A DNA stretch of 64,000 bases from Candidatus Bathyarchaeota archaeon (lineage in GTDB: Archaea; Thermoproteota; Bathyarchaeia; Bathyarchaeales; SOJC01): positions 62,001 to 126,000 of the forward strand of contig JAGLZW010000019.1 of NCBI GenBank assembly GCA_023131225.1, given 5' to 3'. Below are positions 1-64,000 of the stretch, one piece after another. The position numbers and the translations under genes are program-made. The notes below the pieces were generated by a model that was given only the letters and a program-made list of their open reading frames with translations, ran no database searches and was not told where the DNA came from. Each line of letters starts with the position of its first letter. Position 1 is the stretch's first letter.

Positions 1-23
1 TCATATTAGAAATATGGATTTAT

Positions 24-107
24 TAAACAAAAGAGTATATTTGCTAAAAAATATTTGAGCATTAATATTAAAAATATTCAATCGTACTAAACAACCAGAG
101 TATATTT
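24..107. repeat. Near-identical direct repeat pair in origin region
   Basis: Copy one at 24-42 and copy two at 88-107 share TAAACAA...AGAGTATATTT, differing by one inserted base and one substitution (AAGAG versus CCAGAG). Spacing between the two copies is about 64 bases. They sit in the AT-rich part upstream of the initiator gene and may be initiator or regulatory binding sites, but no known consensus is matched. Confidence 0.45.
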
Positions 108-148
108 CTTTCAATAAGAAATCATATTGACATTTTATTTCAAAAGAG

Positions 149-171
149 TCTCCATCAGAAAGAAAGGGGTG
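149..171 (+). promoter_or_regulatory. ORB-like element 1 (putative Cdc6 binding site)
   Basis: The sequence TCTCCATCAGAAAG followed by AAAGGGGTG resembles the archaeal origin recognition box layout: a TCCA...GAAA core followed by a short A-rich spacer and a G-string. The match is by eye and imperfect in the dyad part; the GGGGT string is the strongest element. Confidence 0.4.
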
Positions 172-298
172 CGTGTGCAAGCGCCTTTAAACAATTAAGC
201 TTCTTTTTACTTTATATCTACAACAATTTTCTACATCTTACACTTTGCTTTTTAGTTATATAGTACACCTCCATTTTTTTGTAGGAGAGTGTTTATCT

Positions 299-317
299 TT
301 GCCAGTTGAAAGCAAGG
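299..317 (+). promoter_or_regulatory. ORB-like element 2 (weaker)
   Basis: TTGCCAGTTGAAAGCAAGG, in the same orientation as element 1, has the CCAGTTGAAA core typical of mini-ORB sites but only a two-base G-string. It lies 40 bases before the cdc6 start, where it could also serve autoregulation. Confidence 0.3.
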
Positions 318-356
318 TTTTACAATTGCATTTGCTGAAGGGAGAAGACTATCATT

Positions 357-1613
357 ATGAAAAAAGAAGCAGATATGCTTGATTCTGTCTTTGAACGTTT
401 TCTGAAAACTAACCACTTTTTTAAGGATAGAGATGTACTCCGCCATGACTACATTCCCAAAAAACTACCTCACCGTGAAGATCAGATAAGGCACTTAGGC
501 ATGATTGTTGCTCCTCTGTTAAAAGCAGAAAGATGTTCCAACATATTTATTTATGGAAAAACAGGTACTGGAAAAACTGCTGTCATGAAGTATGTGCTAA
601 GCCGGCTTGTGCAAAAGGCTGTAGAATTTGGTGCACCAGTTAGGGCAGCGTATGTAAATTGCCGCTTAGCAGGAACGGAATATAGGGTTTTTACACGATT
701 ATGTGACTCCTTGAATATCCATGTACCCTTTACTGGGCTTGCTGTTGGCGAAGTTTTTGATCGCTTTAAAAAAGGTCTGGAAACCCAAAATCTCTCACTT
801 ATTGTCATATTAGATGAACTTGATGAGTTGATAAAGGCTAGAGGCAACGTTCTCTTATATCAACTGACGAGGGTAAACGGTGCTCTTTGTAATAGTACCG
901 TCTCTATTATTGGAATCTCGAACGATCTACGTTTCAAAGAAATGCTGGAGCCACGCGTTTTAAGTGCCTTGAGTGAAGAGGAGGTAATGTTTAAACCCTA
1001 CGATGCTTCCGAACTTCAAGACATTTTATGGGAAAGGGCAGAGTTAGCATTCTGCAATGGTGTCTTACTAAAAGGTGCTGTGAGCCTGTGTGCTGCTTTG
1101 GCTGCTGCGGAACATGGGGATGCAAGGCGTGCACTCGACTTGCTCCGTGTGGCAGGCGAAGTAGCGGAGAGGGAGAATGCAAAGATAATAGCCGAAGACC
1201 ATGTTAGAGAAGCCGAGAAGCGAATTGAGCGTAATAGAGTAATTGATGCCTTAACAAATTTGACACTGCACTCAAAATTCGTTCTCTACAGCGTATACCT
1301 CCTCGGAAAAGCAAACATTTACTCCGCCATTACTGGCGACATATATGAAATATATACTGAACTGTGTAAGGAAATCGGAGTTTCTCCACTGACACAGAGA
1401 AGAGTAAGTGGGCTTGTAAGTGAGCTAGATTCAATTGGGTTACTAAATTCAAGGGTCATAAGTAGAGGTCGCTATGGTCGAACAAAAAAAATTAATCTCG
1501 CAATACCACGAAGCCCCTTAAAGAAAGCGTATATAGACGATGCCCACTTAGGACAGTTAACTGATTTCACACCGAAGTGTTTGATACTAAAATTTGGTAA
1601 AACTAAGCATTAA
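357..1613 (+). CDS. cdc6: Orc1/Cdc6 replication initiator
   Basis: A 418-residue AAA+ ATPase that binds origin repeats and helps load the MCM helicase. Visible features are Walker A GKTGTGKTAV near residues 66-75, Walker B LIVILDELDEL near 148-158, sensor 1 region SIIGISNDLRF near 182, and a C-terminal winged helix from about 315 (LHSKFVLYSVYLL onward). Length is normal for archaeal Orc1/Cdc6. A purine-rich stretch (GAAGGGAGAAG) lies just upstream of the chosen ATG; ATG at 375 is an alternative. Its 3' end overlaps that of the convergent PolD small subunit gene by 11 bases. Proximity to PolD genes and ORB-like sites supports an origin-linked replication cluster. Confidence 0.96.
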   Translation: MKKEADMLDSVFERFLKTNHFFKDRDVLRHDYIPKKLPHREDQIRHLGMIVAPLLKAERCSNIFIYGKTGTGKTAVMKYVLSRLVQKAVEFGAPVRAAYVNCRLAGTEYRVFTRLCDSLNIHVPFTGLAVGEVFDRFKKGLETQNLSLIVILDELDELIKARGNVLLYQLTRVNGALCNSTVSIIGISNDLRFKEMLEPRVLSALSEEEVMFKPYDASELQDILWERAELAFCNGVLLKGAVSLCAALAAAEHGDARRALDLLRVAGEVAERENAKIIAEDHVREAEKRIERNRVIDALTNLTLHSKFVLYSVYLLGKANIYSAITGDIYEIYTELCKEIGVSPLTQRRVSGLVSELDSIGLLNSRVISRGRYGRTKKINLAIPRSPLKKAYIDDAHLGQLTDFTPKCLILKFGKTKH

Positions 1614-3195
1614 AATCCACAGGTAAAACAGCAAGTGTCTGAAGATCTACAACAGGGATAATACCCGGTGTGGGTTCTAAACCCAAACTTCTCTGATAAC
1701 CAGTTTGCTTTTGCCAAGCACCAGAATTAACCATAAGAGTTCCTCTATAAAATTCATGTTTCATAACGTGTACATGACCTGCATGGAAAACATCTGGAAC
1801 GCTTTCTATTACAAGAAAGTCTCGCTTCTCCGGCGCGATTGAGGTGCGCTGACCGTATGTAGGCGCCAAATGTCTACCTTTCAATAACAAGCGCATAGCT
1901 CTCTCCGGAGAATGAAAATCCATATCTGCCGCTGTAGCCAAGACATCGTCTAGACTTCGTCCATGATAAATGAGAAATTCTACGCCATGAATGCTTACAG
2001 TTGCTGGGTTGCCTAGTGATAATATGTTTCGTGTCTCATAAAGGGGCTCTCCATATCTCTTAGGGATGGCAGGTTGTGGCAAGGCCTTCCTTGACGCGTC
2101 GTGGTTTCCAGGAATGATTATCAGCTCTATGTAGTCTGGGATCTGTTCAATGAATTTTGCCGCCAGCCTATATTGCTTGAAAATATCTCGTTCGGCTAGT
2201 TCTTTTATTTGGTTTGGATAGATACCTACACCGTCCACGATGTCACCGGCGATAATGATGTACTTGACGCGGCTAGCGACTTCTCTTAAGTTCTCATCTC
2301 CGTATTTTCCATTGAGCCACAACACAAAACGATTAAATTCCTCTCTCATGAACTCTTTGCTTCCCACATGAAGATCAGATATTAGGGCTACATGGACAGC
2401 TTCTTTAGCTTTATGCGGTTTCTTTTGAGGGATATCTGGGAAGAAAAGTTCTTCGACAATTAGCAAGTTCTTTCTGCTTTTCAATAAGCTTAGGCATACA
2501 ACTTGATCAAGTAGTAGCGACTTTGTCTTCTCTAAAAGTTCCTTAGATGCATTTCGGGGAATGAGCACTATAGCGTTGGTTTCCAGGTCTTCGATTTTTA
2601 AGAAAACTCCGTATTTTGATTCGCGCTTCTCTGTAACTATACAAAATATATTGACTCTTGAATTAGATGCCGCTCGGAACGCCTCTTTTATTGATGCAGC
2701 ATTCCTAGAATCCATTCGTTGTCGCAGCAGTTTTCTTATTCGCTTAAACCGATCCTGAAAGTATTCAAGATATTCATTAATTGAACCAGTTGAACATATT
2801 TTGTCGGTTGGATCCTCTAATACTTTTATGTCCTTATCCACATCCTTTGCGTTTGGGTAGAAGGTTCTTTTGGGTTTTCCTGTTGCTATAGAAGGTTCCT
2901 GCAGGGCGGAGACAGTAAGTGTTTTTGTTTCTTTCGTATCTGGAAAGGTTTCTTTTGCTGTTTCTTCAAGAAGATTCTTGCTTATAAAAAGCGGTCTTTC
3001 CTCGAGTCTTTCCAATTTTTCCAGAGTCATTTCAATGAGCTTTACTGGATCCTCTGTTTTTGATATTGTAGTGAGAAGGCTGAAAGCTTCTTTGTTGAGG
3101 TGATAGCCTGCTGTGAGGGAAAAGGAGACTGCTTGCTGAACTTTCTTTTGCTTATTCAATTTTAAGCGGTCTCCAATTGTTTCTTTTAGTATCAC
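1603..3195 (-). CDS. polB: DNA polymerase D small subunit DP1 (3'-5' exonuclease)
   Basis: The 530-residue small subunit of archaeal family D polymerase provides proofreading Mre11-like nuclease activity and pairs with DP2, encoded downstream at 6132. The C-terminal calcineurin-like phosphoesterase domain shows all metal motifs in order: SDLHVGS near 272, GDIVDG near 320, GNHD near 367, YHGRSLDD near 415 and AGHVHV near 480. An OB-fold region precedes it (about 180-255), and the first 150 residues are a poorly conserved, charged helical segment usual in DP1. The start is the first ATG in frame. Oriented opposite to cdc6 and converging on it. Confidence 0.95.
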   Translation of the reverse strand: MILKETIGDRLKLNKQKKVQQAVSFSLTAGYHLNKEAFSLLTTISKTEDPVKLIEMTLEKLERLEERPLFISKNLLEETAKETFPDTKETKTLTVSALQEPSIATGKPKRTFYPNAKDVDKDIKVLEDPTDKICSTGSINEYLEYFQDRFKRIRKLLRQRMDSRNAASIKEAFRAASNSRVNIFCIVTEKRESKYGVFLKIEDLETNAIVLIPRNASKELLEKTKSLLLDQVVCLSLLKSRKNLLIVEELFFPDIPQKKPHKAKEAVHVALISDLHVGSKEFMREEFNRFVLWLNGKYGDENLREVASRVKYIIIAGDIVDGVGIYPNQIKELAERDIFKQYRLAAKFIEQIPDYIELIIIPGNHDASRKALPQPAIPKRYGEPLYETRNILSLGNPATVSIHGVEFLIYHGRSLDDVLATAADMDFHSPERAMRLLLKGRHLAPTYGQRTSIAPEKRDFLVIESVPDVFHAGHVHVMKHEFYRGTLMVNSGAWQKQTGYQRSLGLEPTPGIIPVVDLQTLAVLPVDFNA

Positions 3196-3237
3196 TATGT
3201 GACCTTCCCTTTTATCACCTATTTTTCTTGCCTTTCC

Positions 3238-3745
3238 TTATGAATAGAGGCAGGCTATTAGAATAGCAGTTATAGCGTCAATTTTATGCGGTGTCATAGT
3301 TCGTATTTCGAGATCTCCCTTTAAACCTATTTGTTTCAGAAAAGTTCGTGTCTTTTGCCAATCTTTAGTTGGCATGCCAAGAGCTTCTCTGGCTGATGCA
3401 GGATGAACCTCAATGACATCTAATCTGTTGGCTCTCAGCTTATGCATTAGAGGAGTGGCACGCTTAGTAAGGTTCTTCATTGAACACATAAGTGATGGAA
3501 AGACGGAGTAACCCTGTTTCAATAGGTCTCTATTTGCTTTGCGCATTGTCCCGGTTTCTGGCGTTGTTAGAGACGCGTCTATTGCAATAATACGTGATTT
3601 GCGATTAACTGTTTAGTTTATTATCTCCTTATCTCGATGTACGTAACATGTGGAAGCCCATCCGTTCTTCCAATACTCCACCCAGGCGGGTTTTTTCTAA
3701 CACTGCCAAATCTATACCTATTACAACTTCCTTTCCACCTTCCAT
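3238..3745 (-). pseudogene. Decayed DUF429 predicted RNase H-fold nuclease
   Basis: The intact 3' part (ATG at 3546, 102 codons) encodes the second half of a DUF429 protein, with RKANRDLLKQGY and the VIEVHPASAREALG segment typical of the family. Just upstream in the same frame IIAIDAS is readable after a stop. An N-terminal start from ATG 3745 reads GIDLA, then must shift frame at an A-run to continue as PPGWSIGRTDGLPHV, which then meets a double stop near 3614. At least two disruptions separate the pieces, so this looks like a relic rather than one sequencing error. DUF429 genes are often near archaeal DNA-metabolism genes. Confidence 0.72.
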
Positions 3746-3813
3746 TTTTGCCACCTATAATTATATATCACTCTCTTGTTTTAGACTTCTAATGGACGGT
3801 TTGAGGCAGTAAC

Positions 3814-4791
3814 ATGGAGCTTCGTAAGGTTCAACGTACCAATAGTGGCACTTTTTTTGTTTCTCTACCTAAAGATTGGGCGGAACGCGTTGGGCTAGAC
3901 AAAGGAATGGTTCTAGCAGTTCTGGAGTCTAGTGATGGACGTTTATGCCTTGATCCACAATATGACGCCGAGCGCAAGCCTTTAAGCGTTACGATAAGGC
4001 CAACACCCTATTTAGACAGAGAAATCGTGGGCAAGTATTTGCTTGGTTACGATGTGATTCGTGTTGAGGTCAAAAACCGCATTTCACCCCATGAAAGAGC
4101 ATTAATCAAACAGGCTTCTAGGCGTCTTGTGGGTTTGGAGATTGTAGAGGAAAATTACACTCGCATCGTTTTGCAATGTTTATTGGAACCCGCCGCGTTT
4201 CCACCTGAGAAAATTCTGAGACGTGAGTATAACATTGCCGCTGGCATGCACCGAGATGCTGTGAGTGCCTTTCTAGAAGGCGACGTACATCTAGCCAAGA
4301 ATGTGATCGCCCGTGACGATGAAGTGGATAGGCTTTATTTCCTTCTTGTGAGAATTTTGCGAACTATAATTCAAAACCCAAATTTAGGCGAGAAATTGGA
4401 AATTCGTTCCATTGACTGTCTCGATTGTCGAATGTGTGCAAGTTTAGTTGAAACAATAGGCGACAGAGCTGTAGAAATTGCCTGTAAAGCCTTATTGTTA
4501 AAAGCCTTGAAAATCTCTAGGGCGGTTTCAAAATTGATGACCAAGTTTCATTCTATGGTTTTTGAGGCTCAAGAGAAGGCTTTGAAAGCATTTTTCGGGC
4601 ACACAGTCGTTTTAGCAGAGGAAGTACGCAATGAAAGGGCAAAGATGGAAAGCATGCTCCATGACATAGAAGCAGCAATGAAGCAATCCGAAGAAGTTGT
4701 ACCTCTTATTTTAGCCGTGGCGTCTTCGATGTATCGAATTTTTGGGCACTGCGTAGATATTGCGGATTTGGTGATGCCGAAAGAGCTGTAA
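3814..4791 (+). CDS. AbrB-PhoU domain phosphate uptake regulator
   Basis: A 325-residue protein with an N-terminal SpoVT/AbrB-type swapped-hairpin DNA-binding domain (residues 1-45, VQRTNSGTFFVSLPKDWAE) followed by two PhoU-like helical repeats (about 115-215 and 220-320). Archaeal proteins of this layout are thought to regulate phosphate transport or sense phosphate. No pst transporter genes are adjacent, so the regulated target is unknown. The gene stands alone between the DUF429 relic and the Elf1 homologue, with its own AT-rich upstream region (ATTATATATCA near 3760). Confidence 0.88.
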   Translation: MELRKVQRTNSGTFFVSLPKDWAERVGLDKGMVLAVLESSDGRLCLDPQYDAERKPLSVTIRPTPYLDREIVGKYLLGYDVIRVEVKNRISPHERALIKQASRRLVGLEIVEENYTRIVLQCLLEPAAFPPEKILRREYNIAAGMHRDAVSAFLEGDVHLAKNVIARDDEVDRLYFLLVRILRTIIQNPNLGEKLEIRSIDCLDCRMCASLVETIGDRAVEIACKALLLKALKISRAVSKLMTKFHSMVFEAQEKALKAFFGHTVVLAEEVRNERAKMESMLHDIEAAMKQSEEVVPLILAVASSMYRIFGHCVDIADLVMPKEL

Positions 4792-4927
4792 GGGCATGAC
4801 AACGTATCAGAGCTTTCTATTCTAGCGCTAAACAATTGGTTGAGAGACTAGAAAGAATGTGGAGAGCCTTTTGGGTAAGTATTTAAGGAATAATAACGTA
4901 GAAGCTAAAGAATAGAGGCTTGAAGAC

Positions 4928-5188
4928 ATGGGGAGAAGGCGAAGGAAAGTTGTTCGCATTCCTAAGAAGCGTCTGCCACAAGTTTTTCTCTGCCCTCGAT
5001 GTGGGAAAGAAGCTATACGAGTACAACTTTTAAAAGACGATAAAAAGGCCGTGGTGCATTGTGGCGGTTGTGACCTAACAGACGATTTATCAATTAAGCA
5101 GCCTTATAAAGAAATTGATGTTTATTGCAGATTTACCGACAAATACTACAGTATGAAGAAGGCTTCAAAAACTACAGCAACCGCATAG
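4928..5188 (+). CDS. Elf1-like zinc-ribbon transcription elongation factor
   Basis: An 86-residue basic protein starting [10 protein letters not shown] with a zinc ribbon [11 protein letters not shown]...VHCGGC (residues 25-53), matching archaeal homologues of eukaryotic Elf1, which binds RNA polymerase and aids passage through chromatin. The family assignment rests on length, the basic N-terminus and the ribbon spacing. A TATA-like AGTATTTAAGG lies near 4877. It is followed after 12 bases by GGGP synthase and is probably cotranscribed. Confidence 0.82.
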
Positions 5189-5200
5189 GAAGGACTTCGC

Positions 5201-5953
5201 ATGGTCGGCCCTGTAGAAAATTATCTTCTTAAGCGTATTCAAGAAGAAGGTGCGATCCATCTTACTTTGATTGACCCCGAAAAAGTTACAGTCTCTTCTG
5301 CTTCTCAACTAGCTAAAAGAGTAGAGGTATACAAAACGACAGCCATTATGGTAGGTGGCTCCACTTCCACTTCTATAACTCATCTAAACAGCATCATAAA
5401 GGCGATAAAACGTACAGTAAAAATTCCCATAATCTTGTTTCCAAACAATATAACCGGAATCAGCAAATACGCAGATGCAATATGGTTCATGTCTCTTCTA
5501 AACTCGGTTGATCCTTATTTTCTTATGGGCGCTCAAGTTTTAGGCGCTCCCATGGTTAAAAAATACGGTTTAGAACCTCTTCCGCTTGGCTATATTATTG
5601 TAGGTGAAGGTGGTACCGCTGGAATTGTAGGAAGAGCCATTCCCATTCCCTACACGAAACCAGAACTTGCCGCAGTACATGCGTTGGCGGCACAATATTT
5701 TGGCATGAGGTTTGTTTATTTGGAAGCGGGATCTGGAGCAAGCCAACCAGTTCCGTCGGTCATGATAAAGACTGTAAAACACGCCATTAGCACTCCTTTA
5801 ATTGTTGGAGGCGGAATTCGCGATAGTGGGCAGGCTAAAACTGCTGTTGCGGCCGGTGCAGACATAGTTGTGACTGGAAACATCACCGAAGAAATAGGCA
5901 CTAGAAGTATGTTTAAAAAACTCGTGACAACTGTCAAGAAGAACGTGGTTTAG
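5201..5953 (+). CDS. Geranylgeranylglyceryl phosphate synthase
   Basis: Makes the first ether bond of archaeal membrane lipids, joining sn-glycerol-1-phosphate to geranylgeranyl diphosphate. The 250-residue TIM barrel shows IHLTLIDPEKV near 19-29, the VGGSTS loop near 51, LFPNNITGISKYADA near 78-92, YLEAGSGA near 173 and the phosphate-binding GGGIRDSGQA near 198-207 with VVTGN near 219. Length is typical. It follows the Elf1 homologue closely and precedes a small membrane ORF and PolD DP2, an arrangement suggesting one transcription unit. Confidence 0.94.
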   Translation: MVGPVENYLLKRIQEEGAIHLTLIDPEKVTVSSASQLAKRVEVYKTTAIMVGGSTSTSITHLNSIIKAIKRTVKIPIILFPNNITGISKYADAIWFMSLLNSVDPYFLMGAQVLGAPMVKKYGLEPLPLGYIIVGEGGTAGIVGRAIPIPYTKPELAAVHALAAQYFGMRFVYLEAGSGASQPVPSVMIKTVKHAISTPLIVGGGIRDSGQAKTAVAAGADIVVTGNITEEIGTRSMFKKLVTTVKKNVV

Positions 5954-5988
5954 ACAACAACTACGTTGAACAATTTCAACCTATAACG

Positions 5989-6135
5989 ATGCTGGGCAAA
6001 ATAAACAAGTTGCTATCCATAAATACAATAGCACTATCCACATTATTGGCACTTTTAACCTTCTTCGTGTCAGAAAACCCAAAATACGCGTCTACAATTG
6101 CAGTTACTGGGCGAGCTTTTTGGGCGTCAAGATGA
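5989..6135 (+). CDS. Small single-pass membrane protein, unknown
   Basis: A 48-codon frame from ATG 5989 to TGA 6133-6135. It has a short basic start (MLGKINKLLS), a hydrophobic stretch of about 18 residues (TIALSTLLALLTFFV) and a short polar tail ending FWASR. Its stop overlaps ATG 6132 of the PolD large subunit in the ATGA pattern of translational coupling. It fills most of the gap between GGGP synthase and DP2. I do not recognise the family; being a real gene is inferred from the coupling and membrane-like composition. Confidence 0.45.
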   Translation: MLGKINKLLSINTIALSTLLALLTFFVSENPKYASTIAVTGRAFWASR

Positions 6136-9100
6136 GCAAGGAATATCAGCGATACGCGCTTTCAATTGAAAATGAACTGAAGAGACTTTATGAAATCGCC
6201 AGAAAAGCGCGAGAAAAAGGGTTAGACCCTGCACTAAAACCTGAATCCGAAATTGCGAAAGACCTTGCGGAGCTTGTAGAAGGTTTGGTGGGCCCCACGG
6301 GGGTTGCAGAGAGCATAAGGGAACTAAGCGAAAAGCTTCCTCGCGAAGAGCTTGCTTTTAAAATTGCCGAAGAAATTGTCTATGGTAAGTTTGGCCACAT
6401 GGACACTCAGACCGCTGCAGAGCAAGCCGTTCGCACATCTCTTGCCATTCTGACAGAAGGCATAACAGCAGCTCCTTTGCAGGGAGTTGTAAAGGTATCC
6501 ATAAAAACTAACCTCGATCAGACAAAGTATTTGGCTATATATTATGCAGGTCCAATTCGTGCGGCTGGAGGCACAGATCAGGCATTAACACTTGTCATTG
6601 GCGACTTTGTACGTCGTCTTCTTGGCTTGGACCGTTACAAACCTACGGAAGAAGAAATAAATCGGTTTATTGAAGAGATGCGGCTATATGAGCGAAGTGT
6701 GGGTCGATTTCAATATCACGTCGCTGATGAGCGACTTCGGATGGCTCTAGAGTCAATACCCGTCGAGGTAACGGGCACCGAATCTGACCCTGTTGAGGTG
6801 CAGTCTTTCCGTAATTTGCCTAGAATAGAGACAAATCATGTTCGTGGGGGTGCTCTGCGTGTAGTAAACGATGGTATTATAGGTCGAGCTGCAAAGGTCT
6901 TCATCATTATTAAAAAATTAGGCATTGAGGGTTGGGATTGGCTGAAACACACAGGTGAAACGAGGGGAACTCAGGAAAAGAAAAAGACTGCTGGTTTTAT
7001 GGAAGACATAATTGCGGGGCGTCCCGTTTTTTCGTTTCCTTCACAACCAGGTGGGTTTCGCCTTCGTTATGGGCGGTCAAGAAACACTGGTTTGGCCGCT
7101 GTTGGAGTACACCCCTTGACAATGTTGGTTCTAAACCGATTCCTTGCTGGAGGCACACAGATTCGTATAGAATTGCCAGGTAAGAGTGGGATAGTTATGC
7201 CTGTGGACACTATTGAGCCACCTATAGTATTGTTAAAAGACGGCTCAGTAACTCGCGTTTCAAGACAAAACTTTGAACAAATAAAAAACAAGGTTGATAA
7301 GATTCTTTTTTTGGGTGACCTACTCGTTAGCTTTGGAGATTTCTTGTATAACAACAAAAAGCTTCGCCCTTCAGGGTATACAGAGGAATGGTGGATGGAT
7401 GAGTTGAAATCAGTGATAACGCAGCGTTTTAACGGTGATTGTGAGAAAGCAGCAACATCTACACATGTCTCGGCGAAACGTTTAGAAACATTCCTTTTAC
7501 ACCCCTTCCACAACAAACCAAATGCGGAAGAAGCTATTGCGATAGCCAAAAACCTAGATGTTCCGCTTCATCCAAATTATAGTTTCTTCTGGTCGAACAT
7601 AACAACCGAGGAATTACACGAACTGCGCCAATGGCTGCTCAATTCTCAGGTTGAAAGAGAGAACGAACAAATTTCCCGAATAACTAATGAATTGAACGCT
7701 ACAATGAAGAGTATGCTAGAGCGTTTATGCCTTCCTCATCAAGTTGTCAAAAATCAAATAATCATTGAAGGCAATGAAGCTTTCGCCTTGGCTACTTGTC
7801 TTGGCATTGATTCACCAACAGCTAAATTTGACACTACCATTTCTTCTTTCGAGGCTTTAAAGAATCTTTCTGGTATTACTGTTCGAGCAAAAATACCTAC
7901 CACCATAGGGGCACGTATGGGTAGGCCTGAGAAAGCAAAAAGACGAGAAATGAAGCCTCGCGTCCATCTTCTCTTCCCTGTAGGACTAGCTGGAGGGTCG
8001 CAACGTGATTTAATTGTAGCAGCTCAGAAGGGACCCGTTCATATAGACTTGGTAAAGCGACGATGCCCAAGCTGCCTAGAACTGACTCTAAGAACTAAAT
8101 GTGCTTCATGTTACGTTAAAACAGTTCTTGAGAAAACTTGTCCCCGATGTGGCATAAAAGTTGACAAAGATGTTTGCCCGACCTGCAAAATTTCCACTAG
8201 CGGCTTTGAACGGCAAACGCTTGACTTGAAACCACTGATTAGAGATTCTTGCCGCCAGTTGGCTGTCAATCAGCCAGAGATTATTAAAGGAGTTAAAGGG
8301 TTGTCAAACAAGTACAAGGTTGCTGAAATTTTTGAGAAGGGTATTCTTCGCGCTAGGGGAGACCTGTCTGTTTATAAAGATGGGACAGTACGGTTTGACG
8401 CTACAAATGCTCCACTAACTCATTTCAAACCTGTTGAAGTCAAAGTTTCAGTGGAAAAGCTTAAACAGTTAGGATACGCTTTGGATTTCCAAGGCAGCCC
8501 TCTAACCAGTGAAGAGCAAATTTGCGAATTGAAGGTGCAAGATGTTGTCATCCCGCGAAAGAGCGTAACATATTTTGTTCGTGTGGCAAATTTTCTTGAC
8601 CAACTTCTCGAAAAAGTCTACAAACTTCCAAAACATTACAACGTGAAACAAGCTGAAGACTTGGTAGGTCATCTTTTGGTTGGTTTGGCGCCCCACACTT
8701 CTGTCGGCATTTTAGGCCGCATCATAGGATTCACCGACCTTGATGTCTGCTACGCTCATCCCTTGTGGCATTCTGCAAAGCGGCGTGATTGTGATGGAGA
8801 TGAAGACGCTTTGATGCTTGCTCTTGATACTTTGTTGAACTTTTCAAGGTCATATCTGCCTTCTCAAATAGGCGGCATAATGGACGCGCCTCTTTTCATA
8901 ATTCCAGTTATTAATCCGATGGAGGTGCAGCGCCAAGCGCACGAGTTTGAAATTGTCGATCATTATCCTTTGGAATTTTACGCGAAAACGTTAGAAAATA
9001 TTGCTCCTTGGAAAGTGACGAACATCATTGATTTGGTTGCTCATAAGTTGGGAACTGAAGCGCAGTTTGAAGGCTTTGGCTATACAACTCCTGTTTCGAA

Positions 9101-9542
9101 CATTAACATGGGGAATCGTGAAAGCATGTATAAGAAACTTAAGAAGATGACCGACAAGCTAAACAGTCAGTTAGAGCTTGCAGACAAAATTGAAGCGGTT
9201 GACGCCAAGCGTGTGGCTTTGAAAGTCTTAACAACTCATTTTCTTAGGGATATCTCTGGGAACCTCCGCGCTTTCTCAACTCAAGGCTTCCGCTGCAAAC
9301 TGTGCAACAAACGTTTCCGCCGCATGCCACTTAAAGGAAAATGTCTAGAATGCGGAGGCCCATTGTCACTGACAGTGTATCGTGGCGGAATCGAAAAATA
9401 TATTGCCGCCGCACGGCGCCTCGTCGAAAAATATGATCTGCCCAGATATTATCTTCACCGTCTTGCATTGGTGGAAGAAGAGATAGTCGCTCTATTCGAA
9501 GGCAAGAAGCCTCGGCAAATAAGCCTTGTAGATTTTGCTTAA
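6132..9542 (+). CDS. polC: DNA polymerase D large subunit DP2 (catalytic)
   Basis: The polymerase subunit of archaeal PolD, about 1136 residues and uninterrupted by an intein. A conserved N-terminal domain includes YYAGPIRAAGGTDQA near 140. The catalytic two-barrel core contains RRDCDGDEDALML near 890, whose acidic residues bind the catalytic metals. Zinc-binding clusters appear at 650-695 (CPSCLELT, CPRCGIKVDKDVCPTC) and near the C-terminus (CKLCNKRF...CLECGG, about 1058-1080), with a final PCNA-binding-like QISLVDF. ATG 6132 is preferred over an upstream TTG at 6120 because it couples to the small ORF before it and matches the family start MSKEY. Confidence 0.96.
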   Translation: MSKEYQRYALSIENELKRLYEIARKAREKGLDPALKPESEIAKDLAELVEGLVGPTGVAESIRELSEKLPREELAFKIAEEIVYGKFGHMDTQTAAEQAVRTSLAILTEGITAAPLQGVVKVSIKTNLDQTKYLAIYYAGPIRAAGGTDQALTLVIGDFVRRLLGLDRYKPTEEEINRFIEEMRLYERSVGRFQYHVADERLRMALESIPVEVTGTESDPVEVQSFRNLPRIETNHVRGGALRVVNDGIIGRAAKVFIIIKKLGIEGWDWLKHTGETRGTQEKKKTAGFMEDIIAGRPVFSFPSQPGGFRLRYGRSRNTGLAAVGVHPLTMLVLNRFLAGGTQIRIELPGKSGIVMPVDTIEPPIVLLKDGSVTRVSRQNFEQIKNKVDKILFLGDLLVSFGDFLYNNKKLRPSGYTEEWWMDELKSVITQRFNGDCEKAATSTHVSAKRLETFLLHPFHNKPNAEEAIAIAKNLDVPLHPNYSFFWSNITTEELHELRQWLLNSQVERENEQISRITNELNATMKSMLERLCLPHQVVKNQIIIEGNEAFALATCLGIDSPTAKFDTTISSFEALKNLSGITVRAKIPTTIGARMGRPEKAKRREMKPRVHLLFPVGLAGGSQRDLIVAAQKGPVHIDLVKRRCPSCLELTLRTKCASCYVKTVLEKTCPRCGIKVDKDVCPTCKISTSGFERQTLDLKPLIRDSCRQLAVNQPEIIKGVKGLSNKYKVAEIFEKGILRARGDLSVYKDGTVRFDATNAPLTHFKPVEVKVSVEKLKQLGYALDFQGSPLTSEEQICELKVQDVVIPRKSVTYFVRVANFLDQLLEKVYKLPKHYNVKQAEDLVGHLLVGLAPHTSVGILGRIIGFTDLDVCYAHPLWHSAKRRDCDGDEDALMLALDTLLNFSRSYLPSQIGGIMDAPLFIIPVINPMEVQRQAHEFEIVDHYPLEFYAKTLENIAPWKVTNIIDLVAHKLGTEAQFEGFGYTTPVSNINMGNRESMYKKLKKMTDKLNSQLELADKIEAVDAKRVALKVLTTHFLRDISGNLRAFSTQGFRCKLCNKRFRRMPLKGKCLECGGPLSLTVYRGGIEKYIAAARRLVEKYDLPRYYLHRLALVEEEIVALFEGKKPRQISLVDFA

Positions 9543-9575
9543 ACTTTTTCTATCTGAAACACAGAAGTATAATTG

Positions 9576-9854
9576 ATGGCTATGGCCAAACTGGCTTTTC
9601 ATCCAAATGCCTACTTGAGCGAAACAAGGAACGTTCGACAGGGATTAGCTTCGCGTACCAAAATCCTTAGAGTTCTTGAAATAAAAATTGTTACTGCGAG
9701 TATGCTGGCAAAAGAAGCAGGTTTGAATTACCATGTGGTTCTCCATCACTTGAGGCTCTTAGAAACTGAGAAAATTGCTTCGCACAAAGGGAGTAAGAAG
9801 CCTTATTTTTGGGAATTAACGGGTATGGGGCAGCAACGTTTGAAAACCGTTTAA
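9576..9854 (+). CDS. Winged-helix DNA-binding protein (ArsR-like)
   Basis: A 92-residue protein with a winged helix spanning about residues 25-90: SRTKILRVLEIK (helix 1), TASMLAKEAGLNYHVVLHHL (helix-turn-helix) and the wing HKGSKKPYFWELT. It probably regulates transcription, but effector and targets cannot be read from sequence. It lies 33 bases after PolD DP2 and converges with the MazG-like gene. An overlapping TTG at 9573 is an alternative start. Confidence 0.75.
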   Translation: MAMAKLAFHPNAYLSETRNVRQGLASRTKILRVLEIKIVTASMLAKEAGLNYHVVLHHLRLLETEKIASHKGSKKPYFWELTGMGQQRLKTV

Positions 9855-9861
9855 CCCTTTA

Positions 9862-10155
9862 TCATTTCACAAGGCATTTGCAGGGCGATGAACCACATTT
9901 CGGGCAACAGTTATCATATTTCCTTAGTGAAGCCTCTTCCAAGTCTATTTCAAGAACATTAGCCAATGACGCAAGCCAAGCGATAACATCTGCAAACTCG
10001 TCTTCTAGGGCTTTCTTATTTCCATTTTGCATGGCTTCTTCAAGCTCGTCAACTTCCTCTTTAAGCCACCTAAACGTTCCCACTACCCCTCGTTTAAAGT
10101 CTCTATGAAAATAAATACGTCGCATCATGCTCTGAAACGCTCTTATCGAAGTCAT
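9862..10155 (-). CDS. MazG-like nucleotide pyrophosphohydrolase
   Basis: A 97-residue all-alpha NTP pyrophosphatase-type protein. The metal-binding motifs are visible as EEVDELEEA near residues 33-41 and EDEFADVIAW near 51-60. The C-terminus carries an unusual cysteine cluster CPKCGSSPCKC that could bind zinc. Family members remove noncanonical nucleotides; the substrate here is unknown. It converges with the winged-helix gene, leaving 7 bases between the stops. Confidence 0.85.
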   Translation of the reverse strand: MTSIRAFQSMMRRIYFHRDFKRGVVGTFRWLKEEVDELEEAMQNGNKKALEDEFADVIAWLASLANVLEIDLEEASLRKYDNCCPKCGSSPCKCLVK

Positions 10156-10312
10156 AAATCAGCCCTGACCATATGCCTTCTGAAGGTATTCAAGCAAAAA
10201 TGTCAAGAGGGTAAAACAATGCAAAGGTTCTTGATGAACATAAGAATGGGTCAGAGATACTAGCTTCAACATCTATCGCCCTTTTTAGATAAAGAAATCT
10301 GTTACATGGTTT

Positions 10313-11626
10313 CTAGCGGAGTTTTACGTATTTGTACGCCTTTGCAGCGTCTTCAAAGCAATAGTGCACCTTTTCGTAGTCTCTTCTAAACTCTGCAACA
10401 TCGCTTTTGACCTTGTGGAAATCTTCCTTATCGATGATTACACGCTTTATGAATTCGGCGATTTCAGCCATCTCCGACTCTTTCATGCCAAGCCTTGTTA
10501 TCTCAGATGTGCCCAGTCTTATCCCGCCTGGGTGCATAAAATGACGGCCTTCTTTGATGTCCCAAGGCAGCAAGTTGCGGTTTATGATGATGTTCGCCTT
10601 TTCCAAGGTCTCCTCTATTGAGCCACCGTCACCTTGTTGTGTTATGTCGATAAGAATGACATGCGACTCGGTGAAGCCTTTATGCTCTGCCAACACCTTG
10701 AACCCACGTTCATGCAAATCCTGCGCCAACGCTTTCGCGTTCCTGATAACTTGTCGGGTATATTCTTTTCCAAACTCTAACATCTCAGCACATGCCACGG
10801 TAACGCCTGCTAAAGCGTGCAGATGATGATTGCTAACCATCCCTGGAAACGTGGCTCTCTTGATGTTGTCTGCGTATTTGCTCCATGAAAGTACGCCGCC
10901 GTGTTGAGGGCCGAAAAGAGTTTTGTGAGTGCTTAAGCTGACAACATCGGCGCCTTCTCGCAGTGGATCCTGAAATGTTCCGCCAGCAATCAAGCCAGCT
11001 ACGTGAGCGGCGTCATAGCCTACTGTAGCACCTACATTGTGAAAGATTTCAGCTAGTTCTCCAATTGGGTGTGGGAACGGGAACACACTTGCCCCAAACA
11101 TCACCAGTTTCGGTGGCTTTCCCTTATCGACCATTTTTTTCACTCGTTTCTTCGTCTTGTCCACATCAATATTTAGTTCCTTATAGTCTAAGGCTAAGTA
11201 TTGCACATCTAAACCACTAACTGCACCTGCAGTGCCACCCAGCCGCTTCTTACCCGTCGTAATGTGCCCTCCACATGGAATCGACAATGCCATCATGACA
11301 TCGCCGGGCTCCGCGAAGGCCGTGTAAACTACAAGGTTTGCAACCACCCCTGAAATTGGACGTACATCAACAAACTCTGCACTAAACAACTTCTTCATCA
11401 AATCAATACATAGAAGCTCAACTTGATCTATGTACGTGCACCCAGCGTAAACCCGCTCGCCAGGCCAGCCTTCAGCATACCGGTGACCAAAGTCACTTGC
11501 CAACGCTTCACGCACAGCTGGGCTTGATACGTTTTCACTTGCTATGAGTGGAACACTTTCTTGGAACCATTTATGATGTTCTTGGAGCAGTCTGAATGTT
11601 CGGTTATATGATTCGCGGGCAGACAA
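10313..11626 (-). CDS. glyA: Serine hydroxymethyltransferase
   Basis: A PLP enzyme interconverting serine and glycine with a pterin C1 carrier. The 437-residue sequence shows ENVSSPAVREALASD near 29, RYAEGWPGERVYAG near 49, the PLP-lysine motif SLSTHKTLFGPQHGG near 230-245 and the GIRLGTSEITRLGM segment near 378. It is slightly longer than many bacterial forms through an archaeal-type C-terminal helical tail. Single gene with a 116-base divergent promoter region shared with the Sec61-beta gene. A glycine-cleavage T protein lies elsewhere in the window, at 51958. Confidence 0.96.
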   Translation of the reverse strand: MSARESYNRTFRLLQEHHKWFQESVPLIASENVSSPAVREALASDFGHRYAEGWPGERVYAGCTYIDQVELLCIDLMKKLFSAEFVDVRPISGVVANLVVYTAFAEPGDVMMALSIPCGGHITTGKKRLGGTAGAVSGLDVQYLALDYKELNIDVDKTKKRVKKMVDKGKPPKLVMFGASVFPFPHPIGELAEIFHNVGATVGYDAAHVAGLIAGGTFQDPLREGADVVSLSTHKTLFGPQHGGVLSWSKYADNIKRATFPGMVSNHHLHALAGVTVACAEMLEFGKEYTRQVIRNAKALAQDLHERGFKVLAEHKGFTESHVILIDITQQGDGGSIEETLEKANIIINRNLLPWDIKEGRHFMHPGGIRLGTSEITRLGMKESEMAEIAEFIKRVIIDKEDFHKVKSDVAEFRRDYEKVHYCFEDAAKAYKYVKLR

Positions 11627-11742
11627 TATATGAACCTCTGTTCTATTGAAAACTCGGTGCCGACATAAAAACTTTGAAGAAACGATAACATTAATTAGCT
11701 GAGATTTGAAGAGTATAAATAGACATTAAAGGGTTTGTCGGT

Positions 11743-11928
11743 ATGAGTAGAAAGAAAAAGCGGGAAAGTGGTGCTCCAATGCCAGCAGCAAGTGCTGGTT
11801 TGCTGCGATTTTTTGAAGAGGAGACTAACGGTATACGAATTAAACCAGAGCTTATTATTGTTCTCGCTATTAGTTTGATAATTTTCTGTATACTAGCACA
11901 GCTCTACTATGTCGGAGGACTTTTCTGA
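11743..11928 (+). CDS. Preprotein translocase subunit Sec61-beta (SecG)
   Basis: A 61-residue tail-anchored protein: basic N-terminus MSRKKKRE, the family hallmark PMPAASAGLLRFFEEE (residues 12-27), then one transmembrane helix of about 20 residues near the C-terminus. It forms the nonessential third subunit of the SecYE translocon. The TATA-like GAGTATAAATA at 11710-11720 lies about 25 bases before a plausible transcript start close to the ATG. Confidence 0.92.
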   Translation: MSRKKKRESGAPMPAASAGLLRFFEEETNGIRIKPELIIVLAISLIIFCILAQLYYVGGLF

Positions 11929-11937
11929 AGAACGTAT

Positions 11938-12225
11938 CTATTCTTGGCCCTTGTGAAGAATCTCTATTCGCTGAACCGCGTTTAGATTGACAAAGATTTC
12001 ACTTCTCTCCTCCCTACCCGCAATTTGTGGTATGGGGTTTGCAATAGTTGTTCGGAAAATCACGGCTTCAGCGTTTGAAAGCCAGATTCCAGGCGGTTCA
12101 TGTGTTATAGCCGCTAACGTTCCTTCAAAGCCATAAGTCTGGCTCAGAATTACTAGTATTTTTTTCCCCACGGTTTTTTCCAGCATGTGAAAGATTGATG
12201 GAGGTGGGATAATGTTAGCTGGCAT
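11938..12225 (-). CDS. LSm-like small protein, putative
   Basis: A 95-residue protein. Residues 15-90 have a beta-rich pattern reminiscent of an Sm fold: GKKILVILSQTYGFEGTLAAI for strands 1-2 and EIFVNLNAVQRIEIL for the closing strands, though the strict Sm2 glycine motif is absent. It may bind RNA or act as a scaffold; this is tentative. It is convergent with Sec61-beta, the stops being 9 bases apart. Confidence 0.55.
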   Translation of the reverse strand: MPANIIPPPSIFHMLEKTVGKKILVILSQTYGFEGTLAAITHEPPGIWLSNAEAVIFRTTIANPIPQIAGREERSEIFVNLNAVQRIEILHKGQE

Positions 12226-12383
12226 AAACAGTCCTACCTTCTTATTTCTGTTCTAGGATAAAACTTTATCCCCATTTTCTGCGAGAACAGTCTTAAAGCC
12301 TGTCTAGGATTTTTTCTGAAGGTCTGTTAACTTTAATATTTGGAAGAGGCTATTTATAGGATTTGTGCGGAGAAATGATTTGA

Positions 12384-14201
12384 TTGGTTTCTGAAAGTTT
12401 GGAACATTCGATTGAAAGGGTAGAAAAGCATTATTCTTCACTATTTATTTTACCGTCTTTTAGAAAAATAACATTTCTCACATTTCTGTCGTGCATAATA
12501 GGCAGTGTTATAACGACTTCTTTGCTTGCACGCACGGATATGAGTTTGGCTTTGCAGTTTGGCTTACTTCTTTTTTTGTCGTCAGCAATTTCCGACTTTA
12601 TTATAAGACAGGTTTTTATGAAATCAGACCCTGTTCATAACGTGCGGCGTTGCGCTGCTCTTTCTATGTTCTCTATTCTGTTGTGGTTAAGTTTTCTCCT
12701 AATTGGTTCTTTGCTAACTCTTTTTCTTAATTCGTGGATTTTTTGGGTTGACCTTTTTTTCATAGGGTTCACCGCTGTTTGCATTCTTCGTTTGATCGTG
12801 TTTTCTGCAACTTCTTTTGCACCTTATCGGAAAGTTGTGGGTGCATCTATGATGCAGCCTATAGTTTGTCTTTTACCCATGTTCTATGTGTCATTCTCTG
12901 TAGGCCATATCTTTGCCAGTATTACAATGGCATATTTTCTCTTTTCAATTCCCATATCGATTCTTACATCGTTTATCTTCATCAGTTCAGTGAACAGCAT
13001 AGGCGTTGAAACTTTCAAAATACCTACGACCATGGTCTTGAAGGCTTTTCTTGTTAACTGGATGGAAAATCTGAATGTACCTGTTGAAAATCTTTTTGAA
13101 AGATTTGGAACGGAAAAAACTATTGACTTCTCTCTATTAGCCTTTAAGGCAGAAGACCGTATTAAATCTGTAATTGTTGTATCATCTTTCCATCCTGGAC
13201 CCTTTAGAAATGTCGGGAGTAGTCTTCTTCCGTTCATGATTCAAGAAGCATTAGAAAAGAAGTTATGTGGCGTTGTATCAGTTCCTCACGGCTTGTTTGG
13301 ACATGAGTTTGATCTTTCGTCTCAGCAACAAAATCAAAAAGTATTGAGAGGGGTTTTAGACTCATCTGATTTTACCCATTTTGGTTTGAAAGCGACGCGA
13401 TTTGTAGAAGCGAAGAAAGGTATTGCGGGTGCGGGTTGTCAGATATTTGGAGATTGTGCAGTTCTTACTCTGACTTTGGCGCCTGAGACAACCGAGGATT
13501 TTCCGCAGGAAATAGGTGATTTTATTCTTGTAGAAGCGTCAAAGCTTGGTTTAGCTCATGTAATAATAATTAATGCCCATAATAGCATCAACGGGGTCTT
13601 TGATGTAAGCGGTGTTGTGGAGCCTTTGAAAGAGGCTGCTCTTGACGTTTTGAAAAAAGCCTCCAAACTAAAGCGTTCTTCTATTGAAGTAGGTGCAGCA
13701 AAGGTTGTACCGAAGGAGTTTAGTTTTGAGGATGGGATGGGGCCTGGTGGAATATGCGCTTTAGTAATTAGAGTTGGCAAACAGACTTGTGCTTACGTGA
13801 CTATTGATGGCAATAACATGGTTTCTGGTCTTAGAGAAAAGATTCTTGGCTCTCTAAAAGAGTTGGATGTTGACATAGGGGAGGTTTTCACCACGGACAC
13901 GCATGTCGTAAACGGCATTATTATGACTGCGCGTGGATATCATCCTCTGGGCGAGGCGATATCTCATGAGAAGTTGATTAACTATATCAAACAAGCAGTC
14001 AGAGAAGCATTGAGCAATGTGGAGTATACATCTACTGCTTGGCGTGTAGGCGAGGTTCCCAATGTGAGTGTGATTGGAGAAAAACAGATAAAAGAGCTGT
14101 CGCTTCTGGCAGATAGGGCATCACAACGGGCTAAGAAAACGGCAATCCCACTATTCACGGCAGTGGGCTTGCTTTTGACAGCGTTGGTTACTGTCTTATA
14201 G
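12384..14201 (+). CDS. DUF2070 family archaeal membrane protein
   Basis: A 605-residue protein with about six N-terminal transmembrane helices (residues 25-215), a large soluble domain (about 225-575) and a final hydrophobic helix (585-604). The soluble part includes SFHPGPFRNVGSSLLPFM near 265 and VPHGLFGHEFDL near 298, which I recognise as DUF2070 hallmarks; their His and Asp residues suggest a metal or phosphate site. Biochemical role unknown. The start is TTG 12384 because the neighbouring ATG is followed by a stop. TATA-like CTATTTATAGG lies near 12351. Confidence 0.85.
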   Translation: MVSESLEHSIERVEKHYSSLFILPSFRKITFLTFLSCIIGSVITTSLLARTDMSLALQFGLLLFLSSAISDFIIRQVFMKSDPVHNVRRCAALSMFSILLWLSFLLIGSLLTLFLNSWIFWVDLFFIGFTAVCILRLIVFSATSFAPYRKVVGASMMQPIVCLLPMFYVSFSVGHIFASITMAYFLFSIPISILTSFIFISSVNSIGVETFKIPTTMVLKAFLVNWMENLNVPVENLFERFGTEKTIDFSLLAFKAEDRIKSVIVVSSFHPGPFRNVGSSLLPFMIQEALEKKLCGVVSVPHGLFGHEFDLSSQQQNQKVLRGVLDSSDFTHFGLKATRFVEAKKGIAGAGCQIFGDCAVLTLTLAPETTEDFPQEIGDFILVEASKLGLAHVIIINAHNSINGVFDVSGVVEPLKEAALDVLKKASKLKRSSIEVGAAKVVPKEFSFEDGMGPGGICALVIRVGKQTCAYVTIDGNNMVSGLREKILGSLKELDVDIGEVFTTDTHVVNGIIMTARGYHPLGEAISHEKLINYIKQAVREALSNVEYTSTAWRVGEVPNVSVIGEKQIKELSLLADRASQRAKKTAIPLFTAVGLLLTALVTVL

Positions 14202-14203
14202 CT

Positions 14204-15169
14204 TTAACTCATGTCGCACTTCCTAAGCAGCTTGTTCCAGCGTTTGTCAACTACCTTCTGAATGTCATCTATTACATATTCGAATTTCGGCGTGAACAAG
14301 TGTCTAAAACGGCGCTGCATTTTCAAATACTCCGTGACTGGCTTCTTACGTTCAGGTTTCAAAGCCATAATCTTGCTCTGAGGAGACAAGCGGTATTCTT
14401 CGTTCACTGCTTCCCACAAAGGAAATATACAGGTTTCCACGGCTAAGCGGGCGATTTCTATAGTTTTGCTTGTATTGTAGCGCCAGCCTCGGGGGCAAGG
14501 TGCAAAGACATGCATGAAAGCTGGGCCTTCTACCTCTAGACTTTTCCGCGCCTTGCTTAGTATGTCTTGCCAATATGCAATCGAAGCTGTTGCCACGTAG
14601 GGAATTTCATGGGCTACTATGATGTCTGCTATGGGTTTCTTGAATTGAGTCTTTCCAGGGATTACCCTGCCTGCTGGTGATGTGGTGGTTGAGGCGCCGT
14701 GGGGGGTGCCTCCGCTTCGTTGTATACCCGTGTTCATGTACGCCTCATTGTCGTAGAGCACGTATAGAAAGTCGTGGCCTCGTTCTACTGCACCTGACAA
14801 CGCTTGAATTCCAATGTCGAAGGTTCCTCCGTCACCGGCAAAAGCTATCACATCAACATGCTCATGCTTAAGCCGTCCCTTCCTTTTCATCACCTTCAAA
14901 GCAGCTTCAATGCCGGATGCGTTAGCTGCGGCGTTTTCGAAGGCCGTGTGAATCCATGGGACTTTCCACGCCGTGTAGGGATATATCGTCGATACAACTT
15001 CCATGCATCCTGTTGCGTTCGTGACTATTGTAGGTCCTCGTGTGGCTTTCATTATCTGCCGTAAAGCAATGGCTGGGCCACATCCTGCGCATGCCCGATG
15101 ACCAGCTGTGAAGAGTTCTGGTTTTTCCACGATTTCTTTTGCAGTGAATTTCCAAGGAGTTGTTGCCAT
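14204..15169 (-). CDS. porB: Pyruvate:ferredoxin oxidoreductase beta subunit
   Basis: The 321-residue thiamine-diphosphate-binding subunit. CAGCGPAIALRQI near residue 27 and TNATGCMEV near 51 carry cluster-binding cysteines; the ThDP motif is GDGGTFDIGIQAL near 112-124 with DNEAYMNTG near 140. It converts pyruvate and CoA to acetyl-CoA and reduced ferredoxin together with the three upstream genes. Last gene of the operon, in transcription order gamma-delta-alpha-beta. Converges with DUF2070. Confidence 0.93.
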   Translation of the reverse strand: MATTPWKFTAKEIVEKPELFTAGHRACAGCGPAIALRQIMKATRGPTIVTNATGCMEVVSTIYPYTAWKVPWIHTAFENAAANASGIEAALKVMKRKGRLKHEHVDVIAFAGDGGTFDIGIQALSGAVERGHDFLYVLYDNEAYMNTGIQRSGGTPHGASTTTSPAGRVIPGKTQFKKPIADIIVAHEIPYVATASIAYWQDILSKARKSLEVEGPAFMHVFAPCPRGWRYNTSKTIEIARLAVETCIFPLWEAVNEEYRLSPQSKIMALKPERKKPVTEYLKMQRRFRHLFTPKFEYVIDDIQKVVDKRWNKLLRKCDMS

Positions 15170-15182
15170 TTTTTATCTCCTC

Positions 15183-16412
15183 CTATTCTCGCACTCCTGC
15201 AAACTGCACATAACTTTTCACCTGTTTAGTCTCGAGGATTTCCTGCAGGTCTTCATAAATACCTCGGATAATGTTTTGAGGCATATCTCTTCCTCCAAGA
15301 CCGTATATATAATTTACAACATATGGATGTGATTGGGCGTCGTAGAGAGCGTGACGGATTTCGTGAAACACCGCTCCTCCATGTCCGCCGAAGCTGTTGC
15401 TTCGATCCATTACCGCCACTGCTTTCACGTTAGCCAATGCCTTTCTGATGTCAGTTACTGGTAGCGGTCTAAAGGTGCGGAGACGTAAGAGTCCAGCTTT
15501 TGCCCCTTCGGCTCGAAGCTGATCCACGACAGTTTTGGCAGTGCCCGCGGTTGAGCCAAGGCATACTGTTGCAATATCGGCGTCTTCAAGATAATAAGCG
15601 TCAACAAGTCCATTTCCATATTTGCGTCCGCTTAGTTGAGCATACTCATTGTGGATATCCGCAATTATTTTTGACGCTTTTCGCATTGCCTCTTCTTGCT
15701 GTCTCTTATGCTCGAAATAATAGTCATAAAGGTCTAAGGGCCCCATCGTTATCGGGGTGTCTGGGTCCAGTTTGAAGGGCACTTTTTTGCCTTCGTGCCC
15801 CATTACTAAAGGAATTTGCCTAGTGCCAACAAACTTTCGCACAGTTTCGTCGGGTAAAACTTTGACGTTTTCCAGAGTGTGGCTGAGGACGAACGCGTCG
15901 AGACACACCATGACTGGGAGAAGCAGGTCTGTATGTTCGGCTATTCTGAAGGCTTGAATTATTGAATCGTACGTTTCCTGCGAGTTTTCGGCGTAGATTT
16001 GTATCCAACCGCTATCTCTCTCTGCCATGCTATCCGAGTGGTCACAGTGTATGTTTATCGGCGCGGATAACGCGCGATTTACGATAGCCATTACCACGGG
16101 TGCTCTGCACCCTGACGTAACGGCGAGTATCTCATGCATCAAGGCAAGACCAGCTGAAGCGGTTGCGGTGAAGGTTCTAACTCCGGTGGCAGAGGCAGTT
16201 AAACATGCGCTGAGGGCGCTGTGTTCTGACTCTGTGCATATAAATTCGGTGTCTACCTCTCCGTCTGCCACATATTCGCTGAACCGTTCTACGATGATTG
16301 TTTGAGGGGTTATCGGATATGCTGCTACCACGTCTACATCTGACTGTTTGACGGCCAGAGCAACTGCTTCGTCGCCATTTAATGCAAGGACTTTTTGTTG
16401 AATAGTTGCCAT
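15183..16412 (-). CDS. porA: Pyruvate:ferredoxin oxidoreductase alpha subunit
   Basis: A 409-residue subunit with the pyrimidine-binding domain (AAYPITPQTIIVERFSE near 34, FICTESEHSALSA near 57) and a C-terminal transketolase-like domain (ADIATVCLGSTAGTAKTVV near 278, AVAVMDRSNSFGGHGG near 331). The SFGGHGG segment is typical of pyruvate-type rather than oxoglutarate-type enzymes. Preceded by a cluster of purines and starting 3 bases after the delta subunit stop. Confidence 0.93.
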   Translation of the reverse strand: MATIQQKVLALNGDEAVALAVKQSDVDVVAAYPITPQTIIVERFSEYVADGEVDTEFICTESEHSALSACLTASATGVRTFTATASAGLALMHEILAVTSGCRAPVVMAIVNRALSAPINIHCDHSDSMAERDSGWIQIYAENSQETYDSIIQAFRIAEHTDLLLPVMVCLDAFVLSHTLENVKVLPDETVRKFVGTRQIPLVMGHEGKKVPFKLDPDTPITMGPLDLYDYYFEHKRQQEEAMRKASKIIADIHNEYAQLSGRKYGNGLVDAYYLEDADIATVCLGSTAGTAKTVVDQLRAEGAKAGLLRLRTFRPLPVTDIRKALANVKAVAVMDRSNSFGGHGGAVFHEIRHALYDAQSHPYVVNYIYGLGGRDMPQNIIRGIYEDLQEILETKQVKSYVQFAGVRE

Positions 16413-16415
16413 TCT

Positions 16416-16703
16416 TTAAGCCTCCCCTTCTCTCACCATTTTTATGGCGTCTGCGGGGCATTCATTGGCGCATATGCCACATCCTTTACAGAAATCATAG
16501 TTGAACTCGATGTCTTCTGTGGTTTTGTTCCACGTTATGGCTGAGTCGGGGCAAATCATGGGGCATAATAGGCATCTGGTGCATTTTTCAGGGTCACGCA
16601 CTGGCTTGAAGGTTCTCCAGTCGCCGGTGAGATATTCCGTTGCCGGCTTCCAACAAACTCCTGCCAGGGGGACTTCTTTCCAGCCCTTCGGCTTTTGGCT
16701 CAT
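16416..16703 (-). CDS. porD: Pyruvate:ferredoxin oxidoreductase delta subunit (2[4Fe-4S])
   Basis: A 95-residue ferredoxin-type subunit with two canonical clusters: CTRCLLCPMICPDSA near residues 41-55 and CKGCGICANECPADA near 73-87. It relays electrons from the catalytic subunits to soluble ferredoxin. Its ATG overlaps the gamma subunit stop (16700-16703) in the ATGA pattern. Confidence 0.93.
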   Translation of the reverse strand: MSQKPKGWKEVPLAGVCWKPATEYLTGDWRTFKPVRDPEKCTRCLLCPMICPDSAITWNKTTEDIEFNYDFCKGCGICANECPADAIKMVREGEA

Positions 16704-17260
16704 TCCGTTTTTGCCTCCCTGTACGCCTCCTTTAATACTGCGATATTTCTTTCCGCTAATTCCTGTCGGAAACGTTCTCTGATAGCTTTTTCAATGTTCT
16801 CTAGGCTCACTAGAGAGACTGCACGGATTGTAGCGCCGAGCATGGCAGTGTTTGTGATGGGGACGTTTAGTATTTTGATAGCGATATCAGTTGCCGGAAC
16901 AGTCCAGGTTTTTTGGGAAGTGACATTCAATTTTTTCCTGAGTTCTGCGGGGCGTTCTTTGGTGTTGACGATTAGCACTCCGTCTTCGGTGAGGCCGTCA
17001 GTCACCCTAACCGTTTTCAAAAGTGTCGGGTCAAGAACCACTGCTACGTTTGGGTTATAAACTGCGCAGTGGAGTCTAATGGGGTCATTGCTGATTCGTG
17101 TGTAGGCCGCCAGAGGAGCGCCCATGCGTTCAGGTCCGAACTCGGGGAACGACTGGATGTGTTTTCCTTCAAGAATGGCAGCTTTTGCTAGAAGTTCGCT
17201 CGCCGTCCATGCTCCTTGTCCTCCTCTGCCATGCCATCGTATTTCTTGAATCTGTGACAT
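16700..17260 (-). CDS. porC: Pyruvate:ferredoxin oxidoreductase gamma subunit
   Basis: A 186-residue subunit beginning MSQIQEIRWHGRGGQGAWTA, the glycine-rich start of the POR gamma family, with FPEFGPERMGAPL near 40-52. First gene of the operon. A TATA-like TATATTTAAG lies about 45 bases upstream (near 17310 on this strand) and a GAGG ribosome site precedes the ATG. The divergent Vor-type operon begins about 240 bases away. Confidence 0.92.
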   Translation of the reverse strand: MSQIQEIRWHGRGGQGAWTASELLAKAAILEGKHIQSFPEFGPERMGAPLAAYTRISNDPIRLHCAVYNPNVAVVLDPTLLKTVRVTDGLTEDGVLIVNTKERPAELRKKLNVTSQKTWTVPATDIAIKILNVPITNTAMLGATIRAVSLVSLENIEKAIRERFRQELAERNIAVLKEAYREAKTE

Positions 17261-17501
17261 TTAACTTTCCTCGAATCTATCGTTCTACATTTGAACTCTT
17301 AAATATACACGTTTCCCTAAGGCTTGCGGAATGCGGCTTTGAAAGTTGCTCAGGAACGTTTAGAGTGCTAATTTTCAGCGGTTTTGCGAAACACTTTTCC
17401 CTTTCCTATCGTATTTGTTACTTCTCAAAAATGGTGCTTGCGATGAACAAAATCCGAGTGTGCACAAATAGTGAGCTATGATTAAAGGATGCAAGACAAA
17501 A

Positions 17502-17735
17502 ATGGGTAAAATAGTAATCGATGAGAAGACATGCAAGGGCTGCACGCTCTGTGTTGACGCCTGCCCATTCCGTCTCATACAAATCTCTCAACGAATTAAC
17601 CCTAAAGGCTACTATCCCGCAGAGTTCGTTGACCCCGAAGGAAAATGTACTGGCTGCACTCTGTGCGCCATAACATGCCCGGATGTAGCCATAGAAGTTT
17701 ACAGAGAAAAAAAGAAGGTTGGAGGAGAGAAATGA
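17502..17735 (+). CDS. 2-oxoacid:ferredoxin oxidoreductase delta subunit (2[4Fe-4S])
   Basis: A ferredoxin-like subunit of 77 residues from ATG 17502 (MGKIVIDEKTCKGC). The two cluster motifs are CKGCTLCVDACPFRL and CTGCTLCAITCPDVA. A longer start at ATG 17478 adds MIKGCKTK, but AAAGGA at 17484-17489 is well placed as a ribosome site for 17502. Its TGA overlaps the next ATG (17732), so translation is coupled to the alpha subunit. Confidence 0.9.
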   Translation: MGKIVIDEKTCKGCTLCVDACPFRLIQISQRINPKGYYPAEFVDPEGKCTGCTLCAITCPDVAIEVYREKKKVGGEK

Positions 17736-18793
17736 TGGAGAAAAAGTTTATGACTGGGAACGAAGCGATCGCTGAGTCGGCGATTCAAGCGGGTTGCCGA
17801 CACTTTTTTGGCTATCCCATAACTCCCCAAAGCGAGATTCCTGAGTATATGTCAAAACGTCTTCCTGAAGTTGGAGGAATATATCTCCAAGCCGAAAGTG
17901 AGGTAGCCGCGATCAACATGCTTTTCGGCGCTGCTGGTGCCGGTGCAAGAGTGATGACATCCTCTTCTAGCCCTGGAATCAGCCTCATGCAAGAAGGAAT
18001 CTCATACATGGTTGGTGCCCAACTTCCCTGCGTAATAGTGAATATCATGCGTGGGGGTCCTGGACTGGGCGGTATACAGCCTTCGCAATCCGATTACTTC
18101 CAAGCCACTAAAGGCGGAGGACATGGCGACTATCATCTGCTTGTGCTGGCGCCCCACACCGTGCAGGAGGCGGTTTCACTTACGATGGAAGCCTTCGACT
18201 TGGCCGACAAGTATCGCAATCCTGTACTAGTTTTAGGGGACGGTTACATTGGTCAAATGATGGAACCCGTTGAATTCAAAGAGACAACGCCATCGAAACT
18301 TCCCCCAAAGGAATGGATCCTTACAGGTGCCAAGGGGCGTCCTCCAAATTTGGTTAAGAGCCTCTACCTTGATCCTGAAGCTTTAGAAAAACACAATCTG
18401 GAAATAAACCGCAAAATTCAAGAGATGATTGCGAATGAGGTGCGTGTTGAAACCTATCAAACCGACGACGCTGAGGTTATTATTGCTGCTTATGGGACGG
18501 TGGCGAGAATTGCAAAAACTGCAATCAGAGTTCTCCGTGAAAAAGGTGTCAAGGTAGGGATGGTGCGTCCGATTACAGTTTTTCCGTTTCCCTACGACAC
18601 ATTTAGAAAGATGGCTGATAGAGTAGGCAAGTTTTTGGTGGTTGAGATGAGCCTTGGGCAGATGGTTGAAGACGTTAGGCTCGGCTTGTGCGGTGAAGCC
18701 AACATCCGCTTTTATGGGCGAACCGGAGGTATGGTTCCGAGTTATGATGAGATAGTTGCTGAAACAGAAAAGTTCGTAAAGGAGGCGTGTTGA
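17732..18793 (+). CDS. vorB: 2-oxoacid:ferredoxin oxidoreductase alpha subunit, VorB-type
   Basis: A 353-residue subunit. GYPITPQSEIPEYM near residue 27, QAESEVAAINM near 53 and especially RGGPGLGGIQPSQSDYF followed by KGGGHGDYHLL resemble proteins annotated as 2-ketoisovalerate (3-methyl-2-oxobutanoate) oxidoreductase VorB rather than oxoglutarate KorA. Substrate choice is inferred from that resemblance. A strong GGAGGA ribosome site at 17721-17726 fixes ATG 17732; a frame extending to 17645 is only upstream read-through. Fits oxidation of branched-chain 2-oxoacids. Confidence 0.9.
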   Translation: MMEKKFMTGNEAIAESAIQAGCRHFFGYPITPQSEIPEYMSKRLPEVGGIYLQAESEVAAINMLFGAAGAGARVMTSSSSPGISLMQEGISYMVGAQLPCVIVNIMRGGPGLGGIQPSQSDYFQATKGGGHGDYHLLVLAPHTVQEAVSLTMEAFDLADKYRNPVLVLGDGYIGQMMEPVEFKETTPSKLPPKEWILTGAKGRPPNLVKSLYLDPEALEKHNLEINRKIQEMIANEVRVETYQTDDAEVIIAAYGTVARIAKTAIRVLREKGVKVGMVRPITVFPFPYDTFRKMADRVGKFLVVEMSLGQMVEDVRLGLCGEANIRFYGRTGGMVPSYDEIVAETEKFVKEAC

Positions 18794-18796
18794 AAA

Positions 18797-19552
18797 ATGC
18801 AAGTGGAACTTGAGAAGGTTTTTGAACGACCAAGGGCCCTGCGTCCTGTGGTGACCCATTATTGCCCGGGCTGTGGGCATGGGATTGCTCATCGTCTCGT
18901 GGCGGAAGTGATAGACGAGTTGGGAATTAGGGAGAAAACTGTTGGTGTTGCGCCTGTAGGTTGTTCGGTTCTTCTCTACAACTATCTTGATGTTGATATG
19001 TATGAAGCCGCGCATGGTCGTGCGCCCGCGGTTGCAACTGGCTGTAAACGAGTTCACCCTGAACTGGTTGTTTTCACTTACCAAGGTGATGGCGACTTCG
19101 CTTCTATAGGGACTGCAGAAGCGGTTCATGCAGCCGCTCGAGGAGAAAAAATAACCACGATTTTCATTAACAATGCAATCTATGGAATGACTGGTGGGCA
19201 GATGGCGCCTACAACGCTTATCGGACAGAAAACCACAACCTCGCCCATGGGGCGGATTCCAGAGCGCGCCGGCTATCCAATTAGGATGGCAGAGTTGCTT
19301 TCAACACTTGACGGTGCGGCGTACATTGCAAGAGTTGCCGTGAACAATGCTAAACACATCATACATGCTAAGAAAGCCATAAAGAAGGCGTTTGAGACAC
19401 AAATAAAAGGTTTAGGCTACTCCATGGTTGAAGTCTTATCGCAGTGTCCAACTGATTGGCGTATGAGTCCCGTCGAGGCAGTAAAATGGGTTGAAGAGAA
19501 AATGGTGCCATATTATCCGTTAGGCGAATTCAAAGTTCCAAAAGAGGGTTGA
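18797..19552 (+). CDS. 2-oxoacid:ferredoxin oxidoreductase beta subunit (ThDP-binding)
   Basis: A 251-residue ThDP subunit with cluster or structural cysteines in [11 protein letters not shown] near residue 24, [10 protein letters not shown] near 51, the ThDP motif [13 protein letters not shown] near 99 and [16 protein letters not shown] near 125. The GMTGGQ segment is shared by Vor and Kor families. Follows the alpha subunit by 3 bases. Confidence 0.92.
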
Positions 19553-19555
19553 CAC

Positions 19556-20116
19556 ATGGAAAAAACAGTTGGAAAACCTGTTTATGCCAACGTCATAATG
19601 GCTGGTTTCGGCGGCCAAGGATTGATGTTTATTGGAAAGCTTTTAGCGTACAGCGCCATGAAAGCTGGAAAACATGTTACATGGATACCTTCTTACGGCC
19701 CAGAAATGCGTGGAGGAACCGCCAACTGCACAGTCGTCATATCAGGCGAAGAAATAGGTTCTCCAGTCATAACCTCGCCGCAAGCATTGATAATTATGAA
19801 TAACCCCTCTTTGGAAGCATTTGAACCTCGGCTGCAAACTCAAGGATTGCTATTTCTCAACAATTCGTTAATCACCCGTCAACTCAGAAGAGAAGATGTT
19901 AAGGCTATTGCAGTACCAGCGAACGACATCGCAGTGGAAATTGGCGAAAAAAGAACGGCTAACATGGTAATGCTTGGAGCTTATGTGGCGCGGACAGAGG
20001 TTGTCTCTAAGGAAAGCATCCTGGAAGGTCTGAAAGAATTTTTTGGAAAGAAAATCCAATTTCTCGACGTAAACACGAAGGCCTTCGAAAAAGGAATGGA
20101 ATACGGCAAACGCTGA
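19556..20116 (+). CDS. 2-oxoacid:ferredoxin oxidoreductase gamma subunit
   Basis: A 186-residue subunit with [18 protein letters not shown] near residues 15-32 and [15 protein letters not shown] near 44-58, characteristic of Kor/Vor gamma subunits (PEMRGG replaces the PERMG of POR). It is the last gene of the delta-alpha-beta-gamma operon and is followed by a hairpin terminator at 20129. Confidence 0.92.
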
Positions 20117-20128
20117 AGAAATACGCTG

Positions 20129-20147
20129 TAAAAACCGAAGGTTTTTA
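20129..20147 (+). terminator. Hairpin terminator after the Vor-type operon
   Basis: TAAAAACC-GAA-GGTTTTTA forms a perfect 8-base-pair stem with a 3-base loop, starting 12 bases after the gamma subunit stop. The descending arm supplies a T-tract. Archaeal terminators rely mainly on T-tracts, so the hairpin may be secondary. Confidence 0.5.
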
Positions 20148-20279
20148 TCTGTTGGATATGAGACGCGGGAAAACTATAAGAGACTCCGCGCGAATTTTAA
20201 AGAGCACTACACAGTATCTTGAGTACAGATGCCATCATGTGCTATCATGGTCCTCAAGTAAATTGGGGAGGTAGAAAAC

Positions 20280-20627
20280 GTGACAGAAGAAGAAAAAACT
20301 GCAAAACCAGAACCTGAACCGGAAAAAAAAGAGAAACCTAAAGAGGTTGTAAAGACGAGTGAGAACGCTGTCCTCATCGGCAGAAAACCAGTGATGAACT
20401 ATGTAGTTGCATGCCTTACCTACTTCAATTCAGGTGAGAAGAACATCTGCGTCAAAGCCAGAGGGCGAGCGATCAGCACGGCCGTTGATACTGTCGAGTT
20501 GTTGCGACGCGCCTTCACAAAAGACGTAGAGCTAAAAAGCATCGTTATCGGCACCGAAGAGGTACAAAGAGAAGAGGGAAGAAAAAGCAACGTCTCAACC
20601 ATCGAGATAGCTCTGGCTCGACCATAG
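20280..20627 (+). CDS. albA: Alba chromatin / nucleic-acid-binding protein
   Basis: A 115-residue Alba protein that coats DNA and RNA. After a 28-residue acidic-basic extension rich in Glu, Pro and Lys, the domain starts at NAVLIGRKPVMNYVVACL (residues 29-46) and includes VKARGRAISTAVDTVELL near 57-74. The loop Lys-Pro that is acetylated in Sulfolobus Alba corresponds to RKPVMNY here. The start is GTG 20280 with GGGGAGGT 10-16 bases upstream. The charged N-terminal extension is longer than in Sulfolobales. Confidence 0.93.
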   Translation: MTEEEKTAKPEPEPEKKEKPKEVVKTSENAVLIGRKPVMNYVVACLTYFNSGEKNICVKARGRAISTAVDTVELLRRAFTKDVELKSIVIGTEEVQREEGRKSNVSTIEIALARP

Positions 20628-20663
20628 ACCTGAAAGGTTTCCCTCAGTCCGCATCCAAAAGTC

Positions 20664-20713
20664 GGGTCTCAGGTTCCCGAACGACAGAACAAGGACCTGA
20701 CCCACACCTTTTT
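20664..20713 (+). terminator. Bulged hairpin plus T-tract after alba
   Basis: GGGTC(tc)AGGT(t)CC at 20664-20677 pairs with GGACCTGACCC at 20693-20703 (about 11 pairs with small bulges), followed by CACACCTTTTTCTT. It lies 37 bases after the alba stop and probably ends its transcript. Confidence 0.45.
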
Positions 20714-20882
20714 CTTAATATGAAGTATGGTATATCAATTCAAAAAAACCTTCTTGAAATTAAGTGTAGCTGTGCACGTTTTGTAATCCTTAAAAATTCG
20801 TTAACTCGTGCCTATGGGGCGAATTCATTTTAAGTTATATCGCGATAACTTGTATATATCGGAAAGAGTCCGATTCTCAGAG
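20714..20882 (+). promoter_or_regulatory. Promoter region of the helicase-nuclease operon
   Basis: The gap between alba and the helicase is AT-rich and without a credible gene. It contains the 10-base perfect palindrome TATCGCGATA at 20838-20847 and a TATA-like TTGTATATATC at 20850-20860. Transcription starting about 25 bases further would begin close to ATG 20883, suggesting a leaderless message. The palindrome next to the TATA box is a plausible operator. Confidence 0.45.
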
Positions 20883-20953
20883 ATGCAGAGGGACGAAATA
20901 TTACAAGCCTAGATAATGCACAGATAAAGGCTGTTAAAGATTCTTCAAGATTT

Positions 20954-23554
20954 GTGGGCATTTTAGCCTCAGCGGGTTCGGGAAAAACTAGGACACTAGT
21001 TGCACGAGTTATTCATGCCATAAGAGTAGAAGAACTAAAGCCTTGTGACATTGTGGCTTTTACTTTCACAGAGCGAGCTGCCAATGAGTTGAGATCTAGA
21101 ATTTTTCTTGAACTAGCAGATCTTGGACCCGAGCTCTCAAGGATGTTTATTGGTACAATACATAGTTTTTGTTATCGTTATCTTATGCAAGATAAACGTT
21201 TCATCAATTTTGAGGCTCTTGATGAGATAAATACAGAAGCACTTGTTTATAGGCTCTATGATTATCTTGGTTTGGATGAATCCTACGGGATGAGTTTTTC
21301 GAAGAACATAGAGAGGTTCTTGATGGATTACGAACTCTATGAAAATGAGCTTCTTGAAGTGACAGTCCTTCCGCCCGAAATCCGAAATGTGATAGCTAGG
21401 TTTGTAGATATTCTTCTAAAAAACAGATTGTTGACTTTTGGTTCTATGATCCGTTATGCTGTTAAGAATCTTACCTCGCAAACGCATGAATCTGAGATTA
21501 AGCATCTTCTTGTAGACGAGTTTCAGGATGTAAATCCAGCTCAATTGAGACTTATCAAAGCGATGATAGGAGATTCAGCAAAACTAACCGTTGTTGGAGA
21601 TGACTTGCAATCCATCTATCAATGGAGAGGGTCAGATGTTTCGCTATTGCTGAACTTCAAAAATCAATTTCCAGGAGCCAAACTTCATGTTCTTGACACC
21701 AATTATCGCTCTGCTTATCATATAGTGGAAATGGCAGAGACGTTTGCTAAAACAATCGAACCGAGACACGAGAAGGAAATGAGAGCATTTTCAGAGAAGA
21801 AGCCATCTAGAAATGTGCTCTTCCAAGAAGCTTCTGATGAGGACCATCAGTCGACTCTGATGGGTGAGTTGATTCTGAAACTAAAAAGTCAAGGTTATCA
21901 ATGGAGAAATATTGCGGTTCTTCTCAGATCTGCCAGAACTTCAGCCCCACCAATTCTTAGAGCTCTTAGACATTTAGGCATTCCCTTTTTCAGTCCCCAG
22001 GTCAGTATCGATGGGACCGTGATTACAGAAGTTTTTGTTCCTCTATTTAAGCTCCTTTCTGCTGAAACGGAACCAAGGAATGAAGAGGAAGAGGCTGAAC
22101 AAGACAGACTTATTCAAAGATTTTCGGTTGGAATTGAGAACTTTTTTCAATCCAGTATCGATGAAATCAGCTCGTTTTTAGAAAAATGGAAATCTGACAT
22201 TCAAATGAATAAAAGGAAGGCTTACAATGTTCGATTGTACCTTTTTGAGTTTTTCAAGAATTTGGGTGTTCAATTAAGCGGGGATGAAGTTGACCTTCTA
22301 CCACAGATAGGGACTCTCACTCAGATAATTCGATCTGTTGAAGAAATTCATCGCAGGAATCTTAAAGGGTTTTCGAGAAGGCCTTCTCTTGAAGCAGTCT
22401 ACAAAGAAATCTCGTATATGCTCGCCACACGAAGTGATGACTTCGGAGAAACAAATATGATGATGACTTCAGTTGATGCAGTCATAGTCACAACGGTACA
22501 CCAAGCAAAAGGGCTTGAGTGGCCAATAGTCATTGCTCCTTCAGTAATTGCAGGAAGATTTCCTGTGAGGGCAAGAGCCCATGAAACACCATTTGATGAC
22601 GAGATAGCAGGAAGATATGGGACATCAGAGACCGACGAAAGAAGATTGTTTTATGTTGCAACAACCCGAGCTATGGATGCCCTATACATACTCGGATTCA
22701 GACAAAAGAAAGCAAACGTTTCAAAGTTTATTAAGGATCTTCACAAAGCAAAGCAATTGAAAACAGTGCACCTTACAAATATCTCTGGCGAAGACCTTCC
22801 AAGACCGATGAAACAACCGGTCACCAAAGATAGCATTTCTACTAGTTTGTCGGATCTGTTGACATACCATGAATGCCCCTTCCAATATCATCTTCGAAGA
22901 AATTCAGGGATATATCCCCCTATCCGAGATGACTTGGGTTTTGGCCGTTCTCTTCATGAAATTATCCAACGAAGAGCTATGGAGCCTGATTCAGTTCAAT
23001 TGTCGAAACTCGTGCAAGAATATACCCATATCCCATTTGAATCCACTAGAGAGTTGGAGATACATAAACAGGCTATAACGCGACGAGTTAAGAGAATAAT
23101 CTCACTTGGACTATTAAAGGGTCAAACACGCGGTGAGGTTGACATTGGGATTTTCATGGAAAATGCCACGATCACTGGCAAAATAGATTGTCTAGTTAAG
23201 AATCGAAACGCAGAGAGTTTCACGATCCTTGATTGGAAATCTTCGATTCGTAAAGAGTTCTTGAAGCGTTACTTAACTCAGATTCAATTTTATGTGCTAG
23301 CATTGAAACATTCTGGAGCGTCTGTGTCAAATGCATATCTTGTCGACATAAAAAGAACATATGAAGAGAACAAACCCAACCTGGTCGAAGTAGATATTTC
23401 GCCCCAGGCACTGAAAAGCCTCGAGAAAGATCTAGAACAAGATTTAAAGGGGTTGAGAGAATTCATTTTCACACCAAAGAGTTCTCTGGGTAGTTGTCTA
23501 GGATGCGATGTCAACTCAATTTGTGGATTCGCAAAGATAGAGGGATCTAGATGA
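20954..23554 (+). CDS. UvrD-type helicase with C-terminal RecB/Cas4-like Fe-S nuclease
   Basis: An 866-residue superfamily 1 helicase-nuclease. Helicase motifs: Walker A ASAGSGKTRTL, motif II LLVDEFQDVNPAQ, motif III VVGDDLQSIYQWRGSD, motif IV DTNYRSAYHIV, motif V VTTVHQAKGLEWPIV and motif VI RRLFYVATTRAMDALY. The last 240 residues carry a PD-(D/E)XK domain (GKIDCLVKN, then FTILDWKSS) bracketed by a cysteine in YHECPFQYHLR and CLGCDVNSIC, the four-cysteine iron-staple layout of AddB/AdnB/Cas4. The Q-motif LDNAQIKAVKD is readable in frame just upstream (from 20909), but no standard start codon precedes it before a stop at 20846; ATG 20883 in another frame would fit after a one-base shift. Overlaps the next gene by ATGA. 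Confidence 0.88.
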   Translation: MGILASAGSGKTRTLVARVIHAIRVEELKPCDIVAFTFTERAANELRSRIFLELADLGPELSRMFIGTIHSFCYRYLMQDKRFINFEALDEINTEALVYRLYDYLGLDESYGMSFSKNIERFLMDYELYENELLEVTVLPPEIRNVIARFVDILLKNRLLTFGSMIRYAVKNLTSQTHESEIKHLLVDEFQDVNPAQLRLIKAMIGDSAKLTVVGDDLQSIYQWRGSDVSLLLNFKNQFPGAKLHVLDTNYRSAYHIVEMAETFAKTIEPRHEKEMRAFSEKKPSRNVLFQEASDEDHQSTLMGELILKLKSQGYQWRNIAVLLRSARTSAPPILRALRHLGIPFFSPQVSIDGTVITEVFVPLFKLLSAETEPRNEEEEAEQDRLIQRFSVGIENFFQSSIDEISSFLEKWKSDIQMNKRKAYNVRLYLFEFFKNLGVQLSGDEVDLLPQIGTLTQIIRSVEEIHRRNLKGFSRRPSLEAVYKEISYMLATRSDDFGETNMMMTSVDAVIVTTVHQAKGLEWPIVIAPSVIAGRFPVRARAHETPFDDEIAGRYGTSETDERRLFYVATTRAMDALYILGFRQKKANVSKFIKDLHKAKQLKTVHLTNISGEDLPRPMKQPVTKDSISTSLSDLLTYHECPFQYHLRRNSGIYPPIRDDLGFGRSLHEIIQRRAMEPDSVQLSKLVQEYTHIPFESTRELEIHKQAITRRVKRIISLGLLKGQTRGEVDIGIFMENATITGKIDCLVKNRNAESFTILDWKSSIRKEFLKRYLTQIQFYVLALKHSGASVSNAYLVDIKRTYEENKPNLVEVDISPQALKSLEKDLEQDLKGLREFIFTPKSSLGSCLGCDVNSICGFAKIEGSR

Positions 23555-24786
23555 CCCTACTCACCAAAGAAAACCAGATCTGGCGAATTGAACCTTCTAA
23601 AAAGACTAGCATAAATGCTGTACGTTATGCTTCAATGTCAGTGAACTGGACTTTTAACAGACTGGCGATCAAGGCATCGCCATGGACCTGGTATATAAGA
23701 ATGATGAGAATAGTTTCAGGCGTTGCAGTTCAACAATGCCTCATCAGAGAGTTGGAAAAGAGAGGTAAAAAAATCATTAAAGATCTATCAGATTACCGGA
23801 CAGAAGATACCTTCGATCTGGCCTTGCCAAATGGTGAGATACTTGACAGCAAAGCAAGTAATTACTATGTAGACTATGTCGGGCCAGAAATTAGACCGAA
23901 TTTCAGCTTGAAATATCTCATTGAAAACAAAGACTATTGCGGAAAAGACTATCGATCATTCTTTCCATGTCTAGTACCAGCTGAGCAGTTCAATGTTAAA
24001 AGGAAAAGACACAAAGATTACTATCTTTTTGCCATAGTCACCTGTATTAATTTCATAAGAGATAAGCTGACAGGAAGGGAAGATGATTGGCTTATTGCTG
24101 CCGTCCCAATGGATTTAGGAAATTTCCTTAACTACAAAAAGCTGGTTCAAGCCCGAGAAGAGGAAGGAAAAGGAATATCCTTAAGCTTCTCGGTCTCGCA
24201 TAACCATACGCTCGAGAAGTACATTCCTTCAAAGAAGAAAAAAACCCACAAATTTTATGTCGGATATGAAAAAGATGGGAACTTTTCCGAAGAGATGGTT
24301 GAGTTGGGTCTGAATAAGGCACATGAGTTCCCTAATATTTCGGGCTTTTCATATGTCAGAATGGACCGTGAAGAGTTTGAAACGTTTCATGCACTTATCA
24401 AGATGAAAATCAGGAATCATTTGACCAAGAAAATGCTCAATACAAGATTCAAGAATATTAACAAACTTCCCCAAAAAGTATTCTCATTCGGTAGAAAACA
24501 TTTCGCAAATCTTTATCCTCCAAAGTCTGAGTTTTTCTTCCTGGGATGGATTAGCTACGAATCATTCAAAGAAAGAATGGCCTCACTGCCTTGCTACGGT
24601 CCTCCTAAAGATAAGATCGACAAGTACAGTAACACTGAAGGTGTGCCATCGAGACCAGGGTTGCTGTATCCAAGAACTACGTGTTTTATATATCCGAATG
24701 TTTGGAGAGGTGGCATGAGGAACAAGAATTTCTATGTCCTTCCTAGGGATCTGCGAACAATGGATGAGCTTTTGAAAATAGTATAA
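23551..24786 (+). CDS. Unknown protein with PD-(D/E)XK-like nuclease signature
   Basis: A 411-residue protein that I cannot place in a named family. Around residues 54-101 it reads as a possible restriction-endonuclease core: a helix with VAVQQCLIRELEKRGKK, then D89 in TFDLALPNG and D99-S-K101 in ILDSKAS, the spacing expected of D...(D/E)xK. The rest is basic with many aromatic residues (for example FFFLGWISYESF near 334) and no obvious domain. ATG 23551 overlaps the helicase-nuclease stop, so the two are translated together and probably act together. It converges with the methyltransferase, stops 13 bases apart. Nuclease function is inferred. Confidence 0.6.
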   Translation: MTLLTKENQIWRIEPSKKTSINAVRYASMSVNWTFNRLAIKASPWTWYIRMMRIVSGVAVQQCLIRELEKRGKKIIKDLSDYRTEDTFDLALPNGEILDSKASNYYVDYVGPEIRPNFSLKYLIENKDYCGKDYRSFFPCLVPAEQFNVKRKRHKDYYLFAIVTCINFIRDKLTGREDDWLIAAVPMDLGNFLNYKKLVQAREEEGKGISLSFSVSHNHTLEKYIPSKKKKTHKFYVGYEKDGNFSEEMVELGLNKAHEFPNISGFSYVRMDREEFETFHALIKMKIRNHLTKKMLNTRFKNINKLPQKVFSFGRKHFANLYPPKSEFFFLGWISYESFKERMASLPCYGPPKDKIDKYSNTEGVPSRPGLLYPRTTCFIYPNVWRGGMRNKNFYVLPRDLRTMDELLKIV

Positions 24787-24799
24787 AGGAATGCTGATT

Positions 24800-26374
24800 C
24801 TAGATGTTTTCTCTCTTCTTGAAATGCAAACAAAAGTGATGGAAAATATTGCTGACCCAGACTATTCCAAGGGCGAAAGGTCGAATTTTGACATCATCTT
24901 GGCACCATAGAGTGTTTCCTAGATAGTCATAGTTTCCCCTTTTCCCACATAATCGCAATGTCAAATCCCAAGCCAGTGGGTAGATGACATGCTCTCGTTT
25001 CACATTTTTCACGATAACTGTTAAGAGACCACGAGGTTTCAGCAAGGTTGCCACTTGCGCATAAACCTCCTTTAATGCTTCTAAGAACCTCTCATAATTG
25101 TCAATGTTTCCTAGATCGTTAGGGTCATTTGAGTAATATTGAAGCAAGCGTCGCTTTCTACGTGATTTCTGGTATTCACTTCCACGGTTTCTCAAAACAG
25201 ACCAATAGGGGGGACTCGTTATACAATAGTCAAAGGTCATTCTTTTGCAGGTTGGATTTTCCATTATTTTCATAGCATCACCTTGAACCATCTTTATATC
25301 CAACTTGTTGTTATGCGGTGGATGATCCCTGTCACCCTGTGGAATCCACTTATCAAGACGTGTTGGCATCTGAGACAGAAGCCTTTCATTTGACACGTTG
25401 ACGAATTCTTGGTTAATATCCATACCGAGGGCATTTCTTCCAGTTCTGGCTGCAGCAATCAAAGTGCTTCCAGTTCCTGCCATTGGATCGAGTATTGTCT
25501 CACCAGGTTTTGTGAAGAATTCGATGAATGGTTCAATCAGTTCTTCAGGGAATTTGGCGGGATGATATAATTCGGTTTTACTCCGTGGGGTCGGTTTGAC
25601 AATGATCCAAGGAGGGATACTCGGTGGGCTCTTTGCTAATCTTAGATATTCCTCAGACGGTCTGAAAGGACTTCTTCTGTCATCTGTTGCTTGAAAAACA
25701 AGAAGATAGTAGACACTTCTATGATCTTCTTCATTGCTATGCGCCTCATTAGCCAGATCTTGAGCTTCGTCAACATCCTTTGTCTTGTCATAGAAGTTCA
25801 CTAATGCTACTTTCTCATCCCTTAAACGAAGATGCTCTCGACAGGCCAACGCAAAAAACCATGGGATTGGGAATGAAGTGGAAGATCTTCCTAAGAAATC
25901 AATCAGGATAGCACAATAACGCTTTGGAACAAGGATTTTTCTCATCAATTCAGAAAGTCTAGACGAGTATACTGCGGCAAAATCATCAAATTCGCTTTTG
26001 TCTCTTATCATTTGCCTGAAGTCGATGAACAAGAAATCATACGCTCTAGACCCGTTAAGTTCTGATTTAAGAATTCTCATTATATTATGATGATTTTCAA
26101 AGTTGCTCACCTTTTTGATTATCCTCTCACCAAAATGTTTCCCTGAATAGGTAACTTCTTTTTTGTCCAGGACAAGTATTCGAGAGGGGTTGCCATTTGG
26201 CCACCTGCTCTTAGTGAAGAAGAAAATGCATTCTTCAACTAAATTTTCAACACTCTCAAATATGAAGAAGCTTTTCTGAAACTTCATCCAGTTTTTATAG
26301 GACAAATCGTTCATACGATTTGGAGGTCCTTTTCCGCCTCGTTTTTTATTTGTCCTTTTCACATCTCGATGCAT
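24800..26374 (-). CDS. DNA N4-cytosine/N6-adenine methyltransferase with duplicated lobe
   Basis: A 524-residue DNA methylase. The active half has motif X LYHPAKFPEELI near residue 265, SAM motif I LDPMAGTGSTLIAA near 289 and catalytic motif IV TSPPYWSV near 388; TSPPYW favours N4-cytosine methylation. Residues about 105-200 look like a second, inactive copy of the region after motif IV: FLFIDFRQMI aligns with the FDYCITSPPYW segment, and both are followed by a helix, a LLKPRG or LVPKRY turn and a strand. It probably protects host DNA from the convergent helicase-nuclease/PD-(D/E)XK pair. The target site cannot be read. An acidic 48-residue ORF lies upstream on the same strand. Confidence 0.88.
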   Translation of the reverse strand: MHRDVKRTNKKRGGKGPPNRMNDLSYKNWMKFQKSFFIFESVENLVEECIFFFTKSRWPNGNPSRILVLDKKEVTYSGKHFGERIIKKVSNFENHHNIMRILKSELNGSRAYDFLFIDFRQMIRDKSEFDDFAAVYSSRLSELMRKILVPKRYCAILIDFLGRSSTSFPIPWFFALACREHLRLRDEKVALVNFYDKTKDVDEAQDLANEAHSNEEDHRSVYYLLVFQATDDRRSPFRPSEEYLRLAKSPPSIPPWIIVKPTPRSKTELYHPAKFPEELIEPFIEFFTKPGETILDPMAGTGSTLIAAARTGRNALGMDINQEFVNVSNERLLSQMPTRLDKWIPQGDRDHPPHNNKLDIKMVQGDAMKIMENPTCKRMTFDYCITSPPYWSVLRNRGSEYQKSRRKRRLLQYYSNDPNDLGNIDNYERFLEALKEVYAQVATLLKPRGLLTVIVKNVKREHVIYPLAWDLTLRLCGKRGNYDYLGNTLWCQDDVKIRPFALGIVWVSNIFHHFCLHFKKRENI

Positions 26375-26458
26375 CTGATTCTCCTACCTTATAATTATAT
26401 GAAATTGACAAGAAGGGTTTTTCGGTTGCCACTTGATTCAATAAGCATATCTGTCTGC

Positions 26459-26605
26459 CTAGTGGTCCTCTTCTGCTTCTGTATCCTCTAGGTCAATTTC
26501 TGCACTAGATTCATAACCACAAGCTTCAGAGTCTTCCATATCCTCATCTGGAAGAGGGTCTCTTTCTTCCTTCTCAGATTTCTTTGTAGAGTTTGTTTCC
26601 TCCAT
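26459..26605 (-). CDS. Highly acidic 48-residue protein, unknown
   Basis: ATG 26605 to TAG 26459-26461. The product starts MEETNSTKKSEKEERD and ends IDLEDTEAEEDH; 21 of 48 residues are Asp or Glu against four Lys/Arg, with no hydrophobic core apparent. It lies about 85 bases upstream of the methyltransferase on the same strand and is divergent from the RHH gene. Such composition recalls DNA-mimic or modulator proteins found near restriction systems, but this is inference; it could be a disordered tail-like peptide or a chance frame. Confidence 0.45.
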   Translation of the reverse strand: MEETNSTKKSEKEERDPLPDEDMEDSEACGYESSAEIDLEDTEAEEDH

Positions 26606-26619
26606 TCTTGAGGACTCTC

Positions 26620-26671
26620 TCGGTATTTCTCGGTATAATGTAGTAACAAGTTAATTAAATAATTTTCGGTA
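26620..26671. promoter_or_regulatory. Tandem CTCGGTAT repeats, putative operator in divergent promoter
   Basis: CTCGGTATTT and CTCGGTATAA follow each other at exactly 10-base spacing (26619-26638), and a third TCGGTA occurs at 26666. Helical-turn spacing of direct repeats is the usual target layout of ribbon-helix-helix repressors, and an RHH gene starts 24 bases after the last copy. The repeats lie between the acidic ORF and the RHH gene. Confidence 0.45.
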
Positions 26672-26694
26672 ATTAGTATTCGCACGTGGTAAAA

Positions 26695-26835
26695 ATGGGT
26701 AAAAAAGTTAAGACAAGCGTCTCATTGGATGAAGATGTTTTGAAATGGATGGATGAGCAAATTGCAACAAAGAGATTTAGAAATAGAAGCCATCTGATGG
26801 AGTATGCCATAGAGCAATTGCGTAGAAACGTTTGA
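26695..26835 (+). CDS. Ribbon-helix-helix (CopG/MetJ-like) DNA-binding protein
   Basis: A 46-residue protein: KKVKTSVSLDEDVLKWMDEQ gives the N-terminal strand and helix A, and RNRSHLMEYAIEQLRR gives the turn and helix B of a dimeric RHH repressor. The ATG at 26695 is chosen over an in-frame GTG at 26686 because it matches the usual family start. It probably regulates its own promoter and that of the divergent acidic ORF/methyltransferase unit through the adjacent repeats. Too short to be called automatically in many annotations. Confidence 0.75.
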   Translation: MGKKVKTSVSLDEDVLKWMDEQIATKRFRNRSHLMEYAIEQLRRNV

Positions 26836-26899
26836 GCATCAATGAACAGTTTTTCGTAACTTACCATGCAGACAAAATTGAAAAAGAATGGCTGAAAAA

Positions 26900-26913
26900 A
26901 AGCGCGCGCGCTT
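26900..26913. repeat. 14-base alternating CG palindrome
   Basis: AAGCGCGCGCGCTT is a perfect palindrome in an otherwise AT-rich intergenic stretch (26836-27037) between the RHH gene and the aminotransferase. It may form a hairpin or left-handed DNA. No coding frame covers it convincingly. A TATA-like ACTATAAAAATC at 26981 serves the downstream gene. Confidence 0.4.
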
Positions 26914-27037
26914 CGGATTCATTCTTCATTTCATCTCCTTTTTGGTTTATGAAGCCAAAATCTGTAGCGAGATTACCGATGACTATAAAAATCAGTTTTC
27001 AACTATTGAATAATCTTCACAACAAAGGTGGAATTAA

Positions 27038-28375
27038 ATGTCAAATTATCCAAAAATTGTTGTTACTCCTCCAGGACCGAAGGCGCGAGAGCTTGCGAAA
27101 CGAGACGAGAGGGTAATTTCACAGTCGTTTGTGCGATTTTATCCTCTGGCAATACAGAGTGGGAAGGGCTGTATAATTCGCGATGTGGACGGAAACGAAT
27201 TCATAGACTTCAACTCTGGCCTTGTATGTCTAAACGTAGGGCACAGCCATCCAAAGATAATAGAGGCAGTAAAAAGCCAATTAGACCGTTTTCTGCACTA
27301 TTCCGTTACTGACTTCCTATATCGAGAAGTCGTGGATGTGGCTGAGAAACTGGTTGAAATTACTCCTGGCCGGTGGGAAAAAAAAGTTTTTTTCGGCAAT
27401 AGCGGTGCCGAGACTGTTGAAGCTGGAGCGAAACTTGCAAGGTGGCACACGCGAAAACAATTGTATATAGCCTTCACCAGCGCGTTCCACGGTAGAACCT
27501 TTGGCGGAATGTCCTTCACAGCTAGCAAACCCGTTCAGAGACGCTACTTCTTTCCCTTGGTTCCAGGCGTAACCCATGTGCCTTATGGTTACTGTTACCG
27601 TTGTCCCTTCAAACTCACCTACCCAGACTGCCACTACTGGTGCATAGATTTCATTGACGAATACGTACTGCAAAAATATATCCCTCCCGAAGAAGTTGCA
27701 GCTTTCGTCTTTGAACCGATACAAGGCGAAGGCGGCTACGTTGTACCTCCACCCGAATATTTCCCAAGGCTCAAGAAGTTGGCAGACAAGTATGGCATAT
27801 TGATGATGGATGATGAGGTGCAGGCGGGAATGGGGAGAACTGGTAAATGGTTTGCAATTGAGCATTGGGGCGTTGAGCCAGATATAATATGCATTGCCAA
27901 ATCCATAGCAGCAGGGTTGCCTCTTGGCGCCATGGTTGCAAAAGCCTCAATAATGGACTGGGAAGGCGGTTCTCACGCAAGCACTTTTGGCGGAAACCCA
28001 GTATCTTGTGCCGCTGCGTCAGCGGTTATTGATGTAATTCAAGATGAGGGGCTGAGAGAGAACGCTGCGAAGCAAGGCGTTTACATTATGAAGCGGCTTG
28101 AGGAGCTTAAAGAAGAAAGCAACATTGTCGGCGACGTACGTGGAAAGGGTTTGATGATTGGCATAGAACTCGTTGAGGACAAGGTCAGCAAAAAGCCTGC
28201 AGCAAAAAAGGCAGCAGAGGTCATGACGCGAAGTTGGAAACGAGGCGTGGCGGTGATAACCTGTGGCAAGTCAACAATACGATTGGCGCCTCCCCTCATT
28301 ATAACGCGGGAACTTGTGGACGCAGGGCTGGACATCATAGAGGACGCAATCAAACATGTAGAAAAAGAAGGCTAA
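27038..28375 (+). CDS. Class III PLP aminotransferase (GABA/ornithine-type)
   Basis: A 445-residue fold-type I PLP enzyme. FFGNSGAETVEAGAKLAR near residue 117 binds the cofactor phosphate, SAFHGRTFGGM near 147 stacks on PLP, FEPIQGEGGYVVPP near 226 and MMDDEVQAGMGRTGK near 255 hold the cofactor, and the Schiff-base lysine is in CIAKSIAAGLPLGA near 288. The family includes 4-aminobutyrate and ornithine aminotransferases and the broad-specificity amino-acid racemases of Thermococcales; sequence alone does not decide among these. AAAGGTGG sits just before the ATG. Transcribed alone after the accessory island. Confidence 0.9.
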   Translation: MSNYPKIVVTPPGPKARELAKRDERVISQSFVRFYPLAIQSGKGCIIRDVDGNEFIDFNSGLVCLNVGHSHPKIIEAVKSQLDRFLHYSVTDFLYREVVDVAEKLVEITPGRWEKKVFFGNSGAETVEAGAKLARWHTRKQLYIAFTSAFHGRTFGGMSFTASKPVQRRYFFPLVPGVTHVPYGYCYRCPFKLTYPDCHYWCIDFIDEYVLQKYIPPEEVAAFVFEPIQGEGGYVVPPPEYFPRLKKLADKYGILMMDDEVQAGMGRTGKWFAIEHWGVEPDIICIAKSIAAGLPLGAMVAKASIMDWEGGSHASTFGGNPVSCAAASAVIDVIQDEGLRENAAKQGVYIMKRLEELKEESNIVGDVRGKGLMIGIELVEDKVSKKPAAKKAAEVMTRSWKRGVAVITCGKSTIRLAPPLIITRELVDAGLDIIEDAIKHVEKEG

Positions 28376-28578
28376 AACCCTTTTTCTTCCATTCTACTGA
28401 AAACCTATTTTAAACCATAACGTCTGATTTTGCAGATTGAGGATATAAAGTAGTGCTTAAGTTGCGAAACTGGCGAGACGTTTGGCAATATTGCACCGCT
28501 CTGCCTTGGAGGAGTGTAAATATGGAAGGTGAAAGCGATGGCGATTCGAAGCGTAAAAAAGCAGAGAGGGGTCTAAAA

Positions 28579-28680
28579 TGGGCGCAGATAATGTTAAGCA
28601 ACTCAGTCTCGCCAAAACAACCCAACAATCGCTACTATCCCTCGTCTTCAACCTTGGCGGCGTTTTTGCAGGTTAAATTA
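28579..28680 (+). pseudogene. Fragment resembling the start of an MgtE-like transporter domain
   Basis: From ATG 28579 a frame reads MGADNVKQ, then SLLSLVFNLGGVFAG, then a TAA stop at 28675, and continues in frame as IIGF. This resembles the first helix of archaeal MgtE-type cation transporter domains, which usually pair with PhoU/TrkA-C genes like the relic immediately downstream. Too short and broken to function; the identification is tentative. Confidence 0.35.
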
Positions 28681-28690
28681 TAGGCTTCAT

Positions 28691-29107
28691 ACAGAATTCG
28701 AGATGCTCGTGCTGTCAAGCGGCTTCACGCCAGAAGAATCAAAAAACTTCTTAGGATTGATTAGACTGGGAGTCGCCACAGAGCAAATTGCCGACGCTGG
28801 AGCCGAAATAGCGGAGGTGGTTCTTAGAGGATTGAAACCACATCGCATTCTGAAGCTTGTAATTGAAGAGGCAGAAGAAACTGTTGCACGGGTCCAAGTA
28901 TCCCCTAGCTCTCCATTGATAGGAAAGAGTATCCGCCAAGCTCAAATCCACGAAGAAACCTGAATGTGGATCTTAGCAATACGAAGAGACAGCATTTGGA
29001 TACGCCCAAAACCTGGCACAGTGATAAAACCAAAAGACATTCTAATCGCCTCAGGGTACGCAGAAGGAGAAGAGGACTTGAATAAACTGGCTTCCCAAGA
29101 AGAATAA
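28691..29107 (+). pseudogene. Broken PhoU/TrkA-C domain protein
   Basis: The frame from 28691 encodes the end of a PhoU-like helical domain (EFEMLVLSSGFTPEESK, then LGVATEQIADAGAEIAEVVL) and a TrkA-C/RCK-C domain (VQVSPSSPLIGKSIRQAQI). A TGA at 28961 interrupts the RCK-C fold exactly where family members have Gly; the same frame resumes with MWILAIRRDSIW...PGTVIKPKDILIASGYAEG to TAA 29105. The N-terminal half of the PhoU domain is missing. Loss of the start plus an internal stop indicates a pseudogene of the cation-transport regulator that accompanies MgtE-like transporters. Confidence 0.7.
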
Positions 29108-29148
29108 AAACGTTTTACCTCACATTCACTTCCCTATTGCTATGTATT

Positions 29149-29180
29149 AGCCGCCTATTTGGAGCTTATGCAAGGCGGCT
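29149..29180. repeat. Inverted repeat between convergent units
   Basis: AGCCGCC at 29149-29155 is perfectly complementary to GGCGGCT at 29174-29180 with an 18-base loop. It sits between the relic on the plus strand and the 3' end of the TFS gene on the minus strand, so it may act as a transcript-end hairpin in both directions. Confidence 0.35.
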
Positions 29181-29208
29181 GGCCTAAGCGACGTGCACAC
29201 ATAACGGC

Positions 29209-29556
29209 CTATGTATACTCTCTAAACGTGAAATTGCACTTTGTACATCTAAAAAACTGCGTCGACGACTCATCACTGCCCCGCGTCTGCACCTGCCAAA
29301 CAAGCGCCAAATTGTTTCCACATTTCGGGCACTCAATTCTCATAGTAGGCATAGTTCGCAACTTCTGCGCCTCTTTGCCAATCACCGTGATAGACTCCTG
29401 AAAAGGCTTTGGCTCCTTTATAGTCAAGGGAACAACAATCTTCTCACTAGCATCAACACTTTTCTTAAAACCACATTTTGGACAAACCCAAACCACATCT
29501 TTTTTTCCCTTCTTCTCAGCTACAAGCCTCTTTCCACACTTCACACAAAACTCCAA
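29209..29556 (-). CDS. Transcription factor S (TFS / RNA polymerase subunit M-like)
   Basis: The archaeal TFIIS-like factor stimulates RNA cleavage by stalled RNA polymerase. Two zinc ribbons are visible: CVKCGKRLV...CPKCGF at the N-terminus and CPKCGNNLALVWQVQTRGSDESSTQFFRC-type residues at the C-terminus, where the DE pair (RGSDES) is the catalytic acidic tip. The frame is open upstream to an ATG at 29634, but TTG 29556 gives the usual family start MEFCVKCGKRL and a normal length of about 115 residues. Follows the DUF99 gene. Confidence 0.86.
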   Translation of the reverse strand: MEFCVKCGKRLVAEKKGKKDVVWVCPKCGFKKSVDASEKIVVPLTIKEPKPFQESITVIGKEAQKLRTMPTMRIECPKCGNNLALVWQVQTRGSDESSTQFFRCTKCNFTFREYT

Positions 29557-29637
29557 GGTTTCTTCACCATATCTGTTCCTTTCCCCTCGCAATAGACTCT
29601 TAAAAATCTTTTCCAATTCCAATAAAGATTTCAACTA

Positions 29638-30237
29638 CTACAAAGGGCCCGTCAACCCTGAAGCAATCAAATGCGCCACCCGCAACGCCTCAGGAACATT
29701 GCTCCGAGTAGCAGTGCTCTTCACAATTCTCCTCGCAACATCCACTTCGATTCCCGCTACTTGCATAAAAATTGCTTCTTCTTCCCGCCGTGTAAAAACC
29801 TTGATAATTCTATCTGCATTCTTAATCGCCTTCCACCTTTCCTCCGAAAATGGCAAATTCTCAAGTGCTCTCCGAATATCATCAAAATCTGGTTTCTTCC
29901 GCGTAACCGCAATAACAGGTAAATGGGTCATTCCAAAAAGCCTCATAGTATCAACAACATTAAAACCTGCAAAAGTTACCCCATCCAGCATAATCACTCT
30001 CAACTGCCCATAATGAGGCGAGCTTGTTATCATCTCTGCAATCTTCTCAGTAGCGTCCATGCCATCAACCTCAACCCGCGTCCGCATAACTCCATCAAGC
30101 CAATATCCACCCCTAAAAACAACCCCAATAACGTCACACTTCCCCCGTGTATGAGGAATAAATGCCCCATCGTCAACACCAACGCTTCTAATCTCCGGTT
30201 TTATACAACGAAATTTTCCATTTCTCAGCTGTAACAC
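29638..30237 (-). CDS. DUF99 family protein (endonuclease V-like fold)
   Basis: A 199-residue archaeal protein recognised by VGVDDGAFIPHTRGKCDVIGVV-type N-terminal pattern (D22, D23), VEVDGMDATEKIAEMI near 56 and IMLDGVTFAGFNVVD near 82-96. The DUF99 family is structurally related to endonuclease V, but its activity is unknown. It lies directly upstream of TFS on the same strand. Confidence 0.85.
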   Translation of the reverse strand: MLQLRNGKFRCIKPEIRSVGVDDGAFIPHTRGKCDVIGVVFRGGYWLDGVMRTRVEVDGMDATEKIAEMITSSPHYGQLRVIMLDGVTFAGFNVVDTMRLFGMTHLPVIAVTRKKPDFDDIRRALENLPFSEERWKAIKNADRIIKVFTRREEEAIFMQVAGIEVDVARRIVKSTATRSNVPEALRVAHLIASGLTGPL

Positions 30238-30304
30238 CCTCTTTAACTCTTCATGGCGAATAGAAAATAAGCATTATTATATCCAACCTTTCCTCACAAA
30301 ACAG

Positions 30305-30709
30305 TTGATGAGCAATATGCCAAATCCGAAAAAAAGATTTTCCTTCACACCAACCCACAAAACTATACAAGAAATTCTAACCGACCATAAACTTGCAGCC
30401 CTCGGTGACGCTTACACCAACCTTGTTTACTCTCTCTACATCTCCACAAAAACTGGGCAACCAGCTGGTGGGAAAGCAGATGGTCACATGCTCTCTCAGG
30501 CTTTGAAACAAGCAGGACTAAGAAACCTACTTGGTTCAAGAGTAGACCGTCACAAGCAAGCAGATGCTGCAGAAGCGTTACTAGTCTATGTCTGGTTGCA
30601 AGGCTTAACAACAATCAGAGAGAGCGTAGGCATACTAATAGAGCATGAAGACGTTGTTGAAGCGTTCAGTTTCCTTCTTTCTAAAGCAAATAAAATGCTC
30701 AACTTGTAG
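30305..30709 (+). CDS. Minimal RNase III-like protein
   Basis: A 134-residue protein consisting of a single RNase III-type helical domain. AALGDAYTNLVYSLYIS near residues 31-47 aligns with the FLGDAVL catalytic helix of RNase III, and ADAAEALLVYVWLQG near 86-100 with its second acidic helix (ADAFEALIGA in bacteria). There is no double-stranded RNA-binding domain. Archaeal proteins of this kind are conserved but uncharacterised; activity on RNA is inferred from retained acidic residues. Confidence 0.7.
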   Translation: MMSNMPNPKKRFSFTPTHKTIQEILTDHKLAALGDAYTNLVYSLYISTKTGQPAGGKADGHMLSQALKQAGLRNLLGSRVDRHKQADAAEALLVYVWLQGLTTIRESVGILIEHEDVVEAFSFLLSKANKMLNL

Positions 30710-30720
30710 TGCCTACTTTG

Positions 30721-31011
30721 CTAGCTTTGCCATTTCTTTAAAGCCTTGTTAAATGCTGCCCTAAATGTTTTAGTATCTTTCTGCACATCTGCCACTGCTT
30801 CTTGGAGCACAATCTCTGGCTTGCTCCGTGTTTTTGTGCGAAGATAAATTATGGGGCTAGCAGTGAGAGGATGTGAAATATTATAACTCGCAAAGTCTAC
30901 CCGTTCATCTTTAAGCAGGGCTTTTTGAATAACATTACAGAAGGTGTGGCTTTCTCCATCAACCTCTATCTTTAGCTCATTTTTTTTCTTATTCAAAATT
31001 TTTACTTTCAT
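30721..31011 (-). CDS. rpoL: DNA-directed RNA polymerase subunit L
   Basis: A 96-residue homologue of eukaryotic Rpb11, which dimerises with subunit D at polymerase assembly. Family hallmarks are ELKIEVDGESHTFCNVIQ near 12-29 and the YNISHPLTASPIIYLRT segment near 43-59. Its ATG lies inside the end of csl4 (23-base overlap), so the two are translationally coupled. Confidence 0.93.
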   Translation of the reverse strand: MKVKILNKKKNELKIEVDGESHTFCNVIQKALLKDERVDFASYNISHPLTASPIIYLRTKTRSKPEIVLQEAVADVQKDTKTFRAAFNKALKKWQS

Positions 31012-31609
31012 CGGAAGCCCCCCTTTTCCAAAAGATTGCTTCGCCGTAATCTACAGCAATTCGACGCTTTTCAATTTTTCCACAGCTTGGACAATGCATT
31101 CTGTAACGTCTTTGTTGAAGCATGTGTCCACATTGCGAGCAGAATGCGTACAAAACTCCAAGATTCTTGTCTGTCGTGGAAAGATGGTAAACTCTGTTTT
31201 TTTCGCTTATTACCTTTGCACGGAGAATGTCTCCCGGTTTACAAACATCATGGATTGAGTCAACATAAGATGTGCTTATATCAGAAATGTAAAGCAACCC
31301 TGAAAAGACACCCGACAAATGTTCTTCTCCTATTTTGGATATTCGCACGACTGCAGTTTTGTTTTGAAGATTTGAAACCTGCCCAGTCACAATGCTGCCA
31401 ACTCTTGGCACTCTTGCTCCACGAACCAGTGGAAAAATCGAAACTGTTTTGTTTTGCAAATCCAAAAGCGTACGTCCACTAACTTTAGCGTGTATTTTCC
31501 CCTGCTCTACGTAAGTACCTTGGCCGGGCGAGAACTCCTCAATTACTCCCAAGTGGTCTCCTGGAGCAACGAATTGTCCACTTTGTCGTTTTAAATGAGA
31601 TTTACTCAT
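30989..31609 (-). CDS. csl4: Exosome RNA-binding subunit Csl4
   Basis: A 206-residue cap subunit of the archaeal RNA exosome. An N-terminal domain (FVAPGDHLGVIEEFSPGQGTY near 12-32) is followed by an S1 RNA-binding domain (about 66-150, including PRVGSIVTGQVSNL and KPGDILRAKVIS) and a C-terminal zinc ribbon (CSQCGHM...CPSCGK near 157-177). Gene order csl4-rpoL is common in archaea. Confidence 0.93.
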   Translation of the reverse strand: MSKSHLKRQSGQFVAPGDHLGVIEEFSPGQGTYVEQGKIHAKVSGRTLLDLQNKTVSIFPLVRGARVPRVGSIVTGQVSNLQNKTAVVRISKIGEEHLSGVFSGLLYISDISTSYVDSIHDVCKPGDILRAKVISEKNRVYHLSTTDKNLGVLYAFCSQCGHMLQQRRYRMHCPSCGKIEKRRIAVDYGEAIFWKRGASDESKNFE

Positions 31610-31769
31610 GTATTTCCTCTCTCGTTTGCGCTCTGTGTGAAGCTTATTAGGTTTCGAATAGTTATCCTAAGCTGAATGCTCGTTACTTTTCCATCGTACT
31701 CCTCAATAAACCTTTTGATTAAGAAGTAAAAAAGGCTCCTTCTCTATATCCACATAAATTTTGGGAGTT

Positions 31770-32471
31770 TTAAAGACCGGTTTCTACTATGTATAGATCA
31801 ACGAGAAATTGGTGCTTTCGTTTTCTATGGAAATCGAACATGTGTGGAATTGTCATTAGCGTAGTGTATACAGCCTTGATTTCTCCACCATGCCTTTCAA
31901 TGAACTTCCTCAAAAAAGGAGAAGGAGAAACTGGCATGAGTCGAGACTTTTGTCCCCTTAGTCTTTTGACTAACTTGCAGTTTTCTCTGCTGCTTTTATG
32001 TAACGAATAAACATGCTTGCCTATTTCTAGCGCTTTCCTTAGGAATTTCCGATCAGCCCTTCTTCTTTGTATCCCAAAGGGGGGGTTCTGCAATACCGTG
32101 TCGAAGGCTCCTTGAATCGTAGTGATGTCGGTGGTTATCCATTGTATCTTTTCTTTCACGTCTAGTCTTTCAGCGTTTTTTGATGCCACTTCTATAGCGT
32201 TTCTGTCTATGTCTACACCCATTGTCTCTTTTGCTCCTAAGAGAGCGCTGCCTATGGCGAGTCTTCCTGTTCCACAACCTAGGTCTGCTATGTTTTTGCC
32301 TATTATGTCGTCATACGTGTATGTTGCTATGTAGAGTAGTTCAGCGGCGGCTTCTGGGGTTATTGTGTATTGTTCCAAATAGGCTTTGGGAGATGGATGT
32401 GACTCGACTTTTGAAAGCGCGATTTCCAAGTCTAGCTTTCGAACCAACCTCTTTTGCATAGTTCTTCCCAT
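31770..32471 (-). CDS. METTL5-like RNA adenine-N6 methyltransferase
   Basis: A 233-residue Rossmann methyltransferase. SAM-binding motif DLGCGTGRLAIG near 64-75, acidic loop GVDIDRNAIEVA near 85 and catalytic NPPFGIQ near 129-135 match the METTL5 family, whose eukaryotic member methylates 18S rRNA. The N-terminal LEQYTITPEAAAELL segment is also typical. ATG 32471 overlaps the end of dph2 by 40 bases; an in-frame ATG at 32459 is an alternative. Confidence 0.86.
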   Translation of the reverse strand: MGRTMQKRLVRKLDLEIALSKVESHPSPKAYLEQYTITPEAAAELLYIATYTYDDIIGKNIADLGCGTGRLAIGSALLGAKETMGVDIDRNAIEVASKNAERLDVKEKIQWITTDITTIQGAFDTVLQNPPFGIQRRRADRKFLRKALEIGKHVYSLHKSSRENCKLVKRLRGQKSRLMPVSPSPFLRKFIERHGGEIKAVYTTLMTIPHMFDFHRKRKHQFLVDLYIVETGL

Positions 32472-33439
32472 TGCAGCTTACCTAGAGCAACCAGCGCCTC
32501 TTTTGGTGTAAGTAAAGGTTTACGAAATTTCTTAGCGTCATCTAAGGACAGTCTAGGGCACGCTGTGTTTATGAAGGCATCTACTGCTGGAAATTGCATT
32601 AGGACCTCTGGGGTAATCTCCTTCAAAGCAAAACATGTAGCTTTCTTGCCAGCATCTTCCACAAGCCCCTTCATTTTTAAGGCTTGGTCTAGTCTTTTCT
32701 GTCCAATTTTCAATCCTATCAGTATGCCAATTTTCTCGGCTTGCTTGGCTTCGTGAATGTTTGCCCAACGTTTTTTCAGCATTCTTGACGTTTCATCCTC
32801 CAATGTAAAAGCTCTTCTCTCGTAGGGATCTGCTACTATCGTAGGCTTTGCCGTAGCTAGGGCTACACCTAATGCATGGAATTTTCCGCCGCCAACAAAG
32901 AGAAAAGCGTCTACTTCTTTTGAAATTGCTTTTGCATTGCTATAATCACACCCAATTACTTGCCCTGCATACTTCAACCGCCCCGCATCTCCAACTGCGA
33001 TGGTTTTTCCTTCTTCCAAAAGTATGTTTCTCACATCATCAAGTTTGTGCACGTGCTGAACGGTTGTTACTAATCCCATTTTTTTATACTCCTTAAGGTA
33101 AGGAATTGCTTTTCTTACGGCGTTTATGACGGAGCACTTTGCTTTCGCTTCGATGTAAAACGTTGAAAACGCGGTTTGCTTTATCATTTCACTGTGACCG
33201 TAATGAACGATGAGATCCGCCCCCAGTCTTTCTGCTTCAACTATCGCCAAGTCACAGGCTCCATAGCAAGGATCGGCAGAAACAATTGCGAGAGCGCCAG
33301 CACTTTCAACCTCAGCAGCCAACATTGGACCGTGAGGTTTCAACCCCTCAGGAAGCTGTATAAAAACTAATTTAGCTTTTCTTTTCTGAACTTCCCTTCG
33401 TAATTGTTTTTCTTCTAGGTCAAATGTTAAGGATGACAT
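32432..33439 (-). CDS. dph2: Diphthamide synthase subunit Dph2
   Basis: A 335-residue radical-SAM-like enzyme that transfers the 3-amino-3-carboxypropyl group to a histidine of elongation factor 2. The three dispersed cysteines that hold its [4Fe-4S] cluster are visible in SADPCYGACDLA near 54-65, VIGCDYSNAK near 163 and NTACPRLSLDD near 285. PEGLKPHGPMLAAEV near 30-44 is also characteristic. Confidence 0.92.
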   Translation of the reverse strand: MSSLTFDLEEKQLRREVQKRKAKLVFIQLPEGLKPHGPMLAAEVESAGALAIVSADPCYGACDLAIVEAERLGADLIVHYGHSEMIKQTAFSTFYIEAKAKCSVINAVRKAIPYLKEYKKMGLVTTVQHVHKLDDVRNILLEEGKTIAVGDAGRLKYAGQVIGCDYSNAKAISKEVDAFLFVGGGKFHALGVALATAKPTIVADPYERRAFTLEDETSRMLKKRWANIHEAKQAEKIGILIGLKIGQKRLDQALKMKGLVEDAGKKATCFALKEITPEVLMQFPAVDAFINTACPRLSLDDAKKFRKPLLTPKEALVALGKLQWEELCKRGWFES

Positions 33440-33490
33440 TTGCGATTTTCCTTTAGAGAGAAATACCTTGTGAAAGGGAGGGTGCAGTGC

Positions 33491-35932
33491 TTATTCAAGA
33501 GTCCATTCAGGGCTTTGTGAACCCTTCTTTTTTGGCTTCTCTTGCACTTGTTTCTGGCTCTCTATTGCTTGTTCCAATATGATTTTCTGTTCAATACTTG
33601 CAACCAGCTGTCGGGTGCTTATCACGGCGTCGTTATTTACGGAGATGCTGTCGATACCGCAACGAACTAGGAATTCAGTAAAGTCTGGCAGGTTTGAGGG
33701 GCCTTCGCCACAGATGGAAACTGTGACTCCGTTTTCGTGGGCTACTTTGATCAAGTGTGCGATTATGCGCTTGATTGCCGGGTCTCGTTCGTCGAAGTAG
33801 CCCATTTGTCCTAGTATTTCGGAGTCTCGGTCTATCATTAGGATGCCCTGAGTCAGGTCGTTTGAGCCTATGGAAAAGGCGTCACAGAGCTTTGAGAACT
33901 TGTCTGCCATTATCGCTATTGAAGGAGTTTCTGCCATAAACCATACTTGAAAGCCTCTAGAACTTTCCAACCCTTCCTCTTTCATAATTTCAAGGCATTT
34001 CTTGGCTTCCCATAAGGTTCTTATCACTGGAAGCATGACCCAGATATTCTCGAGTCTCCACTCTTCACGACATTTGCGAATAGCTTCACACTCCAGTCTG
34101 AATGCTCCCTCGTACCGTTGACTTATGTAGCGACTTGCTCCTCGCCAACCAAGCATCGGGTTGGCTTCTTCAATTTCATATTTTTCGCCCCCCTTCAAAT
34201 CTCGGTATTCATTTGTTTTAAAGTCACTAAACCTAACAACCACTGGTCGAGGCTGAATTGTCCTTGCAACTCTAGCTATTCCTTCTGCCAGCTTGTTGAC
34301 GAACTTGTCTCCCTCGCCTTTTTCAAGTAAGTACAGTGGATGTTCACGGATGTAACTGGCGAGAATAAACTCAATGCGCATGAGTCCTATACCATTAAAA
34401 GGTAGATCTTTGTAGTCATCAATTTTTTCTGGAACTCCAAGGTTCATGAAAATCTTCGTGGCAGTCACAGGTGCAGATTGAACCATTGAAATGGAACCCG
34501 TGCTGACCATTGAGGCTGCTGGTCTTTCAAGGCTCGGTATTATGCCTTCGTAGATCACACCGTTCCGAGCATCCACAGTATATTCTTCATCTGTCTTCAT
34601 AACTTTGGTTGCTGTCTCTGTACCTACGATGCACGGAATGCCTAGCTCACGGCTTACAATTGCTGCGTGGGCTGTGACGCCGCCTTTATCCGTTATTATG
34701 GCACTGGCAAGTTTCATGAAAGGCACAAAATCTGGGCTAGTCATGGGTGTAACAAGTATGTCTCCTTTTTTAACTAACTTTGCGGCGTCTTCAGGCGTGA
34801 AAACAATCTTTGCCACACCAAATCCTATATCTCTCCTCCCCGCCGCAATGCCTCTAACAACAACTTTCATTTCTGAGAGTTGCCTTGGTGCAGCGGTTGC
34901 TTCAATCTCCTTTTCTTTCTCCTTTATGCTCCAAACGGTTTCAGGTCTCGATTGAACAATGAAAATGTTTTCAGGAAACACTAAGTCACGGTCTATAGCC
35001 CATTCGATGTCTTGAGGTTTACCATAATGCTGGTCGATCTGGTTGCCTAGTTGAGCCAATCTATGAATTTCCTCATCGGTAATGCAAGGTTTGTCCTGTC
35101 TTTCTGAAGGCACCACAGCACTCTCTGTTTTTCCAGTTTGTAGGTTGCGGACGTACTCCGCCGTTTTTTTCGCTATTTTTCTCTCGATTATTTCGAGTGT
35201 TTGTTTGTCTACTACAAAGTGGTCGGGAGTTTCTGCGCCTGAGACAACCGCTTCACCGAGGCCCCAAGTGCCTTCGATGATTATTTGGCTTCGGTCACCA
35301 GTCACGGGGTTTATTGTAAACATAACGCCTGCCGAGCGGGCATTCACCATTTTTTGGACGCCTACGCTTATGAGGACTTGTTCGTGTTTGAACCCTTTTT
35401 CGGTTCGGTAGAAAATTGCTCTGGGAGTGAAAAGGCTTGACCAGCATTTAATCGTTTTCTTAACCAGTTCATCGGGTCCTTTTACGTTTAGATAAGTTTC
35501 TTGTTGCCCCGCAAAAGAAGCGTCTGGCAAATCTTCAGCGGTTGCGCTAGAGCGGACAGCCACAGAGAGGTTTGTAGTATCCGTTTTCTCACTTAATTCT
35601 CGATAGGCGGCTTTGATAGCTTTCTCTATTTCTGTGGGCATTCTTACAGCTTCAATGAGTTTTCTGATTTTTTTGGAGGCTTCTTGATATTGTTTAGGGT
35701 CGTCAGTATCAGTAATGGTTTCTTTAATGATTTGATATATTTTTTGAGCGATGTTTGTTTCGGTTATAAACTTCTTGTACGCTTGGGCTGTTATAGCAAA
35801 TCCTGTGGGGACGGGAACCTTTGCTTGTATCATTTCCCCCAAGTTTGCGTTTTTGCCGCCGGCTGTTGGAATATCGCTCTTCGTTAATTCTTCAAACCAT
35901 AGTACAAGCTTTTCTTCCGTTGGGTCGCCCAT
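33491..35932 (-). CDS. ppsA: Phosphoenolpyruvate synthase
   Basis: An 813-residue enzyme making PEP from pyruvate and ATP, the entry to gluconeogenesis. N-terminal ATP-grasp (GGKNANLGEMIQ near 20, VRSSATAEDLPDASFAGQQETYL-type region near 126), central swivelling phosphohistidine domain (GGVTAHAAIVSRELG near 420-435, His being phosphorylated) and C-terminal PEP-binding barrel (LGWRGASRYIS near 593, SIGSNDLTQG near 690, SICGEGPS near 745). Full length. Works with the POR enzyme in pyruvate metabolism. A lysine-rich tail follows the barrel. Confidence 0.96.
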   Translation of the reverse strand: MGDPTEEKLVLWFEELTKSDIPTAGGKNANLGEMIQAKVPVPTGFAITAQAYKKFITETNIAQKIYQIIKETITDTDDPKQYQEASKKIRKLIEAVRMPTEIEKAIKAAYRELSEKTDTTNLSVAVRSSATAEDLPDASFAGQQETYLNVKGPDELVKKTIKCWSSLFTPRAIFYRTEKGFKHEQVLISVGVQKMVNARSAGVMFTINPVTGDRSQIIIEGTWGLGEAVVSGAETPDHFVVDKQTLEIIERKIAKKTAEYVRNLQTGKTESAVVPSERQDKPCITDEEIHRLAQLGNQIDQHYGKPQDIEWAIDRDLVFPENIFIVQSRPETVWSIKEKEKEIEATAAPRQLSEMKVVVRGIAAGRRDIGFGVAKIVFTPEDAAKLVKKGDILVTPMTSPDFVPFMKLASAIITDKGGVTAHAAIVSRELGIPCIVGTETATKVMKTDEEYTVDARNGVIYEGIIPSLERPAASMVSTGSISMVQSAPVTATKIFMNLGVPEKIDDYKDLPFNGIGLMRIEFILASYIREHPLYLLEKGEGDKFVNKLAEGIARVARTIQPRPVVVRFSDFKTNEYRDLKGGEKYEIEEANPMLGWRGASRYISQRYEGAFRLECEAIRKCREEWRLENIWVMLPVIRTLWEAKKCLEIMKEEGLESSRGFQVWFMAETPSIAIMADKFSKLCDAFSIGSNDLTQGILMIDRDSEILGQMGYFDERDPAIKRIIAHLIKVAHENGVTVSICGEGPSNLPDFTEFLVRCGIDSISVNNDAVISTRQLVASIEQKIILEQAIESQKQVQEKPKKKGSQSPEWTLE

Positions 35933-35937
35933 GGCTG

Positions 35938-36453
35938 TTAATCTCCTACTTTTTCGGTTATTATGCGGCAGGGCATTGGGAGCTTTGCTTGGCCGAGTTT
36001 TAGGGCATGTTTTGCAGTTTCTATGGAATCTTCGTTTATACCTACAACTATTATTGGCTGATTGGGTCTTACTCGTGCTGCTATTCCTACGGGTTTGCCG
36101 AATGCTCCACGCATGCCGTCTTGCAGTCTATCTGCGTGGGCGCCGAAGATCATTTTATTTTCTCTTAGGATAATGTGTGGGTAAGGCATGATTCGTAGGA
36201 AGTAGTTGTTTCCAAGTTTTGTTGATAAATGGCGGTTTGAGGCTATTCTTGCTGCTTCTAGGGCGTTGTGGCGGATTTGAGCTTTTTCAAGCGCGATTAG
36301 CTTGGCTTTGACTGGGAATTTTGTTTTTGTGTCGCCCATAGTGAACTTGGTGATTTTTGAGGGCGGTGAGCTTTTAGCATACTTTTTTCTTGTGTAAGCT
36401 TGACCTTTTACTTTACGGTAATTTTTGGCTTTCACTGCTGTTCCCTTCAGCAT
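35938..36453 (-). CDS. rpl10e: Ribosomal protein L10e (uL16)
   Basis: A 171-residue large-subunit protein placed near the peptidyl-transferase centre. It has the basic N-terminus with YRKVKGQAYTRKKY near 12-25, the family block RIMPYPHIILRENKM near 87-101, and GAHADRLQDGMRGAFGKP near 104-121. Directly upstream of ppsA, separated by 5 bases. Confidence 0.95.
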   Translation of the reverse strand: MLKGTAVKAKNYRKVKGQAYTRKKYAKSSPPSKITKFTMGDTKTKFPVKAKLIALEKAQIRHNALEAARIASNRHLSTKLGNNYFLRIMPYPHIILRENKMIFGAHADRLQDGMRGAFGKPVGIAARVRPNQPIIVVGINEDSIETAKHALKLGQAKLPMPCRIITEKVGD

Positions 36454-36543
36454 AGCGATTTCGCTGATATTTAAAGCGTTTGTTGTGATAAGTTTGTTAT
36501 GACTGTTATGAATTGAAAATATGAATTGGGCCGAGAAAAACAG

Positions 36544-37068
36544 TTAGAGGGTTACTGGTGACTTGTTTTTGAACCATTTTTCTGCTAATTCTTCATAGTT
36601 TGGGAAAACTTTCTTTAGGATGGGGATATACATTTGTTTTTCCTCTTTTGTGATGTATTGGAATTGATAAGGCCCTGTGTAGGGTGATGGTTCACCTTCG
36701 CGGGTTATGAATTCGATGTGCATGAAGGGGTCGCCTCGTTTTATTGTGATGGGGTTGCGGTTGTTATTGAGGTTGACGATTTCTAGTGCTAAGCGTCCGA
36801 TGAAGCCGCTGTGGACTTTTGCGGCGTTAAGGAAGCTTAGCCCCATGCGCCCGTATTTGCTTTTAGCTGTGAGGTGGGCTACGAGGTTGGGTGGTGTGAA
36901 TATTATTTCGTAGCTGATGATGTTTTGGTGTTCTAGGTAGTTAAGGGTGGTTTCTTCTTTAACGGTGAGGACGTAGCCATCCCCGTCGAGGAGGTGGTAG
37001 TCATAGGGGTAGATTATACGGTATTGCTCTATGAGGTTGAAGATTTTGTCTTTGCCTAGGATACACAT
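36544..37068 (-). CDS. dcd: dCTP deaminase / dUTPase-family protein
   Basis: A 174-residue trimeric dUTPase-fold enzyme preventing uracil incorporation into DNA. TAKSKYGRMGLSFLNAAKVH near 67-86 contains the conserved S/K/GR active-site block, and GFIGRLALEIVNL near 88-100 is the following motif. Whether it deaminates dCTP or hydrolyses dUTP cannot be decided here. Confidence 0.85.
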   Translation of the reverse strand: MCILGKDKIFNLIEQYRIIYPYDYHLLDGDGYVLTVKEETTLNYLEHQNIISYEIIFTPPNLVAHLTAKSKYGRMGLSFLNAAKVHSGFIGRLALEIVNLNNNRNPITIKRGDPFMHIEFITREGEPSPYTGPYQFQYITKEEKQMYIPILKKVFPNYEELAEKWFKNKSPVTL

Positions 37069-37468
37069 GGTTTTGGATGCTCCTGTTTGTGTTTGATGTC
37101 TGTAATGTGTATGGTGGTGAAAAAGATTTTCGGTAAGTCGTGGCGTTTATGTGTGACGCTTAGACTAGGCCATTCTATTAATCTCCGAAAATGATAGTTA
37201 AGACTTAAAGATGTGCATGTGACGTCCATATCTTTTCCAGATTTTATTTGGTCAAGCAGGTATCAAATAGAAAAACTGCAGATAGGATTCGTTGATTAAA
37301 GATTTTAAATTGTTCTTTTAAGGTTCATAAAAAGCCCGAATTTTCTCTTGAGAGCTTTTCAATTCTTCTGTTTTGCTCACCAAATCCAATAGGGCATAAA
37401 CTGTTAAATGTTTATATGGTTGGTTTTTGTTTTTAACCTAAACGCAACAAGCACGCGCGTGCACAAAT
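37069..37468. promoter_or_regulatory. 400-base divergent promoter region of dcd and rpl44e
   Basis: No protein-coding frame is convincing. A TATA-like TGTTTATATGG at 37409-37419 stands 50 bases before the L44e ATG. Immediately before that ATG is a 12-base perfect palindrome GCACGCGCGTGC (37451-37462), which would fall in the 5' leader. The L44e start lacks a ribosome-binding purine stretch. The remaining 300 bases are AT-rich without features that I can name. Confidence 0.45.
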
Positions 37469-37753
37469 ATGGATTTCCCCAAAAAAATAAACACGTACTG
37501 TCCAAAATGTAAAATTCACACTGAACACTCCGTAAGCCTTTACAAGGCTGGAAAACGCCGCGCCCTAGCTGTCGGCGCCCGCCGCCATGAAAGAGAAAAA
37601 CATGGCTATGGCGGCCAAGGATGGCCCCTCCAGAAAAAATTTGCCAAAACCACCAAAAAACAAGTTCTTAAATTTAAATGCAAAAAATGTGGCTTTATCA
37701 TTCAGAAAAAGGGGATCCGCCTGAGAAAATTAACTATTGGAGGCCAAGCCTAG
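37469..37753 (+). CDS. rpl44e: Ribosomal protein L44e
   Basis: A 94-residue zinc-ribbon protein: CPKCKIHTEHSVSLYKAGKR near the N-terminus and KFKCKKCGFIIQKKGIRLRK near the C-terminus are diagnostic. First gene of the conserved archaeal cluster L44e-S27e-aIF2a-Nop10-PAC2. Starts leaderless-like without a purine ribosome site. Confidence 0.95.
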   Translation: MDFPKKINTYCPKCKIHTEHSVSLYKAGKRRALAVGARRHEREKHGYGGQGWPLQKKFAKTTKKQVLKFKCKKCGFIIQKKGIRLRKLTIGGQA

Positions 37754-37756
37754 ACA

Positions 37757-37957
37757 ATGAGCACAGATTGGGAAACCTTAATTCCTAAGCCTAAATCCTA
37801 CTTCATCCGCGTTCGTTGCCCAGATTGCGGCAACGAGCAACTAATCTACAGCAACCCAACTAACACCGTAAAATGTAACATATGTAAAATCACCCTTGCC
37901 ACTCCAACAGGAGGCAAAGCAAAAATCAACGGTGAAATTACTGCCATAATGGAGTGA
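37757..37957 (+). CDS. rps27e: Ribosomal protein S27e
   Basis: A 66-residue small-subunit zinc protein. FIRVRCPDCGNEQLIYSNP near 16-34 and VKCNICKITLATPTGGKA near 38-55 give the four zinc cysteines. It begins 3 bases after the L44e stop, so the two are surely cotranscribed. Confidence 0.95.
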   Translation: MSTDWETLIPKPKSYFIRVRCPDCGNEQLIYSNPTNTVKCNICKITLATPTGGKAKINGEITAIME

Positions 37958-37969
37958 GGCTACGTAACG

Positions 37970-38767
37970 ATGTCCATAATCCGAAAACCCGAATGGCCAG
38001 AAAGAGGCGAACTCGTCCTCGCCACAGTCAAAAAGGTCATGGACTATGGTGCCTACGTCGCCCTCGAAGAATATGGCAACAAGGAAGGACTCCTCCATCG
38101 AAGCGAAATCAGCACAAGTTGGGTTCGCAACATCCGCCACCACGTCCGTGAAGGCCAAAAACTCGTTCTCAAAGTCCTTCGAGTTGATCCGGATAAGAAG
38201 CACATAGATCTTTCTCGTAAACGTGTCAACAAACGTGAACGCATAGATAAAATCTACACTTTCAAACACGATCGCAAAGCCGAAACTTTCCTACGCATTA
38301 CAGCTGAAAAACTCAACAAACCTCTTGAGGAGATTACAGAAAAAGCAGTCGTCCCCATGGAAGAAATCTATGGTGACGTCTACACGGCTCTCGAAGATGC
38401 AAGTCGTCAAGGCTCTGAACCATTAATAAAAATTGGCGTTCCCCTCAATATCGCCCAGACTTTAGCTGAACTGGCCAAAGAAAAAATACGCCCTCCACTA
38501 GTCGAAATTAATGGAGTTCTCCAACTCACCAGTACAAAATCTGATGGCGTCAACATAATCAAAAAAGCTCTGCACTCGGCCCAAAAAACCCCGACTCCCA
38601 ACACCGCGAGGATCCACATTTACACCATTGCAGCTCCAAAATACCGCCTAAAGATAGAAGCTGAAAACTACAAAGAAGCCGAGACCATAATCCAAAAAGC
38701 CTCAGAAGCAGCCATAAAAATAATCTCAAAAGCAGGTGGAGAAGGCAGCTTCAAAAGGGAAAAATAA
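37970..38767 (+). CDS. eif2a: Translation initiation factor 2 alpha subunit
   Basis: A 265-residue aIF2-alpha, which with beta and gamma delivers initiator tRNA. The N-terminal S1 domain (GELVLATVKKVMDYGAYVAL near 11-30, HVREGQKLVLKVLRVD near 60-75) is followed by a helical domain and a C-terminal alpha-beta domain (RIHIYTIAAPKYRLKIEAE near 212). The stop codon overlaps the Nop10 start by one base (TAATG). Confidence 0.95.
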   Translation: MSIIRKPEWPERGELVLATVKKVMDYGAYVALEEYGNKEGLLHRSEISTSWVRNIRHHVREGQKLVLKVLRVDPDKKHIDLSRKRVNKRERIDKIYTFKHDRKAETFLRITAEKLNKPLEEITEKAVVPMEEIYGDVYTALEDASRQGSEPLIKIGVPLNIAQTLAELAKEKIRPPLVEINGVLQLTSTKSDGVNIIKKALHSAQKTPTPNTARIHIYTIAAPKYRLKIEAENYKEAETIIQKASEAAIKIISKAGGEGSFKREK

Positions 38768-38991
38768 TGGTTTGGCTTCTGAGAAAATGCGAAAAATGCA
38801 TTCGCTACACCTTAAACACGGAAGAATGTCCCCACTGCGGTGGCAAAGTCCACATTCCCCACCCCGCAAAATTCTCCCCAAACGACAAATACGCCAAATA
38901 CCGCATAGCCCTGAAAAGGAAGGATCACACGCATGAAAACAATGATCAAAGATATATCCAAGATAAATCCCAAGAACCCTGTCCTCATTGA
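38767..38991 (+). CDS. nop10: H/ACA ribonucleoprotein Nop10
   Basis: A small component of the H/ACA RNP that guides pseudouridylation. The zinc ribbon LRKCEKCIRYTL...CPHCGGKV (residues 5-28) and the HPAKFSPNDKYAKYRIALK block (32-50) are diagnostic. Family members end near residue 60, but here the frame runs to 74 and overlaps PAC2 by 59 bases; the last 15 residues look unconserved, as if the normal stop were lost. Confidence 0.9.
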   Translation: MVWLLRKCEKCIRYTLNTEECPHCGGKVHIPHPAKFSPNDKYAKYRIALKRKDHTHENNDQRYIQDKSQEPCPH

Positions 38992-39700
38992 AGGGCTCCC
39001 AGGCCTAGGAATGGTTGGTAGAATCGCCACTCGCCATCTAGTTAAGCAGTTAAAAGCTGAAAAGTTCGCCCTCCTCCACTCACCTCACTTCCCATATTAC
39101 GTCATTGTAAATAAGAAAGGCAACGTTCGCCTTCTCCGCGGCGAGTTTCACTACTGGAAAAACCCGAAAGGCAAGGACATTATTTTCTTCACTGGTGACA
39201 GCCAGGCTCAGACTATTGAGGGGCAATACGAAATTGCTGAAACTATTCTAGACTTTGCCAAGAAAAACAAGGTAGAAACAATAATCACCATTGGTGGCTA
39301 CCGCAAAGAAGCTGGTGAGATCCCTAAAGTTGTCGCCACCGCCACAGACGCCGAGACAATAAACAGAGCCCTTAAAGCAGGCGCATTTTGTAGTCCCCCA
39401 GGAAACCCCATAGTGGGAACAGCAGGCTTGCTCGTTGGCATGGCAAAGTTCAAAAACATTCCGGCGCTATGTCTCTTGGGCGAAACTCGTGGCTATCTTC
39501 CAGACCCTAAAGCCGCCAAGAGTATTATCATTATTCTGCAAAAAATGCTGGAAATCACCGTTAGCTTGGATGACTTGAATCATGAGATTGTAAAATCGGA
39601 CAAGATTTTGGAGAAGATGCGGCAGATAGAGGCGCGAAGAGAAAAGTACGCGAGGAAAATACGTAAGGGCGAAGAAGGTAAAACCACTTACATAAGCTAA
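38933..39700 (+). CDS. PAC2-family proteasome assembly chaperone
   Basis: A 255-residue protein of the PAC2 superfamily. NPVLIEGLPGLGMVGRIATR near 15-34 and the FTGDSQAQTIEGQYEIAE segment near 84-101 are typical, with GGYRKEAGEIPKV near 121 and GNPIVGTAGLLVGMAK near 160. Archaeal members relate to eukaryotic proteasome assembly chaperones. ATG 38933 or 38942 both lie inside nop10. Last gene of the ribosomal cluster. Confidence 0.88.
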   Translation: MKTMIKDISKINPKNPVLIEGLPGLGMVGRIATRHLVKQLKAEKFALLHSPHFPYYVIVNKKGNVRLLRGEFHYWKNPKGKDIIFFTGDSQAQTIEGQYEIAETILDFAKKNKVETIITIGGYRKEAGEIPKVVATATDAETINRALKAGAFCSPPGNPIVGTAGLLVGMAKFKNIPALCLLGETRGYLPDPKAAKSIIIILQKMLEITVSLDDLNHEIVKSDKILEKMRQIEARREKYARKIRKGEEGKTTYIS

Positions 39701-39740
39701 AAAATTGCAGGTTCGCGTTAATTTGTAAAAGCTGTTCCTT

Positions 39741-40637
39741 ATGAAGAATAGAGAATGGAGGATTCTAGTAACAGGTGCAGGTGGGCTCTTAGGAAGCAAA
39801 ATTGTTGATAAAGCTGCGAAAAAATTTTCAGTTTATCCGACGCATGCAACACGTCCACTTCTCCAGAATTCGTTGAAGATGAACATTGAAGACAAAGATG
39901 AAGTGAGATGCGTTTTTAGCAAAGTTAAGCCAGACATCGTAATCCATGCAGCCGCAGAGACAAACGTTGATAAATGCGAGAGCAACAAAGATCACGCGTT
40001 TAGGGTGAATGCTGAAGGGACAAAGATTCTGGCGGAGACATGCAAAGAAGTGGATGCCAGAATCGTTTATGTTTCAACCGATTACGTGTTTGATGGCGAA
40101 AAAGGGCTATACACCGAAGAAGATGAGCCAAACCCAGTTAACTATTATGGTTTGACGAAGTTGATGGGAGAAAAACATGTTTCGGAGTTTTGTGAAAGTT
40201 TTGTTATTATAAGAACAAGTGTCTTGTATGGCTTGCATCCCGAGAAACCGAATTTTGCAGAGTGGGTGATAATAACTTTAGCGGAAGGGAAGCCACTTGC
40301 AGTCGTGGAAGACCATTATAACTCTCCAACTCTTGCTGAAAACTTAGCTGAAGTCATTCTCGAAATGATCGATAAAAAACTGGAGGGTGTATATCACACT
40401 GCTGGAAGTGAACGTATAAGCCGATATGGATTTGCCTTAGAGATTGCTGAAACCTTTAACTTCGATACGAGCCTTATACAGCCAATAAAGACGAGCGAAT
40501 TGAAAGCTTGGATAGCGAAGAGACCGAAAGACTCATCATTATGTGTAGATAAAGTCAGAAAAGAGGTAGATAAGGAGCTTTTAGGGGTTGCGCAGGGTTT
40601 GAAGGAGATGAAAAGAAATTGGGCAAAGACAAAATAA
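39741..40637 (+). CDS. rfbD: dTDP-4-dehydrorhamnose reductase
   Basis: A 298-residue short-chain reductase for the final step of dTDP-L-rhamnose synthesis. NAD(P)-binding LVTGAGGLLGSKI near 9-21, IHAAAETNVDKCE near 65-77, and the catalytic STDYVFDGEKG...YYGLTKLMGEK (Tyr-x3-Lys) near 105-140. First of four linked dTDP-sugar genes; its 3' end overlaps rfbA. Confidence 0.92.
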   Translation: MKNREWRILVTGAGGLLGSKIVDKAAKKFSVYPTHATRPLLQNSLKMNIEDKDEVRCVFSKVKPDIVIHAAAETNVDKCESNKDHAFRVNAEGTKILAETCKEVDARIVYVSTDYVFDGEKGLYTEEDEPNPVNYYGLTKLMGEKHVSEFCESFVIIRTSVLYGLHPEKPNFAEWVIITLAEGKPLAVVEDHYNSPTLAENLAEVILEMIDKKLEGVYHTAGSERISRYGFALEIAETFNFDTSLIQPIKTSELKAWIAKRPKDSSLCVDKVRKEVDKELLGVAQGLKEMKRNWAKTK

Positions 40638-41704
40638 AAGGGGTTATCTTACATGGGGGTCACGGTACAAGACTTAGACCGCTAACCCATACAGGTCCCA
40701 AACAGCTAATCCCCGTGGCGAACAAGCCAATGTCACAATATGTTTTAGAAGACTTGAGAGATTCGGGTGTAGACGAAATTGCGATTGTAGTTGGAGACAT
40801 TTTGCCAGAAAAAGTCGAAAACTACTACAAGGACGGCAGAGAGTTCGGCGTAAAAACAACCTACATTCACCAAAAAAAACCTGGTGGAATAGCTCAAGCA
40901 GTCAGCCTTGCAGAAGACTTTGTTGGCGATAGTCCTTTCATCGTGTATCTTGGCGACAACTTGTTGAAGGGTAAGATTGCAGAGTATACGAAAGAATTTA
41001 GGAATTCAAACTACGATGCAATGATTCTTCTGTGTGAAGTCGAGAACCCTCGGCAGTTCGGGGTAGCCGAATTTGACAAAAACGAAAAACTGGTTAAGCT
41101 AATAGAGAAACCGAAAAAACCACCAAGCAACTACGCTCTCAGTGGAATATACTTTCTCACGCCCGTAATTTTCAAAATGATAAAAAGCTTAAAGCCTTCT
41201 TGGAGGGGAGAACTGGAAATCACCGAAGCACTGCAAGGCTTACTAGATGCAGGATACAGAGTTGGCTACAAGTTTGTAACAGGATGGTGGAAGGACACTG
41301 GAACGGTGGAAGACATACTGGAAGCAAATCAACTGGTCCTTGACGACCTTGAAAAGAAAATAGATGGCATCGTTGAAGAAAAATCCTCCATTCAAGGAAG
41401 AGTATCTATAGGAAAAGAGACAGTCGTCAAGCGTGGCGCTTTAGTAAGGGGGCCTGCTATAATCGGCAAAAACGCAATCATAGGAGAACATGTCTACATA
41501 GGTCCCTACACAAGCATAGGAAACAACGTAAAAATCGAAAGAGGGGAAATAGAAAACTCGATTGTCATGGATGACTGCTACGTGGAAATTGAAGGCAAAA
41601 TAACCGACAGCCTCGTAGGAGCTGGGACAACATTGACTACAAATCAGAAAAGCCCAAAAGGCTATAGACTTGTTGTAGGTGAATATTCAAGAATAGTTTT
41701 GTGA
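40619..41704 (+). CDS. rfbA: Glucose-1-phosphate thymidylyltransferase (long form)
   Basis: A 361-residue nucleotidyltransferase making dTDP-glucose. HGGHGTRLRPLTHTGPKQL near 12-30 is the NTP-binding signature, YLGDNLLKG near 104 binds metal, and the C-terminal 110 residues form left-handed beta-helix hexapeptide repeats (IIGKNAIIGEHVYIGPYTSI). The start is TTG 40619, inside rfbD by 19 bases. Confidence 0.92.
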   Translation: MGKDKIKGVILHGGHGTRLRPLTHTGPKQLIPVANKPMSQYVLEDLRDSGVDEIAIVVGDILPEKVENYYKDGREFGVKTTYIHQKKPGGIAQAVSLAEDFVGDSPFIVYLGDNLLKGKIAEYTKEFRNSNYDAMILLCEVENPRQFGVAEFDKNEKLVKLIEKPKKPPSNYALSGIYFLTPVIFKMIKSLKPSWRGELEITEALQGLLDAGYRVGYKFVTGWWKDTGTVEDILEANQLVLDDLEKKIDGIVEEKSSIQGRVSIGKETVVKRGALVRGPAIIGKNAIIGEHVYIGPYTSIGNNVKIERGEIENSIVMDDCYVEIEGKITDSLVGAGTTLTTNQKSPKGYRLVVGEYSRIVL

Positions 41705-41714
41705 GGCGTTGTAA

Positions 41715-42182
41715 TTGATTGAAGGAGTAGTTACAAGGCAACTGAGGCTAATTGCAGATGAAAGAGGCTGGTTAATGGAAGTCCTCAGAAGCGACTGGGA
41801 ATTATTCGAAAGATTCGCCCAAGCCTACGTCACCGCAGCCTATCCAGAAGTGGTGAAGGCTTGGCACATGCATAAAAAACAAACAGACAACATAGCTTGC
41901 GTAAGAGGAATGGTTAAACTCGTTTTATGCGATGGCAGAAAAAATTCGAAAACCAAAGGAGAAATCAACGAGTTCGTCATCGGCGAAAAAAACCCTCTAC
42001 TCGTTAAGATACCGCCACAAGTCTGGCATGGATTCAAAGCAATAGGCGAAGAAACCGCCCTCGTCATGAATGTACCAACTAATCTATACAACTACAAGAA
42101 ACCAGACGAACACCGATTACCCCCAGACACCGAGAAGATTCCTTATGACTGGAAACTTGCACCATGGCTAAAACACGGGTGA
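41715..42182 (+). CDS. rfbC: dTDP-4-dehydrorhamnose 3,5-epimerase family protein
   Basis: A 155-residue cupin-fold sugar epimerase. LRLIADERGWLMEVLRSD near 10-27, KAWHMHKKQTDNIACVRG near 50-67 and PPQVWHGFKAIGEE near 100-113 follow the RmlC pattern, although the usual LHYQ is replaced by WHMHKKQ. It probably acts between rfbB and rfbD products; a related isomerase role is possible. The start is TTG 41715. Confidence 0.85.
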   Translation: MIEGVVTRQLRLIADERGWLMEVLRSDWELFERFAQAYVTAAYPEVVKAWHMHKKQTDNIACVRGMVKLVLCDGRKNSKTKGEINEFVIGEKNPLLVKIPPQVWHGFKAIGEETALVMNVPTNLYNYKKPDEHRLPPDTEKIPYDWKLAPWLKHG

Positions 42183-42192
42183 AAAAAGGGTA

Positions 42193-43188
42193 ATGAGAGT
42201 CTTAGTTACAGGCGGAGCAGGCTTCATCGGCAGCAACTTCATAAGACACATGTTATCAAACCATGAAGACATAGAAATCGTCAATTTTGACCTGCTTACC
42301 TACGCAGGTAGACTTGAAAATTTGCAAGATATAAAAGACGATTCACGTTATAGATTCATTCGTGGGGATATTCGAGACAGAAAAGCAGTAGAACCCTTGG
42401 TGAAAGAGAAATTTGACTTTATAGTAAATTTTGCGGCTGAAACTCACGTCGATAGAAGTGTTGCAGAGGCAGGTTCCTTTGTTTTAACTGACGCATACGG
42501 AACTTATATTCTCCTAGACGCCGCAAGAAAATTTGAAGTCAAAAGATTTGTGCAAATTTCCACCGACGAAGTCTATGGCAGCATAAAGGAAGGATCTTTC
42601 AAAGAAACTGACATTCTAGACCCTTCCAGCCCCTATTCTGCAAGCAAGGCTGCAGGCGACCACATTGCCCTAGCCTTCCACAAAACATACGGACTCCCAG
42701 TAGTTGTCACTCGCAGCTCCAACAACTACGGCCCATTCCAACACCCAGAAAAACTCATCCCCAAGTTAATATTGCGCGCCCTTCACGACCAACCCTTACC
42801 GATATACGGTGATGGAACACAGGTGAGAGATTGGCTTTTCGTGAAAGACAACTGCGCAGCTATAGACCTAGTGGCTCATAGAGGAAAGGCTGGAGAAATA
42901 TACAATATCGCTTCGGGCGAGGAACACATGAACATAGAAGTGGCGAAAACCATTCTGAAAACACTGAAGAAACCCGAGAGCCTAATCAAATCGGTTCCTG
43001 ATAGACCTGGTCATGACCGTCGATACTCGCTGAACACTGCTAAGATAGAGAAGCTTGGATGGAAGCCCGAGATTGGGTTCGCCGAAGGTTTGGAAAAAAC
43101 AGTTAGTTGGTATTTGAATAGTGGGTGGTGGTGGCGTCCTTTAATGAAGGACGAGTTCTTTAAGGCGGACAGTCCATGGCTCATCTAA
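42193..43188 (+). CDS. rfbB: dTDP-glucose 4,6-dehydratase
   Basis: A 331-residue extended SDR. NAD motif VTGGAGFIGSNFIRHM near 5-20, NFAAETHVDRSV near 77-88, the STDEVYGS segment near 118 with catalytic Asp-Glu, YSASKAAGDH (Tyr-x3-Lys) near 144 and RSSNNYGPFQHPEKLIPK near 170. It converts dTDP-glucose to the 4-keto-6-deoxy intermediate. Last gene of the rfbDACB set. Confidence 0.95.
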   Translation: MRVLVTGGAGFIGSNFIRHMLSNHEDIEIVNFDLLTYAGRLENLQDIKDDSRYRFIRGDIRDRKAVEPLVKEKFDFIVNFAAETHVDRSVAEAGSFVLTDAYGTYILLDAARKFEVKRFVQISTDEVYGSIKEGSFKETDILDPSSPYSASKAAGDHIALAFHKTYGLPVVVTRSSNNYGPFQHPEKLIPKLILRALHDQPLPIYGDGTQVRDWLFVKDNCAAIDLVAHRGKAGEIYNIASGEEHMNIEVAKTILKTLKKPESLIKSVPDRPGHDRRYSLNTAKIEKLGWKPEIGFAEGLEKTVSWYLNSGWWWRPLMKDEFFKADSPWLI

Positions 43189-43334
43189 TTTTTGTTTGCA
43201 AGTTCCGAAACTTACTATGGATAGTTTGGCGTGTAATTTAAATCATTTAACTGGCATTCTACTCTGTTAAGATAGTGAAAGTACTCATTGAATGAAGACA
43301 TAAGCCCTCAAACACATGTTGCAAGAGGCGCAAC

Positions 43335-43709
43335 TTTCTTCTTTGTTCAAGGTTTTTTGCTGCACTTGCAGGGTTTATTTCAGGAGCGTATGTGCTCTGG
43401 GCGAGTCTCAAGATAGAGTTTGACAAAGAGGCAATATGGAAGTCGGCAGCAGCCGCTGTAGCCATCGTTCTATCGCTCTTAGCGTTGGAGCTTTTGAGGG
43501 CAATTATCGAACCTTTGTCTTATCAGTTTTTCATTCTACGTTTACACCATCTTCCCGTTTATGCAGTCGTAGGCGTGGTGGTGTATCTTCTCTCTTTGAT
43601 TGCGTTGAAAGCTGTGGAGAAACGAGACATAGAATTACTACATGATTATTTTCCGTCGAATCTCCGATGGATTGCTGACTTATTTAGTTGTATTGCACGA
43701 GCAGGATAA
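43335..43709 (+). pseudogene. C-terminal remnant of a polysaccharide flippase
   Basis: Only the tail of a MATE/RfbX-type flippase is readable: RFFAALAGFISGAYVLWASL, then LLALELLRAIIE, YAVVGVVVYLLSLIALKAVE and DIELLHDYFPSNLRWIADL. These match the last helices and the end of archaeal oligosaccharide flippases of about 450-500 residues. The upstream 350 residues are absent (rfbB ends at 43188), so the gene is truncated. A GTG at 43392 would still allow a 105-residue membrane peptide. Confidence 0.6.
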
Positions 43710-43920
43710 TAGTGTGAGATTTAGATATAAGAGACAATTTAAGGTGAATTTATCAAAGCAACACTTTCAGGACAGGAAAATATGCGCGTTTCACATCTTT
43801 TTAGTTAGAGTTCCCTTGCAATTTTTATGCCAAGCCTCTTGTGCTAGTAACAAGGGCTTTCATTTTGTTTCGCTCCTTTTTTGGAAAAATATATAAATTG
43901 GACTTTTCATGCACCCCGAA
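43710..43920. other. Intergenic stretch without recognisable features
   Basis: AT-rich sequence between the flippase and methyltransferase remnants. I see no coding frame, RNA or clear repeat; a TATA-like AAATATATAAATTGG occurs at 43888-43902. Confidence 0.4.
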
Positions 43921-44207
43921 CTAGCACTCTATACATAGATAACACCTGTACCCCATCCGCCTTTTCCAATCTTTAACAATCTCAATGTAATCGAGGTCAG
44001 ATTTGACTTCATCCCAAAATCTTGGCACACCTCCTACAGTTTCAGGTGGTCCTGGAAAAATGTCGTGAAAACCTATTATTCCTCCCGGTCTAACTAGTTT
44101 GCTATACATTTCGAAATCCTGCTTTACTCTTTCATATGTATGGCCTTCGTTAATGAAAAAGAAATCAAGTTTATCTGGCTTCGCGCGCGTGCTTTTTTTG
44201 GGATATC
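43921..44207 (-). pseudogene. C-terminal remnant of a class I SAM methyltransferase
   Basis: Reading from about 44207 the frame gives KLDFFFINEGHTYERVKQDF and continues EMYSKLVRPGGIIGFHDIFPG...FWDEVKSDL to the stop at 43921. This is the second half of a Methyltransf_24-type protein, where family members have FIDGDHTYEGV. The SAM-binding N-terminal half is missing. An ATG at 44109 would leave only 62 residues. It lies in a zone of truncated surface-polysaccharide genes. Confidence 0.6.
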
Positions 44208-44222
44208 TCCGTTAGGAGACCT

Positions 44223-44273
44223 ATAGAAGTCAAATAGTAAGCAAGAAATAGCAAGACTCGAGATAGAAGTCAA
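44223..44273 (+). repeat. Short direct repeats near truncated methyltransferase
   Basis: ATAGAAGTCAA occurs at 44223-44233 and again at 44263-44273, 40 bases apart, with AGCAAGAAATAGCAAGA between them. They are at the breakpoint of the truncated methyltransferase; function unknown. Confidence 0.35.
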
Positions 44274-44324
44274 GAAGAAGAAAGATACACATATATAATA
44301 ATAAATAAAAAAGCTAGTTAATAT

Positions 44325-44891
44325 TTAAGTTTTATAGCAATAGGCAACTAACTCATTTTCACCCATAAATAAACACAACAACAAATTTAAAAACTTACGA
44401 CGACGACGACCACCAACACTACGCAAAAACGACTTAACATCAACATCACTGAAAACTTGACAAATGAAGTTCTTAAGCGTATACTGATTCCAGCTGAAAA
44501 GATGATCCTTGCCCGACGACTTCCACTTAAAAAAACTTCCGTTAGGAACACGCAAAACCAACAAACCGCCAACACGCAAAACCCTGTGGCACTCTTTCAA
44601 CGCCATTAAAGGATTCTCTAAATGCTCAAAAATGTGACTAGCATTAACAGCGCCAACAGACGCCGTCTTAAAAGGCAACTTATGAACGTCGCCTAAAACC
44701 TCTACGTGAAAAGCATTTCGGTCAATATCGAAATGAACAATATTATCATCCCTAAGAAAAACATGGTGAGGATGCCCAACCACGCCGCTGCCAACTTCTA
44801 AAATCTTCATAAAATCTACCTTCTCTTTGTGACTACGATTAGACAGAGGGCTGCAATTGCAAGGATGAAGCCTAATTTCGTTTTTAGCCAA
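44325..44891 (-). CDS. Class I SAM-dependent methyltransferase
   Basis: A 188-residue Methyltransf_11-type enzyme. MKILEVGSGVVGHPHHVFLR (start of the fold), DVHKLPFKTASVGAVNASHI and CHRVLRVGGLLVLRVPN follow the SAM-fold order. The frame is open from ATG 44891, but ATG 44810 (MKILEVGSG) gives the natural domain start. Substrate unknown; location suggests glycan modification. The C-terminal SVGGRRRRKF is unusually basic. Confidence 0.78.
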   Translation of the reverse strand: MAKNEIRLHPCNCSPLSNRSHKEKVDFMKILEVGSGVVGHPHHVFLRDDNIVHFDIDRNAFHVEVLGDVHKLPFKTASVGAVNASHIFEHLENPLMALKECHRVLRVGGLLVLRVPNGSFFKWKSSGKDHLFSWNQYTLKNFICQVFSDVDVKSFLRSVGGRRRRKFLNLLLCLFMGENELVAYCYKT

Positions 44892-44955
44892 AGCTTCACT
44901 TGAACGTTGTTAACGTGATTATAGAGAGTCTTTATCTTTTAACGTTTTTAAATAG

Positions 44956-45789
44956 TTGTTGGTGTTATGCAAAAGAGGGGAGAAGAGAAAATTGGGTGGT
45001 TGGCGCTGTGGCGTTGTGGTGAACGCTCGGGATGAGGCAAATACGATTGGGGAATGTCTCAAAAGTTTGAGGGGTCAAACTGTTAAATTGTTTTTGGTAG
45101 TGGTTGATGATGGAAGTATGGATGGAACTGGTGAGGTTGCTTCGAGGTATGCTGATGTTGTTGTTGACTTGCCTAGGCATAAGGCGAGCTGGGCTGGGCG
45201 GCCTGAGCTTGCAAGGGTTATTAATGCTGGATTTGACGTTTTGAAGGAAAAGGATGTTGCTTATGTTTTGATAAGCGGGGCTGACGCTGTTTATCCTTCG
45301 AATTATGTTGAGGAGGTTGTTAATAAAATGGAGGAGGGTGTTGTTTTGGCTTCTGGGGTGGCAGAAGGTGAGGTTTCTCGGTCTTTGTCTCCTAGGGGTT
45401 GTGGTAGGGTTATAGATGCTAAATGGTTTGGGGAGGTTGGGTTTAGGTATCCGGAGAATTATGGTTTTGAGGTTTATCTTGTTTATAAGGCTCTTTGTCA
45501 AGGCAAGAAAGTGGCTGTTTTTCATGATTTAACATTTAAGTTGTCGAGGGAAACTCGGTTTTCGAAGCGGAAATTGTATTTGTGGGGTAAGGGGATGAAG
45601 GCTTTGAATTATTGGTGGTTGTATGCTTTTGGAAGGGCTGTTCTGACTGGTTTAGGGCATCCGGTTGGGGGTTATCTGATGCTGAAGGGATATTTATCGA
45701 AAGTTTCTTTGTATGAGGATATTCGACAGTTTGTTCCTTTTTTCCAGAAGAAAATGTTTTTTAAAAGATTAAGGGAGGTTCTGTTCTAG
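44956..45789 (+). CDS. Family 2 glycosyltransferase
   Basis: A 277-residue GT-A enzyme. CGVVVNARDEANTIGECLKS near 18-37 is the nucleotide-sugar-binding start, VVDDGSMDGTGEVA near 48-61 the first acidic motif, and ISGADAVYPSNYVEE near 105-119 carries the metal-binding Asp in the DxD position. No transmembrane segment is obvious. Probably extends a surface glycan or the N-glycan. It is divergent from the methyltransferase. Confidence 0.85.
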   Translation: MLVLCKRGEKRKLGGWRCGVVVNARDEANTIGECLKSLRGQTVKLFLVVVDDGSMDGTGEVASRYADVVVDLPRHKASWAGRPELARVINAGFDVLKEKDVAYVLISGADAVYPSNYVEEVVNKMEEGVVLASGVAEGEVSRSLSPRGCGRVIDAKWFGEVGFRYPENYGFEVYLVYKALCQGKKVAVFHDLTFKLSRETRFSKRKLYLWGKGMKALNYWWLYAFGRAVLTGLGHPVGGYLMLKGYLSKVSLYEDIRQFVPFFQKKMFFKRLREVLF

Positions 45790-45987
45790 TTGAGAGGGTT
45801 AGGTTTTGCCTAAGGTGTTTTCTTTGGAGAAGTATGGTGCCTCCTGTTTTGGTAATTTTTATTTCTTCTTTTATGAGGTTTTTTGTGCAGTTTTCTGTTG
45901 GTGTGAATAGTACGGTGGAGCAGTAACTCTAATATAAAACCAAACCTTCATCCATACTCTACAACTGGGTCAAAGAACTCAGCACAG

Positions 45988-46890
45988 TCAACTATAATTA
46001 TCAACCCCCGACTTCTTCATTAACTTCTTTTGAAGAGCTTCTGCTCTTTCCCTAACCTTTTCAACTTCCTTCCTGGCACGATCATCCTTAACTTCTTCTT
46101 TTCGCTTTTCATTAGACTCTAAAATCAAACGCAAAAACACTGAATCATAACTTTTCAGCAGCAACTCCGCATTTGGAATCAAGCAGTGTCCCCCAATCAC
46201 GTCTGGAAACATTATTGGTCTATCAAACCTCACACGGTGGGTATCCTCCAAAAAATCTACCACTTCATCAAAATCAGCTCCAAAATGCCTACTAATTCTA
46301 TGCATCTCCTGGAAACATACAATCATCCAAGCCCTATAAGTAGTCTCAAAAAGTTTGGCTAACTCCGTCTCCATTGGGCTCTTCAAACCCCTAGTCTTCA
46401 ACCTCAAACCCTCAAAATGTTTACGCGCCAACCTCGAGGATTCGCCATCCACCCCACCAATATATTTTGTCAGAAACGACAAATATCGCTTCATGCTCTT
46501 CCTGCTCTTATGCATTCCACGAACAGGAGAATGCGCTATGTGACCTCCTAAAAGTGTATGCACCTTCTTTGTAGTCCCGGGTGGAACAGTACTATTAATA
46601 ATCGTCAATTTGGGCCTAAACTGCCTCGAATAGTCTCCTGTTATCTTGATAAATTCCTCTTGGTCGTGGCAGCCGTAACAAATGTGCAAGACATCTACAT
46701 CTTTGGGCAAATCACCTTGCTGAAAATCTTGCATCTTTTTCTCATCTGCATCCAAACCATAAACCTCAAACTTCTCGCTTTCCTTCAACAACTCAAACAG
46801 AGAGCGCCCCACTTCGCCCAAACCAACAACCAGAATGATAGGTTTAACCAATAACAATCCTCTCAGCCAAATTCTACAAACTAGAATCAT
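45988..46890 (-). CDS. Short UDP-sugar dehydrogenase-like protein
   Basis: A 300-residue protein resembling UDP-glucose/UDP-ManNAc 6-dehydrogenases: NAD motif VVGLGEVGRSLFELL near 20-34, INSTVPPGTTKKV near 97-109, the central helix with ETELAKLFETTYRA near 177 and active-site Cys in GGHCLIPNAELL near 238. The usual C-terminal UDP-binding domain (about 130 residues) is replaced by a charged coiled-coil-like tail, so substrate binding must differ or activity is lost. TTG 46851 preceded by GAGAGGA may be the true start. Confidence 0.75.
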   Translation of the reverse strand: MILVCRIWLRGLLLVKPIILVVGLGEVGRSLFELLKESEKFEVYGLDADEKKMQDFQQGDLPKDVDVLHICYGCHDQEEFIKITGDYSRQFRPKLTIINSTVPPGTTKKVHTLLGGHIAHSPVRGMHKSRKSMKRYLSFLTKYIGGVDGESSRLARKHFEGLRLKTRGLKSPMETELAKLFETTYRAWMIVCFQEMHRISRHFGADFDEVVDFLEDTHRVRFDRPIMFPDVIGGHCLIPNAELLLKSYDSVFLRLILESNEKRKEEVKDDRARKEVEKVRERAEALQKKLMKKSGVDNYS

Positions 46891-46894
46891 ATAA

Positions 46895-47611
46895 TCATTT
46901 GTAATCGCTAAGAAGTCTATCTATAAACTTCACCAAGTATTCCTCACTAACTCTCTTTCTAAACTCTTGGTACTGTTCTTCTGGAAGTTTCCATTTCTCG
47001 TCCACACCTTTTACGACTCTAGCAGGTATGCCAAAAGCTATAGAAAAATCAGGCACATCTTTACTTACAAGGCTAGATGCCCCTATTATACACTCTCTAC
47101 CTATAACTACTCCAGGAAGAAGGGTAACGTTCACAGCTATCCCGCTACCAAATTTGATATGGGGACCTTTAGGCACGAATCTCTCTACATGCCTTCTCCC
47201 ATGTAACATTTTTGGGTCATTAGCACCAACAAACAGAGGGGCAATAAACACCCAGTCCTCGACGATTATTCCTGAAGTCAAGTGACATTGGCTGTGTATC
47301 AAGACATTGTTACCAATCCAGTTTTTTCCTTCACTGGCGCTCAATGATCCAAATATAGAGTGATCGCCAATGTTGGTTTCTCTCCTCAATACCGTGTTAG
47401 TACCTATCCTGCAATGTTTTCCTATGCTGCAATTATGTTCTATGAAAGCGCCGTACTGTATGATGCTTCCGTCGCCTATCTTTGTATTTTTGCCTATGTA
47501 GACATTGGGGAATATGACAACGTCATCGCCTATTGTCGCGTTCTCTTCAATAACGCTGTTCTGTCCTATCTTTACACTTTTGCCCAAACTAACATTTTCA
47601 TTTATCGTCAT
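46895..47611 (-). CDS. Left-handed beta-helix acyltransferase
   Basis: A 238-residue protein built of hexapeptide repeats (IGQNSVIEENATIGDDVVIF and further coils to about residue 185), typical of UDP-sugar N-acetyl- or O-acyltransferases. The loop NDPKMLHGRR near 131-140 and GVVIGRECIIGASSLVSKDV near 166-185 fit the WbpD/DapH-like branch. It lies 4 bases upstream of the dehydrogenase-like gene and may act on the same nucleotide sugar. Confidence 0.82.
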   Translation of the reverse strand: MTINENVSLGKSVKIGQNSVIEENATIGDDVVIFPNVYIGKNTKIGDGSIIQYGAFIEHNCSIGKHCRIGTNTVLRRETNIGDHSIFGSLSASEGKNWIGNNVLIHSQCHLTSGIIVEDWVFIAPLFVGANDPKMLHGRRHVERFVPKGPHIKFGSGIAVNVTLLPGVVIGRECIIGASSLVSKDVPDFSIAFGIPARVVKGVDEKWKLPEEQYQEFRKRVSEEYLVKFIDRLLSDYK

Positions 47612-47679
47612 GTAATCTCCTTCATTCTTTCGAAAGTTTTCTATATTACAGTCACTTAATTTCGTTGTTTTTATAGTTT

Positions 47680-48672
47680 CTAGTTTTTATCATTTTTGTA
47701 GGTTTTTTCTTCTATGAGAGTTTCAATCACGTTAACAGGGTTTTCCAGCTCTGCAAGCATTTCACTTGTGTCTACATGTCTTCCTATATGCTTCTTTGCA
47801 TACTTCAAGATGTCCGGTAGTTCAACCTTAAACAGTGGGAATCCTTTTCTAGAAACATAATCATTAACATGTGCCCACCCCAATATTGGAACGACTATAC
47901 TTGGCGTTCCTTGAAGTGCGGCTTCCCTTGCTATCGTTCCTCCTACACCTATAACCAAGTCAGCCTCTTTAACTAGCGAGAGAGAATCTACGAATCCCTC
48001 TGGAACTGTTAGCCCTTCAATCTTTTCTTTTTTATATCTTGGAAGAAAAACCACATTTCCTAGTGAAGTCAGCTTCTTTGCAATGTCTACTGTCACATCT
48101 GTTCCTTTCATGTATGAGGCTTTAAACTCACTCTGCCTCACTACGATTAATGGATGTTCATACTTTTCACCTTCTTCTCGTTTAAGAGGGTGGACCCAAG
48201 CAACCTCATCGACACCATCAAATTGGACTATGTTTCTTGCCCCGTACCTTTGATAAAGCCTCTTTGGAATCGCCTTCGAGATTATTAATGTGTCCGCCAG
48301 GGGAACAATTAGCCAGTTAGCTTTTGTGTAAGTTGTATCTCCTGTGCAAATGATTTGCACACCAAGCCCGAACGCGGTTCGACAGAGTTCTACTGATCCG
48401 TGGGATATGGCAACATGTGGTTTATCGTCTTTGAACATTTCATAGAATCGAAGCTCTCTCTCTATACTTGCTCTAAATCTTGAAACGAGCGACGTGGGAT
48501 CGTATTTTCCAATGATTTCGAACCGTTCACCCAATGTCTTCATAACGTTTATAGTATCAGGATGTTCCCTAGTTGTTAAAACCATGTGATGTCCAAGTTT
48601 TCTGAGACGTTGAGCAATCGCATGTCCATATCGCACATGTTTGCCTGTGCACGCGTCATACCAAATTCTCAT
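47680..48672 (-). CDS. DUF354 glycosyltransferase-like protein
   Basis: A 330-residue protein starting MRIWYDACTGKHVRYGHAIA, the DUF354 hallmark, with a GT-B-like C-terminal half (DLVIGVGGTIAREAALQGTP near 238-257). DUF354 genes recur in archaeal glycan loci and resemble UDP-GlcNAc epimerase/MurG-type folds, but their reaction is not established. Confidence 0.82.
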   Translation of the reverse strand: MRIWYDACTGKHVRYGHAIAQRLRKLGHHMVLTTREHPDTINVMKTLGERFEIIGKYDPTSLVSRFRASIERELRFYEMFKDDKPHVAISHGSVELCRTAFGLGVQIICTGDTTYTKANWLIVPLADTLIISKAIPKRLYQRYGARNIVQFDGVDEVAWVHPLKREEGEKYEHPLIVVRQSEFKASYMKGTDVTVDIAKKLTSLGNVVFLPRYKKEKIEGLTVPEGFVDSLSLVKEADLVIGVGGTIAREAALQGTPSIVVPILGWAHVNDYVSRKGFPLFKVELPDILKYAKKHIGRHVDTSEMLAELENPVNVIETLIEEKTYKNDKN

Positions 48673-48777
48673 TTCATTTTGTCCGCTCCTTTTTTCTCAT
48701 AGTTTTCTCATTTATTTAACTTTACAGTTCTAGGGCATCGCCACAAGATCAGCATAGCTGTAAAATTTTCACTACTA

Positions 48778-48843
48778 ATACCTCAACGAATGCGTGAAGG
48801 TTACGCCAGCTGGGTCGCCAGCGCCTATTATCAAAATTCTTTT
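48778..48843 (-). pseudogene. Stub of a Rossmann-fold nucleotide-sugar gene
   Basis: Immediately after the GlcNAc-1-P transferase stop, the minus strand reads KRILIIGAGDPAG followed by VTFTHSLRY and then three stops in a row. This matches the NAD-binding start of CapD/FlaA1-type polysaccharide proteins. Only about 22 residues remain, so it is a truncated relic or chance similarity. Confidence 0.35.
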
Positions 48844-49707
48844 TTAATATATAAACCACACAAAAACTGCTATGAAAGTCGAAAATGTAACAAGCAACGA
48901 CACAACTGATACAAGTTTCCGCTCAGTTAAAGGTTTATAGTAAGCGATTAGTGTTAACAGACTGCGCTTGTTATCTGCACGTAGCTTGTTTTCCTCTAGG
49001 ATAAGGTGAGCAGTTTTGCCAAAGAGGAAAACGTTTAGCAGTATCAGAGAGGAGTTGAAGATGAAGGGTAGAATTGAAATCATCAATGTTTGTTCGTTAT
49101 TGGCGATGATGGCGTACGAGGCAAGCGTGATGCCAATGGCGAAAGAACCTGTGTTACCCACAAATATCTTTCCAGAAAAGTTTAGGCAGGCAAGAATTAG
49201 GTAGATGAGAAAAGGCGCAAAAAGGAGAACATTTGTCTTAGGGGAAGTAGCTATTAATCCAACCATGATAATAGAAGGGCAGATAGTTTCTAAACCGTTC
49301 AGCCCGCCAAGTTGATTTACTGTATTAGTCGTTATAGTGACTATTATCGGTATTACTATGATGTAGAAGTAGATGCCGAAATCAATTTTGCCGAAGATGT
49401 ACGTCGCCATTTTTGTGGCTTCGGGACCTATTGCTTCTCTCTGCACGGCTAAGGGCAATGATGCAAACAGTGGTAGAAATGCTTTGTATCGCCATCTCAA
49501 GTCTACCCAGTCATCAAGAAGCCCCATAAATCCGCCGAATAAAATACACCCGGCTAAAGGCAAGGCTGCTGCATGGTCAAAAAAGTAGAGTAAAAAAAGG
49601 TAGACTGCACTAACTAGAACATATATCACGCCAAGCCCATTTGGAACTAAAGGTTTGTTTGGCTTATGTTGATCAACCGCTTTAGGAAACAAGTTTTTCG
49701 CCTTCAA
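48844..49707 (-). CDS. GlcNAc-1-phosphate transferase (Alg7/AglH-type)
   Basis: A 287-residue integral membrane enzyme of the MraY/WecA/Alg7 family starting lipid-linked glycan synthesis. GGFMGLLDDWVDLRWRYKAF near 58-77 holds the catalytic Asp pair, TNTVNQLGGLNGLETICPSI near 127-146 the next acidic/Asn motif, and KIFVGNTGSFAIGIT near 178 the third. About nine transmembrane helices. Its ATG overlaps the aglB stop (49704-49707), tying lipid-linked sugar assembly to transfer. Confidence 0.88.
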   Translation of the reverse strand: MKAKNLFPKAVDQHKPNKPLVPNGLGVIYVLVSAVYLFLLYFFDHAAALPLAGCILFGGFMGLLDDWVDLRWRYKAFLPLFASLPLAVQREAIGPEATKMATYIFGKIDFGIYFYIIVIPIIVTITTNTVNQLGGLNGLETICPSIIMVGLIATSPKTNVLLFAPFLIYLILACLNFSGKIFVGNTGSFAIGITLASYAIIANNEQTLMISILPFIFNSSLILLNVFLFGKTAHLILEENKLRADNKRSLLTLIAYYKPLTERKLVSVVSLLVTFSTFIAVFVWFIY

Positions 49708-51881
49708 GCAGCAGGGTAATCTACTTCATAAAGAGCAACCAACGCGAAAAGGTACACGGTTCTACCGTCTTCAGTTGTTCCCAGGGATGCTATTGGGGTT
49801 CCAGGCGAGAAGTGGGAGACTTTGAAGAATTCTAGGTCAGGTGCTTCTTCGGGAGCACCACCTGAAGAGTACTTTGCTGTTTCCATCAATTTGTAAATCG
49901 TTGTGTTTCTTCCTAAATCATTCCACACCCACCGTCCCTCCTCCGTTATGTTTCCGAAAGTATTGGACCGTCCGTCTTCTGACTCCCAATAGAAGCCAGG
50001 AGCAACAGTTTGGTTGGCAATTCTAGCCATCCATCGCCATTTTCCCTCGTCACCATAATTACCGTCGCCTCCTAAACTGTTGAATGTCGTGAAGACAAGA
50101 ATGTGTGTTGGGGGGCCATCGGGTCCGTTGAATTGATCTTTTAGAATTTTTACTGCTTGGGTTTCATTGGACATAAAAACTTGGCCTATCGATCCTATTT
50201 GTGTAGAGTTGAAAGTGGCGTTATCTGCGAGAGATGTTCGATTCCCCTTCACTGAAATCCAATATCCATAGTCCCACCAGCTGCAGACAATTGCCTTTTC
50301 TGGAAGGTTAAGTTTCATCCATTCAAGCATCTCAGTCCACTCAGTAATTGGCTCTGATGGTCGTATTGGGGTGCTTGCGGAAAGTATTGTAGGTGGTGAG
50401 TATGAATGGGTATACATTCTCGGCGAAGGAAAGGCATAGGTTAGTGTTAAAATCAAGAATATGAGGATGAGAACCGATCCGCTGAATTCCTTTCCAACAT
50501 GTCCTGTGATATATCTTTTGCCTAGGGCTAGTTTTGGTGTCTCTTTCATTATGGTAATGAATGGTTTCAGCAAGTTCACTATTCCGATTGCCATCAGAAG
50601 GCAGAATGCAGGCGCTAACAATATGGTTAATCGAACCATAGAGGAAGCGAAGTATAATGTTGTTAAGCCGAAAATAACAAGGAAGAGGTTTCTATTAGTT
50701 AGGTCTCTTATTGCGAAGAACAAGCCTAACGCGAAAAAGAGCACGCCAACACCGTAGTCATAGTACAGAGAACCCCATGCTGTAAGTCTGTGCTCTTGAA
50801 CTGATTGATATATTTGCGATGCCCCTCGCTGCGTCGGGTTTATGACACCAATAAACTTTCCGCCAATCGAACCCATATACCCCAGATATGACAGGGTTAG
50901 GAACCCACCAATTATCGTTGCAAAGAAAGCTGCAGTTAGGATAAATTTCCATTTTCTGCTGCTTATGGCATTTAGCACTTCATTAAGACATAGCAAACCG
51001 AAGACGCCTAGCACTGGCAGAATTGCCCATGTGGTAAGGTAGCTAATGGAGTTCTTAGGGACATTAATTGCTAGAAATAAGCTAAGGCCGAATGTTATGC
51101 TGTATGAAATAAGCAGACGGCGTGTGTAACGCTTAAGCAAAATCAGGGTAAACACAAAGAGGGTTGCCATAGCTATTGGGTAAAGTGCTGCTCCCCATGA
51201 GGCGGTTACATAACCAAGCGTCAAACCAGCTGTGACGGCATAAAGTGCAGAGTGTTTTTTGGGGCGTTTTTCATCTAAGGCTCTGAGAAACAAAAACGCA
51301 AAAAGGAGAATGGCCCCTATTCCAACGGTTTCATCATCGAAAAATCCTATAGATGTTCTTGTAATATGGGATGAATTCAATGCGAGGAAGAAGGCAGAGA
51401 AAAGACCTACAGTCTTGCCTCCCACATCATTTCCCAAGAAAAACGCCATTAAACACGCCAACGCCCCAAAAATAACTGGAAATATTATGCAAAAGTGGTA
51501 TAGGGATATGGGCACCCCCAAGATAGAGAGTATGTTGTACAGTGTTGCAGCGGTTAGAGGAAGACCAGGGAAAGCTGCGCCCCCGACCGATACTTCAAGA
51601 GGATACCATCGATGAGCGTCAGACGTTTTCCACGTAACCCAGTCGAAGTATCCGTCTTTCACTATTTTTTCTGTAAATTGATATTGAAAGTACGGGTCGA
51701 ATTCTGAGAGTTCGAGCCCCCAACGGATAGGGAACAATCTTATAGAGAAGGCGACAAAGAAAATTAACGTTAATGCTGAAATTGTGAGCAAAGTGGAACG
51801 AGAAACAGGGATTCTTAAGTTTGATAGACTATGTAGAGCGTCAACAATTTTTTCTCGTGATATCAAATTTCTAAGGTCCAA
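49704..51881 (-). CDS. aglB: Oligosaccharyltransferase AglB (STT3 homologue)
   Basis: A 725-residue enzyme transferring lipid-linked glycan to Asn in N-x-S/T sequons at the outer face of the membrane. The first external loop motif ELSEFDPYFQYQF near 58-70 binds metal, the N-terminal two-thirds contains about 13 transmembrane helices, and the hallmark WWDYGYWI is near 530. The start is TTG 51881 with AAAGGGGA just upstream. Operon with the GlcNAc-1-P transferase. Confidence 0.94.
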   Translation of the reverse strand: MDLRNLISREKIVDALHSLSNLRIPVSRSTLLTISALTLIFFVAFSIRLFPIRWGLELSEFDPYFQYQFTEKIVKDGYFDWVTWKTSDAHRWYPLEVSVGGAAFPGLPLTAATLYNILSILGVPISLYHFCIIFPVIFGALACLMAFFLGNDVGGKTVGLFSAFFLALNSSHITRTSIGFFDDETVGIGAILLFAFLFLRALDEKRPKKHSALYAVTAGLTLGYVTASWGAALYPIAMATLFVFTLILLKRYTRRLLISYSITFGLSLFLAINVPKNSISYLTTWAILPVLGVFGLLCLNEVLNAISSRKWKFILTAAFFATIIGGFLTLSYLGYMGSIGGKFIGVINPTQRGASQIYQSVQEHRLTAWGSLYYDYGVGVLFFALGLFFAIRDLTNRNLFLVIFGLTTLYFASSMVRLTILLAPAFCLLMAIGIVNLLKPFITIMKETPKLALGKRYITGHVGKEFSGSVLILIFLILTLTYAFPSPRMYTHSYSPPTILSASTPIRPSEPITEWTEMLEWMKLNLPEKAIVCSWWDYGYWISVKGNRTSLADNATFNSTQIGSIGQVFMSNETQAVKILKDQFNGPDGPPTHILVFTTFNSLGGDGNYGDEGKWRWMARIANQTVAPGFYWESEDGRSNTFGNITEEGRWVWNDLGRNTTIYKLMETAKYSSGGAPEEAPDLEFFKVSHFSPGTPIASLGTTEDGRTVYLFALVALYEVDYPAA

Positions 51882-51957
51882 TAGTCACGTCCCCTTTTTG
51901 TTCAATCAAGTTGATAAAACTCTTTTATTTCCCTTGCGGTTCCGAAAGCAATTTGCA

Positions 51958-53094
51958 TCAGTGTTTTCTTGCGTAACCATATCGATTGGGGTCGTAGAAT
52001 GGTGATTTGACTATCTCAGCTTTTGCCTGTTTGTTTCTTATCTTTACGTTTACTGTTTCACCTTGAATTGCATGCTCCGTTTGGACATAGGCCATAGCGA
52101 TGCCGTACTTTAATAGAGGCGAGAAGGTTCCGCTTGTCAGATAACCTATTTTCTCCCCATCTTTAAAGATTTCATGCTTGGGGCGTGGGATTCCAGGTCC
52201 AAGCATTTTTAGGCAAATACGCTTTTTCTTTACTCCTTCAGCTTTCTGTTTGAACAGGGCTTCCTTGCCTATGAAATTTTCTTTTTTCAGCTTCACCACA
52301 AAACTTATTCTCGCTTCTAGGGGCGTAGTGTTTTCGTCAATGTCGTTGCCATAGAGGCACATGCCAGCTTCCAATCTTAAAGTATCTCTGGCGCCTAGAC
52401 CGCAAGGCTCAATGAGAAATTCGTTTCCCGCTTCAAGAATTGTGTTCCACGCTTTTACTGCTTTTTCCGGGTTTGAAACGGGAGTGTTCCAGATAAATAC
52501 TTCGAATCCGTCTTCGCCTGTGTAGCCTGTTCTTGAAATGAAAGCTTCAAGGCCTGCGAGTTTTGTCCAGCTGCATTTGAATCGTTTAATCTTGTTTAGG
52601 TTTTCGGTGGAGATTTTCTGTAGCGTTTCTTGGGCTTTGGGTCCTTGGATTGCGAACATGGCTATGTTGTCTGAAACATCTTCTATTTTTACGTTGAAGT
52701 GGGTTGCTTGTTTTATTAACCATTGATAGTTTTTGTTTCTGTTAGCGGCGTTGTATACCATGAAGAATTTCTCTTTTCCTTGTCGTGAGATGACGAAGTC
52801 GTCTTTTATTCCGCCTCTTTCGTTGCACATGGTTGAGTAGTGGGCGCTTAGGGGTTCTAGGGTGGAGACGTTGTTTGTTGTTACGTAATTGAGGAATGCT
52901 TCGGTGTCGGGTCCGGTGATTATTATTCTTCCCATGTGAGTTATGTCGAAAATGCCGACGCTGTTTCTTACCGCCAAATGTTCTGGAATTATGCCTTTGT
53001 ACCAAATCGGCATTTCAAACTCTGCGAAGGAGACTATTTTGCCGTTTTTAGCGTGAAACTTGTAGAGGTGGGTCTTTTTTCCTTGCTTACTCAA
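51958..53094 (-). CDS. gcvT: Glycine cleavage system T protein (aminomethyltransferase)
   Basis: A 378-residue folate-binding protein. FAEFEMPIWYKGIIPEH near 21-37, GIFDITHMGRIIITGPD near 42-58, the folate-site GYTGEDGFEVFIW near 190 and GLGARDTLRLEAGMCLYGND near 230-249 are diagnostic. The frame is open to ATG 53142, but TTG 53094 is preceded by AAGGTG at proper distance and begins at the usual family point. No gcvP or gcvH is present in the window. Confidence 0.9.
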   Translation of the reverse strand: MSKQGKKTHLYKFHAKNGKIVSFAEFEMPIWYKGIIPEHLAVRNSVGIFDITHMGRIIITGPDTEAFLNYVTTNNVSTLEPLSAHYSTMCNERGGIKDDFVISRQGKEKFFMVYNAANRNKNYQWLIKQATHFNVKIEDVSDNIAMFAIQGPKAQETLQKISTENLNKIKRFKCSWTKLAGLEAFISRTGYTGEDGFEVFIWNTPVSNPEKAVKAWNTILEAGNEFLIEPCGLGARDTLRLEAGMCLYGNDIDENTTPLEARISFVVKLKKENFIGKEALFKQKAEGVKKKRICLKMLGPGIPRPKHEIFKDGEKIGYLTSGTFSPLLKYGIAMAYVQTEHAIQGETVNVKIRNKQAKAEIVKSPFYDPNRYGYARKH

Positions 53095-53116
53095 GTAATG
53101 GCACCTTGTCAGCTTT

Positions 53117-53281
53117 CTATTCTGCTGGCTTGACTTCCACATCTATGGGTACGGAGGATAGTTTTCTGCCGCATTTTGGACATTTTCCGTCGTATTTCTG
53201 TATGATTTCGTCTGGCGGTTTCAGTTCTGGGCCTTTATATAAAATGTAACCGCATTTTTGACAAAAAACCTTTTGAGGCAT
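53117..53281 (-). CDS. Small zinc-ribbon protein
   Basis: A 54-residue protein with CQKCGYILYKG and CPKCGRKLSS, giving one zinc site of two CxxC knuckles. ATG 53281 (MPQKVFCQKC) is the likely start; an upstream ATG at 53308 is less likely. Similar short zinc ribbons are common in Bathyarchaeia-type genomes but lack an assigned role. Precedes gcvT on the same strand. Confidence 0.7.
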   Translation of the reverse strand: MPQKVFCQKCGYILYKGPELKPPDEIIQKYDGKCPKCGRKLSSVPIDVEVKPAE

Positions 53282-53482
53282 AAATATTATCCCATATGAT
53301 GACTTCAAAAGAACAAATGGGATAAACTATTTATGTCTTCTTATAAGCGTGACGGGATTCAGATTGTGCCCTGGCTCTAGGCTTCTATGGATTTTATTTG
53401 TCTCTGAATAGGCTTCTGATAAGAGCTGGGGATGCTGTGTTTTTGGGAAACTTAAATATGTGGTGGGACAACTGGGGAGTTT

Positions 53483-54262
53483 ATGGCGTCGTTTATCGAA
53501 GCGGTGATTTTTGGGGTAATTCAAGGCTTGACAGAGTGGTTGCCGGTGTCTAGCTCGGGGCATTTGGCTATTGCAAAGGGATTTTTTGGTTGGCGACCGC
53601 CTATGATTTTTTTTGTTCTTCTTCATGTGGGTACACTTGTTGTGATTGTGGCTTTCTTTCGAAGAGACATTGTAGAGGTTTTGAAGGCGCTTGTTAGGCG
53701 AAATTTAAGGTCTGAAGAGGGGAAGCTTGGCGTTTGTGTTATTGTGGGCAGTGTACCTACCGCGGTTATTGGTTACATTTTTCAAGATCTTTTCGAGTCT
53801 TTTTTTGACAACTTGCTTGTCGTGGGAGCCGCTCTTTTGGCAACTGGCTTCTTACTTTTCTTCTCAGAACAAAGAGAAGGCGATAAGGCTTTAGGCTTTC
53901 TGGACTCGTTGCTTGTAGGAATAGCACAGGGAATCGCTATAATTCCCGGTATTTCAAGGAGCGGAGCCACTATTTCTATAGGGCTACTGCGAAGAGTGGG
54001 TAAGGAAACCGCTTTTAGATTCTCTTTTTTATTGTCGATTCCAGCGGTTTTAGGTGCGACTATCGCAAAGTCGGGCGATTTAAATTTATTAATTGGCCAC
54101 GGAGATGCGATTGCAGTGGTTGTAGGTGTTGTGACATCGATGGTTGTGGGTTACCTGTCGCTCAAAGTTTTGCGGAAAGTAGTTATGAAAAAGAGGTTTC
54201 ACTGGTTTGCGCTTTATTGCTGGGCAGCAGGTGCTTTAGTCATAATTTCTCAAATGCTTTAA
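53483..54262 (+). CDS. uppP: Undecaprenyl-diphosphatase UppP family (BacA)
   Basis: A 259-residue integral membrane phosphatase recycling polyprenyl diphosphate carriers, here presumably dolichyl-type lipids of N-glycosylation. QGLTEWLPVSSSGHLAIAK near 14-32 and GISRSGATISIGLLRRVGKE near 158-177 are the two catalytic motifs; about eight transmembrane helices. A TATA-like CTTAAATATG is near 53450. Confidence 0.93.
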   Translation: MASFIEAVIFGVIQGLTEWLPVSSSGHLAIAKGFFGWRPPMIFFVLLHVGTLVVIVAFFRRDIVEVLKALVRRNLRSEEGKLGVCVIVGSVPTAVIGYIFQDLFESFFDNLLVVGAALLATGFLLFFSEQREGDKALGFLDSLLVGIAQGIAIIPGISRSGATISIGLLRRVGKETAFRFSFLLSIPAVLGATIAKSGDLNLLIGHGDAIAVVVGVVTSMVVGYLSLKVLRKVVMKKRFHWFALYCWAAGALVIISQML

Positions 54263-54327
54263 AACACTATCTTTAATAGTGGTTATATTTGCGTAAACAT
54301 GGATAGTAAACGGGAGGAATGTGTGAG

Positions 54328-54801
54328 ATGCTGGAAGACGAAATTATAGAATTCTTTAGAGACCAGATTAAATTGGAACATCATATCGTTGAGTCAATCA
54401 TGAACAGCCTAAAAACAGTGAGAAATCCCTTAGTGAAGCAAGTTTTACGTGCAATAGCTTTTGACTCTCAAAAACACGCCGGAATCTACAAAGCAGCAAT
54501 GTCCATCGCCACAGTCACTCCAGCGTTAACGGACAAAGAATATAGCGAACTTGAAAAGATAACCGCAAAACACATCGTGGACGAAGAAAAGGTCATATCC
54601 ACACTAGGCGAAATTATGCCAAAAATAAAAGACAAGAAAATCAAGTTTCTACTAGAATCCATAGCTGTCGACGAAAGAAAACACCATGAACTCCTCAGCA
54701 AAATCATGGAGTTAGTCGTCAAGAAAGAAGCCATAACGGAAGAGGATTGGTGGGAAATTCTCTGGAAGAACGTTCCATTCCACGGCACACCAGGCGGATA
54801 A
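54328..54801 (+). CDS. Ferritin-like diiron-fold protein
   Basis: A 157-residue four-helix-bundle protein. Putative iron ligands occur as KLEHHIVES near 16, DSQKHAGIYK near 46, DEEKVIST near 87 and DERKHHELLSK near 113, the E-x2-H pattern repeated twice. It may store iron or act in oxidative defence. CGGGAGG at 54311-54317 suits ATG 54328 better than ATG 54319, which is too close. Confidence 0.8.
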   Translation: MLEDEIIEFFRDQIKLEHHIVESIMNSLKTVRNPLVKQVLRAIAFDSQKHAGIYKAAMSIATVTPALTDKEYSELEKITAKHIVDEEKVISTLGEIMPKIKDKKIKFLLESIAVDERKHHELLSKIMELVVKKEAITEEDWWEILWKNVPFHGTPGG

Positions 54802-55024
54802 ACTGCGGAAACTGAAGCATTAATAAAAGGCCTGTCGGTAGATTTCAATTCGATTGCTTTTGAAGGTTCACATAAATCATTACAGATGTAAGGGGGACAG
54901 TGTTCAGTGTCAACCTCTGAGGTTGGGGAAGTTTTGGAACTGAAAGCTGTCTAGCTTAGGGACAAGTTCTCATAAAACTTTTATATGGTGGGGCTATGTC
55001 TCATATTCATTAGGAGTCATTAAC
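54802..55024 (+). promoter_or_regulatory. Leader and promoter of the LSm gene
   Basis: The 223-base gap has no protein frame that I trust. A TATA-like CTTTTATATGG at 54977-54987 is placed about 40 bases before the GTG start, so transcription would begin near 55012. The G-rich segment 54890-54930 has CTGA-like boxes but no convincing C box, so I do not call an sRNA. Confidence 0.35.
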
Positions 55025-55264
55025 GTGAACAGTTTAGAGCCAAGCAAGAAACCCTTGAATGTTTTAGTGAAACAACTAAACAGCAATGTTAACATAACAC
55101 TGAAAAACGGCGTCACGTACAAAGGCAACATGAAGAAATGTGATGGTCATATGAACATTATTCTAGAGGGCGCCACCGAATGTAGAGGTGAAAAGCTAAT
55201 CGCCAACTATGGCAGCGTCTTAGTTAGAGGAAATAACATCCTCTACATTTCTATAGAAAAATAG
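55025..55264 (+). CDS. Sm-like archaeal RNA-binding protein (LSm)
   Basis: A 79-residue Sm-fold protein. Sm1 motif VNITLKNGVTYKGNMKKCDGHMNIIL (quoted in part: NGVTYKGNMKKCDGHMN near 31-47) and Sm2 GSVLVRGNNILYISI near 63-77 are complete. It forms a ring that binds U-rich RNA. The start is GTG 55025. Confidence 0.93.
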   Translation: MNSLEPSKKPLNVLVKQLNSNVNITLKNGVTYKGNMKKCDGHMNIILEGATECRGEKLIANYGSVLVRGNNILYISIEK

Positions 55265-55304
55265 TCAGAATTTAGTCCTTTCACTGTATAAGCAGTGAAT
55301 TTCA

Positions 55305-55547
55305 ATGATTGATTCTGCTCTTTTATCGACTTTAGGTTTTATGCTTATTCTAACAGGAGTCATAGTAGTTTTTATTGCTGTAATTTTTCTGCTTTTTTCG
55401 TCAACAAATGGTGAAAAGAAAGTTGGAGGTGCAATTATCATTGGGCCTTTTCCTATAGTCTTTGGAACCGACAGAAGAACTGTGAAGGCGCTTTTTGTTC
55501 TATCTATTATTTTGGTGGTGCTTGTCCTCGTCAAAATTGTTTTTTAG
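55305..55547 (+). CDS. DUF131 small membrane protein, copy 1
   Basis: An 80-residue protein with two transmembrane helices (about 8-30 and 58-78) flanking a loop with GGAIIIGPFPIVFGTDRR, the DUF131 hallmark. Function unknown. Followed after 25 bases by a second, diverged member, so this is a tandem pair. Confidence 0.8.
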   Translation: MIDSALLSTLGFMLILTGVIVVFIAVIFLLFSSTNGEKKVGGAIIIGPFPIVFGTDRRTVKALFVLSIILVVLVLVKIVF

Positions 55548-55572
55548 CTATTTGTAGGAAAGACATGGAAGT

Positions 55573-55827
55573 ATGGCGATGTCTCAATTAGCTGGGTTTA
55601 GGTTGCTTCTGGTTGGCTTTTCATTAATCTTCACAGGAACTATCTTGATAATGGCTTCCTGCTTTGTCTCTGGCAACTCTGCTAGCACATGCATCATAAT
55701 TTTCGTGGGGCCTATCCCAATTATGATTGGACCTGGATCTCATGCTTTCTCAGCAATCTTTCTTGCCACAGTTTTGACGTTTTTATGTTTACTTCTATTC
55801 TTTTTCCTTAGGCGCAAAGTAAAATAG
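55573..55827 (+). CDS. DUF131 small membrane protein, copy 2
   Basis: An 84-residue paralogue of the preceding gene: helices at about 9-30 and 58-78, with IIIFVGPIPIMIGPGSHA as the central motif. The shared GPxPIxxG loop and spacing indicate tandem duplication with strong divergence. Confidence 0.78.
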   Translation: MAMSQLAGFRLLLVGFSLIFTGTILIMASCFVSGNSASTCIIIFVGPIPIMIGPGSHAFSAIFLATVLTFLCLLLFFFLRRKVK

Positions 55828-55861
55828 ATTTAATGAAATTATGTCACAGTTCCCTTTTTGG

Positions 55862-55978
55862 TTACTGAGTTCCTTCTTCTTGGCCACGAAGTAGTGTAAG
55901 GAAAATGATCACCAAAGTTATAAACGCCGTGGTCATCAAAATGTACATTATTGCTTGGAAGAACTCTTCTATGCCCAA
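55862..55978 (-). CDS. 38-residue single-pass membrane protein, unknown
   Basis: TTG 55978 to TAA 55862-55864. The product starts MGIEEFFQAIMYILMTTAFI and has one hydrophobic helix of about 20 residues and a polar tail LLRGQEEGTQ. AAGGAG lies 9 bases before the TTG, which supports translation. Unknown family; an overlapping 53-codon frame in another phase lacks protein-like character. Confidence 0.5.
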   Translation of the reverse strand: MGIEEFFQAIMYILMTTAFITLVIIFLTLLRGQEEGTQ

Positions 55979-56019
55979 TATGGATTTTCTCCTTTTTCAT
56001 AGTTAACACAATTGGTTAT

Positions 56020-56466
56020 TTAAGCTATCGCCTTTTTCCATTCCTTCATTAACACGCTATAAAGCCCATCTTCTTCTTCATACGGGTCATAGCTTTCTAA
56101 TGTTTCAGCCAGCTTCTGCGCTATTAGATGGTAACATAAATGTATCTGTCTATCCATTACTCGGAAGTAGAAATCGTCACATGTGCAAAAATCAACTGCA
56201 GGCATTATTAGATAGTCCCGTTCTTTTCCTACAACGATCCAGACGATGCGGTTGCTGGGTTTGAAAGCATATTTTTTTACGCGTTTGTCTTTGACCGTTT
56301 CCCAAGCTTTTGCGAAACGTTGGCCGAAGGCACTGGAGAGTTTGTTCAAGTCAGCCTCATTAATTAGTTTTCCAGTTGCTGCTTTTTTGCAGATTTGCTG
56401 AAGTATATCAAGCTCTGAGGTTTTTGCCAAGTGGTTCGCCGTGATTAGTATTAATAAGAATTGCAT
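56020..56466 (-). CDS. SWIM zinc-finger protein
   Basis: A 148-residue protein with a SWIM finger CxCx(n)CxH: the CTCDDF residues near 93-98 and LCYHLIAQKL near 109-118. Archaeal SWIM proteins of this length resemble Sws1-like factors linked with recombinases, but the partner is not in view. Upstream ATG choices are few; the first is used. Confidence 0.75.
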   Translation of the reverse strand: MQFLLILITANHLAKTSELDILQQICKKAATGKLINEADLNKLSSAFGQRFAKAWETVKDKRVKKYAFKPSNRIVWIVVGKERDYLIMPAVDFCTCDDFYFRVMDRQIHLCYHLIAQKLAETLESYDPYEEEDGLYSVLMKEWKKAIA

Positions 56467-56507
56467 AAAAGGGTGGCTGCGAACAAGAAAGGTAAGAAAA
56501 AGGTGGC

Positions 56508-57104
56508 TTACTCAATTCTGATGGATTTTCCCTGTGCTTTGCGCTTTTCAGTTTTTTGCAACGTTACTTCTAACACGCCGTTTTTATAGGATGTCTTTGC
56601 GTTTTTTGGTTTGACTTCAGTCGGCAGCTTTATTTCTTTGTAGTATTTGTGATCTGGCGTGTTAACAGAAATCGTTAGTATGTTGTCCAAAACGTGGAGC
56701 TTTATGTCTTTTTTGTTTACTCCTGGCAGTTCAGCAACTACTTTTACCTCGCCATCTGTGTTTACTATGTCGACTAGAGGTTCACGTTCTTCTTTTATCG
56801 TTGGTCCATGCCTGCTGGGTTGGATGTTCCCAAATTCTCTTATTACTGGTTTTCCGTTGGGGCCGATTGTCATGGAGTAGCCGTATACGAAGGGGCCTAA
56901 TTCGCGGATTTTTCTTCCATCTGGCAATTTGCGTTCTCTCACATAGCCTTTTGGTATGCGAGAAGTGAATTCTTTTAGTTCTTTGTTCATCATTTCTTCA
57001 ATATCGCGAAGCATTTCATCTATATCTTCAAAGAACCATCCACTGGAGGATGGTCGTCGCATTTTTCTTCTAAACCATCTTTCAAAATCTTCGTCCCAAG
57101 ACAA
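56508..57104 (-). CDS. Hsp20 / alpha-crystallin family chaperone
   Basis: A 198-residue small heat-shock protein. The N-terminal 105 residues are charged with an acidic helical part (WFFEDIDEMLRDIEEMMNKE). The alpha-crystallin domain spans about 108-190 (VKVVAELPGVNKKDIKLHV, SYKNGVLEVTLQK), ending with the I-x-I motif SIRIE that docks between dimers. Resembles the archaeal GvpH-like branch. Confidence 0.9.
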   Translation of the reverse strand: MSWDEDFERWFRRKMRRPSSSGWFFEDIDEMLRDIEEMMNKELKEFTSRIPKGYVRERKLPDGRKIRELGPFVYGYSMTIGPNGKPVIREFGNIQPSRHGPTIKEEREPLVDIVNTDGEVKVVAELPGVNKKDIKLHVLDNILTISVNTPDHKYYKEIKLPTEVKPKNAKTSYKNGVLEVTLQKTEKRKAQGKSIRIE

Positions 57105-57166
57105 ATTTTTTCACCTCTGTGTAAAACTGGAGAACGAATCTAATAAGATTTTTTCCTTTGCAGCGT

Positions 57167-57997
57167 CTAGTTTAACGCTTTGAGTTGTTTTATTGTTCCT
57201 AGGAATGTTCCATCGAGCATGTATACTTCTGCTTTATCTCTGTTTATTGCTTCGGAGCGGAGAATCGGGCTAATGTAACTTTTGCGCTCGCGCTTTTTGT
57301 TGATAGGGCGTCCTCCGAGGAAGTCGTTGAAGCACGGCATTATGATTAGCTGCTTAACTCTGGGTTTTTTGCTGAATTTTTTTTGGATGATTGCAGTGGG
57401 GTTAGTGTTTGTTTTGATATGTTTGCCTTTTAAGTATGCGCTTGCCAGCTTTTCGGTGTTGCATTTGGCTTTTATCCAAACTGGCGTTGTTATTCGGAAT
57501 CCGAGGAAGTCGCGGAAGGCAACTGTCGGGTGGGCGTGGCCCATTATGAGGGTGTTGCAGTTTAGGAGTTTTTTAGCTGGCCATGTGTGTCCGTGGAAAA
57601 GTCCTGTTGTGTTTAGGGTTATGCCTGTTGAGGGGTGTAGTTGTACGGTTGGAGGGAGTAGTGGTTCAAGGTTTCCGTCGTGGTTTCCGCGGATGACTTG
57701 GATGTCGTTGACCCTGGTTTTTATGGTTTTGAAGAATTCAGGTATGTCTCGCCATTCGCTTGGCTCTGCTTTTACTATGCTGTGTTTTACGTCTCCTAGG
57801 ATTATGAGGGTGTTTGGTTTTGTTTTGTTCATCAGTTGAAGGAGTTTTTGAAGGACTTTTGGCATTTGTGACGGGATGTGGATGCCTTTTTTTGCGAGGT
57901 TTATTTCCCAGCCTAGGTGAAGATCTGCGATGATGAGGGTTTTGTGTTGTTTTTGTTTGTGGAGGAGGGCTGGATAGTCTTTTACAGGTGTTATCAT
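57167..57997 (-). CDS. Calcineurin-like metallophosphoesterase
   Basis: A 276-residue phosphoesterase of the COG1407 type. Metal motifs in order: IADLHLGWE near 23, ILGDVKHS near 65, VIRGNHDGN near 100, FHGHTWP near 134 and MGHAHPTV near 151. Archaeal members are sometimes linked with helicase or DNA-ligase genes, but the substrate is unknown. It follows the phosphatase gene by 6 bases. Confidence 0.88.
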   Translation of the reverse strand: MITPVKDYPALLHKQKQHKTLIIADLHLGWEINLAKKGIHIPSQMPKVLQKLLQLMNKTKPNTLIILGDVKHSIVKAEPSEWRDIPEFFKTIKTRVNDIQVIRGNHDGNLEPLLPPTVQLHPSTGITLNTTGLFHGHTWPAKKLLNCNTLIMGHAHPTVAFRDFLGFRITTPVWIKAKCNTEKLASAYLKGKHIKTNTNPTAIIQKKFSKKPRVKQLIIMPCFNDFLGGRPINKKRERKSYISPILRSEAINRDKAEVYMLDGTFLGTIKQLKALN

Positions 57998-58003
57998 TTG
58001 AGA

Positions 58004-58813
58004 TTATGCCTTTTCGAGGGTTTTTAGTATGGTTTGGTGAAGGCTAGTGTTTCCTGCGGCGATGAAAGCTACTTTTTCTGTGGGGCTTAGCGGGTTTTTT
58101 AGGGGTGTGTTTTGGGGAGTGGTGATAATGCCGCCTGCTTCTTGTATGATGAGAGTGGCTGCAGCTATGTCTGTGGTGCGCAGTTTGCCTCGGATGTCAA
58201 TGAAGGCGTCCGTGGTGCCGTCGGCTACGTAGCAGAGTTCCAATGCGTTGGCTCCGAGATGACGGGTGTGCTTGGTTTGTGTTAAGAGTTGGTTGAGTTT
58301 TGCTGACAGTTCCGGGACTTTGTAGGTGTTAATATCTAAACCTATGAGGGCTCCGGTTAGGTTGGCTGTTTGTGCTGGAGTGATTTTTTGGTAGTTGCGG
58401 TAAGCGCCGAGGTTTTTTTGGGCTAGGTAAGTCGCGTCGTGAAAGAGGTCTGCAACTACGGCTGCTTGAATGGCGTCGAGGTGGGGGGTTTTGCTGATGG
58501 CGATGCTGGTGCAGGCGAAGGGTATGCCTCTTAGGGTGTTGGTGGTTCCGTCTATGGGGTCTGTTGTGACGTAATAGGTGGGCTTTGAACCATAACATTT
58601 TGTGCCTGTTTCTTCGCTGATGAGGGTGAAGTCTAGGTTGTGTTCGTTTAGTGTTTCTATTAGTGCTTTTTCGGCTTGGAGATCGATGTGCTTTTTTAAG
58701 TCGCCACCTGCTCCTGTGCCGTAGGTTTTTTCAGCGATGGGGGTTTTAATTAGCGGTGTGACTGTTGCCTTTATATGTTGGGTGGTTTCGGTGAGGATTT
58801 CGAGCCAGTCCAT
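58004..58813 (-). CDS. Inositol monophosphatase / FBPase-family phosphatase
   Basis: A 269-residue lithium-sensitive phosphatase fold. Metal motifs ISEETGTK near 63, TTDPIDGTTNTLRGIPF near 83-99 and the C-terminal DIAAATLIIQEAGGIITT near 210-227 are complete. In archaea such enzymes hydrolyse inositol-1-phosphate and fructose-1,6-bisphosphate. Confidence 0.9.
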   Translation of the reverse strand: MDWLEILTETTQHIKATVTPLIKTPIAEKTYGTGAGGDLKKHIDLQAEKALIETLNEHNLDFTLISEETGTKCYGSKPTYYVTTDPIDGTTNTLRGIPFACTSIAISKTPHLDAIQAAVVADLFHDATYLAQKNLGAYRNYQKITPAQTANLTGALIGLDINTYKVPELSAKLNQLLTQTKHTRHLGANALELCYVADGTTDAFIDIRGKLRTTDIAAATLIIQEAGGIITTPQNTPLKNPLSPTEKVAFIAAGNTSLHQTILKTLEKA

Positions 58814-58949
58814 AGTTTATGGTTGTGTGTTGTGGCTTTTAAGACTGTATGTTTGCCTTTGCCAGAATGTCCTATTAGGCTTGAACATATTTAGTGGGTT
58901 GTTGGGTAAGAGTTAATTTTCTGTATTGTAATTATGTGTAGTTGTTTAG

Positions 58950-59037
58950 GCAGGGGTTCCCAAGCTAGGTCAAAGGGGTGAGGTTCAGGTCCTCATGGCG
59001 AAGGCCTTCGTGGGTTCGAATCCCACCCTCTGCACCA
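58950..59037 (+). tRNA. tRNA-Leu (CAG anticodon), CCA encoded
   Basis: An 88-base class II tRNA. The acceptor stem GCAGGGG pairs with CCTCTGC, D stem CCC/GGG, anticodon stem TGAGG/CCTCA closing the loop TTCAGGT (anticodon CAG), a variable arm with GGC-GAAG-GCC, and T arm GTGGG-TTCGAAT-CCCAC. Discriminator A is followed by an encoded CCA. No intron. The long variable arm and anticodon identify leucine. Confidence 0.93.
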
Positions 59038-59164
59038 TCATTGGCCATCAGCCGTTTTGAGGACTATATATGCGTAGATTAGTCCAATTTTTCCTTCAAC
59101 TGCTTGCTAAAGCAAATCGCTTAAATTGGCAACAACAATTTGAACTCTGTGATGTGGTAAAAGG

Positions 59165-59668
59165 ATGAAGCCGTATTTTATGGTCCGCAAATATCAACTT
59201 GGTGACAGAGAGCAATGTCGTGGTTTATGGAGAGAGCTGACCGAGTGGCATCGCGAGATCTATGAAGACCCAACCATTGGTGGAGAGCACCCCGAGGATT
59301 ATTTTGATGAGCATTTAGCGAAGGTTGGGCCGGACCGACTTTGGGTTGCTATCCACGGCTCAGAAGTAGTTGGGCTTGCAGGATTAATTGTCAAAGGTGA
59401 AGAAGCTGAAATAGAACCGCTTATAGTAAGCAAAGCCCACCGCCGCAAAGGCATAGGAAAACAATTAGTGAAAACAGTTGTTTCCGTAGCACGCAATTTA
59501 GGAGTAAGATTCCTTAGCGTCAAGCCCGTGGCGCGAAATGTTCAAGCAGTAAAATTCTTTTATGGGCAAGACTTCAAGAATCTCGGGCACATAGAGCTAT
59601 GCTTGGACTTTTGTGAATACGTGTGGAAGCCTGGCTTTCAATTCTTTGAGTGTAACTTCAACTTTTAG
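59165..59668 (+). CDS. GNAT-family N-acetyltransferase
   Basis: A 167-residue acetyltransferase. The acetyl-CoA loop VSKAHRRKGIGKQLVKTV near 88-105 has the R-x2-G-x-G/A pattern, preceded by strands VVGLAGLIVKGEEAEIEPL. Substrate unknown. A TATA-like ACTATATATGCG is near 59061. ATG 59180 is an alternative start. Confidence 0.85.
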   Translation: MKPYFMVRKYQLGDREQCRGLWRELTEWHREIYEDPTIGGEHPEDYFDEHLAKVGPDRLWVAIHGSEVVGLAGLIVKGEEAEIEPLIVSKAHRRKGIGKQLVKTVVSVARNLGVRFLSVKPVARNVQAVKFFYGQDFKNLGHIELCLDFCEYVWKPGFQFFECNFNF

Positions 59669-59748
59669 GATTTGTAGAAAAGTGTGTGCTGGGCTATTAA
59701 ACCGAAAAGAAGAGGTTCACGGAGACGTTTCCAAGACGCTGAGGAAAG

Positions 59749-59997
59749 TCACATAGGGCATTTGTACTCGGCTTTTTCTAACCATTCCAGCGTTTCAGCT
59801 TCTCTGATTCTTTGTATACGTCGCTTTTCTTCTAGAATTCTGATTTCGTTATATTTTTCTGATATCAAGGCTCTGATGACTTCTGTATTCTGCTTTAGAC
59901 CCATGTATCTTTTTACGATTTTGAATTTTTCAGCCTCTATATCTTCAAAGTTTATTCTTATCGGTATTTTCCTCTCTAAAGCCATTTTTTGACGCAT
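59749..59997 (-). CDS. Ribbon-helix-helix-like protein with helical tail
   Basis: An 82-residue protein. PIRINFEDIEAEKFKIVKRY followed by LKQNTEVIRALISEKYNEI resembles a ribbon-helix-helix DNA-binding fold with an archaeal-type KFK.VK segment. The last 30 residues form a charged helix. It may regulate the divergent OsmC gene. ATG 59985 (MALERK) is an alternative start. Confidence 0.6.
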   Translation of the reverse strand: MRQKMALERKIPIRINFEDIEAEKFKIVKRYMGLKQNTEVIRALISEKYNEIRILEEKRRIQRIREAETLEWLEKAEYKCPM

Positions 59998-60120
59998 TTT
60001 TGTACACCTAGAGTGTATATAGAGTGCGATGCAAATAAATATTCGGTATATACTTTATTTCCTAGAATATATAGAATAGACCTATGATGTTTCATAAACC
60101 GAAAAACGTATATAACCATC

Positions 60121-60137
60121 CATCGATTTCATCGATG
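60121..60137. promoter_or_regulatory. Inverted repeat upstream of osmC-like gene
   Basis: CATCGAT-TTC-ATCGATG is a perfect 7-base inverted repeat with a 3-base spacer, ending 28 bases before the OsmC-family ATG and just after a TATA-like ACGTATATAACC (60107). Position between TATA and start suits a repressor operator, possibly for the nearby RHH or Lrp protein. Confidence 0.45.
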
Positions 60138-60165
60138 AAGAGGAAAATATTGATGGTGAAGTAGA

Positions 60166-60585
60166 ATGCCAAAAATCGTGACAAAAACTCGACTTATAGA
60201 GAATGTTCGCACAATAGTTGACAACTCTAGAACTCACAGCATTGTTTGCGATCTACCGATTGCTAAGAGAGGTGAAGATACTGGACCAACAGCGTTAGAG
60301 CTAGCAATAATGGGGCTGGGGGACTGTGCCGCTACAATATTTGCAGACGTAGCCAAACAAAGCAAAATTGAAATTACAAACCTTGAAGTGACAGCAGAAG
60401 CCGAAAAGCCCGCAGACTCGTCAAAACTAAGTAGTGTTAAGCTCAAAATTCACGTTTCTGCTAAGGCAAGAAAACAGTTGCTTGAAGCTGCTTGGAGGAG
60501 AACCGAAGCAAACTGCCCTGTAGTAGCGATATTCAAAGAAGCAATACCTATAACCGTTGAATTGGAAATAGAGGCTGTAGAATAA
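60166..60585 (+). CDS. OsmC-family peroxide-reductase-like protein
   Basis: A 139-residue OsmC/Ohr-fold protein. GPTALELAIMGLGDCAATIFAD-type segment near 43-64 holds the first catalytic Cys (in GDCAA), and ANCPVVAIFKEAIPI near 118 the second, giving the usual reactive pair against organic peroxides. Located near the RHH gene and the Lrp regulator. Confidence 0.88.
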   Translation: MPKIVTKTRLIENVRTIVDNSRTHSIVCDLPIAKRGEDTGPTALELAIMGLGDCAATIFADVAKQSKIEITNLEVTAEAEKPADSSKLSSVKLKIHVSAKARKQLLEAAWRRTEANCPVVAIFKEAIPITVELEIEAVE

Positions 60586-60651
60586 CTTCGTAAAAATCTT
60601 ATGTGGACAGAAGCCTCTACTGCCAAAAATTCGTGACAAACAATCAAAGGA

Positions 60652-60661
60652 ATGTATACAT
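60652..60661. promoter_or_regulatory. Palindrome ATGTATACAT in the osmC-Lrp gap
   Basis: A perfect 10-base palindrome, followed 21 bases later by the related TGTATGCAT. It lies downstream of osmC and about 90 bases beyond the end of the convergent Lrp gene. A binding role is possible but not shown by context. Confidence 0.25.
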
Positions 60662-60752
60662 CAACTTTTTCTATAAATGTATGCATGCTGAAAACACGAT
60701 TATGGATAGAAGGCTTGAAATTTTTTTCTTACTGGACGATATGGCATGCTAT

Positions 60753-61334
60753 TTAGAGGTTACCCTTGTAGTAGCTTGTTGCTGGGCATCCAACGCATTT
60801 TTCCGCTTTGTACCTGTTGCAGGGGCGGCAGTCAACTTTGCAGGGTGTGGTTTTTCTTTCTTTGCGTGCTAGGTGTTTTCTGATTGGGAGAAATGGTGAA
60901 TAATGGATGTTGCCAATGGGGTAAAACTCAGACCTGCGAATTCCCTTGCTACTTCTCAGCGAGCATTTCTCCATAGATATGCTTTCAAGAGTGTCTCGGT
61001 TTTCCGCCACTACGAGGGCGATAATGTTGTATCCGCCTAAAGTCGTGAAGATGTGGACTACGCGGGGGCATTCTTTGAAGCGGTCTAGAAGTTTTTGCAC
61101 GGCTTCCGCCCCTTCTATTTCAATTAATATAATTGCCGCGTATAGGTCTAATTGTTTAATGTTGACTAATGCTGAGACTTTTAGAACGTTTTTTTCAAGA
61201 AGCTTTTCTACGCGTTTCTTTGCTCCCATGCTTGAGAAACCTATGATTTTTGCTAGTTTTTTGAAGGTTGTCCGTCCGTTTAGCTGCAGCTGTGAGATTA
61301 TTTTTTGGTCGATGTCATCCAAAGATGTGCACAC
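60753..61334 (-). CDS. Lrp/AsnC-type regulator with C-terminal cysteine cluster
   Basis: A 193-residue regulator. The N-terminal HTH (DDIDQKIISQLQLNGRTTFK, then LAKIIGFSSMGAKKRVEKLL) and the RAM-like ligand-binding domain (about 55-130, AAIILIEIEGAEAVQKLL, VHIFTTLGGYNIIALVVA) are normal. An added tail from about 155 has C-x3-C-x2-C-x7-C-x2-C (CKVDCRPCNRY, CVGCPATSYY), which could bind zinc or an Fe-S cluster. It is divergent from the Mrp gene, suggesting redox or Fe-S control of that cluster; this is inferred. Confidence 0.82.
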   Translation of the reverse strand: MCTSLDDIDQKIISQLQLNGRTTFKKLAKIIGFSSMGAKKRVEKLLEKNVLKVSALVNIKQLDLYAAIILIEIEGAEAVQKLLDRFKECPRVVHIFTTLGGYNIIALVVAENRDTLESISMEKCSLRSSKGIRRSEFYPIGNIHYSPFLPIRKHLARKERKTTPCKVDCRPCNRYKAEKCVGCPATSYYKGNL

Positions 61335-61447
61335 TTGATTTAGTTCCTAAACAAAAAGTATTAATATAGTTTATGCATTAAACAGCCTCTCCAAATAACA
61401 TATAAAAAAACAATTACAAATATAGAAACCAAAGAAAGTGAATATTC

Positions 61448-62380
61448 ATGACTGAAGAATGCGATGAAAAATGTGGCTCATGTTCGGATTCCAAAGACCG
61501 CCCTGATCCAAAAAAAAGAAGCAATGACAAAAAATTAGGGCTCAACTTCAAGATGAGTAAGATTGAGCATAAAATCGCTGTGATAAGCGGTAAAGGCGGA
61601 GTAGGCAAGAGCACAGTAACTGTGAACTTGGCGATGAGTTTCGCTACTCATGGCTACGTCAACAGTGTAGGAATCTTGGATGCAGATATCACTGGACCCT
61701 GCATACCTAAAATCCTCGGAGTAAGAGGTCAGAAACTTGAAGCTGGTCCGTCGGGCATCCTTCCGGCAATAGCCCCCTTGGGAATAAGAGTTGTTTCCAT
61801 GGATTTTCTGCTTCCCAGCGACGAAACACCGGTTATTTGGCGGGGCCCACTTAAAATGAAAGCCATTGAACAGTTTCTCTCTGACATTGTGTGGGGGGAA
61901 CTTGACTTCCTTTTTATAGATCTTCCTCCAGGCACTGGTGACGAACCTCTTAGCGTGATGCAGCTTCTCCCCAGCATGGACGGCGTGGTTATTGTAACGA
62001 TTCCTTCGGAAGTCTCTCAGATTGTTGTCAAAAAGGCAGTGACTTTTGCTAGGAGGTTGAACATTCCCGTAATTGGGATTATAGAGAACATGAGCGGGTT
62101 TGTTTGTCCAAAGTGTGGTGAAAAAACCGACATTTTCAAAGCTGGCGGAGGGAGAAAAATAGCGAAAGACTTGGCAATTCCTTTTCTAGGAACAATTCCA
62201 ATTGACCCTCAAATCTGCGACGATTCAGATAAAGGCGTACCTTTCATAACTGAACATCCAGATTCCCAGGCGTCCAAGGCTTTTATGGAAATTGTTGGCA
62301 AAGTTGAAAGGTTTTTGAAACAGAAGGTGAAATTGGAAAAAACACTGCCAGCAGACTCGGGAGAGGAGGTGAATAAATGA
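61448..62380 (+). CDS. Mrp/NBP35-type Fe-S cluster carrier ATPase
   Basis: A 310-residue P-loop ATPase that assembles or carries Fe-S clusters. The N-terminal cysteine segment ECDEKCGSCSD resembles that of Nbp35. Deviant Walker A SGKGGVGKSTVTVNLA near 48-63, LDADITGPC near 82, DLPPGTGDEPLS near 156 and the cluster-binding CPKCG near 219 are present. Its stop overlaps the next ATG (62377-62380). Confidence 0.92.
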   Translation: MTEECDEKCGSCSDSKDRPDPKKRSNDKKLGLNFKMSKIEHKIAVISGKGGVGKSTVTVNLAMSFATHGYVNSVGILDADITGPCIPKILGVRGQKLEAGPSGILPAIAPLGIRVVSMDFLLPSDETPVIWRGPLKMKAIEQFLSDIVWGELDFLFIDLPPGTGDEPLSVMQLLPSMDGVVIVTIPSEVSQIVVKKAVTFARRLNIPVIGIIENMSGFVCPKCGEKTDIFKAGGGRKIAKDLAIPFLGTIPIDPQICDDSDKGVPFITEHPDSQASKAFMEIVGKVERFLKQKVKLEKTLPADSGEEVNK

Positions 62381-62769
62381 AGATAGCTGTATCAACTGTT
62401 GGAAATACTCTGGATGCCCAAGTAGACCGAAGATTTGGAAGATGCTCCAACTTTATAATCGTAGACTCCGAGACCATGACATTTAAGGCGATTCCAAACG
62501 TGGCTGTAGGCGCCATGGGCGGGGCTGGAATTCAGGCAGCTCAGATGATAGCAAGTGAAGGCGTCAAAGTACTAATCACTGGAAACGTTGGGCCAAACGC
62601 CTTTCAAACTCTATCATCAGCGGGAATAGAAATTGTTGTAGGGGCCTCTGGAACAGTTAGGGAAAGCGTTGAAAAATTCAAGAAAGGTGAATTGAGTAAG
62701 ACTGGAGGACCAACCGTTAGCGGTCATTTCGGGATGGGTAAAGGACGAGGTCAGGGAAGGCGACAGTAG
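62377..62769 (+). CDS. NifX/NifB-like dinitrogenase iron-molybdenum cofactor-binding protein, 1
   Basis: A 130-residue protein of the NifX/NifY fold (AVSTVGNTLDAQVDRRFGRC near 4-23, ASEGVKVLITGNVGPNAFQ near 61-79). Without nif genes nearby such proteins are thought to carry Fe-S or metal-sulfur precursors with Mrp. The glycine- and histidine-containing C-terminus GHFGMGKGRGQGRRQ is typical. Confidence 0.88.
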   Translation: MKIAVSTVGNTLDAQVDRRFGRCSNFIIVDSETMTFKAIPNVAVGAMGGAGIQAAQMIASEGVKVLITGNVGPNAFQTLSSAGIEIVVGASGTVRESVEKFKKGELSKTGGPTVSGHFGMGKGRGQGRRQ

Positions 62770-62787
62770 TAAGGGTGGAATTTTGGC

Positions 62788-62868
62788 GTGAAAACGTTTA
62801 ATGAGGAGCTTGAGAGAATAAGACATAAAAAACTTGAAAGTCTCAGAAAGGGAGGTGTGATCAAGTAA
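62788..62868 (+). CDS. 26-residue peptide in the Mrp-NifX cluster
   Basis: GTG 62788 to TAA 62866-62868 encodes MKTFNEELERIRHKKLESLR plus KGGVIK. AAGGGTGG at 62771-62778 stands at ribosome-site distance, and the next gene starts 2 bases after its stop. A charged amphipathic helix is likely. Coding status is inferred from the ribosome site and coupling; I do not recognise a family. Confidence 0.4.
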   Translation: MKTFNEELERIRHKKLESLRKGGVIK

Positions 62869-62870
62869 CT

Positions 62871-63239
62871 GTGAGAATCGTAATTCCGGTAGTTGACGAA
62901 TCAGGTTTAAATGCTCAATTGTCCGGACACTTTGGCAGGACACCATTCTTTGCAGTGGTAGAGATAGATGAAAAAGGACAAGTGGCAAGCCACAAAACCG
63001 TACCTAACGCAGATGAACATTTTGGCGGTGGAGGACGACGTGCTGACTTTATTCTAAAGCTTAAGCCCAATGTAATAATCACCTATGGCATGGGCCCAAG
63101 AGGTTTAAGCATTTATCAAAGTGTCAGAGTGGCAGTTTTGCGAGCGAACGCTAATACAGTTAGGGACGTTATTGCAGCCTACAGTGATAACAAGTTGGAA
63201 GAGCTAACAGAGGGTTGCCACGAAGCACGAAGCCCTTAA
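62871..63239 (+). CDS. NifX/NifB-like cofactor-binding protein, 2
   Basis: A 122-residue paralogue of the gene at 62377: VIPVVDESGLNAQLSGHFGR near 4-23, then VVEIDEKGQVASHKTVPN and KPNVIITYGMGPRGLSIYQ near 64-82. It conserves the GHFGR metal-site segment. The start is GTG 62871 with GGGAGGTG 13 bases upstream, inside the 26-residue ORF. Confidence 0.88.
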   Translation: MRIVIPVVDESGLNAQLSGHFGRTPFFAVVEIDEKGQVASHKTVPNADEHFGGGGRRADFILKLKPNVIITYGMGPRGLSIYQSVRVAVLRANANTVRDVIAAYSDNKLEELTEGCHEARSP

Positions 63240-63272
63240 AAATGGTTGGTTTACATTTCTGAAGGAAGGCGA

Positions 63273-64000
63273 ATGATAATCTCGATTGCCAGCGGCAAAG
63301 GAGGCACTGGAAAAACTACTGTAGCCGTAAATATGGCTCTATCGCTAGGGGCTGTTCAGCTTCTAGACTGCGACGTTGAGGAACCTAATGTTCATCTACT
63401 TTTGAATCCGAAAATAGAGGAAACCAAACCGGTTTATGTGCGGGTTCCTGTAATCGACAAAGGAAAGTGTGACTACTGCGGGAAATGTGCCGAATTCTGT
63501 GAATACAATGCGCTCTTCGTCACTGGTGGGAAGGTTATGTTTTTTCCAGATCTGTGCCATGGGTGTGGTGGCTGTGTAATTGTTTGTCCGAGGGATGCGA
63601 TTAAGGAGAAGAAGCGGAAGATTGGAACGGTAAAGAAAGGATTTGCGAATGGGATTGAGTTGGTTTATGGCGAGCTTACTGTAGGTGAGCCTATGGCGGT
63701 CCCTATAATAAAAGAGGTAAAAGAACAAGTTGCAAAGCATGGTGATGTGATAGTTGATTCTCCTCCAGGCACGTCTTGTCCCGTGATTGAAGCAGTTTAT
63801 GGCAGTGATTACTGTATTCTCGTGACTGAGCCGACGCCGTTTGGGTTGTATGACTTGAAAATAGCGGTTGAGGTTTTAGGGAAGTTACATATTCCGTTTG
63901 GGGTTATTGTGAATCAAGCTGGAATTGGGGATAATAAAGTCTACACTTACTGCAAGAAGAAAACAATCCCTATCTTGCTGGAAATCCCTTACGAAAGAAA
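63273..64000 (+). CDS. MinD-like ATPase with inserted 2[4Fe-4S] ferredoxin domain (partial)
   Basis: The gene begins at ATG 63273 after GAAGGAAGG and runs off the window end. The deviant Walker A ASGKGGTGKTTVAVNMALSL near residues 6-25 is followed by LLDCDVEEPNVHLLL, then a two-cluster ferredoxin insertion (CDYCGKCAEFCEYNA near 65-79, CHGCGGCVIVCPRDA near 93-107) and Walker B IVDSPPGTSCPV near 158. Proteins of this layout usually occur as adjacent pairs in anaerobic archaea, so a second copy may follow outside the window. Role in metal-cluster assembly is inferred from neighbours. Confidence 0.9.
   Translation, partial: MIISIASGKGGTGKTTVAVNMALSLGAVQLLDCDVEEPNVHLLLNPKIEETKPVYVRVPVIDKGKCDYCGKCAEFCEYNALFVTGGKVMFFPDLCHGCGGCVIVCPRDAIKEKKRKIGTVKKGFANGIELVYGELTVGEPMAVPIIKEVKEQVAKHGDVIVDSPPGTSCPVIEAVYGSDYCILVTEPTPFGLYDLKIAVEVLGKLHIPFGVIVNQAGIGDNKVYTYCKKKTIPILLEIPYER

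Follow-up and report, generated by a model that had tools for sequence, protein, structure and literature searches.

The question raised by this locus is whether the adjoining genes found in a bathyarchaeal genome, within the 64,000-nucleotide stretch of DNA analysed here (the window), form a single defence module, and how such a module is related to the systems already known. The first-pass annotation described a helicase–nuclease fusion, an orphan protein of 411 residues (U411), a DNA methyltransferase (MTase), a tiny acidic protein, and a ribbon–helix–helix (RHH) repressor, which together were proposed to be a possible new variant of restriction–modification (R-M). The gene positions that it gave (the helicase start is considered below), the ATGA coupling of the first two genes, the residues D89, D99, and K101 of U411, and the convergent orientation of the MTase gene all proved to be exact. 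The features of the locus are collected in Table 1.

Table 1. Features of the locus, with positions counted along the window
Feature	Position	Strand	Basis and remarks
Acquired segment carrying the module	20716..26983	.	blastn against congener G001; 6,268 bp
UvrD (SF1) helicase + RecB/Cas4-type nuclease fusion	20900..23554	+	Pfam, start scan, homologue alignment; start codon uncertain
U411, orphan family, candidate nuclease/recognition subunit	23551..24786	+	Invariant F-D89-x9-D99-x-K101; no family match
Amino (N6/N4) DNA methyltransferase	24800..26374	-	N6_N4_Mtase 6.6e-28 (Pfam)
Acidic ORF, 48 aa	26459..26605	-	Inside the insertion; not conserved with the module
Three TCGGTA copies (26620, 26630, 26666)	26620..26671	.	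Between the divergent acidic and RHH ORFs
Ribbon–helix–helix protein, 49 aa	26686..26835	+	RHH_1 21.1 bits, cut-off 20.5; not conserved with the module
Right-edge sequence, ~75 bp	26911..26984	.	Common to G010, same locus

Blastn alignment with the congener G001 demonstrated that positions 13001–20715 of the window correspond to positions 5255–12971 of L283, and positions 26984–28688 to positions 12994–14699; in G001, a mere 22 bp separate the two flanks, which are about 97% identical to those of the window. The site is empty in four relatives (G001, G009, G004, and G003), and the extra DNA of the window holds exactly the reported genes, the acidic and RHH ORFs included. The natural unit at this locus is the insertion, which is flanked by two housekeeping genes encoding an Alba-like protein and an aminotransferase. 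Direct or inverted repeats of at least 9 bp were found neither linking the two insertion edges nor within either edge. In G001 and G009, a small hairpin (CTATCT...AGATAG) includes the 22 bp that have no counterpart in the window. In G010, the right-edge sequence adjoins a short ORF weakly resembling an integrase N-terminus, and this recurrence suggests that the integration site may have been reused.

To what extent the set of genes recurs elsewhere was judged from searches for U411, which covered 201 relatives, 257 class-level and 398 phylum-level genomes, viral contigs, phages, and plasmids, and, by pattern, the genome collection; haloarchaeal genomes were scanned with peptide patterns. Two homologues were found, in Candidatus Bathyarchaeota A05DMB-2 and on the plasmid pSVX82-3 of Haloferax lucentense, and no match was obtained in the viral contigs and phages. 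The seed-pattern scans are heuristic, and the three copies considered here are those that they found, not a census. A weak match in another genome (G468, 5e-4) was rejected because the ORF concerned is 184 aa long, starts with an RHH-like region, and lacks the partner genes. The first-pass annotation suggested that co-occurrence of the three large genes in unrelated genomes would speak for a module, and both A05DMB-2 and the Haloferax plasmid do carry all three of them. In A05DMB-2 (G101; L063, L071), a member of another family of the same order, the trio is adjacent, and in L063 the MTase gene (8511–9524) is convergent to the U411 homologue (9539–10906) and the helicase gene (10910–13654), with the same order and orientations as in the window. 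On pSVX82-3 (L169), which comes from another phylum, the genes for the MTase (8374–9258), the helicase (9272–11968), and the U411 homologue (12001–13389) run in one direction. Hence, the layouts differ, being convergent in Bathyarchaeia and tandem (MTase–helicase–U411) on the plasmid, and the set stays intact.

The window proteins are 28–32% (U411), 31–35% (helicase), and 41–44% (MTase) identical to those of the two homologous loci, while the A05DMB-2 and Haloferax proteins are 45%, 47%, and 60% identical to each other, respectively, and since this similarity spans two phyla, the trio has evidently moved as a unit. The neighbourhood of the A05DMB-2 copy includes a prokaryotic Argonaute gene as well as genes for an integrase and a terminase-like protein; the pSVX82-3 copy is surrounded by transposases, an integrase, ParA, and Orc1/Cdc6. 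Because only three copies were found, the conservation of the trio rests on few sequences, and this small number, together with the incidental look of the acidic and RHH ORFs, would be expected if the genes were merely chance neighbours in a variable region. However, members of the same three families stand side by side at three loci in distantly related archaea and their helicases constitute one exclusive clade, which makes a chance assembly highly improbable. With moderate confidence, we suggest instead that the sequences represent a horizontally acquired, three-gene R-M-like defence system, the parts of which are inherited together. Independent occurrence of the homologues had been named as an argument against such a unit; U411 was always found with both partners, but members of the helicase and MTase families are also encountered apart from each other and with other partners.

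The helicase protein matches UvrD-helicase (PF00580, 8.5e-51), UvrD_C (PF13361, 1.1e-30), and PDDEXK_1 (PF12705, 7.3e-22), all above the Pfam cut-off. In the alignment of the three module helicases, the Walker A/B and helicase motifs, the nuclease residues H..D..D-x-K..Q..Y, and four Fe–S-type cysteines (C..C-x2-C-x5-C, as in AddB/Cas4) are invariant. Judged by its sequence, this protein belongs to the UvrD-Cas4 fusions, a published family that Hudaiberdiev et al. (2017, PMC5704561) associated with loci of type III R-M and of Dcm/Vsr; the UvrD-Cas4 section of that paper calls the fusion a component of several defence systems and proposes its ancillary role across pathways. The helicase ORF overlaps the U411 ORF by ATGA, so that the two are translationally coupled. 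The start of the helicase was previously placed near position 20850, where no start codon occurs; the first in-frame ATG, GTG, or TTG is GTG 20954. Two homologous helicases start about 18 codons upstream of this GTG, at the place where the window has ATT 20900 preceded by GAGGGA. As there is no earlier start codon and the homologues begin upstream, one has to assume either that translation begins at ATT, a rare start codon, or that the GTG start is a truncated one.

In the maximum-likelihood tree of 19 helicases, the three U411-linked ones form one clade (support 99/100), and their nearest sister is the clade of L064 and L072 (support 80/81), in which the helicases adjoin the type III Mod and Res genes. 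The same two genes adjoin a sister helicase in L073, and Mod alone was seen in L175, while other helicase relatives have a C5-MTase (L077 and L078) or TmtA (L075) as a neighbour; these surroundings agree with PMC5704561. A profile model built from the three U411-linked helicases gives them 1496–1621 bits vs. 421 bits for the next relatives. Their clade is present in two of the 163 genomes of the order, the same two that carry U411. The first-pass annotation had kept in view that the helicase gene might be a core repair gene; this idea is rejected because its locus is empty in four relatives and its clade is confined, within the order, to these two genomes. A wider version of this idea is that the whole locus serves DNA repair or recombination without any relation to defence, the MTase being incidental. 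UvrD/RecB-type enzymes do act in repair, and the PADLOC resemblance of the helicase to GajB is of family level only, but the sporadic distribution, the empty sites in close relatives, the plasmid location, and the restriction neighbours of the sister helicases make such a module improbable.

U411, which varies in length from 411 aa in the window to 462 aa across the copies, has F88-D89 and D99-x-K101 invariant in all three of them, as are Y106 and Y109 downstream of this motif; an upstream segment (R50..I54..G57-V58..Q61..L64..R66..L68) is conserved as well, and the long C-terminal half beyond the motif region is divergent. The search for its family gave no match in Pfam, PADLOC, and PDB, neither NCBIfam nor PHROGs yielded a convincing one, and no helicase or nuclease family was matched. 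AlphaFold2 modelling with two sequences yielded a pLDDT of 35 for the full-length protein and of 40 for the core (pTM 0.40); the core model places a helix–strand–strand unit around the motif with a confidence too low to use, and its Foldseek comparison with PDB retrieved nothing. Therefore, of the earlier designation “PD-(D/E)XK-like”, the residues themselves stand, and the assignment is a reading of the motif, in which spacing and order fit a PD-(D/E)XK site.

These features may be read in another way, with U411 as a recognition subunit only and the UvrD-Cas4 enzyme as the sole nuclease, which would recognise, translocate, and cut similarly to the type I and III systems. The length of U411 leaves room for a recognition domain in its divergent C-terminal half, and the partner with which it is translationally coupled has an intact and invariant helicase–nuclease active site. 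Nevertheless, D89, D99, and K101 are invariant in three of three copies, in a helix–strand–strand context predicted by a low-confidence model, and the MTase of each copy must already recognise the site. We consider this division of labour rather unlikely.

The MTase gene is convergent with the U411 gene at a distance of 13 bp. In its product, METHYLTRANSFERASE, the order is motif I (DPMAGTGST) before motif IV (TSPPYW), which also holds for those near relatives in which the two could be located. The TSPPY form is characteristic of N4-cytosine enzymes, and the module MTase is probably one of them; the support from the present data is that a member of the wider family in G037 adjoins an MvaI/BcnI-family enzyme (see below). 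The core of the module MTase comprises about 300 aa, its best PADLOC matches are type II MTases, and among its Pfam matches and its best 25 PADLOC matches, methyltransferase families alone are represented. The window MTase possesses about 210 extra residues (approximately 42–250), which are absent from its relatives and match no family. This unique insertion and the lack of a normal start codon in the helicase gene are the reasons why the window copy of the module could be impaired. The MTases of the three copies group together with weak support (62/27).

Related MTases devoid of U411 stand next to small genes of other kinds, and those compared with U411 (the partners in L068–L070) were rejected as its relatives. 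These MTases are paired with a single small gene and no helicase; for example, in G037 (L304), an MTase of the wider family adjoins a restriction enzyme of the MvaI/BcnI family (1e-46). Such pairs raise the possibility that U411 and its MTase are an ordinary type II pair, for which the UvrD-Cas4 protein would be a RecBCD-like accessory, clearing cut phage DNA or repairing self-cuts and dispensable for restriction; the ancillary role across several pathways proposed in the UvrD-Cas4 section of PMC5704561 is in line with this. Yet, a helicase stands beside three of three U411 copies and belongs to a clade exclusive to them, and in the window, its gene precedes that of U411, with which it is coupled. 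An accessory helicase is thus unlikely in our opinion, although it deserves serious weight. Since two of the rival explanations are versions of the same module, the probabilities that we attach to them overlap with that of the preferred R-M-like system.

Within this preferred system, the MTase would mark the host copies of a short motif, and U411 would read the same motif when it is unmodified, nicking or cutting DNA via D-x9-D-x-K. It would do so while complexed with the UvrD-Cas4 enzyme produced from the same transcript, or would hand over to it, and this enzyme would then unwind and degrade the foreign DNA at the expense of ATP. A U411–helicase complex is in line with the ATGA coupling of the two genes in the window and with their adjacency in the other copies. 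More tentatively, one can suggest a distinct archaeal type of R-M, in which U411, as a new family of modification-sensing proteins, loads a processive SF1 UvrD-Cas4 helicase–nuclease, and not an SF2 motor, onto unmethylated DNA and which spreads between phyla with plasmids or islands; we see it as plausible, though somewhat short of probable.

As UvrD-Cas4 has already been published together with R-M (PMC5704561, UvrD-Cas4 section), its link to modification is not new, and only the partners are. Similarly to the loci presented in that section, the module combines a UvrD helicase and a PDDEXK_1 nuclease beside DNA modification genes; however, the published partners are Mod and Res, or Dcm with or without Vsr, while in the present module their place is taken by a type II-like amino-MTase and U411. 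The module is devoid of Res, Mod, Dcm, and Vsr, and its helicases make up a clade of their own. The text of the UvrD-Cas4 section gives no description of a U411-type partner with an amino-MTase, and the Figure 6 legend of the same paper mentions an unspecified PD-DExK nuclease in some locus, a possible precedent for the U411 partnership. UvrD is unmentioned in the survey of archaeal immunity (PMC12988326), and our literature searches found no description of the trio. Its layout (U411, amino-MTase, and UvrD-Cas4) has most likely not been described before. The previous statement that the genes belong to no named system holds in that no Gabija, DISARM, or BREX partner was found in the module, but it overlooks that the helicase falls into a published family linked to R-M.

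Comparison with other systems reveals partial similarities. Type III R-M with an extra upstream ATPase (PMC8259958) also has a third ATPase gene beside the modification and restriction genes; however, that ATPase is described as SF2 and devoid of a nuclease motif, whereas the module helicase is of SF1 with a nuclease, in the absence of Mod/Res. In addition, the module has no large Mod, and its proteins give no ResIII match, unlike L064, L072, and L073, where ResIII is present. The type II pairs of the wider MTase family, such as that of G037, also have a TSPPY MTase, with a restriction gene adjacent to it, but have no helicase, and those of their partner ORFs that were compared with U411 show no relationship to it in sequence. 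The module MTase is itself of the type II kind, and the adjoining U411 would be the candidate endonuclease. Gabija (GajAB) possesses a UvrD-family helicase, and GajB profiles are the top PADLOC matches of the module helicase, covering its helicase region alone; however, GajA (ATPase–TOPRIM) is lacking and a methyltransferase is present. An SF1 helicase with a RecB-type nuclease and an AddB-like Fe–S cysteine pattern resembles AddAB/RecBCD, but an AddB/RecC-type partner is absent, as is the second helicase-like nuclease subunit of AddAB/AdnAB, and the module is sporadic and mobile and not core. The DISARM and BREX signatures (DrmA/DrmB, PglZ/BrxC) were not detected in the module proteins using Pfam, nor among the best 25 PADLOC matches of the helicase and MTase.

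Since 2017, a role in several defence systems has been predicted for the UvrD-Cas4 fusions. The compact trio, with a single orphan partner, on a plasmid of a sequenced strain of Haloferax, a genus with a genetic toolbox, makes their function directly testable. The trio also adds to archaeal defence a candidate module that PADLOC does not recognise as such.

The acidic protein and the RHH repressor were initially taken as parts of the module; however, neither has a counterpart beside the other two copies, as no homologue was found in the A05DMB-2 locus or among the annotated neighbours on pSVX82-3. Their divergent arrangement around repeats is present as reported, and the three TCGGTA copies lying between them may possibly represent an operator.

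The insertion that carries the module may end at a reused integration site on its right, as judged from the sequence: this edge and the corresponding locus of G010 share ~85-89% identity, and in G010 a short ORF weakly resembling an integrase N-terminus adjoins the matching sequence. The empty site of relatives bears a small hairpin (CTATCT...AGATAG), which is replaced by the insertion in the window.

In the window helicase frame, the start-codon scan revealed no ATG, GTG or TTG before GTG 20954, and the conserved N-terminus begins ~18 codons ahead of that codon. ATT 20900, preceded by GAGGGA, is a candidate rare start; alternatively, the window copy may be truncated.

The extra segment of the window MTase is not present in related MTases and gave no family match. 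In two genomes, a related MTase is convergent with a 233-aa ORF of identical length, a candidate for an uncharacterised restriction enzyme; the ORF of L303 has no convincing family match.

Features and their coordinates (window positions unless a locus is named)
Feature	Coordinates	Remark
Extra segment in window MTase	25625-26251	~210 residues, between conserved N-terminal strip and motif X/I
Right edge of insertion	26911-26984
Matching G010 locus, with short ORF	L287:7307-7660
Empty-site hairpin, congener G001	L283:12966-12993
Helicase frame scanned for starts	20849-20956
Related MTase and 233-aa ORF	L303:1148-2772; L309:3143-4755
UvrD-Cas4, Mod, Res	L072:4166-13147; L073:4506-12800
UvrD-Cas4, TmtA-type protein	L075:8013-13886	TmtA-type protein, PADLOC 5e-72
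Argonaute-like gene, A05DMB-2	L063:4519-6744	PADLOC PprPIWI 1e-72

UvrD-Cas4 also occurs beside other partners. On two contigs classified as viral by IMG/VR, the genes for type III Mod and Res come immediately after it, and elsewhere a TmtA-type protein starts 4 bp after it, a pairing for which no description was found in the literature consulted. A prokaryotic Argonaute-like gene lies ~1.8 kb from the A05DMB-2 module copy, and terminase and integrase genes are located within the same 20 kb.
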